DNA from: Magnetococcales bacterium
Lineage (GTDB): Bacteria; Pseudomonadota; Alphaproteobacteria; UBA2136
Direction of reading: 5' to 3'
Length of the DNA: 43,256 bases
NCBI GenBank assembly: GCA_002689455.1
Contig: NZGE01000042.1
Coordinates: 1-43,256, forward strand
Shown: in pieces, positions 1-43,256 of the stretch
How the letters are laid out: every line of letters starts with the position of its first letter
Position numbering within the stretch: the stretch's first letter is position 1
Notes under the pieces: model-generated
Database searches by the model: none
Told to the model about the DNA's origin: nothing
The model's input: only the letters and a program-made list of their open reading frames with translations
Position numbers and translations under genes: made by a program

Positions 1-43
1 TTGTTTTTAATAACTGTTACTTGCTTCATAGGCACCAACATAT

Positions 44-72
44 AAAAAAAGGCAGCGAAAAGCCACCTTTTT
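44..72 (-). terminator. Rho-independent terminator of the fibre operon
   Basis: On the minus strand, AAAAAGG and CCTTTTT arms enclose an inner GC/GC pair and a GAAAA-type loop, with a T-rich run on the 3' side. It lies 15 bases past the stop of the pilin-like gene, so it probably ends the whole 12-kb transcript. The inner part of the stem has a CA/CA mismatch. Positions 1-43 show nothing I can assign. Confidence 0.6.
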
Positions 73-87
73 ATAAAATTCGATAGA

Positions 88-435
88 TTAATTCACAGAC
101 TGTTCCGGCTGAACAGTTTCTGTTGGTGCGGGCTGAATATCTGCATTGATACATTTTGAAAATTCAGCATTTGGGTTGTCCATGCATGCCCTAAAGTCCG
201 CCCCACGGTCGGTAAAGAAGGCAAAGCCTAATAAAACAACCAATAAAACAAGGGCAAGCGTCCTACTTAAAAAGAGAAATATAAGCGCCAACACCAAAAT
301 AACAAGACCCCAAGCACCTATAGATGCAAATGAAGCGCCGACCGACATAAAAATAACGGTACCGATAATTCCAACAATAACAATAACCACCATCAGTTCA
401 ATGAGGGTAAAACCCTTAGACTTTTGAATATTCAT
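88..435 (-). CDS. Pilin-like protein with class III signal and extra membrane segments
   Basis: A 115-residue protein. It opens with a short basic leader and the prepilin peptidase motif KGFTLIELMVV, with cleavage expected after Gly8 and the conserved Glu at mature position +5. A normal pilin would continue into an amphipathic helix and globular head. Here residues about 40-75 instead form one long or two closely spaced membrane segments. A short polar tail follows with Cys84, Cys95 and a Pro/Thr/Gln-rich end. A good AAGGAA ribosome site precedes the ATG. It is the last gene of the fibre operon, 103 bases after the 846-residue protein. The N-terminal signal is clear. A role in anchoring or exporting the fibres is inference. 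It could instead be an ordinary small membrane protein that borrowed a pilin leader. Confidence 0.75.
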   Translation of the reverse strand: MNIQKSKGFTLIELMVVIVIVGIIGTVIFMSVGASFASIGAWGLVILVLALIFLFLSRTLALVLLVVLLGFAFFTDRGADFRACMDNPNAEFSKCINADIQPAPTETVQPEQSVN

Positions 436-538
436 AAATATTCCTTATGAAAATGTGTGTAAAAAGAGAAAAGAGAAAGTGATACATCCTGTTAAGGTAT
501 ACACCTTCTCTTTATTGTATTCAATGTTTAATATTTAA

Positions 539-3079
539 TTATTTTGCCTGAAGCTCTTCAATGAGTCGTGCTTGTTCCGCATTTTGCGCCTTAAGCTCAT
601 CTACTTCAGCTTTCAGCTCCTGCATGGCTTTCACCATTGGCGCAATCATGCCAATGTAGTTTACAGACTTTGTACCCATTTCATCGTCGGCTGTTTTAAC
701 CAATTCTGGATAAATATTTTCAAAGTCTTGCGCAATCACACCAAGCTCGGTCACCCCTGGGCGGTCCTTCATTTCAAAGCTTACAGCCTCCACTTGCCCC
801 ATGCGTTCAAGCGCACCATCTTCAATCGGTTGAATGTTTTGTTTCAAACGTCTGTCCGATGCATCAAGCAAGTTACCTGTGTATTGAATAGAACCTGAAA
901 CATCTAGTTCAACTGAAGGAGATGTTAAACCAATCCCCACTTCACCGCCAAGAATGGCCATGGTACGAGCATCTGTCACTGTTGTACCTGAAATGTCATT
1001 GTTTAAACCAATCACATAACTATAGTTCCCTTGGGCAATCACACCTTCACCAAAGGCAAAGGAAGTAATACCATTTGCTTGAGAGCCTCTACCCATTGCA
1101 ACCGACTGCGCACCACTTGCAATCGTTTGATAGTTCGTCGCTAAACTGTAATTATTTTTGGCTTCCGTTCCCATACCCAACGCAACAGATGTTACACCAG
1201 AGGCTCTTGCACCATTACCTACAGCAAAAGCTGAGTTTTGAGTTGCCGCTGTACTGCGACCAAGTGCGATTGAAAAGAGGTTAGATGCATAAGTTCCACT
1301 ACCAATGGCTATAGCATCAGAATTTAAAGCACGTGCACCATTACCCATGGCCACTGCGCGAGCACCTGTAGCTTCTGCACCATTACCAACTGCGAACGAA
1401 TCTGCTCCAGAAGCTGTTGAAGATAATCCCATTGCAATAGCACGGTCACCCGAAGCGATAACAGCATTACCAACACCTAAACTGTATTGCCCCACACTCG
1501 CTTCATCAGCTGAACCATTGTTTTGTGTTCCTAAACGCAAGGCCGTTTTATCTTGATGGTAAAACATACCAGCATCACCAAAGCTAAGGTCCCATGTTGT
1601 GCCTGTTTTGTACACACGAACACCTTCATAGTCGATGTAATCAGTGTTATTGGTCCACAAGCCACCTGCAACACCTGTTAAACCTGAACCATCACCCACA
1701 AATGCTGTAGCTGAAACGGTGCCTGTTACGTGTAAATCAGCTGTACCTGAAACACCATCTTCTGAAACAAGGAACGTATTCAAACCACTACGAGATAAAT
1801 ACACATCTCTAAAGCTTGAACCATCACCTATACCCAATTTACCGTCTGTATAAACCATAAAGCGTGCTGTCGATTCGCCTGAAGCAAGAATTCCAATAGC
1901 TTTACCATCACCCTCACCAGTACTTAACGGTAATTCACGCAGTGTTAATGCAGACGATTTTGTTAAGTTTGGTGCCGTTACTATTAAAGCGCTGCTTGTG
2001 TCATGAACTGTGATGCTCACACCACCCGCACCTCGAATAACCATATTTTCATATACGGTATTGTTTTGATCTCTTACTGTAAAGACAACCCCACCATCTG
2101 CCATATCATTATTAAAGTCCGTTTTTTCAACTACAAAAGCATCAAGGTTTGTCCCAAAATAATCTTTATTAACATACAAACGTGCACCGTCACTTAAAGG
2201 TGCGGCGGCGGATGGTGATTCACCAAAAAACCCAACTCCGTTTTCCTTAGGTACGCTAATACCACTTGAAACACTTAGTGATCCTGAAACATTTAAAGCA
2301 CCGTCTAGCGCTGTGATAAGCCTATTCCCATCCACATCGAAATGAATTTGACCTGTGCCTGCATCTACAATTGAAACGCTTGTGTCGCCTGCGGCAATGC
2401 TGTCGGATGAGCCGCCACCACCCATAGATGTCCAAGAAGTCGCATCACAATACATCACACCACCAGCTGCCGTGTAACGAATAGCACCTTCTGTGGAAGC
2501 ATTACAAGCTTCACCACCGTTTGAAATCATCAACGTTCCTGAAACGTCTAAAGCGGTTACAGGTTGTTTTGTTATAACACCCACTTTTCCGCTTTTATCA
2601 AGGTTTAATGCATTCACCCAGTCTGTTCCACCCCAGTATTGTAAACTAAATAAACCTGGATACAATGCATCACTGTGACCTCGAGCTGCCACCATCCAAG
2701 CACGGTTATCACCTGTTGGGTTACCACTGCCATAACCCTCTGAAGTATTTGCACGTAAAGTTCTAAATACAATATTACCAGCATATGACGTGCCTGGATT
2801 ATCATATTGACCCAATTGTAGTGTACCACTCACATCTAAAAAGCTTATATTTGGCTTGTTCCCATTAAGGTTTACACCCATACGACCATCTTTTTGAATA
2901 ATAACTTTTTCACTGCCGTCTACTTTTAAGGACATGGAGTCATCATCATTGTTTTTTGTCATAGATACTTGTGCTAAAGCAACTTGTGCCATAAGCATCA
3001 TAGCCATGGCGGTGAATGCCAGTTCATAACTTTTTTTCAAAAATGTAGATGTTCGGGTGGTTGCTTTAATGTTTGTCAT
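539..3079 (-). CDS. Secreted fibre protein with YadA-like head repeats and C-terminal S74 chaperone
   Basis: An 846-residue protein. The signal peptide probably cleaves after ALA36. Several DVSG/VTG modules follow, including the shared VSATAFVGDGSGLTG unit, and one CX18C module near residue 200. A long run of YadA-like head repeats of the type SxAxGxxAxAxG occupies roughly residues 520-700. The C-terminal 106 residues, beginning at Ser741 in SDRRLK, match the peptidase S74 intramolecular chaperone: Ser741/Lys746 dyad, LGVIAQDFENIYPE motif and a final coiled coil. In known S74 proteins this domain trimerises, folds the fibre and cuts itself off before the Ser. The ATG directly abuts the TAG of the upstream 1635-residue gene, so the two are probably translationally coupled. 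A secreted trimeric surface fibre is the likeliest reading; the ligand is unknown. No outer-membrane anchor barrel is visible. Confidence 0.85.
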   Translation of the reverse strand: MTNIKATTRTSTFLKKSYELAFTAMAMMLMAQVALAQVSMTKNNDDDSMSLKVDGSEKVIIQKDGRMGVNLNGNKPNISFLDVSGTLQLGQYDNPGTSYAGNIVFRTLRANTSEGYGSGNPTGDNRAWMVAARGHSDALYPGLFSLQYWGGTDWVNALNLDKSGKVGVITKQPVTALDVSGTLMISNGGEACNASTEGAIRYTAAGGVMYCDATSWTSMGGGGSSDSIAAGDTSVSIVDAGTGQIHFDVDGNRLITALDGALNVSGSLSVSSGISVPKENGVGFFGESPSAAAPLSDGARLYVNKDYFGTNLDAFVVEKTDFNNDMADGGVVFTVRDQNNTVYENMVIRGAGGVSITVHDTSSALIVTAPNLTKSSALTLRELPLSTGEGDGKAIGILASGESTARFMVYTDGKLGIGDGSSFRDVYLSRSGLNTFLVSEDGVSGTADLHVTGTVSATAFVGDGSGLTGVAGGLWTNNTDYIDYEGVRVYKTGTTWDLSFGDAGMFYHQDKTALRLGTQNNGSADEASVGQYSLGVGNAVIASGDRAIAMGLSSTASGADSFAVGNGAEATGARAVAMGNGARALNSDAIAIGSGTYASNLFSIALGRSTAATQNSAFAVGNGARASGVTSVALGMGTEAKNNYSLATNYQTIASGAQSVAMGRGSQANGITSFAFGEGVIAQGNYSYVIGLNNDISGTTVTDARTMAILGGEVGIGLTSPSVELDVSGSIQYTGNLLDASDRRLKQNIQPIEDGALERMGQVEAVSFEMKDRPGVTELGVIAQDFENIYPELVKTADDEMGTKSVNYIGMIAPMVKAMQELKAEVDELKAQNAEQARLIEELQAK

Positions 3080-6000
3080 CTATTTTTTCTCCATCAATGC
3101 ATCAATGAGTTGTTGTTGTTTTTCAATGATCGACTGTTGTTGATCCACTTTAGCATTCAGCTCTTTCACAGCTTCAATCAATGGTGAAACAAGGGCTGAA
3201 TAATTCACAGACATGTGACCTTCTTCACCATTCACCACTTGTGGATACACTTCTTTTACTTCCTGCGCTACAAGACCAATTTGAGGCGCTTGGGTTAAAC
3301 CTGTTTCAGGTTTGAAGTTATAACTTACACCTTTTAAGTTTAGCACGTTTTCAAGCGCACTTTCCAATGGATTGATGTTTTCCTTCAAGGATCTATCGGA
3401 ACTTGCAACAAATTCTGTTGCCTTCACGGTACCTGAAACTTCCAGTTCTGAGCTTGGTGAAACAGTACCAATACCAATATATCCGTCAGATGATATGCGT
3501 AGACGCTCTTGTAAATTACCACTATTTGTACCTGTATTTACAACAATAGCAGTTGGTAATACACCAGAACTGACCGTCCCATCAATAACAGCGTGAACTG
3601 TGGCTCCCATTTCCGTTTCTGCACCAAGAGATGTTGTGGTATGGCCAGCAAATCCTATACCCGGTAAATAGCTTCCTTCTAACATAGGAATAGGTGTTGT
3701 ATCAAAAACAGAATCCCTATTACCAATCATAACAACACCCAACATTCTTTTTAAGTCAGCTGTATTGTTATATCCAGCCACAGCCAAATGTAACACCCCT
3801 TCTTCTGTAGAAGGATCTGCTGTTCCAATATTCATTCGACCCGCATATGTTCCGCCAGTACTATGATTCACAATATAATTGTTTAAACCTCCACGCGCAT
3901 AAAACTTGTCATAGGTGGTGTTATACGCTAAAGGTGCTCCATCCATAACACCTGAATTATTAAATTGAAGTCGACCATCATTTCCCGCTGGCATTGCAAG
4001 TACATTTGTAAGGCTTGAACCATCCCCCACAAACGCTGTGGCTGAAACCGTGCCTAAAACTTCTAGCTCGGCGCTTGGTGAAACAATACCAATACCAACA
4101 CCACCAGTTGCACCCATAATGGCAAGGGTGTTTGTGTCTGTTATTTCTGTACCAGAAGCATCTGCACCTACGGATAGCATCATAGAATCATCACCTGAAA
4201 CCGTACCACCATAACCAAATACTGAAGAACGGCTACCTGATGTTTCAACACCATGACCAACTGCAATATTACGGAACCCTGTATTTGCCTTAGCGCCATA
4301 ACCCAATGCAAACACCTGCTCACCACTTTCAGCAATTGCCCCAGGACCAACAGCAAAAGCCGCATAATAACCTGTGCCACCCAAAGCTTTAGCGCCTGGA
4401 CCAAACGCTGTGTTACCAGGGCTGTTTGTTGCTTCAGCATTTACACCAATAGCCATTTTCCAACTATTACTTGAATTGGTCTTCGCTCCAAAACCTAAGG
4501 CTAAGTCACCGCTTCCTGCCGCAACCGTATTACCACTTCCACTTGGGGCACCCCAAGCAAAAGATGTTCCACCTGAAGCAGCTGCCCTCCCAAAAGCGGT
4601 TGAAAAATTACCTATATTCGCTTCATCCCAGTCACCGTAATTTACACGACCTGCACGAAAAGCACCTTTCTCTTCATCGAAGAAAGCAACTCTATCATCA
4701 TTATTCAAGTCAATTGTTGTGCCACTTACATAAACGCGGAAGCCATCACGCACAATGTAATCGCCTGCGTCTGTCCACAAACCTCCCACACCTGTTAATC
4801 CTGAACCGTCACCTACGAAAGCAGTTGCTGTTACAGTTCCTGAAACATCAAGTTTAGTTGAAGGTGTTTCAGTACCCATACCAATACGACCGTTGCTACC
4901 ATCAATCATCATATTCACACGTGACCAGTCACGTACAATCGTTTCGAAGAAAATATCTTCAGCGTAGTTGTTATTTGTCCGTTTCGTACCAAGGCGTAAG
5001 CTGTTTGCATCGGCATATACATTGGAATTGTCACCGTCCCCGCCGACACGTACAACACCTGCTTTGTAGCCGTTAGATGCAAGCAAACTACCTAGTAACA
5101 GGTCATTCGATTCGTCGCTCACAAAAATACCTCGGGATGAATTCTCTCTAAATTTAAAGCCAGGAACTTGATCTACGTTATACTCCATAACACGCGCACC
5201 ATCGACGTCAAACGCTAGAATAGCTGTATTACTATTATCATCAATAATTGAAATACTGGTGTCATTCAAAATAATACTTGAAGCGTCTGCCAAACCTGTA
5301 AGCTGTGAACCATCCCCAACAAACGCTGTGGCTGAAACGGTGCCGGAAACGTCAAGTTCGGCGTTTGGGCTCACCAATCCAATGCCAACACCACCACTTG
5401 CACCCATAATGGCAAGAGTGTCAGTGTCGGTTATTGTAGAGCCTGATGCCTCGTAACCAACACCAATACCCATCGAATTTCGACCAGTAACGTTCATTCC
5501 GTATCCAAATGCAGATACATAGTCACCAGATAAATTATTGTAGCTACCTACAGCAAATGATCGGTCAGCTTGAATGTTTCCTGAAGCTAAGCCGCCTGCG
5601 CTTGATACTGTATTGTCCCAGCCATAAGCCATTGACTTTGAACCTGTTACGTTATTTCCGTCACCAATTGTAATGTTGTGTCCGTAACTCGTTGTTCCTC
5701 CTGTAATAGTGTTGCGTGAACCGATTGCTACAGACTGTGAATTAGCGTTATTTCCAGTTCCCAGTGAAACCGAACGATCACCTGCAGATCCGCCATACCC
5801 GAAAACCATCGAATAACTGCCTGTTGCATTTGTATTGTGACCACCTGCAAACGAGCTTGAACCACTTGCTACTGTACCACTACCAAATGCAAAGGAGTTT
5901 CCACCTGAAGCAGATGCATTGTTACCTGAGCTTAAAGCAAAATCTCCTGAGGCCTTACTGCGCCCAAATGCAGCACTTGCATAACCAAGAGAGCTTTCAT

Positions 6001-7987
6001 CCCAAGTGTCGTACGTATGAACAATGCCGGCACGGAAAGCTGCCTTTTCTTCATGCCAGAATGCAGTGACGTCATTGCCACTAAAGTCAATAGTTGTTCC
6101 ACTTACATAAACGCGGAAGCCATCACGCACAATGTAATCGCCTGCGTCTGTCCAAAGTCCAGCAATGCCTGTTAACCCAGAACCATCACCCACAAACGCT
6201 GTGGCTGAAACGGTGCCTGAAACTTCTAAGCTTTCGGTTGCCGACGTTGTGTTGATTCCAATGATTGACTGACCTGTTGTATAAAGGTTAGAGCCGTAAA
6301 TAGCGTCACCAATGTTCAGTTGGTTCGAACCGGCCAAGTCCATCAATTGCGTACCATAACCAATGGCAATGTTATACTCGCCAGCGCTTTGCGCACTGGC
6401 AGCATTTTGCCCAATCGCAATACTGTAGTTACCAATATTATCACCTGCATTTCGACCAATGGCTACAGCACCACTACCAACACTAGAACCTGCACCTTCA
6501 CCAATCACAACGCTACTACCGCCTGCGTTTGTACCACTGCCGCGACCAATTGCAACAACATGTGTACCTGTGCTTGTACCTGCGTTATGACCAATGGCCA
6601 CACTGTCAAAACCTAAACTTGTACCAGCGCCACCACCAATGGCAACTGAACGGTCATTACCGTTTAACAAGGCGTTGTGTCCAATAGCCACACTTGAGTT
6701 ACGTGTAACCGAATTACCCATGGCATTGCGACCAATGGCTAGGTTTGCATTGCTTGTGCCATCATCCGCCGCACCTGCACCGCTACCAATGAAGATGCTT
6801 GAACCATCGTCCGCCGCATCGGTTAGGTCACCCAAAGCCAATGTTACAGAAGACGCTGTTACACCTGTAAGCTGGGAACCATCCCCCACAAACGCAGTTG
6901 CTGAAACCGTGCCTGAAACGTCTAATTCTGCATTAGCGGAAACCTGATTCACCGCCATCTGACCACCAATTACAGCTAGCGTATTGGTATCTGTTACATT
7001 CGTGCCGGTCACATCGCTTAAGCCTATCACCATAGAATTTAAACCTGAAACGGTTGCGTTTTGACCAATTGCAACTGAACGTGTCGCGTTTGCATTACTG
7101 TTTGGTGTTAACGCAACTGCATATGAAGCCGTTGAATTTGCATAACGTCCTAGCGCAACACCTCCATAACCTGTAGCGTTACTTAAAGGACCTAATGCAA
7201 CTGTAGCACCATTTCGAGCTTCAGCTCGGTGACCAATAGCAATTGCCTGAGTACCTGTTGCATATGCACCGCGCATGGCTGCCAATGAATAGTCCCCTGT
7301 TGCCCATGCACGCTGTAAAGCCATTGAATGTGCGCCCGAGGCACGTGTGTTAATAGAACCTGTATTCGAATCGGTTGGGATACCAGAATTCACATCACCA
7401 AAGTTCCCCAACGCAAATGAAAATGAACCATCTGAACGCGAACCTGAACCCAATGCTACGTTTGACGTTTGCGTTGCACGGGCGTATGTACCAAAGGCAA
7501 ATGTTCCATTGGCAGTTGCTTGTGTATCTCTCCCCATTGCAAAACTGTAATCACCAATCTGTCCATCATCAAAATTACCATACGGGTCTTGACCGATGCG
7601 CAGTGCAGATTTAGATTGATCGTATATAAAACCTCTAAAATTGCTTGGGACATCAATTGTTGTACCCGTTTTATAAATTCGAAAATCGTCATAGTGTATA
7701 TAATCGCCTGCGTCGGTCCAAATACTGGCCATACCTGTTAACCCTGAACCATCCCCTACAAACGCTGTGGCTGAAACCGTGCCTGAAACTTCTAAAGCTG
7801 CTGTACCGTTTACGAATAGGCCCGCATCACAAATAATATCTGTGCCGTCTGTGTAACAAAGTTCATTGTTGTTTAATGTGCCCACTGTACCAATATTCGC
7901 CCAGTTTTGAGCAAACACAGGGGATGCAAATAGAATTACACTTGGTAATATCAATAGCTTTTTAAGCATCTTATTAAGTTTAAACAA
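3080..7987 (-). CDS. Giant secreted fibre protein with multiple head modules and C-terminal S74 chaperone
   Basis: A 1635-residue protein, the largest in the window. TTG is chosen as start because AAGGG lies 7 bases upstream; the ATG at 7969 has a weaker site. The signal peptide probably ends at VFA26. The body repeats a fixed cassette: a VSGTVSATAFVGDGSGLTG unit, a cap with WTDAGDYI and GFRVY, YadA-like head repeats, then a TLAIMGATGGVGIG segment leading into the next unit. I count seven GDGS or derived units. The last 106 residues start at Ser1530 (SDRSLK) and form an S74 chaperone with the Ser/Lys dyad, IGLVAQEVKEVYP and a Gln-rich coiled coil. It lies 51 bases after the upstream fibre gene and abuts the next one. 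A self-processing trimeric fibre is inferred from the S74 and YadA families. It has no membrane anchor of the YadA type. Confidence 0.85.
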   Translation of the reverse strand: MFKLNKMLKKLLILPSVILFASPVFAQNWANIGTVGTLNNNELCYTDGTDIICDAGLFVNGTAALEVSGTVSATAFVGDGSGLTGMASIWTDAGDYIHYDDFRIYKTGTTIDVPSNFRGFIYDQSKSALRIGQDPYGNFDDGQIGDYSFAMGRDTQATANGTFAFGTYARATQTSNVALGSGSRSDGSFSFALGNFGDVNSGIPTDSNTGSINTRASGAHSMALQRAWATGDYSLAAMRGAYATGTQAIAIGHRAEARNGATVALGPLSNATGYGGVALGRYANSTASYAVALTPNSNANATRSVAIGQNATVSGLNSMVIGLSDVTGTNVTDTNTLAVIGGQMAVNQVSANAELDVSGTVSATAFVGDGSQLTGVTASSVTLALGDLTDAADDGSSIFIGSGAGAADDGTSNANLAIGRNAMGNSVTRNSSVAIGHNALLNGNDRSVAIGGGAGTSLGFDSVAIGHNAGTSTGTHVVAIGRGSGTNAGGSSVVIGEGAGSSVGSGAVAIGRNAGDNIGNYSIAIGQNAASAQSAGEYNIAIGYGTQLMDLAGSNQLNIGDAIYGSNLYTTGQSIIGINTTSATESLEVSGTVSATAFVGDGSGLTGIAGLWTDAGDYIVRDGFRVYVSGTTIDFSGNDVTAFWHEEKAAFRAGIVHTYDTWDESSLGYASAAFGRSKASGDFALSSGNNASASGGNSFAFGSGTVASGSSSFAGGHNTNATGSYSMVFGYGGSAGDRSVSLGTGNNANSQSVAIGSRNTITGGTTSYGHNITIGDGNNVTGSKSMAYGWDNTVSSAGGLASGNIQADRSFAVGSYNNLSGDYVSAFGYGMNVTGRNSMGIGVGYEASGSTITDTDTLAIMGASGGVGIGLVSPNAELDVSGTVSATAFVGDGSQLTGLADASSIILNDTSISIIDDNSNTAILAFDVDGARVMEYNVDQVPGFKFRENSSRGIFVSDESNDLLLGSLLASNGYKAGVVRVGGDGDNSNVYADANSLRLGTKRTNNNYAEDIFFETIVRDWSRVNMMIDGSNGRIGMGTETPSTKLDVSGTVTATAFVGDGSGLTGVGGLWTDAGDYIVRDGFRVYVSGTTIDLNNDDRVAFFDEEKGAFRAGRVNYGDWDEANIGNFSTAFGRAAASGGTSFAWGAPSGSGNTVAAGSGDLALGFGAKTNSSNSWKMAIGVNAEATNSPGNTAFGPGAKALGGTGYYAAFAVGPGAIAESGEQVFALGYGAKANTGFRNIAVGHGVETSGSRSSVFGYGGTVSGDDSMMLSVGADASGTEITDTNTLAIMGATGGVGIGIVSPSAELEVLGTVSATAFVGDGSSLTNVLAMPAGNDGRLQFNNSGVMDGAPLAYNTTYDKFYARGGLNNYIVNHSTGGTYAGRMNIGTADPSTEEGVLHLAVAGYNNTADLKRMLGVVMIGNRDSVFDTTPIPMLEGSYLPGIGFAGHTTTSLGAETEMGATVHAVIDGTVSSGVLPTAIVVNTGTNSGNLQERLRISSDGYIGIGTVSPSSELEVSGTVKATEFVASSDRSLKENINPLESALENVLNLKGVSYNFKPETGLTQAPQIGLVAQEVKEVYPQVVNGEEGHMSVNYSALVSPLIEAVKELNAKVDQQQSIIEKQQQLIDALMEKK
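4722..4777. repeat. 56-bp direct repeat, copy 1, in the 1635-residue fibre gene
   Basis: This stretch is identical to 6099-6154 and encodes the cap segment with WTDAGDYIVRDGFRVY. The two copies lie 1377 bases apart in the same frame, so recombination between them would delete 459 codons without shifting the frame. Confidence 0.85.
6099..6154. repeat. 56-bp direct repeat, copy 2, in the 1635-residue fibre gene
   Basis: This is the second copy of the repeat at 4722-4777, identical over 56 bases. It is the longest exact repeat I noticed among many shorter near-identical GDGSGLTG-encoding units in the fibre genes. Confidence 0.85.
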
Positions 7988-8038
7988 TGTTTTACCCTTA
8001 ATTATTAAACGTTACACACACAAATTTATTTCATCAAT

Positions 8039-11000
8039 TTACGGTCGGCAGTATTGTAAACGACCTATCGCTGGGTTAAAGCGGATTGTACCTTTTGCCG
8101 CAGCATCACAGGTTTCAGAACCTGTACCAGAAAGTTTAAACGTACCCGAAACCTCCGCAGCACCTGTTTGCACAGTCATCATGCGGCTTCCATCCACATC
8201 TAAGTGAATTTCACCTACACCACTGTCAACAACCGACACGCTGGTATCATTTTGAGAGATTGATGCCGTATCAATGCTCAAGTTTGTTAAACCAGAACCG
8301 TCACCTACAAATGCTGTAGCAGAAACCGTTCCTGAAACTTCCAGTGATTCTGTTGGCACTTCAACATTAATACCTATTTTCGCAATAGCTGACTGGCTAA
8401 TATCCGCACCGTAAATAGCATTACCAATGTTTAACTGATTAGAACCTGTTGGAACCTGTGCTTTTGTTCCACTACCAATCATAATATTGTTACTACCTGT
8501 TGTGATATTTGAACCAGAACTACTACCCATAGCAACGTTTTGACTACCTGTGGTGTTATTTGTCAAACTACGTTGACCCATTGCTGTATTTGAAGCGCCA
8601 CCTAGATTATTATACAATGCATAGTAACCAAACGCAGAGTTATATGAACCTGTTGATTTAGATAAAGAATCTGAACCAAACGCACTGTTTTGACTGCCGT
8701 TGTTATTATTTCTTAATGAATGTTTACCAGTTGCAGTGTTACCAAAACCGCTTACATTGTTTTCCATAGATAAATAACCAATAGCTGTGTTTTCACTACC
8801 ATTGGATGAACCATCAACTGAACCTAAAGCATTTAAGCCAATACCAATGTTGCGGTTATTACTTCCATCGTCATTTACACCTGCACCTTGTCCAATGAAT
8901 AGCGAAGAGTATGTATCATCTACACGGTGAATAACACCTACAACATTCGTTAGAGAAACCGAACCAGCTGTTACACCTGTTAACTGTGAACCGTCACCAA
9001 TAAACGCATTCGCCTGAATGTTGCCTGTTGCTGTAACATCTGTTACGTCTATGCGACCTGCAACATCTAAGTCACCTGTGCTGAAGATGCTAGCAGCTGA
9101 CACTTCATTACCTGTAATGTTGTTAAACACCACATCATCGGTTGTGGCAACACCTTGGTCCATTGCACCTACGTAACCAAACTGTGTTGCACTGATGGTT
9201 GTGCCATCGATGTTTTGCAATTGAGTCAGCTCTGCAACGTCCAACGCTGTGTTTGAAATGTTATCCACACCTGTCGGTATATTCGTTAATCCGTACCAAT
9301 CAGCACTTGAAGCCGTTACACCTGTTAACTGAGAACCGTCACCCACAAAGGATGTTGCAGAAATTTGGCCAGAAGCTTCCATGCCACCGCCTGCGAAAAT
9401 AACACCGTCAATGGTTTGCGTACCACTTACGTTAAGCGCACCTAGAACCGTTAACGTTCCACCAAATACACCGTCACCTGTTACACTTACGTCACCCGTT
9501 ACACTAACATCGGCAAATGTTACACCGTCGGTTGTTGCCACACCTTGATCCATTGCACCTAAGTACCCAAACTGCGTTGCACTGATGGTTGTACCATCGA
9601 TATTCTGTAGTTGAGTAAGCTCTGCTGTATCTAGCGCTGTGTTACTAATATTATCCACACCTGTTGGGATATCACTTAAACCATACCAAGACAGCGCACC
9701 TGCTGTAATACCAGCCCATGATGTTCCATCACAAACCTCCAAGCTGCCGCTGAAATAGCGTAAACCACCTTCTGTTGAAGCGTCACAAGTTTCGCCACCG
9801 TTGGAAATGATAATAGAGCCTGAAACATCCAAAGCCGCATTCGGCGAAACTGTGCCGATACCGACACCACCTGTTGCACCCATGATGGCCATGGTATTTG
9901 CATCAGTTAAATTACTACCAACGTTACCATTACCAACAGAAAGAACCATAGAGTCAGTACCCGTCACACGTCCGTTGCGACCAAATGCGTACGAATGACT
10001 GCCAGATGCAACGCTTGCATTACCAATTGCGACTGCATTCACGCCTGACGCCCTTGATCTTGCAAAAGCCACAGCACCTTGAGCACTAGCCTCCGTTTTA
10101 TCACCTGGAGCTGAACCGTTAATACCACCGCCGTTTGATCCAGAGCCAATTGCGACAGAGTAAGGTTGACTTGCCTCTGCAAGGCTACCCAACGCTACTG
10201 ATCCATCGCCATCTGCTCGTGCATATTGCCCACCTAGCGCAACTGAGCTAGCACCACTTGCACGTACATAATCACCCCAACCAAAACTGTATAAGCCAAC
10301 ATTTGAATCATCCCAGTCATTAAACTCATTTTGACCACCACGCATAGCTTTTTTATCTGGGTCGTAATAGGCCAGCTTGTTTGTGTGGTTGACATTAATA
10401 GAAGTACCCGGGTCGTATACCCTGAAACCGTTTACTCCACCTCTTGAAATATAATTGCCCGCATCTGTCCACAAACCGTTGTCTGCAATATTCACACAAG
10501 AAAAACTGGTGCCGTCATAACGCAGCACTTCACCTGCGCCACACACAGCGTTGCCTTTGTTGACAAAACCTGAACCATTGTACACCACAAGGTCGTGGTT
10601 GGCTGGCGTTGTAATAGAGACATCTGAAAGGTCATTGAACGCAAGGCCGTCCGCTGCGGAACCGGCATCGGCCACACAAGATAAACTTGTACCGTCAGAT
10701 GTTAAAATATGGTCGGCCGCACAAGTTGGAATTGGGTTTTCGTTACGTGCAAAAGCTTGCACATTCGGGTCTGTTTCATCTTGGTTAACCCAAGTACCAC
10801 CTACAAACGCCAACACTTGGTTGTTGGTAGGCGCTGTTAAAGAAACATCAGAAAGAGTGCCTAAAGCGAAAGGATCGGCTGCACCACCAGCATCGGCCAC
10901 ACACTCAAGTGTTGTACCGTTATAGGTTAAGTTGTAACCTGCATCACACTGCCCACCTGTTAAGTTCGCAATTGGGTTTACAATTTTAGCCCAATCACTC

Positions 11001-12016
11001 ACAGTTAAGTCACGTTCGGCATCTGCCTTCCAGTATGTACCATCAAAGTATAAGATATTTGTAGCTGTTGCAGCTGTTGTACCAGAAACGTCGGCCATAT
11101 CTTCTAAAATTAAGGCATCGCCAGGGCCACCAATATCAGCCACACAAGAAAACTGTGTACCGTCATATTTTAAAACTTCACCCAATTGGCAAGAGCCGTC
11201 AGTTGTGTTTTGAATTGGAAGTTTAGACCAGTTTTCAACAACCTGACCTGCTGACCAGCTTGTACCATTAAAGTAAAGTAGGTCTTGCGCTGCTGGTAAT
11301 CCAACGTTTACGTCAGACAAGTCATTTAAAATAAGTGTACCAGCCGCAATTGTATCCAATGAGATACAACGCAGTGTTGAACCGTCTGCAATTAAAACTT
11401 CACCACCACCACAAGATGCCAATGTACCACCCTTACGTGCAAAGTCACGCACACCGTTTACCACAGCATCATCAATCGCAACATCTAACTCAAGGTCAGA
11501 ACTTGGTTTGTCTTGGTTACAAACAATTTGACCGCCACTTTCAGCACACCATTTACCAGAAACAAGCGCACCCACTGAAGGGTCTGCCTCTTCAACACAA
11601 GTCCATCCAGAATTTGTCCATGTCAGTTTTTCTTCTTCTTTACATGTTGGAGCATCTGACAGAGCGTGCGACTTAACAGATTTACCGTCAATAATAACTT
11701 CTCCAGAAACAAGGATATCGCCCGTTAAGGCAACCTGACCTTCTTGGTCAATTCTAAAGGTAGAAATACAACCACTTGTATCGGCTTTAGCATGTTTAGT
11801 GCCATTACCACCTTTACCATAAATATAGCCAAGCGCCGCACAATTGTCGCGTTCATCAGCGCGAGAGCGGAGCTCACTAATCTGGGATTCATGTTTAGCG
11901 TTCGCTGTATCACCGCGGCTACCACCCGAAAGCGTGAAGAATCGTTGCTGCGCTGCAGCATCGATTGCTGTTGTTACACTTAGAATGCTAAGCCCTAAGA
12001 GGATAAGTAATCTCAT
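8039..12016 (-). CDS. Giant cysteine-rich secreted fibre protein lacking an S74 domain
   Basis: About 1325 residues. The ATG at 12016 is preferred over an upstream GTG at 12058 because it starts a clean signal peptide (MRLLILLGLS, cleavage after AAA22). An N-terminal region of about 500 residues holds six copies of a CX14C unit (for example CGAGEVLRYDGTSFSC), alternating with LSDV...YNGTxW segments. Then come a WTDAGNYI cap and YadA-like head repeats, a CX17C module, and two near-identical 130-residue blocks containing IPTGVDNISNTALD. A second head-repeat array of the type NTAxGxxSLxxNxxG precedes a last GDGSGLTN unit. The C-terminus stops at GRLQYCRP, inside what in other copies is a cysteine module followed by DGTSW. 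No S74 chaperone is present. It is the first gene of the operon. Function is unknown; a surface stalk or adhesin is inferred. Confidence 0.8.
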   Translation of the reverse strand: MRLLILLGLSILSVTTAIDAAAQQRFFTLSGGSRGDTANAKHESQISELRSRADERDNCAALGYIYGKGGNGTKHAKADTSGCISTFRIDQEGQVALTGDILVSGEVIIDGKSVKSHALSDAPTCKEEEKLTWTNSGWTCVEEADPSVGALVSGKWCAESGGQIVCNQDKPSSDLELDVAIDDAVVNGVRDFARKGGTLASCGGGEVLIADGSTLRCISLDTIAAGTLILNDLSDVNVGLPAAQDLLYFNGTSWSAGQVVENWSKLPIQNTTDGSCQLGEVLKYDGTQFSCVADIGGPGDALILEDMADVSGTTAATATNILYFDGTYWKADAERDLTVSDWAKIVNPIANLTGGQCDAGYNLTYNGTTLECVADAGGAADPFALGTLSDVSLTAPTNNQVLAFVGGTWVNQDETDPNVQAFARNENPIPTCAADHILTSDGTSLSCVADAGSAADGLAFNDLSDVSITTPANHDLVVYNGSGFVNKGNAVCGAGEVLRYDGTSFSCVNIADNGLWTDAGNYISRGGVNGFRVYDPGTSINVNHTNKLAYYDPDKKAMRGGQNEFNDWDDSNVGLYSFGWGDYVRASGASSVALGGQYARADGDGSVALGSLAEASQPYSVAIGSGSNGGGINGSAPGDKTEASAQGAVAFARSRASGVNAVAIGNASVASGSHSYAFGRNGRVTGTDSMVLSVGNGNVGSNLTDANTMAIMGATGGVGIGTVSPNAALDVSGSIIISNGGETCDASTEGGLRYFSGSLEVCDGTSWAGITAGALSWYGLSDIPTGVDNISNTALDTAELTQLQNIDGTTISATQFGYLGAMDQGVATTDGVTFADVSVTGDVSVTGDGVFGGTLTVLGALNVSGTQTIDGVIFAGGGMEASGQISATSFVGDGSQLTGVTASSADWYGLTNIPTGVDNISNTALDVAELTQLQNIDGTTISATQFGYVGAMDQGVATTDDVVFNNITGNEVSAASIFSTGDLDVAGRIDVTDVTATGNIQANAFIGDGSQLTGVTAGSVSLTNVVGVIHRVDDTYSSLFIGQGAGVNDDGSNNRNIGIGLNALGSVDGSSNGSENTAIGYLSMENNVSGFGNTATGKHSLRNNNNGSQNSAFGSDSLSKSTGSYNSAFGYYALYNNLGGASNTAMGQRSLTNNTTGSQNVAMGSSSGSNITTGSNNIMIGSGTKAQVPTGSNQLNIGNAIYGADISQSAIAKIGINVEVPTESLEVSGTVSATAFVGDGSGLTNLSIDTASISQNDTSVSVVDSGVGEIHLDVDGSRMMTVQTGAAEVSGTFKLSGTGSETCDAAAKGTIRFNPAIGRLQYCRP
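9139..9298. repeat. 160-bp internal direct repeat, copy 1
   Basis: Nearly identical to 9529-9688, offset 390 bases (130 codons). It encodes the block with IPTGVDNISNTALD, AELTQLQNIDGTTISATQFG and GAMDQGVATTD. It reflects an in-frame duplication within the first fibre gene. Confidence 0.85.
9529..9688. repeat. 160-bp internal direct repeat, copy 2
   Basis: Partner of 9139-9298. The two copies differ by scattered, mostly synonymous bases, so the duplication is not brand new, but the protein sequence is almost unchanged. Confidence 0.85.
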
Positions 12017-12064
12017 AATAAATCGTACCCTTGTTTCATATATATAAATATCGCACACTTCTCT

Positions 12065-12078
12065 TATGGCATGCCATA
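12065..12078. promoter_or_regulatory. 14-bp perfect palindrome upstream of the fibre operon
   Basis: TATGGCATGCCATA is a perfect inverted repeat with no spacer. It lies 49 bases before the ATG of the first fibre gene and just downstream of the predicted -10 box, a typical position for a repressor operator. It may instead be a small hairpin in the leader RNA. No regulator can be named. Confidence 0.45.
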
Positions 12079-12095
12079 TTAATGATATCTTTGAA

Positions 12096-12125
12096 ATTAT
12101 AGACAGTTTGCGGTGTTATGCACAA
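12096..12125 (-). promoter_or_regulatory. Candidate promoter of the fibre operon
   Basis: On the minus strand there is a perfect -10 hexamer TATAAT at 12101-12096 and a weak -35 TTGTGC at 12125-12120 with an 18-base spacer. Transcription would start near 12089, giving a leader of about 70 bases. The 324-base gap from 12017 to 12340 holds this promoter, the palindrome and AT-rich sequence before tRNA-Leu; I see no gene in it. Confidence 0.5.
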
Positions 12126-12340
12126 TTTTAGACATTTTCAACAACGTGCACCTATACAAAATAAATAAAATAAAATCAACCACTTATATAAATGGAGCCT
12201 TTAAGTAACATATTACACTATTCAAGTCAGGTAGTGGCATAAAGAACATAATTAGCCAAAATGGAAGCAAATCCACAAAAAAATACTTGCCAAAACACAT
12301 AATTTGTCGCATTGTTTGCTCCATCAAAAAACACACTCTT

Positions 12341-12426
12341 GCCGGGGTGGTGGAATTGGTAGACGCGCCAGACTCAAAATCTGGTATCCTTTGGATGTGG
12401 GGGTTCGAGTCCCCCCCCCGGCACCA
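12341..12426 (+). tRNA. tRNA-Leu(CAA)
   Basis: The acceptor stem GCCGGGG pairs with CCCCGGC, followed by A and an encoded CCA. The anticodon stem CCAGA/TCTGG frames the loop CTCAAAA, giving anticodon CAA, which reads UUG. A long variable arm (class II) and the GGTTCGAGTCC T-arm are present. Confidence 0.95.
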
Positions 12427-12435
12427 TTAAACAGC

Positions 12436-12457
12436 ACACCCTACAGGGTGTTTTTTT
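12436..12457 (+). terminator. Terminator after tRNA-Leu
   Basis: The stem ACACCC/GGGTGT with loop TACA is followed by six T. It lies 10 bases past the tRNA 3' end. Confidence 0.8.
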
Positions 12458-12554
12458 GCGCATTATTTCATCTCATTTACATTAAAACTTGAATTTACAA
12501 CAAACAAAGCCATATTATTATTTATTAATTGTTTAATTCAAAAGGGTGTTGAAT

Positions 12555-13202
12555 ATGACAAGCACAGCCAAAAAAGTCGTTACAATTTCACGTTCTCGTA
12601 AACAGAAAGAGCAAGACATCTTAGCGTCAGCCGCTAAAATTTTTGTGCGCGATGGTTTTGAAAAAGCCCATATGGATGAAATTGCACACGAAGCAAATGT
12701 TTCCAAGCAAACCATATATTCAAACTTTGGCTCAAAAGAAAACCTATTCAACGAAATTGTTTCCGACATTTTTAAAGATTTACAAAAAGAGAATATCAAA
12801 GACCCTGAATTTAACTGCCCTGTAGAAACTCTAAAAACATACTTAGAACGTTTGATGACACCGCTCTATTCTAAAAAAGGCGTGGCACTGTACAGGCTAG
12901 CTATTTCAGAAGGGCAACATAACCACAAGCTCAGCCAAATTTTCATTTCACGTATTGAACGCGGTATTACAAGGCTTGCAACAGTCTTAGAAAAGCTAAG
13001 TGACAAAGGGTTTATTCAAATTGATGACAGCCATGAAGAAGCCCATAATTTAATATACCAATGCAAGGGTTTAGCGCATTCAAAACTTCTATGCGGTTTC
13101 GATAAAAGCATTTCAAAGGAAGAAGTTGAATTTTTAGCCAAAAAAAACGCCCTCCAATTCCTTGAGAGCCACGGTTACGACACGTCAGGTAATGCAAAAT
13201 AA
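12555..13202 (+). CDS. TetR/AcrR-family transcriptional regulator
   Basis: A 215-residue protein. ATG at 12555 is preferred to GTG at 12546 because AAAGGG lies 8 bases upstream. Residues about 15-65 form the TetR DNA-binding domain, with ILASAAKIFVRDGFEKAHMD, then the helix-turn-helix in IAHEANVSKQTIYSNFGSKE. The C-terminal ligand and dimer domain is generic and gives no inducer. A basic N-terminal tail (SRSRKQKEQD) precedes the domain. TetR proteins usually repress a neighbouring gene. Here the neighbours are tRNA-Leu upstream and hslO downstream, so the target is unclear. The palindrome ahead of the fibre operon 480 bases away is one possible site, but that is speculation. Confidence 0.85.
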   Translation: MTSTAKKVVTISRSRKQKEQDILASAAKIFVRDGFEKAHMDEIAHEANVSKQTIYSNFGSKENLFNEIVSDIFKDLQKENIKDPEFNCPVETLKTYLERLMTPLYSKKGVALYRLAISEGQHNHKLSQIFISRIERGITRLATVLEKLSDKGFIQIDDSHEEAHNLIYQCKGLAHSKLLCGFDKSISKEEVEFLAKKNALQFLESHGYDTSGNAK

Positions 13203-13241
13203 CATCCCCCACTAGACAAACAAGCTATTTTGACGTAAAAA

Positions 13242-13265
13242 ACCCCTGTTAAAGGAAAAAGGGGT
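13242..13265 (+). promoter_or_regulatory. Hairpin covering the hslO ribosome binding site
   Basis: ACCCC (13242-13246) can pair with GGGGT (13261-13265), which contains the purine run AAGGGG that sits 9 bases before the hslO ATG. Flanking A and T runs could extend the stem. A second purine run, AAAGGA, lies in the loop. Because the stem is followed by a T run it may also be the terminator of the TetR gene. Which role applies cannot be decided from sequence alone. Confidence 0.45.
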
Positions 13266-13273
13266 ACGTTTTT

Positions 13274-14176
13274 ATGAAAGAAATTATATCAAAAGCATCT
13301 GGGTTTATTCAGCCTTTTGTGTTTGATAACATGCCTATTCGTGGCATGGTTTTGCGTATTGAAAACCTTTATGAACATATTCCAAGTTTAAAACAAACAC
13401 CAAAATCCATCCAAAAGTCGTTGGTGGAAATGTTGGCAGCCAGCGCTGTGTTAACGGCGGACCTTAAAAATAAAAGCAATGTAACATTGCAGGTTCAATC
13501 CACAGGGGATATCCCTCTCATGGTTGCAGGTTGTGATAAAACTGGCAATTTACGTGCGTTTGCCCGCTTAGACGAAAATGCTGACCCTGAAAAATTATCC
13601 TACGATTCACTCGTGCAAGAAGATAACACCATTTTTGCTGTTTCTGTTGAACAAGGTGAAAACAAAAATCGCCACGTTTACCAAAGCTTTGTTGGGTTAA
13701 ACAAAACATCTGTCAGTAGTTCAGTTGAACAATATTTTAACGACTCCGTTCAGTTAAACACATATTTTAAAGTAAACGTTGGTGAAGTGGACGGCAAACT
13801 ATGCTGTGCATGCATTTTCCTACAAGCTTTACCACAAGAAGAACATAACATGGACGACTGGCAACGCTTAGCCATGATCTTAAGCACCATGACCGATTCT
13901 GAGTTCTTACCTGGTGAAATTAGCGAACAGGAGCTGCTGGTGCGCTTATTTGCCGAAGATAAAGTCCGCATTCATGACAAAACATATTTAAACTTTTCCA
14001 CACCTAAAACACGAGAACGCATGGAGATTGCCTTAAAAAGCCTGGGTGAAGACCAATGCAAAGACCTGTTAAAAGAAGGCCCAATTGTAATGACATGTGA
14101 ATTTACTGGCAGTGAAGAAGAATTCACTGAAAATGACATTTCTGGCATTTTTGATACAGAGGACAGTTCAAATTAA
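13274..14176 (+). CDS. hslO: Hsp33-family chaperone missing most zinc-switch cysteines
   Basis: A 300-residue protein, normal length for Hsp33. The N-terminal substrate-binding domain is well conserved (residues 45-105, LVEMLAASAVLTADLKNKS and TGDIPLMVAGCD). Hsp33 is normally a cytoplasmic holdase activated by oxidation of four zinc-bound cysteines in a CXC...CXXC arrangement at the C-terminus. Here the CXC position reads FSTPKTRERM (residues 241-250) and the CXXC position reads TCEFTGSEE, so only Cys275 of the four remains. Other cysteines exist (Cys87, the CCAC cluster 177-180, Cys262) but not in the canonical places. The fold is probably intact; redox control by the usual zinc centre is unlikely. 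It stands between tetR and a lipoprotein gene, on the same strand as both. Confidence 0.9.
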   Translation: MKEIISKASGFIQPFVFDNMPIRGMVLRIENLYEHIPSLKQTPKSIQKSLVEMLAASAVLTADLKNKSNVTLQVQSTGDIPLMVAGCDKTGNLRAFARLDENADPEKLSYDSLVQEDNTIFAVSVEQGENKNRHVYQSFVGLNKTSVSSSVEQYFNDSVQLNTYFKVNVGEVDGKLCCACIFLQALPQEEHNMDDWQRLAMILSTMTDSEFLPGEISEQELLVRLFAEDKVRIHDKTYLNFSTPKTRERMEIALKSLGEDQCKDLLKEGPIVMTCEFTGSEEEFTENDISGIFDTEDSSN

Positions 14177-14278
14177 GCCTTTGCAGTTGTTTTGCTTTCC
14201 TTGACATTGACATGTGCAACCACATCTCTCAAAAATAGTGATGTTAGATATATTGGCAACAAACATAAAAGTAATAGA

Positions 14279-14743
14279 ATGAAACTATTTTCACGTAGCT
14301 TAACAGCAATGATGTGCGCAGCGGTTATCACAGGTTGTGCAGGCCCACTTGGCGGTACATACAAAACACCCGATGTCACAAAAATTAACGACAAAGGCGA
14401 AAAGCAAGTTTTAACCGACACAAAACTTTTCGAATCGGGCGTTATTCGTTCTTTTCCTGATATTGCCATTCCATCCACACATAAAATTGACCTTGATAAA
14501 AGTGTGATCTTCACAAGCCCAACACAAACAGTGGGTAAAATTACACTTTCTGGCGGTGGCGACCCTGACAGCTTATACCGTTTCTTTGAAGAACAAATGA
14601 CAGCGAACGGCTGGAGCATGGTAAACGCTTTCCAATCGGCAACATCTAGCATGTATTACGCAAAACCTGGTAAGTTTGTAGCGATTATTATTGAATCCAC
14701 ACAAACAGGAAGCCGTGTTTACATTAACATTGGCCCAGAGTGA
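14279..14743 (+). CDS. Small outer-membrane-type lipoprotein of unknown function
   Basis: A 154-residue protein starting at the ATG at 14279, which gives a proper lipoprotein signal (MKLFSRSLTA...) with lipobox ITGC and lipidated Cys20. Longer upstream starts would spoil the signal. The mature protein has a central segment FPDIAIPSTHKIDLDKSVIF and a domain with LSGGGDPDSLYRFFEEQMTANGW and IESTQTGSRVYI. This resembles small lipoprotein domains I have seen in other proteobacteria in which a 'FYxxxMxxNGW' helix precedes a beta sheet, but I cannot name a family with confidence. It lies 102 bases after hslO and ends before a bidirectional terminator. The stop is TGA. Confidence 0.75.
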   Translation: MKLFSRSLTAMMCAAVITGCAGPLGGTYKTPDVTKINDKGEKQVLTDTKLFESGVIRSFPDIAIPSTHKIDLDKSVIFTSPTQTVGKITLSGGGDPDSLYRFFEEQMTANGWSMVNAFQSATSSMYYAKPGKFVAIIIESTQTGSRVYINIGPE

Positions 14744-14810
14744 TTAACACACCATATTTAAGAGAGTTGGTTTAAGCTTTAAAACCAAGCCTATAGAATT
14801 TAAAACACAA

Positions 14811-14836
14811 AAAAACACCCCAACAGGGGTGTTTTT
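14811..14836. terminator. Bidirectional terminator between lipoprotein and SPFH genes
   Basis: AAAAACACCCC and GGGGTGTTTTT form a perfect 11-bp stem with loop AACA. The A and T runs make it functional on both strands, between the convergent genes ending at 14743 and 14849. Confidence 0.9.
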
Positions 14837-14848
14837 AATTTCGATTGT

Positions 14849-15781
14849 TTAATTTACAGCAGAGGATTTTTCTGTCTGTTTTGCTTGGTTTTGACTATAT
14901 GCGGCAAACGCTGCCACATTGTCACCTAAATTCGAACCATTTGAGGACATTTTATTTAAGTCCATCAAAATAAGGTTCCCATCAGACCCAACGGTTGTTA
15001 GGGTATCCAAGCGGTTTATTTCAAGTAAAAAATCCATCACCTGATTATCGGTCAATTCAGGAGCTGCATCTTTAATAGCCTGCATAGACTCCTTCATGCC
15101 ATTGGCAACAGCTTGACGCATTTTAGCAACACCTTGACCTTGAAGCTCTTTACTTTCAGACTCAGCGCGCGCTTGCCCAACTTCTTTAATTTTAGCTGCT
15201 TCAGCTTCATCTGATGCAGCATCTTTTAAAAGTTGAGCTGTGCGTTTGCGGTTATAACCAGCTTCTTGGTTTTCATCCAAAATCGGATCTTGAATCAAAA
15301 GCTTTACCTCGTAACCATAGTCATCAAATTCATCTTTTAATTTACTTTGTAGCTCACCTTGAACAATACTGCGATCACCGTAAACATCATCTAAAAGCTT
15401 ATTACGAATAAACTGTGGCAATTCATTATCTACAAAAGCCATCATTTGCCGTTTAGGGTCTGTAAGTTCATACACGGCCTTAACTGCACTTAAAGGATTT
15501 TCAATAGCACGAAATTGCAACTCATAAGGTAGTCCAAAAATCGCATCATCTTGACTTCGAACTTTAACGGAACCTGTATCGGTACGCCATTTATGGTTCG
15601 CTTTACCAACAGTACGTGTAATTGGCCAGGGCAATGTTATATGAAAACCACGCCCCAAAGCCTTTTCTTTAGGCCCTTTTAAACCTTCTTGTACATAAGA
15701 AGTTTTACCTGGAACGTAGTTAAAACAAGTTAAAAGCCATAAAGCGGCAACACCGCATACAATATATAAGATTAAACTCAT
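14849..15781 (-). CDS. SPFH/band 7 membrane protein (HflC/prohibitin/stomatin-like)
   Basis: A 310-residue protein. One N-terminal membrane segment (residues 2-20) is followed by an SPFH domain (about 25-200) with RGFHITLPWPI, VRSQDDAIFGLPYEL and a long Ala/Glu/Lys-rich helix (RKRTAQLLKDAASDEAEAAK) typical of the flotillin/prohibitin coiled region. The tail is Asn/Ser-rich and variable. Such proteins assemble large membrane rings that organise proteases or lipid domains. It is a single gene; a partner HflK or NfeD is not beside it, so HflC itself is less likely than a stand-alone stomatin-type protein. AGGAT sits just upstream of the ATG. It follows dut on the same strand but is separated by a strong terminator. 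Confidence 0.8.
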   Translation of the reverse strand: MSLILYIVCGVAALWLLTCFNYVPGKTSYVQEGLKGPKEKALGRGFHITLPWPITRTVGKANHKWRTDTGSVKVRSQDDAIFGLPYELQFRAIENPLSAVKAVYELTDPKRQMMAFVDNELPQFIRNKLLDDVYGDRSIVQGELQSKLKDEFDDYGYEVKLLIQDPILDENQEAGYNRKRTAQLLKDAASDEAEAAKIKEVGQARAESESKELQGQGVAKMRQAVANGMKESMQAIKDAAPELTDNQVMDFLLEINRLDTLTTVGSDGNLILMDLNKMSSNGSNLGDNVAAFAAYSQNQAKQTEKSSAVN

Positions 15782-15803
15782 AAATATCCTAATTATCAGA
15801 AAT

Positions 15804-15846
15804 AAAAAAAGAAGTGTTTCGGGTCAAAAATGACCGTCCACACTTC
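15804..15846 (-). terminator. Two-tier terminator after dut
   Basis: On the minus strand, GAAGTGT pairs with ACACTTC and an inner GGTCA pairs with TGACC, separated by a symmetric internal loop, followed by seven T. It ends the transcript that includes dsbB and dut. Confidence 0.9.
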
Positions 15847-15889
15847 AATACAATATAACCAATTTAAAAGTCAAGGGTTTTGCATACAA

Positions 15890-16330
15890 TCAACCGGTTG
15901 AACCAAACCCACCTTCACCGCGTTCGGTGCTTGAAAGCTCTTCCACTTCTTCCACACCTATAATGTGCATGCCTGCCACATGGCGTGCTGGCATAATAAT
16001 CAATTGTGCAATACGGTCAAAAGCTGGAATCGTCACAGCTTCTTTAAGGGCTGCAACTTGCATAAACAGTTCGCCGCGATAGTCGCTATCAATAATACCC
16101 ACACCGTTTGGAATGAACAAACCCTTTTTAATAGGTGTTGAACTACGCAAAGCTAAAATACCAACATAGCCTTCAGGAATTTCAACCGCGATACCTGTTG
16201 GAATTAGGGTAGGCGTTAATGGCTGAACGGTTACTTCTTCCCTTGTAGAAATATCCAACCCCGCAGCTTGTTCATTCGCATAGGCTGGGCTTACAGTTGA
16301 TGGATGCGTTTTTTTGAATTTAATTTTCAA
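15890..16330 (-). CDS. dut: Deoxyuridine 5'-triphosphate nucleotidohydrolase (dUTPase)
   Basis: A 146-residue protein, the usual size of the trimeric dUTPase. It hydrolyses dUTP to dUMP and pyrophosphate, keeping uracil out of DNA and feeding dTMP synthesis. All five family motifs are visible in order: AAGLDIS (motif 1), RSSTPIKKG (motif 2), GIIDSDYRGEL with the catalytic Asp and Tyr (motif 3), RIAQLII (motif 4) and RGEGGFGSTG (motif 5, the nucleotide-closing glycine-rich tail). It lies 41 bases after dsbB on the same strand and probably shares its transcript, ending at the terminator at 15804. Confidence 0.95.
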   Translation of the reverse strand: MKIKFKKTHPSTVSPAYANEQAAGLDISTREEVTVQPLTPTLIPTGIAVEIPEGYVGILALRSSTPIKKGLFIPNGVGIIDSDYRGELFMQVAALKEAVTIPAFDRIAQLIIMPARHVAGMHIIGVEEVEELSSTERGEGGFGSTG

Positions 16331-16371
16331 AGACTTGCCTTTCTTATTTATTTAAAAGTAAAAGATTGCCA

Positions 16372-16878
16372 TTAGCGTTTATTTTTATTTAACCAAATGG
16401 TTAAGCATAAAACCATAATAGACATAATAATAAAGTTCCACCAAGCAAGGGTTAAACCTAAAATCTCAAAGTCAATATCCTTACAAGAAGGCGGTTTAGG
16501 CACATTCGTTAAAGCTAAAAACAAATTATCTGCATCTAATAGTTCCACATTACCACCTGTACAACTTTGCGGAAGCTCTACCCAGCCTTGCTGCCCTGCC
16601 CCTTGATAAAGCCCGACACCACCACTGTATAAGCCAACCAAAACAAACAAGAAAATAAAGAACTTTGGTTTCCTAAAGAACGGCAACAACATTAACGAAA
16701 CCAATGCCACACCCCATAAAATCATATGGCTATAACGTTGCCATAAACACATTGGGCATGGAATTTCATTCAGAACATGTTCAATATAAAAAGACGATGC
16801 TGTAAGCGTAACACCCAAAAACAAAGTAAGATAAATAACCGTGCGCGCTTTAAAAGAAGCAATAAAGTTCGTAAGCAT
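16372..16878 (-). CDS. dsbB: Disulfide bond formation protein B
   Basis: A 168-residue inner-membrane protein with four membrane helices. It reoxidises periplasmic DsbA and passes electrons to quinones. Both cysteine pairs are present: Cys41/Cys44 in PCPMCLWQR in the first periplasmic loop, and Cys106/Cys132 in the second loop. Positions and spacing nearly match E. coli DsbB. Its ATG shares one base with the TAA of the upstream 220-residue gene (TAATG), showing translational coupling. The cysteine-rich fibre protein in this window would be a plausible client of the DsbA/DsbB system, but that is inference. Confidence 0.93.
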   Translation of the reverse strand: MLTNFIASFKARTVIYLTLFLGVTLTASSFYIEHVLNEIPCPMCLWQRYSHMILWGVALVSLMLLPFFRKPKFFIFLFVLVGLYSGGVGLYQGAGQQGWVELPQSCTGGNVELLDADNLFLALTNVPKPPSCKDIDFEILGLTLAWWNFIIMSIMVLCLTIWLNKNKR

Positions 16879-17540
16879 TATGAAGCTTCCTTCTTCGTTT
16901 TAAGGTCTATATTTGTTGGTGTTGTCACTTCTTTTTTAGAAAATGCATCAGCCGTTATTGCTTCAGCATACAATTTATCAACTCCACGTTCCTCAGCATC
17001 GCTCAGAAACTCTTCTGTGGCTTCACGTGCCAAAGTTTCTACTTGGATTTTAACAGTGCTTACCAAACCACTAAATGCTTTGGTCAATTCTGGCTTACAA
17101 ATTTGAAACTTATTCATCAGCCAAAAAACATCTTGAATGCCTTTTTCTTCGCCTTCTTTTAAAGCAACACCAATTTTAGCTTGGCTAAAAATATCGTCGG
17201 GGCGTTTAATTTTTTGATCGTAGGTGTCTTTAAAGAAATTATGTAAACGGCGTGCTTCCATTCGACTTTCATCACCCAACGTTTCAAAAATACGAACACC
17301 TAAAGCATGGCGTGTTGTGCCAAAACATCTGAAATAGTGCATCAGGGCATAATCGAAATAAATATTTTCGCTTACTGTATCGGAGTCTTCATGGTCACGC
17401 ATGGCTTGGTGCTGTGCCATGCGAACAAGGGCCATATTTGCCAAGTCTAGGTCATGTAACATTGTGAAATAATGTGCACAACGCTCTGCATTTTTACCAA
17501 CAGAAGGTGCAACCAAAACATCTTTCCAATTTTCGGACAT
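16878..17540 (-). CDS. Conserved-looking soluble protein of unknown function coupled to dsbB
   Basis: A 220-residue protein I do not recognise. There is no signal peptide or membrane segment. The composition is helical, with several cysteines (Cys21, Cys71) and a conserved-looking block MALVRMAQHQAMRDHEDSD, then YFDYALMHYFRCFGTTRHAL and SRMEARRLHNFFKDTYDQK. His/Asp/Glu-rich helices could bind metal, but no known motif is certain. The tail after residue 190 is low complexity. The start ATG has AAAAGAGA upstream. The TAATG overlap with dsbB suggests the two are made together. It lies 118 bases downstream of the RsmB-like gene. Confidence 0.7.
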   Translation of the reverse strand: MSENWKDVLVAPSVGKNAERCAHYFTMLHDLDLANMALVRMAQHQAMRDHEDSDTVSENIYFDYALMHYFRCFGTTRHALGVRIFETLGDESRMEARRLHNFFKDTYDQKIKRPDDIFSQAKIGVALKEGEEKGIQDVFWLMNKFQICKPELTKAFSGLVSTVKIQVETLAREATEEFLSDAEERGVDKLYAEAITADAFSKKEVTTPTNIDLKTKKEAS

Positions 17541-17658
17541 GGTGAATCTCTTTTATTATTGTTTGATGGTATTTAGATTAAACAAATTCACACGGAAAGG
17601 CAACAAGCAGCGCCTTACTTATTCACTTAAATAAATGCCCATAAATTCAAAGAAAAAC

Positions 17659-18948
17659 TTAAAGGTCTTTCACAAGGCAAGCCACAAAGAAACCGTCTGT
17701 TCCATGTTCAAATGGGTTTAACCTTAAAAAGTCCTTTTGACCTTCAGGCATTTGAATACTTGCTTCAACTGTTTCAATTGGCTGAAGTTTAAAGCTTGGG
17801 TTTGCTTCTAAAAATTTTTCAACCTGCTCTTCGTTTTCGCTTCGCAAAACAGAACAAGTTGCGTAAACCAAACGACCGCCTTTTTTAACTAAACGAGCTG
17901 CACTTTGTAAAACAGAGCTTTGAATTTCATTTAATTCCGCAAGGCTTTCTTGTGTTAATTTCCAGCGACTGTCAGGGCTGCGACGCCATGTACCTGCCCC
18001 ACTGCACGGAGCATCCACCAACACCACATCTTGCGTTTCCTTGTGGCGTTTCACCCATTTATCATTTTCAGAAGCGATCAGATGGGTTTGAACATTATTC
18101 ACACCAGCACGTTTTAATCGCTTTGGCATTTCCTTAAGGCGGCGTTCGTTAATATCCAGCGCACAAATTGTACCTTTGTTACCCATATCCGCTGAAAGTG
18201 CTAATGTTTTACCACCCGCACCTGCACAAAAGTCGGTTACTTTTAAGCCAGCTTTAACACGGCACAGTGCTGCAATAAGCTGAGAACCTTCGTCTTGCAT
18301 TTCAAAGGCACCGTCTTTAAATGCTTTTGTTGAAAACACACTGCGACGTTCATCCATACGCAAACAAAGTGGTGAATATTCCGCGCGGCGCATTTCAAAG
18401 CCTTCGTCTTTCAAGTTGGCTTGAACCTTATCCACCGAAGAAACAAGTGTGTTTACACGAATATCAGTTGTTGCCTGCTGATTCATAGCTTCCATAACAT
18501 CTGAAAGTTTATCACCGAACGTTTGTTTTAAATGCCAATCCATCCATTTTGGATAGTTTAGTTTAACGTAATCAGGGGCATTTTTAAGCGCACCAAAATC
18601 AAGCGCCTTAAGCACTTTCTTTTCTTCGTTATTTAAAAGTTTTGGGGCATAGGTATCGCCACTGCAAATGTTTTCAATTGTTTGTTTACTTGCACCTTCT
18701 AAAAGTAAATACACAAAAATTTGAAGACGGTAAGATTTGTCACCTTTAACAGATTCAATCAGGAAGTTCACTTCCCCCATGCGACGCATAAGACCATATA
18801 AAATACCCGCAACAACGCCCTTATCTTTCGAACCAATGTAACGGCGGTTACGAAAGTATTGAGACATCACAATATCCAGCGGGGCTGCACGTCTGCCTGC
18901 TTCATTATATAAGTCAATTGCTGCTTGAACCTGTCCACCGTAACGCAT
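17659..18948 (-). CDS. RsmB/NOP-family SAM-dependent RNA m5C methyltransferase
   Basis: A 429-residue protein. An N-terminal NusB-like helical region (1-140) precedes an RsmB-type methyltransferase domain. The SAM-binding motif is DFCAGAGGKTLALSADMG; the acidic residue ALDIN caps strand 2. Motif IV is DAPCSGAGTWRRSPD and motif VI is VYATCSVLRSENEEQV, holding the two catalytic cysteines of rRNA or tRNA C5-cytosine methyltransferases. A PUA-like N-terminal domain is not seen. It may be RsmB (16S m5C967), but the family has several close paralogues, so no symbol is given. It is transcribed away from the chemoreceptor gene; the 277-base gap between them (18949-19225) should hold both promoters, which I could not resolve. 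Confidence 0.9.
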   Translation of the reverse strand: MRYGGQVQAAIDLYNEAGRRAAPLDIVMSQYFRNRRYIGSKDKGVVAGILYGLMRRMGEVNFLIESVKGDKSYRLQIFVYLLLEGASKQTIENICSGDTYAPKLLNNEEKKVLKALDFGALKNAPDYVKLNYPKWMDWHLKQTFGDKLSDVMEAMNQQATTDIRVNTLVSSVDKVQANLKDEGFEMRRAEYSPLCLRMDERRSVFSTKAFKDGAFEMQDEGSQLIAALCRVKAGLKVTDFCAGAGGKTLALSADMGNKGTICALDINERRLKEMPKRLKRAGVNNVQTHLIASENDKWVKRHKETQDVVLVDAPCSGAGTWRRSPDSRWKLTQESLAELNEIQSSVLQSAARLVKKGGRLVYATCSVLRSENEEQVEKFLEANPSFKLQPIETVEASIQMPEGQKDFLRLNPFEHGTDGFFVACLVKDL

Positions 18949-19225
18949 TTAAAAATTCCTTTATATTAGAGAGCATCTTGTAGCACACAAATTGTGTACA
19001 ATCAACACATGATTTGTGCGCAGAGCATTTATATAACAAATGATTATTCCTGTTGTTTAAAAACACTAAAAAACAACCAAAAGTTGCTTAAAACAAGGCT
19101 TTTACTGCATTGAATAAACAATAGCATAACTGCATACATATAAATTCAGTATCGCCTTTACAAACATTCCCTGTTTAATAATGAACAAGAGGATATAACA
19201 GTTTTACTATTTAAAGGATAAGAAT

Positions 19226-20980
19226 ATGAATTTCGCTTTCTTTCATAAATTCACCATCAAACAATTGGTTGTAAGTTTCATTATGCTTACTTGCTTAGCG
19301 CTTGTTGCTAACTTAAGCATTTTATATTACGAAGCTTCCATTGCACCTGAAACTTCAGCTGAGCTTTGGCAAGGCGCCATTACATCAACAGCCATAGCTT
19401 CTGGCATTGCACTATTATTTATGGCAATGCTGTACAGTGTTATGAAAGTACGTGCCCTAAAACCCCTTGAAGAAGCTTCAACTTTAAGCTCTACCATGGC
19501 GGGATTAGGTACGAATGTTCTTATTACCGATAACAATGACGAGCTTATTTACGCAAACCGTAAAAGCCATGAAAACTTAGAACAGCTTGCACCTGAAATT
19601 CGTAAAACTTTCCCCAACTTTGACCCAAGCAAACTGATGGGTTCTTCTATTCACCAATTCCACAAAGACCCAAACCGTATTCGTAAAATTTTAAACGCCT
19701 TACAGCCTGGCGAACAACACAATGCCATTATTAACATTGGTTCCATTAAATTGTCCCTTAACGCTGGAGGTGTTTTTGATGAAAAAGGGCGCCGTAATGG
19801 AAGCTATGTGGAATGGCAAGATGTTACAGCTTCAACAGCTGCTGAAAACAAGTCGAACATGTTGGGTTCCACAATGGAAGGTTTAGGCACAAACGTTTTA
19901 ATTACAAATGACAATGAAGAACTTGTTTATGCCAACAAACAAAGTTACACAAACCTTGAAAACCTTGCACCTGTTATTCGTAAAACATTCCCTGACTTTG
20001 ACCCAAGCAAACTCATGGGTTCTTCTATTCACCAATTCCACAAAGACCCAAGCCGCATTAAAGCCATTTTACATGCTTTAAAACCAGGTCAACAACATGA
20101 AGCAATTATTGGTATTGGGGATATTAAATTATCGCTTAATGCAGGGGCTGTATTTAATGCAGAAGGCAACCGCATTGGTTTTTATGTGGAATGGCAAGAT
20201 GTAACTCAAAAATATTTACTTGAAAACCAAATTCAAACCATTGCTGGTTCAATTAACACAGCGACGCGTGATATTTCACAAGGGAACTTAAATTTAAGTG
20301 AGCGTACAGAATCGCAAGCGGCCTCCATTGAACAAACAACAGCTTCAATGCAACAAATTACAGAACGTGTAAACGATACTGCAAAAAGCGCTAAAGAAGC
20401 AGCTGACCTTTCCAACAACACAAAAAGTGCTGCCGACCGTGGTGGTGACGTTGTAAAAACAGCCATTAAAGCGATGAGCGAAATTAGCGAATCGTCGAAG
20501 AAAATTAATGAAATTATTGGCGTGATTGACGAAATTGCATTCCAAACAAACTTACTGGCATTAAACGCTGCCGTAGAGGCTGCCCGAGCAGGTGAGCAAG
20601 GCCGTGGTTTTGCGGTTGTTGCATCAGAAGTGCGCAGCCTTGCAGGACGCAGTGCAACAGCAGCGAAAGAAATTAAAGAGCTCATCACAGATAGTGTCAA
20701 CAAAGTTGAAAGTGGCTCAAAACAAGTCAATGAAACAGGTGAATGCTTGGATGAAATTATTATGAGTGTACAAGAAGTTACCCGCATGGTTAACAACATT
20801 ACACAAGCCACATCCGACCAGGCCAGCGGCATTGATGAAATAAACCGTGCCATCACACAAATGGATTCGTTTACACAGCAAAACGCATCTCTTGTGGAAG
20901 AGGCAGCCAGTGCAAGCGGCAGCTTAAAAGAGCAATCCGACAAGCTGGTGGAGATCATTAAAAAAGACCACGCAAATTAA
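19226..20980 (+). CDS. Methyl-accepting chemotaxis protein with tandem duplicated PAS domains
   Basis: A 584-residue protein. Two membrane segments (about 12-32 and 50-72) flank a periplasmic loop of only about 18 residues, so external ligand sensing is unlikely. Two PAS domains follow (about 88-205 and 214-331), related by a 126-residue duplication; both contain [14 protein letters not shown] and end in EWQDVT. No HAMP domain is visible. The signalling domain covers about 345-575, with the hairpin tip [21 protein letters not shown] and [13 protein letters not shown] that contacts CheA and CheW. There is no C-terminal CheR/CheB-tethering pentapeptide. It probably senses an intracellular signal such as redox or a small ligand through PAS. 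AAAGGAT lies before the ATG. No other che genes are in the window. Confidence 0.93.
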
Positions 20981-20994
20981 AAACCCAACCCCCT

Positions 20995-21032
20995 CAACAG
21001 CAAAAGTGCTTAAAATTTAAGCGCTTTTGTTG
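20995..21032 (+). terminator. Hairpin after the chemoreceptor gene
   Basis: CAACAGCAAAAGTGCTTAAA and TTTAAGCGCTTTTGTTG pair with few interruptions. There is no long T run after it, so termination is likely but not certain. Confidence 0.55.
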
Positions 21033-21090
21033 CATTTAAAGGTAAGCTATGCCACAGTAGTCTTAATTTAAACCAATTTAGGAAAACAAT

Positions 21091-21555
21091 ATGTCTGAAA
21101 AAGTAATTTCTTTCCACTACAAACTCACAAACTCTAAAGGTGATGTTTTAGATAGTTCTGAAGGGAAAGAAGCACTTGCTTTCTTAACAGGAAGCAACCA
21201 AATCATTTCTGGCCTAGAAAAAGAACTTATGTCTATGTCTGTTGGCGACAAAAAAACTGTAGATGTTGCAGCTGAAGAAGCTTACGGCCCAAAACATGAT
21301 GACCGCATTGCGGACGTTCCTCGCGAGCAATTCCCAGAGGAAGTTGAAGTAGGCATGATGTTTTCAACAGACCCACAAGGCCAAAGCATTGTAACTGTAA
21401 CAGCTGTTTCTGACGACACTGTAACAATTGATGCAAACCACCCTCTAGCTGGTGAAGACTTAACTTTTGATGTTGAAATCACAGCTGTACGTGAAGCAAC
21501 TGCCGACGAAATGGCACACGGTCACGCACACGGTGAAGGCGGTGTTCAGCACTAA
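21091..21555 (+). CDS. slyD: FKBP-type peptidyl-prolyl isomerase, SlyD-like
   Basis: A 154-residue cytoplasmic protein. The FKBP fold is interrupted by an insert-in-flap (IF) chaperone domain, as in SlyD. Visible landmarks are FHYKLTNSKGDVLDSSEG, LTGSNQIISGLEKELMSMSVGD (FKBP core), EEAYGPKHDDRIADVPREQF (start of the flap domain) and HPLAGEDLTFDVEITAV (return to the core). The tail has only a few histidines (HGHAHGEGG) and no cysteines, shorter than the metal-binding tail of E. coli SlyD, so nickel delivery is less likely. It is monocistronic, flanked by hairpins on both sides. Confidence 0.9.
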   Translation: MSEKVISFHYKLTNSKGDVLDSSEGKEALAFLTGSNQIISGLEKELMSMSVGDKKTVDVAAEEAYGPKHDDRIADVPREQFPEEVEVGMMFSTDPQGQSIVTVTAVSDDTVTIDANHPLAGEDLTFDVEITAVREATADEMAHGHAHGEGGVQH

Positions 21556-21574
21556 GACTTGGCTTACTGTATTT

Positions 21575-21602
21575 AAAAGCGGTTTTTATAACCGCTTTTT
21601 TT
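21575..21602 (+). terminator. Terminator after slyD-like gene
   Basis: AAAAGCGGTT and AACCGC form a stem with loop TTTAT, followed by seven T. Confidence 0.9.
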
Positions 21603-21794
21603 GTGGACAAAATCGATCTCTAAATGGTATACATTTAATTACAAAAACATCTAAGCAACACGCTATCGTTTTTAAACCACAGCATTGGCTGTTTTTTATT
21701 TATTTTTATCAATAAACACTGCTTTTGTGCCTTATTCATGGCACAATACATTTCAAACCTGAAGCATATATTCTCAAACCAACGAGGCTTAAAA

Positions 21795-24452
21795 ATGACT
21801 CAAAAAAACAAAACTGAAAAAACTTATTTAAAAGACTACAAACAGCCAAATTTCTGGCTTCCTCAAACCCACTTAGATGTAACCATTGGCGACAGTTTTA
21901 CTGAAGTGGTCACAACAGTTGAAGTGGAAAGCAATAAAAGCAATCCATCCGATACATTAGTGCTGGATGGTGTGAACATTGAAGTGGTTAAAATTGCCCT
22001 AGATGGTACAGAACTTTCAAGCAACCAATACAATATCACTGAAGACACGTCGGAAGGTGGTAAGGTTGTAGGCAAACTTTCCATTCCAAGTGTACCTGAA
22101 AAATTCACACTGGCTATTACAGGGCGCATTAAACCGCAAGAAAACTTTTCAAACGAAGGTTTGTATAAAGCAGGCGAAGCGTTTTTAACGCAATGTGAAG
22201 CTGAAGGTTTCCGTCGTATTTCATACTTCTTGGATCGCCCAGATGTTATGAGTGAATACCGTGTGAGCATCACAGGTGATAAATCCACCTACCCTTACCT
22301 TCTTTCAAACGGAAACAAGGTAAGCGAAAAGGACAATGGCAATGGTACACACACCATTGAATGGCATGACCCAAGCTTAAAACCAAGTTATTTGTTTGCC
22401 CTTGTGGCCGGTAAATTCAACGTAATTGAAGACAGCTACACAACCATGAGCGGTCGCAATGTTGACTTACAAATTTTTGCCGATGAAGACGTAGAAGATT
22501 CGGAAATGACCCATGCCATGGAAAGCTTAATTGAAAGCATGAAGTTTGACGAAACACGTTTCGACCGTGAGTATGACCTAGACCTTTATATGATTGTGGC
22601 AACATCGCAATTTAATATGGGTGCTATGGAAAACAAAGGTTTAAACATCTTTAACACAACCGTGGTTTTAGGAAGCTCTAAAACAGCGACAGATGACCGC
22701 TTGCAACGCATTTCAGATGTTATTTATCATGAATATGCGCACAACTGGTCGGGTAATTTGGTAACCTGTCGTGACTGGTTCCAGCTTTCTATTAAAGAAG
22801 GTTTAACCGTGTTCCGTGATGGTCAATTTAATGCCGACCATACATCGCACGCTGTAAAACGCATTGAGGACGTGAAATTTTTGCGCTCTGCGCAATTCGC
22901 TGAAGATGCAGGGTCCGACGCTCACCCTATTCGCCCACATTTTTTCACCACCATCAACAATTTCTATACCGTAACGGTTTATGAAAAAGGTGCTGAAATT
23001 ATTTACATGCTTTACAGCATGCTGGGTAAAGAAGGCTTTAAACAAGCGTTAAACTTGTACTTTTCTCGTCATAAAGGTCAAGCTGTAACAGAAGATGAGT
23101 TTATCACTGCCATGGAAGATAGCAGCGGTTTAAACCTATCACAATTCCGTCACTGGTACGACCAAGGCGGCACGCCACTGGTTAAAGTAACCACATCGTA
23201 TGATGCTGACAGCAAGAAGTTTACACTTAACTTGGAGCAGTCTGTACGTCAACTAGATGGTTACCCTGAACCAAAACCTTTCCACATGCCAATTGCTGTA
23301 GGTCTTTTAGACTCAAACGGTAACAACATGTTGGAAAAAGACGCATCTGATGTTTACTGTGATGGCACTGCCATTTTAAACTTTACCGAAGCACAGCAAA
23401 CATTCACGTTTGAAGGTATTGAAGAACAGCCGGTTCTTTCCTTCCTGCGTAACTTCAGTGCCCCTGTTAAAGTGGAACTCACGCAAACCGATGCCGACCT
23501 TTTACACTTGATGAAATACGACAACGACCCATACAACAAATGGGAAGCATGTAACCGTCTGGTCACAAAGGAGCTGAAACGTTTAATTGCGGAAGATGAA
23601 AAAGGGAACAACCTTGTTGCCGATAAAGCGTTAATTGATATTTTAAAGGACGTGTTAGAAGACACATCCCTTGATAATGACATGAAGCGCCTAATGCTTT
23701 CACTGCCAACAGAATCAACCTTACATGGGTTATATGACGTTGTACCTGTGAATAACATTTACGCAGCACGTAAGGCCTTTAAACAACAAATGGCAACAGC
23801 ACTGGAAAACAATTTATTAACTGTATATAAACAGTTAGAAAATGTAGACAGTGCCGATGCCCGTGGCTTAAAGAACCTTTGTTTAGGTTATTTAACATCT
23901 ATTGATGGGTTGAAGTACATTGACCTTGCCAATACCCAATACACAAACGCCCAAAACTTCACAGATGAGTGTGGTGCGTTTGCATGTGTGGTTTATGGTG
24001 AAGACACTTCATGGAAAAAGAACATTGTTCCTAATTTCTTGAAGAAATGGTCAAACAACACAGATGTGATGAACACGTGGTTCTCTACTCAAGCCTCGCA
24101 AGACCGTGATGATCTGATTCCTGTGGTTCAAAATTTAATGACGCATAAAGCGTTTGACAACAAGAACCCAAACAAAATCCGATCGGTTATAGGTGCCTTT
24201 ATGGGTCAGCATGTACACTTCCATAAGGAAGATGGCAGCGGTTACGCTTTCCTTGCAGATGAAATTCTGCGTTTGGATGGCTTTAACCCACAAGTTGCTT
24301 CAAGGTTTATGGCACCTTTTGCACAAGCTAAAAAATACAGCCAACAAAGGCAACAATTAATGAAAGCTGAAGTGGAACGTATTAACAACCACCCAGGCCT
24401 TTCAAAGGATGTTGCTGAAAAAGCTGGTAAAGTGCTTGAAATGTTAAAATAA
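21795..24452 (+). CDS. pepN: Aminopeptidase N (M1 metallopeptidase)
   Basis: An 885-residue protein, close to the 870 of E. coli PepN. The ATG at 21795 is preferred over one at 21738 because ACGAGG lies just upstream and it matches the family N-terminus. It removes N-terminal amino acids from peptides in the cytoplasm. The exopeptidase motif GAMEN is at about 275-279. The zinc site is His312-Glu313-x-x-His316 in HEYAHNW, with Glu335 in SIKEGLTV, the same 23-residue spacing as in E. coli. The C-terminal helical domain of the E. coli-type enzyme is complete. It is followed by a strong terminator, so it is probably a single-gene transcript. Confidence 0.95.
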   Translation: MTQKNKTEKTYLKDYKQPNFWLPQTHLDVTIGDSFTEVVTTVEVESNKSNPSDTLVLDGVNIEVVKIALDGTELSSNQYNITEDTSEGGKVVGKLSIPSVPEKFTLAITGRIKPQENFSNEGLYKAGEAFLTQCEAEGFRRISYFLDRPDVMSEYRVSITGDKSTYPYLLSNGNKVSEKDNGNGTHTIEWHDPSLKPSYLFALVAGKFNVIEDSYTTMSGRNVDLQIFADEDVEDSEMTHAMESLIESMKFDETRFDREYDLDLYMIVATSQFNMGAMENKGLNIFNTTVVLGSSKTATDDRLQRISDVIYHEYAHNWSGNLVTCRDWFQLSIKEGLTVFRDGQFNADHTSHAVKRIEDVKFLRSAQFAEDAGSDAHPIRPHFFTTINNFYTVTVYEKGAEIIYMLYSMLGKEGFKQALNLYFSRHKGQAVTEDEFITAMEDSSGLNLSQFRHWYDQGGTPLVKVTTSYDADSKKFTLNLEQSVRQLDGYPEPKPFHMPIAVGLLDSNGNNMLEKDASDVYCDGTAILNFTEAQQTFTFEGIEEQPVLSFLRNFSAPVKVELTQTDADLLHLMKYDNDPYNKWEACNRLVTKELKRLIAEDEKGNNLVADKALIDILKDVLEDTSLDNDMKRLMLSLPTESTLHGLYDVVPVNNIYAARKAFKQQMATALENNLLTVYKQLENVDSADARGLKNLCLGYLTSIDGLKYIDLANTQYTNAQNFTDECGAFACVVYGEDTSWKKNIVPNFLKKWSNNTDVMNTWFSTQASQDRDDLIPVVQNLMTHKAFDNKNPNKIRSVIGAFMGQHVHFHKEDGSGYAFLADEILRLDGFNPQVASRFMAPFAQAKKYSQQRQQLMKAEVERINNHPGLSKDVAEKAGKVLEMLK

Positions 24453-24471
24453 CCATACACATCGACCTTTC

Positions 24472-24501
24472 AAAGAGCCCGCTTAAAGCGGGCTCTTTTT
24501 T
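24472..24501 (+). terminator. Terminator after pepN
   Basis: AAAGAGCCCGC and GCGGGCTCTTT form a perfect stem with loop TTAAA, followed by a T run. Confidence 0.95.
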
Positions 24502-24547
24502 ATGTCAGTAATCGCTTGAAAAAGCTAATATTCACCCCTATAAATTT

Positions 24548-26089
24548 ATGGTTAGAGGGAAAATAGACGAGGCTATTCGTTTGAATTACAAATTCGATAC
24601 GCAAAATTACAAACAGAATGTGCAGGAATTACGTGCAGGTACTGCGCTGGAAAACCCTGTTTTTATTCAGTTTATGCGTGAACGTGCCTTGCATGACTTT
24701 GGTATTGAAAGTGCTTATATTGTTGATTTAACGCTCTTCCCTGCTGAAAAAATCCAAGAAAACAAAAATGTTGGCAACAAAACGATGCCTTATTCAAAAC
24801 ACCTTGTGGGTGTTTTAAATGATGACATTATAAAACAAAACAAAGCTATTACAGGTGATGAAACACCTGATATTGACCTAAACGGCAACCCTTTAGGCAT
24901 GCGTGCTTCATTACAAAAAGAGTATGCAAAGCAAAATACTTTACAAGATTCTGTCCTTAAAATGATTGAAATGGAAAGGCCTTCAGCTCATTATTTCACC
25001 CACGAAGACAAACCACAAACTGTCATTGTGCCACAAATGGGAAACTACAGCACACATTTCACCCTTTCTGAGCGGACAGGATGGAATGAAGAAGATTTCA
25101 AATTTGTAAATATAAACAACAGCAACGATGATTTAACAACCGCAGATCATGAAGTGGGACACGCCATTTTAAATGAACACCTTCAAGGTAAAAGACCGTT
25201 AGAAAACTTAGATAACGAAGATTACTCGATTCATATTCACGAATGCGTCGGCGACGCAGTTGCTGCTTTTTCCGCTATTCATGATGGGCAAACCAAAGAT
25301 GTATTCGATATTTTATCTCTAGAAAGAGCATACGGTGGCTTAGTCCATAAAGATGCAGCCCACTTTACCTGTGCCACATTACAACACCTCAAAGAAACTG
25401 TAAGCACAGAAGAAATTCAAAACCTTGAAAGCAAAAAAGATGTTGCTGCCCTTGCTTTACAACATGTTTTAGGTGATGCTGAAAAAGGTATCAAACCTGC
25501 CTTTTTATCGGAAAGTGCATTTGAAAAACAAAGTGAGATTATTCATGGTTTACATGAACGTTTAAAAGTAGCTGTGAATGAAAAAAACTTACCCATACCA
25601 ACACCTCTTCAATTTGAAGAAATGATTAAAGAAGGTCTGTTTCAAGAAGAAGATATTGCCTTTTTAAACCGCTATGTCACACACCACAAAGACACTATTG
25701 TTCACAAACATGATGTCATACTAGGGTTAGATACAAATGAACGCTTTCATGAAGCAGGCCTTGCCCACGATGACGATACTTTTTATGATATTGCATTTGA
25801 AGAAGATATTTCAGAATTTGAAGAAGCCTTACGTGATGAAATTTTCCCTGTAAATGAAGAAGGCTTTTTAATTCAGCTTTCCTTAGAAGAACGTATGCAT
25901 ACCTTAAAAACATATGAGAGAAGCCTTGGGAATTTAAACGAAGATGAAGCAGCTTCACTGCATAAATATAAAGAACACCTTCAAGAAGAAATGACATATC
26001 AAGAAGAACTTAAAACACTTCGAGAAAAGGAAGTTTCGCCACACTACGTTCAGCCAAATCAAAATGAACAAGAACGTGATATGTTTTAA
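24548..26089 (+). CDS. Unrecognised cytoplasmic protein with a HEXXH metallopeptidase-like motif
   Basis: A 513-residue protein with no signal peptide or membrane segment. I do not recognise the family. Residues 201-205 read HEVGH within TTADHEVGHAILNEHL, and 27 residues after His205 comes Glu232 in HIHECVGDAVAAF. This HEXXH plus downstream ExxxDA helix resembles the zinc site of gluzincin peptidases. The preceding region (115-170) is unremarkable; the C-terminal 150 residues are very rich in Glu and Asp and probably helical, including EEDISEFEEALRDEIFP. No clear ribosome site precedes the ATG, so the start is uncertain. It lies 95 bases after pepN, across a terminator, and 52 bases before serB on the same strand. 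A protease role is inference. Confidence 0.65.
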   Translation: MVRGKIDEAIRLNYKFDTQNYKQNVQELRAGTALENPVFIQFMRERALHDFGIESAYIVDLTLFPAEKIQENKNVGNKTMPYSKHLVGVLNDDIIKQNKAITGDETPDIDLNGNPLGMRASLQKEYAKQNTLQDSVLKMIEMERPSAHYFTHEDKPQTVIVPQMGNYSTHFTLSERTGWNEEDFKFVNINNSNDDLTTADHEVGHAILNEHLQGKRPLENLDNEDYSIHIHECVGDAVAAFSAIHDGQTKDVFDILSLERAYGGLVHKDAAHFTCATLQHLKETVSTEEIQNLESKKDVAALALQHVLGDAEKGIKPAFLSESAFEKQSEIIHGLHERLKVAVNEKNLPIPTPLQFEEMIKEGLFQEEDIAFLNRYVTHHKDTIVHKHDVILGLDTNERFHEAGLAHDDDTFYDIAFEEDISEFEEALRDEIFPVNEEGFLIQLSLEERMHTLKTYERSLGNLNEDEAASLHKYKEHLQEEMTYQEELKTLREKEVSPHYVQPNQNEQERDMF

Positions 26090-26141
26090 AGTTTACAAAC
26101 ACCTTCGAACACCATAAATTAAAAATAAAAAAGCATAAACA

Positions 26142-26801
26142 GTGGCGCATATATTCTTCGATTTTGACTCAACTCTTGTATCCATTGAAACATTAGACGT
26201 TCTTATTAACAGCAAACTTAAAAGTGAAACTCAAAAGGCCGAAGTTGAAGAAATTACCCAGCAAGGCATGGCAGGCAAGCTGCCTTTATTCGAGTCCTTG
26301 TCTAAGCGTTTAGCCGTAGTTCAAATCCATCGAACACATATTCAAAAATTCAGCGATTCACTGCCACAAAAGTTAACACATAATATTGTGCAAACAATTC
26401 ACACCCTGCAAAATAAAGGACATGTTGTGCACATTCTTTCAGGTGGTTTTAAAGACTATATGCAACCTTGTGCAAAGGCTTTAAACATCCCCTTAAAAAA
26501 TATTCACGCAAACACCCTCACTTATAATGAAGACGGCTATGTCATAGGATTAGACCAATCAAATCCACTTTGTCAAAATGGTGGTAAAAGCAAAACCATT
26601 CAAAAACAAAACATAACAGAAACCTGTATTATGGTGGGAGACGGCTACACCGACCTTGAAGCTTTCAAAGATAAAGCCTGTACTCATTTTATTGGCTTTG
26701 GTATCCACACACAGCGTGATATTATTAAAAAAGAAGCCAAACATTTCGCCCAAACCATGGACGAATTTAACCATATTTTAAATGCATTAATCACAAAATA
26801 A
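26142..26801 (+). CDS. serB: Phosphoserine phosphatase-like HAD hydrolase
   Basis: A 219-residue HAD-superfamily enzyme. Motif I is FFDFDSTLV with the nucleophile Asp7 and acid/base Asp9; motif II is ILSGGFKDY; motif III/IV is GGKSKTI and MVGDGYTDLEA. This pattern and the helical cap fit SerB, which removes phosphate from phosphoserine in the last step of serine synthesis. There is no N-terminal ACT domain, so it is the short form. GTG is the start codon; the ribosome site is weak. Position directly before serA and serC strongly supports the assignment over other HAD phosphatases. Confidence 0.85.
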   Translation: MAHIFFDFDSTLVSIETLDVLINSKLKSETQKAEVEEITQQGMAGKLPLFESLSKRLAVVQIHRTHIQKFSDSLPQKLTHNIVQTIHTLQNKGHVVHILSGGFKDYMQPCAKALNIPLKNIHANTLTYNEDGYVIGLDQSNPLCQNGGKSKTIQKQNITETCIMVGDGYTDLEAFKDKACTHFIGFGIHTQRDIIKKEAKHFAQTMDEFNHILNALITK

Positions 26802-26814
26802 AAAAGAAAAGAAT

Positions 26815-28038
26815 ATGCTCTCACTTCACAAAAACAAAATTAAAGTTTTACTTTTAGAAGGTATTCACGAACATGCCGTCAACAATTTTAAAAACCAAGG
26901 TTATGAAAATGTTGAATGCTTAAAAACGGCTTTACAAGGAGAAGAGCTTCAAGAAAAATTAAAAGATGTGCACATACTGGGCATTCGCTCTCGTACGCAA
27001 ATAACAGAAGACATTTTAAAAAATGCGCCAAAACTGATGGCAATAGGCTGTTTTTGTATTGGCACAAACCAAGTTGAATTAGAACAAGCAGCCCTTCATG
27101 GAATACCTGTTTTTAACGCTCCTTTTTCGAACACACGTTCGGTTGCTGAATTGGTGATGGGGGAAGCTGTAATGTTGATGCGTGGCATTCCACAAAAAAA
27201 TATGGCTATTCACGCCGATGGCACATGGCTTAAAAGCGCTGAAGGATCCTTCGAATTGCGAGGGAAAACACTTGGCATTATTGGTTATGGGCACATTGGT
27301 ATGCAAGTTGCCAGTCTTGCTGAAAACTTTGGTATGCAGGTAATTTACTATGACATTGAAAATAAATTATCCATGGGCAATGCACGCCCCGTTCAAAACT
27401 TAAAAACACTTTTAGAACAATCAGACATTGTAACATTACACGTACCTGAAACACCTGAAACGCAAAATATGATTGGTGAAAAAGAAATAAGTTCAATGAA
27501 AAAAGGGGCGCATCTCATAAATGCGTCACGTGGTACTGTTGTTAAAATTGACGCTTTAGCAAAAGCGATTCAATCGGAACACTTAGCAGGCGCCGCCATT
27601 GATGTTTTTCCAAAAGAGCCAAAAGGTAAGACTGAAAAATTAGAGTCGGAACTTGTGGGCTTAAGCAATGTTATTTTAACACCGCACATTGGTGGTAGCA
27701 CAAAAGAAGCGCAAGAAAACATTGCCCTTGAAGTTTCAGAAAAACTTGCAAAATATAGTGATAATGGGTCGACCACAGGCGCTGTAAACTTCCCTGAAGT
27801 AAATCTTCCAGCCCATGCCCATAGCCACCGTATTTTACACATTCACCAAAACCGCCCTGGCATGCTAAATGCGTTAAACAACGTATTTGGTAACTTAAAC
27901 AGCAATATATCAGGCCAATATTTACAAACAAAAGGTTCTATGGGTTATGTTGTAACCGATATTGAACAAGGACATGAAATGAACATGGATACTTTTAAGA
28001 ACATTGAAGGAACCATTAAAACAAGGGTACTATACTAA
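26815..28038 (+). CDS. serA: D-3-phosphoglycerate dehydrogenase with ACT domain
   Basis: A 407-residue protein, the same length class as E. coli SerA (410). It oxidises 3-phosphoglycerate with NAD, the first step of serine synthesis. The Rossmann motif is GKTLGIIGYGHIGMQVA. The catalytic region includes INASRGTVV (Arg) and LTPHIGGSTKEAQENI (His), with a Glu in between in AIDVFPKEP. A C-terminal ACT domain (about 335-407, HRILHIHQNRPGMLNALN) is expected to bind serine and give feedback inhibition. It starts 13 bases after serB and overlaps serC by one base. Confidence 0.95.
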   Translation: MLSLHKNKIKVLLLEGIHEHAVNNFKNQGYENVECLKTALQGEELQEKLKDVHILGIRSRTQITEDILKNAPKLMAIGCFCIGTNQVELEQAALHGIPVFNAPFSNTRSVAELVMGEAVMLMRGIPQKNMAIHADGTWLKSAEGSFELRGKTLGIIGYGHIGMQVASLAENFGMQVIYYDIENKLSMGNARPVQNLKTLLEQSDIVTLHVPETPETQNMIGEKEISSMKKGAHLINASRGTVVKIDALAKAIQSEHLAGAAIDVFPKEPKGKTEKLESELVGLSNVILTPHIGGSTKEAQENIALEVSEKLAKYSDNGSTTGAVNFPEVNLPAHAHSHRILHIHQNRPGMLNALNNVFGNLNSNISGQYLQTKGSMGYVVTDIEQGHEMNMDTFKNIEGTIKTRVLY

Positions 28039-29129
28039 TGATGAAAAAACCTTTTAATTTCACGTTTGCTGTTGGCCCTACACAAATTTCAACACCTGTT
28101 AAAAAGGACATTGAATACGCAGCGCAAAACAACTTACTTTCTATTTCACACCGTGGTAAAGAATTTACAGAAATAAGTAAAAACACAATTGATGCACTAA
28201 GAAACCTTTACAACGTGCCAGAAGATTACCACATCTTCTTCACATCCAGTGCTACAGAATGTTGGGAAATTTGCGCACGAAATTTAGTAGAAAAAGAAGC
28301 TTACGCTTTTGTTGCTGGCCATTTTAGTGGTGCATTTTCAAAATGCCTTACAAGCTGGGGTAAAACATGCCATATAAATGAAGTAAATTGGGGTGAAATT
28401 AACAACTTAAACGAAGCTGAAATTCCAAAATCTGCTGAGCTTATAACCCTTTGCCACAACGAAACAAGCACAGGCGTTTGCCTAACAATGCCACAAATAG
28501 AAGCATTACAAAAACGCTACCCTGGTAAACTAATCGCAGTTGATGTCACATCAAGCATTGGCGCTTGCCACCTCAACATTGAACTTGCCGATGTTTGGTA
28601 TTTCAGTGTTCAAAAAGGGTTTGGATTACCAAGCGGGTTGGGTGTTATGTTTGTAGGTCCAAGAGCCATGGAGAAATCAAAGCAGCTTCTGGATGAAAAG
28701 CACCCTCAAGGTTTCTTCAATTTTTCCAACATGGAAAAGCAGATGGCAAATGGCAAATTCCAAACCATCCCAACCCCAAACATTTTAGGAATTTATTTAC
28801 TGGGCGAACAATGCAACCGTTTTATAAAATCAGGCTTTGAGCACACGGTTAAACATATTGAAGACCGTGCCAACGACCTTTACACTTTTTTTAATAACCA
28901 CCCACAAACCAAGCCTTTTGTAACAAATAAAAATGCAAGATCACCGTATAGTTTATGCATTTATGTAGGCAGTGAAAACTTGGAATATTATAAAAAAGTT
29001 GCCGCCCAAAAAGGCGTTCAACTTGGTGGCGGATATGGACCATTAAAAGAAGACCATATGCGCGTGGCGAATTACCCAGCAATTGCTGATGCCGATATTG
29101 AAACACTCAAAGAAATTTTTAATAGTTAA
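28038..29129 (+). CDS. serC: Phosphoserine aminotransferase (class V)
   Basis: A 363-residue PLP-dependent enzyme. It makes phosphoserine from 3-phosphohydroxypyruvate and glutamate. The N-terminus FNFTFAVGPTQIS fits the family. Asp in AVDVTSSIGACHL contacts PLP, and Lys193 in FSVQKGFGLPSGLGV is the Schiff-base lysine. The substrate loop SHRGKEF is present. The ATG shares one base with the serA stop (TAATG); a second ATG follows at once. The sequence is more divergent from E. coli SerC than SerA is, and resembles the class V branch annotated as SerC-like in many genomes. Context makes the role clear. Confidence 0.88.
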   Translation: MMKKPFNFTFAVGPTQISTPVKKDIEYAAQNNLLSISHRGKEFTEISKNTIDALRNLYNVPEDYHIFFTSSATECWEICARNLVEKEAYAFVAGHFSGAFSKCLTSWGKTCHINEVNWGEINNLNEAEIPKSAELITLCHNETSTGVCLTMPQIEALQKRYPGKLIAVDVTSSIGACHLNIELADVWYFSVQKGFGLPSGLGVMFVGPRAMEKSKQLLDEKHPQGFFNFSNMEKQMANGKFQTIPTPNILGIYLLGEQCNRFIKSGFEHTVKHIEDRANDLYTFFNNHPQTKPFVTNKNARSPYSLCIYVGSENLEYYKKVAAQKGVQLGGGYGPLKEDHMRVANYPAIADADIETLKEIFNS

Positions 29130-29137
29130 GGGATTTT

Positions 29138-29662
29138 ATGGAATTTTGGTGGATACAGGCATTAGGTTTTATAGCATTTATCATATCTGTTTGCTCATAC
29201 CAGTTTAAAAGTCAAAAAACCATGTACGGTATTCGTATTTTTAACGATAATATATGGGCTATCCATTATTATTTATTAGATGCCCCAATCGCCGCTTTAA
29301 GTTTATTTATTTCACTGATACGTGCATTCCTTTCTATATTCGTGTGGCCACAATATAAAGCTTATTTTATTATAGTTGGGCTCGTTTTAATATGTGGACT
29401 TACCTTTTATAAAACAACAGGTATTTGGCATGAATACTTACCTTTATTTTCCGCCATTATTTTTAGTTTAGCCGTTTATTACCATGACCAATATAAACTA
29501 AACCGGATTTTAATGTTTTTAGGTGCAACAACTTGGCTGATTATTGGTTTTTTCAACCACTCGTACCCTGATATGATAAGCTCAAGTGTAAACATGGTCT
29601 CTATCGCTATTGCATATTGCAGACATATGAAGCCAGTAACTCCCATAAAGCCACACAATTAA
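29138..29662 (+). CDS. YgjV-family inner membrane protein, copy 1
   Basis: A 174-residue integral membrane protein with about six short hydrophobic segments. The N-terminus MEFWWIQALGFIAFIIS and the patterns SYQFKSQKTMYGIRI and WAIHYYLLDAPIAAL match the Imp-YgjV family (PF10688), whose function is unknown. It starts 9 bases after serC and is probably cotranscribed. The next gene is a paralogue of identical length. Members of this family sometimes accompany transport or amino acid genes, but no role can be assigned here. Confidence 0.85.
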   Translation: MEFWWIQALGFIAFIISVCSYQFKSQKTMYGIRIFNDNIWAIHYYLLDAPIAALSLFISLIRAFLSIFVWPQYKAYFIIVGLVLICGLTFYKTTGIWHEYLPLFSAIIFSLAVYYHDQYKLNRILMFLGATTWLIIGFFNHSYPDMISSSVNMVSIAIAYCRHMKPVTPIKPHN

Positions 29663-29724
29663 TTAGAGAAATAAAAACCAAATTTGTTAAACTGCGATTA
29701 AATAAAACATAGAAAGTTTATTGC

Positions 29725-30249
29725 ATGGAATTTTGGTGGATACAACTTGTTGGTTTTCTTGCTTTTGCTATTTCAAGTTTTTCTTACCAATTTAAAGATC
29801 AAAAAACCATGTTTGGCTATCGTGTTTTTTCAGATGCTTTATGGGCTTTTCATTACTTTTTACTAGGAGCATCCGTTCCAGCACTTACAGTTATGATAGC
29901 TGTGTTACGTTCAGGATTAGCCGTTTTTGCATTCCCAAAACATAAGCTTACAATCATTATTTTATCCATCTTTGCTGTCTGGTTGATTTGTTTTTATCTT
30001 GGGAAAAGCGGATGGCAAAGCTATTTACCTTTATTAGGATCTATTATTTATGGTACTTCAACCTATTACTATGATAATTATACAATAAGCCGTATTTTAA
30101 TGGCTTTAGGGTTTGTGGTTTGGGTGTGTATTGGGTTTCTTTTTAATTCATATGCTGAAATCATCAGCTCATCTATCGGATTTATTTCAATTTTAATCGG
30201 ATTTTACCGCCATAAACGTATCAAAAAATTACCCCAGCCACATGCTTAA
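29725..30249 (+). CDS. YgjV-family inner membrane protein, copy 2
   Basis: A 174-residue paralogue of the gene just upstream, starting 62 bases after it. The first 20 bases of the two genes are identical, then they diverge strongly while keeping the same pattern: SYQFKDQKTMFGYRVF, WAFHYFLLGASVPALTV and SSSIGFISILIGFYRHKR. This indicates an old tandem duplication with both copies kept intact. It ends with a weak AACCC/GGGTT hairpin at 30248-30261 before tRNA-Ser. Confidence 0.85.
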   Translation: MEFWWIQLVGFLAFAISSFSYQFKDQKTMFGYRVFSDALWAFHYFLLGASVPALTVMIAVLRSGLAVFAFPKHKLTIIILSIFAVWLICFYLGKSGWQSYLPLLGSIIYGTSTYYYDNYTISRILMALGFVVWVCIGFLFNSYAEIISSSIGFISILIGFYRHKRIKKLPQPHA

Positions 30250-30296
30250 CCCTTGCGGGTTTAAAAAATGTTAGTTATAGTCGCCCTTGTTCAAAT

Positions 30297-30384
30297 GGAG
30301 ATGTGGCCGAGCGGTTTAAGGCGCACGCCTGGAAAGCGTGTTGGGGGCAACCCCTCGCAGGTTCGAATCCTGTCATCTCCGCCA
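30297..30384 (+). tRNA. tRNA-Ser(GGA)
   Basis: The acceptor stem GGAGATG pairs with CATCTCC, followed by G and an encoded CCA. The anticodon stem CACGC/GCGTG frames CTGGAAA, giving anticodon GGA. A long variable arm (GGGGGCAACCCC) marks a class II tRNA. Its 3' end lies one base from the stop of the convergent dioxygenase gene. Confidence 0.95.
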
Positions 30385-30385
30385 T

Positions 30386-31210
30386 TTAAACGCTTATCGT
30401 TTTAAAACCTTCAAAGCCCAAACCATAACAAGTCATCGATAAAGATCCTAACGCATAACCTTCTATCAATACATTCACCTGCTCGTTTGATGCACTTGCT
30501 AAACCTGCAAGATACAATAAAGGTATAAAGTGATCGGGTGTTGGAACCGATAGTTCATAATCTGGGTGGCCTGTAACTTTTAAAATCTCGGAAGGTTTAT
30601 CCAACATTTGATTTAAAACAGCTTTATCGAATCGCTTGGCCCAAATTTCACCCTGTGTTTTTGCATTCCAATTAATTTTTCTAAGATTATGAACCACATT
30701 GCCACTGGCTAAAATAAGAATACCCTTTTCACGCAATTTATTTAACTTTCTACCCAGTTCCACATGATACTCAAGCGGTTTTAATGCGTTGATTGAAAGC
30801 TGAACAACTGGTACATCTGCTTTTGGAAATAAATGCTTCAAAACACTCCAAGCTCCATGGTCTATGCCCCAATTTTCCACATCCGCAACAACAGGTAGAG
30901 GCTGAACCAAATCCACAATTTCATCAAACAGCTTTGGCAAACCTGGGGCTGGGTATCCCATATCAAACAACGACTTAGGAAACCCATAAAAGTCATGAAT
31001 TGTTTTCGGTTTTTCCATAACAGTTACGGCTGTTGAGTCAATATACCAATGGGCAGAAATAACAAGAATGGCTTTTGGTTTTGGTAAATTTTGGGCAACT
31101 TTTTGCCAAGCTTGTGTAAACTCATTTTCCTCTAGGGCATTCATAGGGCTTCCATGACCAACAAACAATGCAGGCATTATTATATCTGAGTTTATTTTAG
31201 TTTTACACAT
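30386..31210 (-). CDS. Extradiol ring-cleavage dioxygenase, LigB/DODA type (YgiD-like)
   Basis: A 274-residue protein. The ATG at 31210 is preferred because AAAGAGGAT lies 5 bases upstream; a TTG at 31225 has no such site. It resembles YgiD/4,5-DOPA dioxygenases, which open catechol rings. Metal-binding histidines sit in LFVGHGSPMNAL (His19), ISAHWY, WGIDHGAWSVL and TPDHFIPLLYLAG. The natural substrate is unknown. It is transcribed divergently from the PQQ-type dehydrogenase across a 250-base gap (31211-31460) that is AT-rich and should contain both promoters. It converges on tRNA-Ser. Confidence 0.88.
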   Translation of the reverse strand: MCKTKINSDIIMPALFVGHGSPMNALEENEFTQAWQKVAQNLPKPKAILVISAHWYIDSTAVTVMEKPKTIHDFYGFPKSLFDMGYPAPGLPKLFDEIVDLVQPLPVVADVENWGIDHGAWSVLKHLFPKADVPVVQLSINALKPLEYHVELGRKLNKLREKGILILASGNVVHNLRKINWNAKTQGEIWAKRFDKAVLNQMLDKPSEILKVTGHPDYELSVPTPDHFIPLLYLAGLASASNEQVNVLIEGYALGSLSMTCYGLGFEGFKTISV

Positions 31211-31460
31211 TCGATCCTCTTTCAATGGCTTATATATAAGATATAATATTTAAAAGAAACTTGTTGCAAGGTTCAATTATGCAATTCAATTTTGTGAAAT
31301 TGCATAAACTGTTGTTCTAAAATATTTTCATATCACTCACAAAACAATAACAAACGCCTTTGTTAACCATCACATATATGCTATGCACTTATTCTCATAA
31401 TCCATACATGACAAAAAAGCATAAATCATCTATCATTTTATAAAAATTTATGGATGCATT

Positions 31461-32582
31461 ATGAAAATTAAAAATTTATTTATTTTCACCCTTTTAAGCT
31501 TTGTGACTATTTCATGTTCTCAAGCGACTGAACAAGCACCTACAAACTACAAACTTGTCACCATTGCAGATAATTTCGAACACCCTTGGTCGGTAGACTT
31601 TTTGCCTGACGGTGGTTACCTTGTAACTGAAAGACCTGGGAAGCTTTGGCGTGTATTTAAAACAGGCCAGAAAAAAGAAATTTCTGGTGTCCCACAAGTT
31701 TTCAACGAAGGTCAAGGTGGCTTATTAGACGTAAAGCTTGAACCCAACTTTAAAAATAATGGATGGGTTTATTTTTCATATGCAGGGGAAGATAGCGAAG
31801 GGCTTGCCAATACAGAAGTTGCACGTGCGAAATTAAGCCTCACACAAAACAACCTCACTAAACTTGAAATAATTTTTAAAGCTGAGCCGAAAGTTTCAGG
31901 CAGTAACCATTGGGGCAGCCGACTTTTATTTACACCAGATGGCTATTTATTTATTACCCTTGGCGAGCGATATAACCACATGAAAGAAGCGCAAAACCCT
32001 CACAATCATCTTGGCAGCATCGTGCGTCTGAACCCAGACGGAAGCACTCCAAAAAATAACCCATTTGTAAGTAATAAAAAAGGAAATGAACAGGTATTTA
32101 GCTACGGACACCGTAATGTTCAAGGCATTACCCTACACCCAGAAACAAACGAAATTTGGCAACACGAGCATGGGCCAAAAGGTGGCGATGAAATTAATAT
32201 TTTAAAAGCTGGTAAAAACTATGGCTGGCCTAAGGTAACCTTTGGGATAAATTATTGGGGTACAAAAATAACAGATAAAACAACAGCCCCAGGTATGGAG
32301 GACCCTATTTTACAGTGGACACCTTCTATTGCACCAAGCGGCATGACATTTTATACAGGTGACAAATTTCCAGCGTGGAAAGGGAGTTTATTTGTGGGGT
32401 CGCTTGCCTTTACCCACCTTAGACTCATTGAATTAAACGGCACAAAAGTCACAAAACAAGAAGAGCTTTTAACCGATTTAGATGAGCGTATTCGTGATGT
32501 ACGCCAAGGGCCAAATGGTTACCTATATGTATTAACCGACACATATGATGGTAAGCTCATAAGGTTAGAACCAACAAACTAA
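31461..32582 (+). CDS. PQQ-dependent aldose sugar dehydrogenase-like beta-propeller (YliI family)
   Basis: A 373-residue exported protein. The signal MKIKNLFIFTLLSFVTISC has a lipobox-like TISC, so it may be a lipoprotein, although -3 Thr is not ideal. The glucose/sorbosone dehydrogenase beta-propeller has the usual landmarks: HPWSVDFLPDGGYLVTERPG, GGLLDVKLEPNF, GSNHWGSRLLFTPDG with the catalytic His region, YGHRNVQGI, WQHEHGPKGGDEIN and NYGWPKVT. The family binds PQQ and oxidises sugars in the periplasm. No PQQ synthesis genes are nearby. It is followed 11 bases later by a DUF423 gene. Confidence 0.9.
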   Translation: MKIKNLFIFTLLSFVTISCSQATEQAPTNYKLVTIADNFEHPWSVDFLPDGGYLVTERPGKLWRVFKTGQKKEISGVPQVFNEGQGGLLDVKLEPNFKNNGWVYFSYAGEDSEGLANTEVARAKLSLTQNNLTKLEIIFKAEPKVSGSNHWGSRLLFTPDGYLFITLGERYNHMKEAQNPHNHLGSIVRLNPDGSTPKNNPFVSNKKGNEQVFSYGHRNVQGITLHPETNEIWQHEHGPKGGDEINILKAGKNYGWPKVTFGINYWGTKITDKTTAPGMEDPILQWTPSIAPSGMTFYTGDKFPAWKGSLFVGSLAFTHLRLIELNGTKVTKQEELLTDLDERIRDVRQGPNGYLYVLTDTYDGKLIRLEPTN

Positions 32583-32593
32583 AGGAATAAGAA

Positions 32594-32980
32594 ATGATTC
32601 TGAAAATTGCCGCTATACTGGGTTTTATTTCAGTAGCATTTGGCGCATATGCCGACCATGGACTAAGCCACTCCCTTTCAGAAGCTGATATGCATTCCAT
32701 AACCACTGCAGTGCGCTACAACCAGCTTTATGCCATTTTAATAGCAGCTATTGGCCTAACTATAAACAGCCAACAAAATAAACAGCACATAAGCGCTATG
32801 AACATCAGTGGTTATTTATTCATTACAGGCACAGTTTTATTTAGCTTTGGTATTTATAGTGCCATTTTATTGAAAGTACCTGCTCTCATGCATTTAGCAC
32901 CTTTAGGCGGTTTTACACTAATGAGTGCATGGTTAAGCCTTATTTACATAGCCACTGTTTACAAGCGTCATAAACATTAA
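32594..32980 (+). CDS. DUF423-family membrane protein
   Basis: A 128-residue inner-membrane protein with four hydrophobic segments. [17 protein letters not shown] followed by [17 protein letters not shown] and [16 protein letters not shown] fit DUF423 (YgdD/YwdK-like), function unknown. AAAGGAA lies before the ATG. It is probably cotranscribed with the sugar dehydrogenase. Its TAA overlaps the stop of the convergent acsA by two bases, leaving no room for a terminator between them. Confidence 0.88.
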
Positions 32981-34926
32981 TCGAACTGTTCACGCTCATG
33001 AATAAGCGTTTCAACAACTTCGGGTTCAGCTAAGGTTGAAATATCACCCAAATTATCTGTATCTTTAGAGCTGATTTTTCTTAAAATACGGCGCATAATT
33101 TTACCCGACCTTGTTTTGGGCAAGCCTTTTGACCAATGAATAACATCGGGTTTGGCAATGGCACTAATTTCGCTCACACATAAACCAAGTAATTCTTTGC
33201 GAAGGTCTTCGCTTTCTGTAAAGCCAGAATGAAGTGTAACATATGCGTAAATACCTTCCCCTTTAATTGGGTGAGGGTAACCGACAACAGCCGCTTCACT
33301 TACCGCTTCATGGAGTACCAAAGCACTTTCAACTTCAGCAGTCCCAATACGGTGCCCTGAAACATTTATAATATCGTCCACACGGCCTGTAATCCAATAG
33401 TAATCATCTTCATCACGCGTGCAACCGTCACCTGTAAAATAGAGATTTTTAAATGTGCTAAAGTAAGCTTCTTTAAATCGGTCATGGTCACCATAAACCG
33501 TTATCATCTGCCCTGGCCAGCTTTGATCAATACATAAAATACCAGAACCTGCACCTTCAATTTCAACACCTTGCTCATCTACCAATTTAGGAGAAACACC
33601 AAAAAATGGCCTTGTGGCACTACCTGGCTTTAAATCGGTGGCACCTGGAAGTGGCGTGAGCATATGCCCGCCCGTTTCTGTTTGCCACCATGTATCCACA
33701 ATTTGGCATTTTTCACGCCCAATCACTTCATGATACCAAGCCCATGCTTCTGGATTTATGGGTTCACCAACAGACCCTAAAATTCGCAAACTTTCACGTT
33801 TTGTTTTATGCACAAATTCATCACCTTGACTTTGAATGGCACGAATAGCCGTTGGGGAAGTATACAAAATAGAAACCTTGTGCTTGTCAGCAACCTGCCA
33901 GAAACGACTCCACGTTGGGTATTGTGGAACACCCTCAAAAATAACTTGTGTAGCCCCACATGAAAGTGGGCCATATGCAATATAACTGTGGCCTGTAATC
34001 CATCCCACATCAGCTGTACACCAATATACATCATCATGCTTATAGTCGAAAACATACTTAAATGTGGCCGTTGCGTAAAGCAAGTACCCCCCCGAACCAT
34101 GAACAGCACCTTTAGGTTTACCCGTTGAACCACTGGTGTAAAGAATAAACAAAGGGTCTGTGGCATCAACATATTCAACGCCACAGTCGGCAGAAGCTTT
34201 TGCCATTTCTGTCTTATAGTCCAAGTCACGCTCTGGTACCATGTTAACATCCGTATCTGTACGTTTATAAACAATCACCTTATCAACACATGACACACGG
34301 TGGTTTTCAAGAGCATCGTCTACAATATCTTTAAGTGGGTGATGTTTACCACCACGCACACTTTCATTTGATGTTACAACAACTTTACATTTTGCACTCT
34401 CCACACGACTAGCCAGCGCTTCAGCACTAAACCCTGCAAAAACAACATTGTGCACAGCGCCTAGCCTTGCACAGGCTAACATTGCAATTGTTGCTTGCGG
34501 AATCATTGGCATATAAATACAAACCGTATCCGCCTTTTTTACACCTTGTGCTTTTAGAACATTGGCAAACTTACAAACCTGTTCATGTAACTGCTTATAG
34601 GTATAAGTTTCGGAGTCTTCTTCTGGGCTGTCCTTTTCCCAAATAAGAGCAATTTTATCGCCCTTGTCTTCCAAGTGACGGTCTAAACAATTATAGGCCA
34701 CATTAAGCTTTCCGCCTTTAAACCATTCAATGCGTGGCTCTGTAAAATTACAATTTTTTACCGTATCCCACTTTTTATGCCACACCAATAATTCCTCTGC
34801 CATTTCACCCCAAAAAGCATCTGGATTTTCCATAGACCTTGCATACATTCTCAAATAGTCATCGTTATTTAAATAAGCCGTTTTTTGAACATGCTTTGGC
34901 ACTGGATAAACTTTAGAATGTGACAT
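32977..34926 (-). CDS. acsA: Acetyl-CoA synthetase
   Basis: A 649-residue enzyme, the usual length. It converts acetate, ATP and CoA to acetyl-CoA through acetyl-AMP. The ANL-family motifs are present: [15 protein letters not shown] (P-loop), [26 protein letters not shown] and [13 protein letters not shown] (hinge). Lys609 in [11 protein letters not shown] is the catalytic lysine that is acetylated in other bacteria to switch the enzyme off. It stands alone on its strand, diverging from the phnA-like gene with a 147-base gap. Confidence 0.97.
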
Positions 34927-35073
34927 AGGGTTACCTTTGTTTTGTTATTAAACCTTATCATTAGTATGGTTCTATTTTTTACATATTTCAACGTATTCAA
35001 AAATAAACGCATAAATGAGGGCGTATGTGTTATAAATAAAAAACAAGTCAAAACAAAATAGAAGTTCTTAAAG

Positions 35074-35415
35074 ATGCGTGAATTACCACCTTGCCCTGTA
35101 TGTAAATCGGAATATGTTTATGAAGATGGCGCTTTGTTTATATGCCCTGAATGTGCACACGAATGGCCAAAAGAAGAAAACATACAAACCGATGCTAAAA
35201 CATTTACCGACGCCAACGGCGTTGAACTACAAGATGGTGATACTGTAACCGTTATTAAAGACCTGAAAGTCAAAGGGTCATCCCTTGTTGTTAAAGTGGG
35301 CACAAAGGTTAAAAATATTCGCCTTGTAGATGGCGATCATGACATTGATTGTAAAATTTCAGGTATTGGTCAAATGTCTCTGAAAACAGAATTTGTAAAA
35401 AAGGTCCTTAAATAA
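35074..35415 (+). CDS. PhnA/YjdM-family zinc-ribbon protein
   Basis: A 113-residue protein. The N-terminal zinc ribbon has [21 protein letters not shown] with two CXXC pairs, then EWPKEE. The C-terminal PhnA domain (about 48-113) has [17 protein letters not shown] and [17 protein letters not shown]. This is the YjdM/PhnA family; despite the old name it is not required for phosphonate breakdown and its function is unsettled. It is a single gene with a terminator built over its stop codon. Confidence 0.9.
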
Positions 35416-35427
35416 GGACCTTTTTTT
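35397..35427. terminator. Terminator overlapping the phnA-like stop codon
   Basis: GGTCCTTA (inside the last codons) pairs with TAAGGACC after a two-base AA, followed by seven T; in practice the loop opens to include a few more bases. An A run on the left makes it usable on the minus strand for the convergent MAPEG gene. Confidence 0.85.
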
Positions 35428-35445
35428 ATAGCTAACGCTTACACA

Positions 35446-35877
35446 TTACATAGAGCATAGGTGAACACCCAGTAAAACAAACAAAGCCATATGCGCTAAT
35501 GACGCAATCATAAAGAAGTAACTTCTCGGACTTGGGTTTTTATTGGTGGCAATTTTATAGTAAAGCACCATGTGCATCAAACGTCCAAAAACATAAACCC
35601 ACACAACCCAAACAAGGGTTGTTGCACCCAAACCAGTAAAAATGGATAACAACACCAAAAACACCATAAAAGGAACATTTTCTAAGGAATTCATAAATGT
35701 TCTGTGCGTTCTAAATTCAAATGAATGATGGTCTAGGTTTGAACTCACTTTACCAGGCACCGCACCTTCTTGTTTAGCATGTACAAATGAAGCCACAATT
35801 TCTTGAATAAACACCATTAAAAGCAAAGCAAATATGCCGTAAAACGAATAGATATACGTTTCCATTAAGTTATTCAT
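35446..35877 (-). CDS. MAPEG-family membrane protein
   Basis: A 143-residue protein with four membrane segments. The pattern RTFMNSLENVPFMVFLVLLS, with Glu and Asn between the second loop and helix, and the GRLMHMVLYYKIATNKNPSPR segment fit MAPEG (membrane-associated eicosanoid and glutathione metabolism) proteins. Bacterial members are often glutathione-dependent or of unknown role. It lies downstream of the cyd genes on the same strand, but a hairpin at 35943-35975 separates them. Confidence 0.85.
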   Translation of the reverse strand: MNNLMETYIYSFYGIFALLLMVFIQEIVASFVHAKQEGAVPGKVSSNLDHHSFEFRTHRTFMNSLENVPFMVFLVLLSIFTGLGATTLVWVVWVYVFGRLMHMVLYYKIATNKNPSPRSYFFMIASLAHMALFVLLGVHLCSM

Positions 35878-35942
35878 TACATAAAACCTTTTTTATTTTT
35901 AAATTTCATTCAGGTTCGCACAATTAGCCATAACGCACAAAT

Positions 35943-35975
35943 AAAAAGCCGCCTGAAAGGCAGCCTTTTATTTTT
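35943..35975 (-). terminator. Imperfect terminator after the cydAB operon
   Basis: AAAAGC...GCCT and AGGC...GCCTTTT pair with one or two bulges, in an A/T-rich setting giving T runs on the minus strand. It lies 15 bases past the last small gene of the operon. Confidence 0.5.
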
Positions 35976-35989
35976 AAAAAATTGGAAAA

Positions 35990-36163
35990 TTAGTGTTCAA
36001 TTCCCATAGCAACTCTGATTATTTGTGCCATTATAAAAACAGCCATAAAACCAGAACACCAGAGAAACACAAACCAAAACCATTGTTGTTTTGCTTTAGA
36101 TAACCCTTGGAACCATGCCACAATGTTACCTTTAAACATTTCAATTTTAGTACATTGGTTCAT
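35990..36163 (-). CDS. Small cyd-operon membrane protein (DUF2474-like)
   Basis: A 57-residue single-pass membrane protein. The start at 36163 has AAAGGA about 10 bases upstream and overlaps the end of cydB by 17 bases. A basic amphipathic start leads to LSKAKQQWFWFVFLWCSGFM and a membrane helix. Position and pattern match the DUF2474 proteins that follow cyanide-insensitive oxidase genes, functionally comparable to CydX of E. coli, which stabilises the bd oxidase. A subunit role is inferred from position. Confidence 0.75.
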   Translation of the reverse strand: MNQCTKIEMFKGNIVAWFQGLSKAKQQWFWFVFLWCSGFMAVFIMAQIIRVAMGIEH

Positions 36164-37169
36164 CAGTACTTTTTCCTTTAAATACATAATAACAGTAAGC
36201 TGTATAAGCCAAAATAATTGGCAACATAATCACTGTACCAATCAACACAATACTTTGTGATGTTGAAACAGCCGCAGCTTCCCATAATGTGAATTTAAAC
36301 GGTACAATCCAAGGGTACAAGCTAATGCAAATACCAAGGTAGCCTAGCAAAAAGATAAGTGCTGTTAATAAAAACGGACGAATTTCACGTTTGTTATTAC
36401 CAAAGTCTTTCCACAGCATATAAAACGCAACCATTGTTAAGGCTGGAATAATAGCCAAGAAAAAGATGTTTGGAGTACTAAACCAAAGCGCCTTAATACG
36501 CGCATCAATAAATGGCATTGTAATGCTAATAACCACCATGGCTAAAATAACATAAGCGAAAACATAGCGCCCCATTTTACGTGCCCATTTTTGTGTAGCA
36601 CCTTCTGTTTTCATCACCAACCAAGCCGCCGCTAAAAGCGAGTAACCAGCAACAACACCTAAACCAGTGAGAACAGCAAAACCGTTCGCCCAGTCTAAAG
36701 CGCCACCAGAAAAACTACGGCCTGTTACTTCAAAGCCTTGAATAATGTTCCCTAAAATCATCCCTTGCATAAAGGCTGCAAGTAAGGACCCAGCATGGAA
36801 TGAAACGTCCCACATTTTGCGGTTCTTATCAGAAGCTTTAAAACGGAACTCAAAAGCAACCCCACGGAAAATAAGCCCAAACAACATCATAGTAGCTGGA
36901 ATATAAACCGCTGGTAACAAAATGCTATAAGCAACAGGGAATGCCACAAGCAAACCACCTGTTCCTAAAACAAGCCATGTTTCATTACCATCCCAAAATG
37001 GTGCGATAGAGTTCATCATTTCATTACGCGATTTATCGGACGGTGCGAATGGGAATAAAATGCCACATCCAAGGTCAAAACCATCTAGCAAAGCGTATAA
37101 AAATACAGCTGTCGCAATAAGACCACCCCAAATTAATGGCAGGTCAAGAAAGTTTGAAAAGTCGATCAT
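36147..37169 (-). CDS. cydB: Cytochrome bd-type quinol oxidase subunit II
   Basis: A 340-residue inner-membrane protein with about eight to nine helices. DLPLIWGGLIATAVFLYALLDGFDLGCGIL at the start and FWDGNETWLVLGTGGLLVAFP are diagnostic of CydB/CioB. It partners subunit I to oxidise quinol and reduce oxygen without pumping protons. It overlaps cydA by four bases (ATGA), the standard arrangement. The shape of subunit I suggests the cyanide-insensitive (Cio) branch. Confidence 0.95.
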   Translation of the reverse strand: MIDFSNFLDLPLIWGGLIATAVFLYALLDGFDLGCGILFPFAPSDKSRNEMMNSIAPFWDGNETWLVLGTGGLLVAFPVAYSILLPAVYIPATMMLFGLIFRGVAFEFRFKASDKNRKMWDVSFHAGSLLAAFMQGMILGNIIQGFEVTGRSFSGGALDWANGFAVLTGLGVVAGYSLLAAAWLVMKTEGATQKWARKMGRYVFAYVILAMVVISITMPFIDARIKALWFSTPNIFFLAIIPALTMVAFYMLWKDFGNNKREIRPFLLTALIFLLGYLGICISLYPWIVPFKFTLWEAAAVSTSQSIVLIGTVIMLPIILAYTAYCYYVFKGKSTDEPMY

Positions 37170-38563
37170 TTGCTTTCTCCTTCTGTTACAGCTTTCACCA
37201 TGGAAGATTCTAAGCCGTGATCATAGAATTTTTCTTTTTCTTTAAGAGAGTCTGGCCCTTTGCGCACAAGTTTCACCACATAGTGAATGCCCGCCCCAAA
37301 AATAAATACGTAAACAACAATGAAACCAATTAATGTCATCATCACTTGTTCAGCAATCACAGGGGAAATGCTATTTGCCGTTTTCATAACACCATAGACT
37401 GTATATGGTTGGCGACCAACCTCCGTTACAAACCAGCCTGCAAGCAACGCCAAGAAACCACTTGGAATCATGGCCACGCACCACATGTGGAAGCATTTAT
37501 TTTTAAACAAAGTTTTACGACCGTAAAGAAACGCAGCCATAATCCCTGTAAAGATCATTGCAACACCTAAGCCCACCATAATACGGAATGACCAGAAAAC
37601 AATAGCAACAGGTGGACGTTGATCTTCAGGTACATCTTTTAGGCCTGGAATCACACCAGAAGTACTACCCGTAAGAACCCAACTTGCACCACCTGGAATG
37701 GCAATGCCATAGTCTGTTGTTTCAGTTTCTTCGTTTGGCATACCAAATAAGTAAAGTGGTTTATTAGCACCTGTTTCCCAGTTGCCTTCCATAGCAGCCA
37801 CTTTTGTTGGTTGATATTCCATTGTATTCTCACCATGTGCGTGACCTATTAACAATTGAAGCGGTGCTGCAAATACAGCCATAAGCATAGCCATACCAAA
37901 CATTACTTTTGCATGTTTCAAGTGAATCCCTTTTATCATATAAAAAGCTGCTGTACCGCCCACAACAAACGCTGTTGTCAGGTAAGCTGCTAAAATCATA
38001 TGGAAGAATCGGTAGGGGAATGAAGGATTGAAAACAATTTCAAACCAACTTGTTGGATAAAACAACCCATCCGCGCGAATTTCAAATCCTTGCGGTGTTT
38101 GCATCCAGCTATTTGCTGATAAAATCCAAAATGCAGAAATAAGTGTACCTACAGCCACAATAACTGTTGAAGCAAAGTGCATTTTTTTACTTACACGGCC
38201 CCAACCAAAAAGCATAATACCTAAGAAGGATGCTTCAAGGAAAAAGGCTGTTAAGACTTCATAACCTAAAAGAGGGCCAATCACATTCCCGACTGTGTCA
38301 CTAAACAGTGACCAGTTAGTCCCAAACTGATAGGACATAACCACACCAGAAACAACGCCCATACCAAAGCATACGGCGAAAATTTTGGACCACATTCTAT
38401 AAACTTGTTCATAAACTTTATTACCTGTTCTAAGCCAGCGCCATTCCACAACAGCAAGCCAACTTGCTAAACCAATTGTGAAAGCTGGAAAGATAATATG
38501 AAACGAAACCACAAATGCAAATTGCACTCTGGCTAACAATACCGGATCTAATATATCAATCAT
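37166..38563 (-). CDS. cydA: Cytochrome bd-type quinol oxidase subunit I (short Q-loop, CioA-like)
   Basis: A 465-residue protein, clearly shorter than E. coli CydA (522) because the Q-loop between GENTMEYQPTKVAAMEG and FWSFRIMVG lacks the C-terminal insertion. This is the CioA-type layout. Heme ligands are expected at His in VVSFHIIFPAF, His in YRFFHMILAAYL and Met in FWSFRIMVG. GRQPYTVYGVMKT carries the quinol-oxidase signature, with Tyr replacing the usual Trp of GRQPW. The operon is cydA-cydB-small protein. No cydDC genes are nearby. Confidence 0.95.
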   Translation of the reverse strand: MIDILDPVLLARVQFAFVVSFHIIFPAFTIGLASWLAVVEWRWLRTGNKVYEQVYRMWSKIFAVCFGMGVVSGVVMSYQFGTNWSLFSDTVGNVIGPLLGYEVLTAFFLEASFLGIMLFGWGRVSKKMHFASTVIVAVGTLISAFWILSANSWMQTPQGFEIRADGLFYPTSWFEIVFNPSFPYRFFHMILAAYLTTAFVVGGTAAFYMIKGIHLKHAKVMFGMAMLMAVFAAPLQLLIGHAHGENTMEYQPTKVAAMEGNWETGANKPLYLFGMPNEETETTDYGIAIPGGASWVLTGSTSGVIPGLKDVPEDQRPPVAIVFWSFRIMVGLGVAMIFTGIMAAFLYGRKTLFKNKCFHMWCVAMIPSGFLALLAGWFVTEVGRQPYTVYGVMKTANSISPVIAEQVMMTLIGFIVVYVFIFGAGIHYVVKLVRKGPDSLKEKEKFYDHGLESSMVKAVTEGESK

Positions 38564-38664
38564 TTTCTTCTTCTTTAAATTTGTCGGACAAATACTAACA
38601 ATATTTTTATGGTTATTTTAACAAAAATGCAATAACTTTTCTATACAAAAGGAAATATAAAACA

Positions 38665-39171
38665 CTATAAGTCTAGTAAGCGTTTTCTGAATTTTGGTTC
38701 GGATGTGTTTTTATGCAACCATATCCCAAAAAACCAATACCCAAATTCAGGGTCACTTATCCGCCCTACTTCTTCATTATTATAATAAAAAACGGTTTGC
38801 TTATTACGATTGTAAACACCTGTAATCACATCACCTTTATGTACATTTGGAAACGTTTTCTCCATAAATTTGTGCCATGAATTTATGGTGTCATCATCAT
38901 TAAAACCCAGTTTTTTAATTTCTACCACAGAACGCTGTGAAATGGACGTTCCCTTTAAGCTTTTGTGATAGGTAAGCTTTAACGCAAAAGGTTTGTCCAT
39001 ACTCCATGCACCATCTTCTGTCAAAAGCTCGGCATCATAAACATCCCAAAACATAAAAGTATAAAGCGCTTTACCAACTGTTTTATAGTTTTCATAAGCT
39101 TGCGCATTTAAATTCACACACAAGAAAAGCGTGGCAAAAACACCTATGTAAAACTGTTTAAAATAACGCAT
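38665..39171 (-). CDS. Periplasmic chalcone isomerase-like domain protein
   Basis: A 168-residue exported protein. The signal peptide ends near NAQA25. The remainder matches the bacterial chalcone isomerase-like family (PF16036): VGKALYTFMFWDVYDAELLT near the start, FALKLTYHKSLKGTSISQRS in the middle, and YNNEEVGRISDPEFGYWFFGIWL near the end. Bacterial members lack known flavonoid activity and their function is unknown. It diverges from the frameshifted gene at 39234, leaving 62 bases between. Confidence 0.88.
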   Translation of the reverse strand: MRYFKQFYIGVFATLFLCVNLNAQAYENYKTVGKALYTFMFWDVYDAELLTEDGAWSMDKPFALKLTYHKSLKGTSISQRSVVEIKKLGFNDDDTINSWHKFMEKTFPNVHKGDVITGVYNRNKQTVFYYNNEEVGRISDPEFGYWFFGIWLHKNTSEPKFRKRLLDL

Positions 39172-39233
39172 TATATTTTTTTACCCTTTATAATTTGTTA
39201 CAATTCTAAGATACAAATAACAAAGGTCAAAAC

Positions 39234-39889
39234 ATGAAATTTATTTTAGGGTGCGCATTCTTAATTTTTTCAATGACCGCACAAGCAGAAGAAACACAAA
39301 CTTTAAGTCAAAGGTTCAATTTTTTTATAAAACACAAGACCTTGAAAGCATTCCCAAACTTGTTAAACAAATAAACCATGAAGAAATTTTAGCGGCTGCA
39401 CCTACGACGTGGATTGGCGTTTTACCGCAATTAGCCCTTTTAAGCCCAAAGGCTGCTCACATTATTTTTCACGATAAATATTCCATACAAACCCTTAAAG
39501 ACCTTGCATACATTGGCTTAAAATATTTTGATGCAGATTATTTAATCCCAGAAAATTTTACACCACAAATGCAACAAAATGAAATAACGTCTCTTATTCA
39601 CAATGAAGCATTCACCCCTGAAGAACTTGACATGCTGTGGGGTGCATTTATGATAACAGGCAACATTCGCTATGTTGATTCCATCATCAAAGCCACAGAA
39701 GATAAAAATCATATTTTAACAAAAGAAGCTGCACGCTATTCCTTACATGCAAATTTAAGTAAGCATGAAGCTGTACTTGAGCGCCTAAAACAACACCTTG
39801 ATCGTCAAAACCCAAATTATAGAAACGTTAAAGAAATATACGATAAATTTATGGCAGAAAATAAAGATAAAAGTGTTGATCCTTCATAA
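39234..39889 (+). pseudogene. Secreted protein gene split by a frameshift at a T7 run
   Basis: A clean signal peptide starts at ATG 39234, with AAAGG 6 bases upstream: MKFILGCAFLIFSMTAQA then EETQTLSQRF. That frame ends at TAA soon after. The long frame that continues to 39889 (KTQDLESIPKLVKQINHEE onward, about 190 residues, helical) is the -1 frame and has only a GTG start in meaningless sequence. The two join exactly at a run of seven T (39320-39326), read in the signal-peptide frame as A AAT TTT TTT, a T-TTT-TTT slippery heptamer. One extra T would give a single 218-residue secreted protein. So this is a recent 1-base loss, a sequencing error, or slippage-controlled expression. The mature domain is not one I recognise. 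Confidence 0.75.
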
Positions 39890-39951
39890 AACGCATGGTA
39901 TACAACCCCTGCAACACAACATCTTTTCACTCCCTTTTAAACGAGAAAAAC

Positions 39952-40485
39952 ATGACACAATGTTTATATGTAAATAAAAATGGTGATACAAAACGCTTAA
40001 CCATTGAATTTCAAGGTGAAAGCCGCTTTTTAAGTAATTTTTACCCCTGCAAGGTTACACTACCTGCTGAACCTGAACATGACCTTCCTGAAATGGAGTT
40101 TTCATCTATTGAAAATGCGTATGCAGCATGGAAAACAACCGGAGGTCAAATTCGTAAAATCATTCAAAGCCTCTCACCGAAAGAAGCAAAAGAATTAACC
40201 TACAGTAAAAACTTCCCGCTTCGACCTGACTTAAACGACGAAGATCGCCTTACGATTATGGAAATTTTGGTTAACCAAAAATACAGCGACAAAAACCCTG
40301 AATTAAAGCAACTCCTTTTAAGTACAGGTAACGCGACGATTATTGCAGGCAATGATTGGAATGACACTTTTTTTGGCTTCTGCCTTAAAAAGTCATTTGG
40401 CTTAAACCATCTGGGACGTTTAACAGCACAAAGGCGCGGCCAGTTACAAGCAGAACAAGTTGAGCCTGAACTAAGCTATACTTAA
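39952..40485 (+). CDS. NADAR-family protein (YbiA-like)
   Basis: A 177-residue protein. The ATG at 39952 is preferred to one at 39895, which has no ribosome site. The NADAR/YbiA fold is marked by SRFLSNFYPCKVTL, the MEFSSIENAYAAWKT helix that shapes the active site, KNFPLRPDLNDEDRLTIM, and a C-terminal WNDTFFGFCLKKSFGLNHLGR. YbiA-type enzymes cleave N-glycosidic bonds in phosphorylated riboflavin precursors; related NADAR domains act on ADP-ribose compounds. The exact substrate here cannot be told. It lies 62 bases after the frameshifted gene. Confidence 0.88.
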   Translation: MTQCLYVNKNGDTKRLTIEFQGESRFLSNFYPCKVTLPAEPEHDLPEMEFSSIENAYAAWKTTGGQIRKIIQSLSPKEAKELTYSKNFPLRPDLNDEDRLTIMEILVNQKYSDKNPELKQLLLSTGNATIIAGNDWNDTFFGFCLKKSFGLNHLGRLTAQRRGQLQAEQVEPELSYT

Positions 40486-40491
40486 ATCGAA

Positions 40492-40522
40492 AACAAAAGC
40501 CACCGTCAAGGTGGCTTTTGTT
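40492..40522. terminator. Bidirectional terminator
   Basis: AACAAAAGCCACC and GGTGGCTTTTGTT form a 13-bp stem with loop GTCAA. It sits between the convergent NADAR gene and the metal-transport gene. Confidence 0.88.
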
Positions 40523-40536
40523 ATATTCACTTCAAG

Positions 40537-40941
40537 TCAATAAAATATATGAACCGCAATAAATGCAAAAAAGAATCCTGTTAAATAAATCAAAACAGAA
40601 AGGACATAAATCACAGAACTTATTTTTCGCATACGATTGCATGCATCGGCTTGATGTTTATCGGCAGGGCAAGGCAAATACTTCGCTTTATGCTTAAAGT
40701 AACCTGCAACCAACAACATAAAACCCGCCACACCAAAGGTCCACGCTTTATATTTTGACAAAGCAACCAACCAAGGTACTGTTGAAACCAGGCCAGCCAA
40801 AGCCGCCCCCGCCCCAAGCGTTACCAATAAGGCAGGTAGCGCACAGCAAAGCAATGTACCAGTAGATGTAAATAAGCTTAATGCTGTCATATACTTGGAC
40901 TGTTTAAAGCCTTTATCTATTTCATGAGGCATCTTTTTCAA
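40537..40941 (-). CDS. MerT-like heavy-metal transport membrane protein
   Basis: A 134-residue protein with three to four membrane helices. The first holds a vicinal cysteine pair in STGTLLCCALPALLVTLGAG, and the cytoplasmic-side loop holds LPCPADKHQADAC, as in MerT, which moves mercuric ion inward from MerP. The ATG overlaps the end of the upstream HMA gene by 20 bases, so the two are coupled. It is the last gene of the metal cluster. Hg(II) import is the known MerT role; with no MerA in the window, copper or another thiophilic metal is possible. Confidence 0.8.
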   Translation of the reverse strand: MKKMPHEIDKGFKQSKYMTALSLFTSTGTLLCCALPALLVTLGAGAALAGLVSTVPWLVALSKYKAWTFGVAGFMLLVAGYFKHKAKYLPCPADKHQADACNRMRKISSVIYVLSVLIYLTGFFFAFIAVHIFY

Positions 40942-41275
40942 TCCCTTCTACATTGTAGCCAGAGTCAACAATAAGTGAAATAAGCTTATCGTGTGCCATA
41001 CTTCCACCTTCTTTAAAGTGCACACGCACCAAACCATTGTCTAGATCCACTTCAATATTTTTTACAGATTCTTGCTTGCTAAAAACTTTCTCTAAAGCAC
41101 GGGCGCAAAAGTCGCACACCAAACCTGTTACATGAACATTTACATCACCCGAATACATTTGCTCGGCATTACTTTCAACCACACTGTATCCTTCTGCATG
41201 TTTATGGTCTTCGTTTGCGTAAGCAACATTCACCATCAAAATAGCTGTTAAAATAGTTGTATATAATTTTTTCAT
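40922..41275 (-). CDS. Periplasmic heavy-metal-associated (MerP-like) protein
   Basis: A 117-residue protein starting at the ATG at 41275, which has AAGGAG upstream. A signal peptide (MKKLYTTILTAILMVNVAYA) leads to a His-containing linker and one HMA domain (about 42-113). The metal site is GLVCDFCARALEK, a CXXC in the usual loop; the second half has VDLDNGLVRVHF. It should bind a soft metal ion in the periplasm and hand it to the MerT-like protein encoded next. It begins 11 bases after the broken gene. Confidence 0.85.
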   Translation of the reverse strand: MKKLYTTILTAILMVNVAYANEDHKHAEGYSVVESNAEQMYSGDVNVHVTGLVCDFCARALEKVFSKQESVKNIEVDLDNGLVRVHFKEGGSMAHDKLISLIVDSGYNVEGIEKDAS

Positions 41276-41286
41276 TTTCTTTCTCC

Positions 41287-41925
41287 TTAAAATCTCATAA
41301 CCCAATTTAATAAAACATCACCTTTGGTGTTGGCACCCACTTCAACCAAGTTCACACCCTTAAATAAGCGTATCAGCGGCGTAATTTCTACGGTGTCTGT
41401 TTTTTTAGGATTGTGGTCCACTTGAAGCATCAACCATGTATGTAAGTCGCCATAGTCGCCAATATAAGGCGCTAGACCCACACGGGCTTTTTGCATGAAG
41501 AACTTGTCAATATCGCCTGCGTAGGTTAAACGCCCTTCGTAAGATGTGAAAAAGCGTCTATCCTCCCAGTCGGCCGCTATGGCTGTAAACCCAGCAACCT
41601 CCTGATGTGAACCGTGTTTACTTTCATCACCCATAGCAACACCAACGGCATTTTTAAAATATACGTTCGCTTGCGAGTTTTTCTTATTTCAACGTTTGAG
41701 TAATTTATTCACTTGAACACCGTGAAAAGACCATTCGTCTTCACGCCAATATTCATCTTTGTAACCTACAGAGTATGTAAATGTAGGTGAGTAATGCACA
41801 TGCACAGCATTTTTATCGGCATCATTCATCAACATTGTTGTCCACCCTGTAGGGTATGAAACAGGCCTTGCTTCTGCCACCATTGGCAAAATAAGCAAAG
41901 TACCTATAAGTATTTTTTGAAACAT
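41287..41925 (-). pseudogene. Exported metal-cluster protein interrupted by one in-frame TGA
   Basis: The reading frame from ATG 41925 to the TAA at 41287 is open for 212 residues except for a single TGA at 41691-41689. Before it: a signal peptide (MFQKILIGTLLILPMVAEA) and VHYSPTFTYSVGYKDEYW, ending in NKLLKR. After it: NKKNSQANVYFKNAVGVA and YIGDYGDLHTWLMLQVDH, ending in GDVLLNWVMRF, a beta-strand-rich pattern like a small outer-membrane barrel. In homologues I recall, this position carries Trp (KRWN), so TGG to TGA is the simplest change. Either the gene is dead or TGA is read through. The neighbours are intact. Function is unknown; a metal-related role follows only from position. Confidence 0.75.
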
Positions 41926-41976
41926 ATTATTCCTTTCATTAAATGATTAAACATACGCGTTAACGTATTTAAAAAA

Positions 41977-42339
41977 TTAAGAAAGAATAAACTTCGGAGG
42001 AGGAGAATCCATTATTTGAATTTGTGATAAGGCATGTTGTGCCATGTCATTTTCATAAACAAACTTCACGGATGCGTGTTGTTCTATAGCTGGTAATTCT
42101 AGATAAACCAAGTGACACATAGCACAGTGCTGACAAACTTTTGAATCTTGTTGATTTTGACCTTTAACATCTGTTTTTTGAGTATGGCAGTCCATCATCT
42201 GCATAGACGAAGAAGCTTGCACACTTTCAATTTTGGGTGCTTGCATATTCATCATAGGGCATGTAGCCGCCATCACAAACTGAACCCCTATAAAAGGTGT
42301 TAATAAAAACAACACAAATGCCAATTTCAATTTGTTCAT
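41977..42339 (-). CDS. Small exported Cys/Met/His-rich protein, likely metal-binding
   Basis: A 120-residue protein from the ATG at 42339. The signal peptide MNKLKLAFVLFLLTPFIGVQ ends near MAA. The mature part has clustered soft-metal ligands: CPMMNMQ, SSSMQMMDCHTQ and VCQHCAMCHLVYLEL. This pattern suits copper or mercury binding and recalls short periplasmic metal-resistance proteins such as DUF2946, but I cannot assign a family. It is the first gene of the metal cluster. A longer start at 42369 is possible but adds a poor N-terminus. Expression may be leaderless; see the promoter entry. Confidence 0.7.
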   Translation of the reverse strand: MNKLKLAFVLFLLTPFIGVQFVMAATCPMMNMQAPKIESVQASSSMQMMDCHTQKTDVKGQNQQDSKVCQHCAMCHLVYLELPAIEQHASVKFVYENDMAQHALSQIQIMDSPPPKFILS

Positions 42340-42345
42340 ATATCT

Positions 42346-42374
42346 ATTATAGGAAACTTTTATATACATTTAAA
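42346..42374 (-). promoter_or_regulatory. Candidate promoter of the metal cluster
   Basis: On the minus strand there is -35 TTTAAA (42374-42369), a 17-base spacer and a perfect -10 TATAAT (42351-42346). The -10 ends 6 bases before the ATG at 42339, so the transcript would begin at or next to the start codon, and no Shine-Dalgarno sequence lies in between. Confidence 0.5.
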
Positions 42375-42400
42375 GAAAAACCCTCAAAAAGAGGGTTTAT
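42375..42400 (-). terminator. Terminator after the RdgB-like gene
   Basis: AAACCCTC and GAGGGTTT form a stem with loop AAAAA, with a T run on the minus strand. It separates the pyrophosphatase gene from the metal cluster. Confidence 0.85.
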
Positions 42401-42401
42401 A

Positions 42402-42992
42402 TTATTCGTTTAAAAGATGCTCACGCAGTTTTTTCCAGCGGCTAGATTCACTTTGCTCGCGAGATACTCTGTAGGTTTGAAACTCACCATCTGTCATTTC
42501 AGACATAACCTTATCAAACCCGTCAGGTATAAAAACCTGCCAAGCCTCCCCCCATTGTTTTGGGTGTGGCTGACCCACTTCACTTGAAAAAATGCCGTAG
42601 TTAGATTCTTCAAAAAGATGAGACTCACCATTTGCATCCACATAGCAAAGTGTACCTTTAAAAAAGCATTTTCGGTTTTCAACACCTTGCATCAGTTTAA
42701 CAAAGCCTTCAACACCTAGCATATCCCAAATAGGCTTACTATAAGCACCAGGGAAATCATTTAACCCACACAGGTGGTAACCGCCATCTTCTACAATAAG
42801 TGGCTTTTTCAAAATGTCCCATGCTTGCTTTGCTTTTGACAGCGCCACCACTGCAACATCGTTGTGTTGCGGTTCAATAATGCCGTGTTCCTCAGGGTTT
42901 ACCATTTGAATATCAAGGTTTAAATCGGCTAACGCTGTTTGAATGGAAAGGCGTTTGCCTTCATTGCCTGTTACCGCGTAAATTTTTCGCAT
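42402..42992 (-). CDS. RdgB/HAM1-like non-canonical purine NTP pyrophosphatase
   Basis: A 196-residue protein with the Ham1 layout: MRKIYAVTGNEGKRLSIQTAL at the start (phosphate-binding loop, TGNxGK), then VEDGGYHLCGLNDFPGAYSK, matching the VEDSG...PG.YS active-site stretch with Gly in place of Ser. ESSRWKKLREHL closes it. The family hydrolyses dITP, ITP and XTP to keep them out of nucleic acids. It is more divergent than typical RdgB, for instance lacking the usual SHR motif near the end, so the substrate may differ. AAGGAA precedes the ATG. Confidence 0.8.
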   Translation of the reverse strand: MRKIYAVTGNEGKRLSIQTALADLNLDIQMVNPEEHGIIEPQHNDVAVVALSKAKQAWDILKKPLIVEDGGYHLCGLNDFPGAYSKPIWDMLGVEGFVKLMQGVENRKCFFKGTLCYVDANGESHLFEESNYGIFSSEVGQPHPKQWGEAWQVFIPDGFDKVMSEMTDGEFQTYRVSREQSESSRWKKLREHLLNE

Positions 42993-43066
42993 ATAAAAGT
43001 TCCTTAAGATATAAGACTTTGTACACCGTATAAAATTTTCAAATGCAATTCAAGATAATAAAAAAA

Positions 43067-43256
43067 TCAACGTATCTTTTTGTTTAACTTATTGTCCATA
43101 AACAACCCCAAAGCTACCGTAAAGCCCAATGTAAACGCCAGCAAAAGCGCAAGCCATACGGGCACGTTTTCAAAAACCTGTGCGGCAATGTTTATAGATA
43201 TTTTATGTGTATTTTGAAAAATAAAGAAGCCACCAGCAGCCAAGACAATAAAGAAA
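43067..43256 (-). CDS. LapA-domain (DUF1049) membrane protein, C-terminal part only
   Basis: The window ends inside this gene, so the N-terminus is missing. About 63 residues are visible up to the TGA at 43067. They contain the end of a first membrane helix followed by FQNTHKISINIAAQVFENVP, then a second helix VWLALLLAFTLGFTVALGLF and a short basic tail. The FxxQNxxxV/I...P...F.LG pattern is that of LapA, an inner-membrane protein that in E. coli works with LapB in lipopolysaccharide assembly. Only the domain is certain. Confidence 0.75.
   Translation of the reverse strand, partial: FFIVLAAGGFFIFQNTHKISINIAAQVFENVPVWLALLLAFTLGFTVALGLFMDNKLNKKIR

Follow-up and report, generated by a model that had tools for sequence, protein, structure and literature searches.

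The locus described here lies in a stretch of 43,256 nucleotides, which was analysed as a whole and is called the window. Positions 13274-14176 encode a 300-residue protein of the Hsp33 family, the only Hsp33 copy in its genome assembly (1.6 Mb, 86% complete). Hsp33 is a standard example of an oxidation-activated protein. The reading frame is open and intact, and the product matches Pfam PF01430 with 168 bits (cut-off 21.4) over positions 3-272 of the 273 positions of the profile. In an earlier note on this DNA, the protein apart from its redox switch was described as well-conserved Hsp33. This wording was generous: identity to E. coli Hsp33 amounts to 27-28% (Foldseek), and with 160.3 bits the protein stays under the 244-bit cut-off of the NCBIfam HslO equivalog NF001033. 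By sequence and predicted fold it is an Hsp33 family member outside the redox-regulated HslO, the defining cysteines of which are absent. The gene and its relevant parts are as follows.

13274-14176, + strand: Hsp33 (hslO-like) gene with lost redox switch, 300 aa, PF01430 match, AF2 model
13802-13813, + strand: CCAC, residues 177-180, proposed earlier as a candidate alternative regulator
13832-13987, + strand: linker, residues 187-238, which in E. coli Hsp33 forms the metastable switch for client binding
13988-14155, + strand: C-terminal domain, residues 239-294, the former zinc/redox-switch domain
14000-14008, + strand: former CXC site, now T243-P244-K245, by alignment with E. coli Hsp33 and relatives from the class
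14057-14059, + strand: Cys262, a clade cysteine (10/20 members) where canonical Hsp33 mostly has a hydrophobic residue
14096-14107, + strand: C275-E-F-T278 in place of the former CXXC site, with the invariant G279 directly after it, by alignment

The earlier note had reported that three of the four redox-switch cysteines are gone and only Cys275 is left, and had placed this loss at 13994-14110, which corresponds to residues F241-G279. Alignment with E. coli Hsp33 (PDB 1i7f) proves it right. CTC of the E. coli protein aligns with T243-P-K245 and CDYC with C275-E-F-T278, and the four zinc-ligand positions of the window protein are occupied by T243, K245, C275 and T278. A shift of the cysteines into another register is ruled out by a scan for the motif C.C(20-45)C..C, which is found in none of the clade Hsp33s and in every complete outside Hsp33 checked. 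Sequencing error is likewise excluded, given the open frame and 19 further genomes with the same loss, i.e. 20 in total.

Alignment with relatives, suggested earlier as a way to recognise a clade trait, reveals a trait at the level of the order and in fact of two orders. The 18 genomes of the window's order yielded 15 Hsp33s, none of them with the CXC/CXXC motif (the congener UBA2136, present twice as L032 and L036 with one and the same contig, was counted once). In a survey of the class comprising 385 genomes, 262 of them with Hsp33, weak scorers were inspected, and four further cysteine-less Hsp33s were found in families f64, f149 and f173, all belonging to one second order. A fifth comes from family f241 of that order. 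Altogether, 20 of 20 clade Hsp33s from nine families are without the switch (CXC...CXXC in 0/20); five keep one cysteine, and the 15 others have lost all four. Families f1, f3 and f4 retain the third cysteine (TCEFTG). In families f2 and f6 it is replaced by Asp (TDxTTG and similar), and 15/20 clade members carry Asp at position 275. Position 278 is always T or S across the clade and position 243 is unconstrained.

Outside the clade, none of the complete Hsp33s inspected lacks any of the four cysteines. This count rests on about 99 sequences, which for the members of the class are a subset of the 262 hits: 30 sequences, 22 weak scorers, 30 from other classes of the phylum, and the 21 nearest to the clade profile (17 new genomes). 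A profile built from the clade and run against the 385 genomes of the class scores members with 355-409 bits and anything else with at most 199, so that a clade member overlooked within the sampled genomes is unlikely. A low Hsp33 score is no general sign of switch loss: f191, a low-scoring group in another class, keeps all four cysteines, and L083-L106 (f191 and neighbours in that other class) retain them in spite of strong divergence from other Hsp33s (E about 1e-35 to 1e-47). Remnants of Hsp33, i.e. fragments or frames with internal stops, were seen in other alphaproteobacterial families (L075 of G244, L076 of G141, and G051:C15:15298-15722), which suggests gene loss there.

In a tree of 16 concatenated ribosomal proteins the two orders form one group with a long stem (UFBoot 100); the deep nodes within the clade have supports of 47-66 and the relations there are less certain. 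In the tree of the Hsp33 N-domain and linker the same group is monophyletic with support 1.0. Since the ribosomal-protein tree unites both orders with full support, the simplest and most likely account would be a single loss of cysteines 1, 2 and 4 on their common stem. The third cysteine is kept in f1, f3 and f4, with Asp in the second order and in f2 and f6, and on the ribosomal tree its history would comprise either two or more C-to-D changes, or a single one together with reversals.

Regarding selection, dN/dS is low in all three regions of the clade Hsp33. Where computable, it is 0.04-0.35 for the C-terminal domain, close to the N-domain values, and these figures are rough with dS near saturation. 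Mean pairwise identity within the clade is 0.41 for the N-domain, 0.44 for the linker and 0.41 for the C-terminal domain, as compared to 0.44, 0.38 and 0.35 in canonical Hsp33s of the class, the last value despite four fixed cysteines in that domain. By these identities, constraint on the former sensor domain is at least as strong as in ordinary Hsp33, and that on the linker is stronger; within the clade the linker is also the best conserved region of the three. Invariant in 20/20 members are D194-D195-W196, R198, E210, F226 and D229 of the linker and M250, A253, G279 and F284 of the C-terminal domain. At 250, 253 and 279 canonical Hsp33s carry other, variable residues; M250, A253 and G279 are therefore clade-specific. 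Judged by these substitution patterns, purifying selection acts on the former zinc domain and the protein is not decaying. That the switch cysteines were lost with a functional protein retained is in our opinion close to certain. From the conservation of the linker we infer that the protein may still exert holdase activity on unfolded clients.

AF2 models were made from clade sequences only, for the window protein with its one cysteine and for a member without switch cysteines. They reach pLDDT 90 and 92, respectively, and both contain the helices and the hairpin of the C-terminal domain. The best full-length structure matches of both are B. subtilis 1vzy and T. maritima 1vq0 (TM 0.69-0.75). 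Superposition of the window model on these two gives TM 0.71-0.75 over about 290 columns, with a predicted N-domain, linker and C-terminal domain. Besides the tail, the least confident part of its C-terminal domain is the old CXC segment (block 241-250, 78). AF2 knows Hsp33 structures; the models thus speak for compatibility with the fold rather than for stability, and for a protein closed at rest they are weak evidence.

Concerning the surroundings of the gene, the following features lie in the window.

539-12058, - strand: three consecutive long repetitive proteins (846, 1635 and 1339 aa) with YadA-head repeats
12546-13202, + strand: TetR-family regulator (PF00440 and PF14246) upstream of Hsp33
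About 13234-13275: hairpin ACCCC...GGGGT immediately upstream of Hsp33, its loop holding the ribosome-binding site
14279-14743, + strand: uncharacterised lipoprotein gene directly downstream of Hsp33, no match in Pfam and NCBIfam searches
36147-38563: cytochrome bd-like pair

The lipoprotein gene adjoins Hsp33 in 12 of the 20 clade loci, in both orders, and in none of the non-clade Hsp33 loci compared; as some clade loci stop short of where this neighbour would lie, 12 is a lower bound. Remote relatives of the lipoprotein occur in many alphaproteobacteria and are located apart from Hsp33 in the genomes compared by contig. The gene order TetR-Hsp33-lipoprotein is retained in UBA2136, and the TetR neighbour is common only to that congener. 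The hairpin was considered as an RNA thermometer and rejected: its z value is -2.2 in the window but -0.2 in the congener, where the hairpin is not kept. Anaerobic life as the cause of switch loss is ruled out by heme-copper oxidases, which 21 of the 22 clade genomes encode, and by the bd-like pair; because these oxidases are present, the bacteria of the clade meet oxygen. Among the three proteins at 539-12058, two end in a Peptidase_S74 endosialidase chaperone and VSATAFVGDGSGLTG-like repeats are common to them, which is consistent with a putative cluster of adhesins or tail-fibre-like proteins; the genome is a small one. Elsewhere in the window, a tandem Imp-YgjV inner membrane protein pair, apparently a duplication, lies at 29138-30249, and the 513-aa protein encoded at 24548-26089 has no Pfam match but contains HEVGH, a metalloprotease-like motif (DHEVGHAILNEH).

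In reduced Hsp33 the linker is docked; oxidation of the cysteines leads to release of zinc and to unfolding of the C-terminal domain and then of the linker, by which the client sites are exposed (PMC4735815, PMC8614738). In the clade proteins the oxidation step would be impossible at the zinc centre, and oxidant-driven zinc release could not serve as switch. Due to the loss of the ligands, zinc binding and oxidant activation of the window protein are very unlikely. We propose that the C-terminal domain persisted and was remodelled into a fold without zinc, in which the zinc knuckle CxxC would have become a [C/D]-x-x-[T/S]-G turn and F241, M250 and A253 would form a fixed hydrophobic core. Such an Hsp33 would still be a holdase, with its client-binding linker covered as long as the C-terminal domain is folded. 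Melting of domain and linker would expose this surface, leaving heat or unfolding as the only trigger. Control by heat or unfolding had been among the suggestions of the earlier note, beside constitutive activity, and both are plausible. In favour of the former, E. coli Hsp33 becomes active without oxidation, and tunable by temperature, through a mutation that destabilises its linker (PMC4735815), and Caulobacter CnoX is an alphaproteobacterial holdase that acts independently of oxidants and guards against heat aggregation (PMC6282202). A chaperone gated by melting appears the most economical reading since linker and domain are both under selection. To a zinc-free Hsp33 gated clade-wide by temperature or unfolding alone, the sensor domain of which is selected for a non-redox job, we assign a probability of about 0.5; this figure and the grading of the alternatives are judgements and were not computed.

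Alternatively, the C-terminal domain without zinc might leave the linker uncovered, and the protein would be a constitutive holdase that binds clients at all times and is controlled through its expression. Mutants of E. coli Hsp33 with a destabilised linker are constitutively active (PMC4735815). Moreover, CnoX of Caulobacter is a constitutive holdase, as opposed to E. coli CnoX, which requires HOCl (PMC6282202). A dedicated TetR gene upstream of Hsp33 in the window genus would fit with control by expression, but TetR does not adjoin Hsp33 in other families. Constitutive activity does not follow from cysteine loss, because release of zinc alone is insufficient to activate E. coli Hsp33 (PMC10598452) and it is unfolding of the linker that does so (PMC4735815). 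Furthermore, strong selection on the C-terminal domain and the predicted closed fold suggest that clamping persists; a clamp without use would be expected to erode or to be lost. We consider a constitutive holdase a serious but less probable alternative.

Of similar likelihood is a protein locked in the closed form which has abandoned the holdase role and binds and unfolds EF-Tu (for Lon), thereby slowing translation under heat stress. EF-Tu is indeed bound and unfolded by reduced Hsp33, on condition that the redox-switch domain is folded (PMC8614738). A folded domain free of zinc would hold the reduced-like state permanently, and the C-terminal domain is both conserved and predicted to be folded. 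Against this stands the linker, which is exposed for the holdase role and is the very region that the clade conserves most.

A replacement thiol switch, in which C87, C262 with C275, or the CCAC at 177-180 would now sense redox, appears improbable. C87 (15/20) and C262 (10/20) are enriched in the clade and unusual at those sites in canonical Hsp33, and some thiol chemistry may take place. Still, none of the cysteine pairs is kept throughout the clade, Cys262 lacks consistent pairing with Cys275, C87 lies within a strand of the N-domain in the AF2 model, and the entire open frame of several f2 members contains two or three cysteines. The CCAC had been read correctly at residues 177-180 and put forward as substitute regulator. 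This role does not hold up for the clade: C177 is restricted to the window genus, and C178 and C180 are likewise unconserved. A replacement metal site is ruled out too, since with position 278 always T or S and position 243 unconstrained there is no consistent set of ligands. Finally, a decaying gene or an assembly or sequencing artefact is hardly credible; broken Hsp33 remnants (G051, G141) in other lineages of the class do tell that gene loss occurs, but here the frame is open, dN/dS is low in all three regions, the state is common to 20 genomes of nine families and synteny with UBA2136 is kept.

In a study of 1579 Hsp33 sequences the four cysteines were fully conserved, apart from fewer than 10 sequences without the second one (PMC7423844), and they have been termed "fully" or "absolutely" conserved (PMC7423844, PMC4735815). 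We found no earlier description of a cysteine-less Hsp33 clade in the open-access literature. A textbook redox-controlled protein probably works without redox control in two related alphaproteobacterial orders, and the annotation "redox-regulated Hsp33" would be wrong for the clade genes. An oxygen-respiring clade that keeps Hsp33 without the switch is a natural experiment, which can separate the C-terminal domain as redox sensor from the C-terminal domain as fold (clamp, unfolding sensor or EF-Tu binder). It bears directly on the question connected with CnoX (PMC6282202), whether Hsp33 is tailored to lifestyle as well.

With canonical Hsp33/HslO (E. coli 1i7f, 1hw7, 3m7m; B. subtilis 1vzy; T. 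maritima 1vq0) the clade proteins share the three-part architecture, a predicted full-length fold match, the conserved linker motif and PF01430. They differ in the absence of CXC and CXXC, and hence of the Cys4 zinc site, in their own core M250, A253 and G279, and, for the window protein, in a score below the HslO cut-off. The Hsp33s that are without the second cysteine (PMC7423844) are natural departures from Cys4, too. These exceptions concern one cysteine in a handful of sequences, whereas the clade misses three or four throughout two orders. E. coli Hsp33 M172S and related linker mutants (PMC4735815) resemble the proposed melting-gated protein in being uncoupled from oxidation and tuned by temperature via the linker; M172S, however, is a laboratory mutant with an intact zinc centre, and it is in the zinc centre that the natural change of the clade lies. 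Caulobacter CnoX, which guards against heat aggregation (PMC6282202), is likewise an alphaproteobacterial holdase that needs no oxidant and sets a precedent for redox control tailored to lifestyle, even though it belongs to the unrelated thioredoxin-TPR family and its change has been attributed to surface hydrophobicity and not to loss of a zinc centre.
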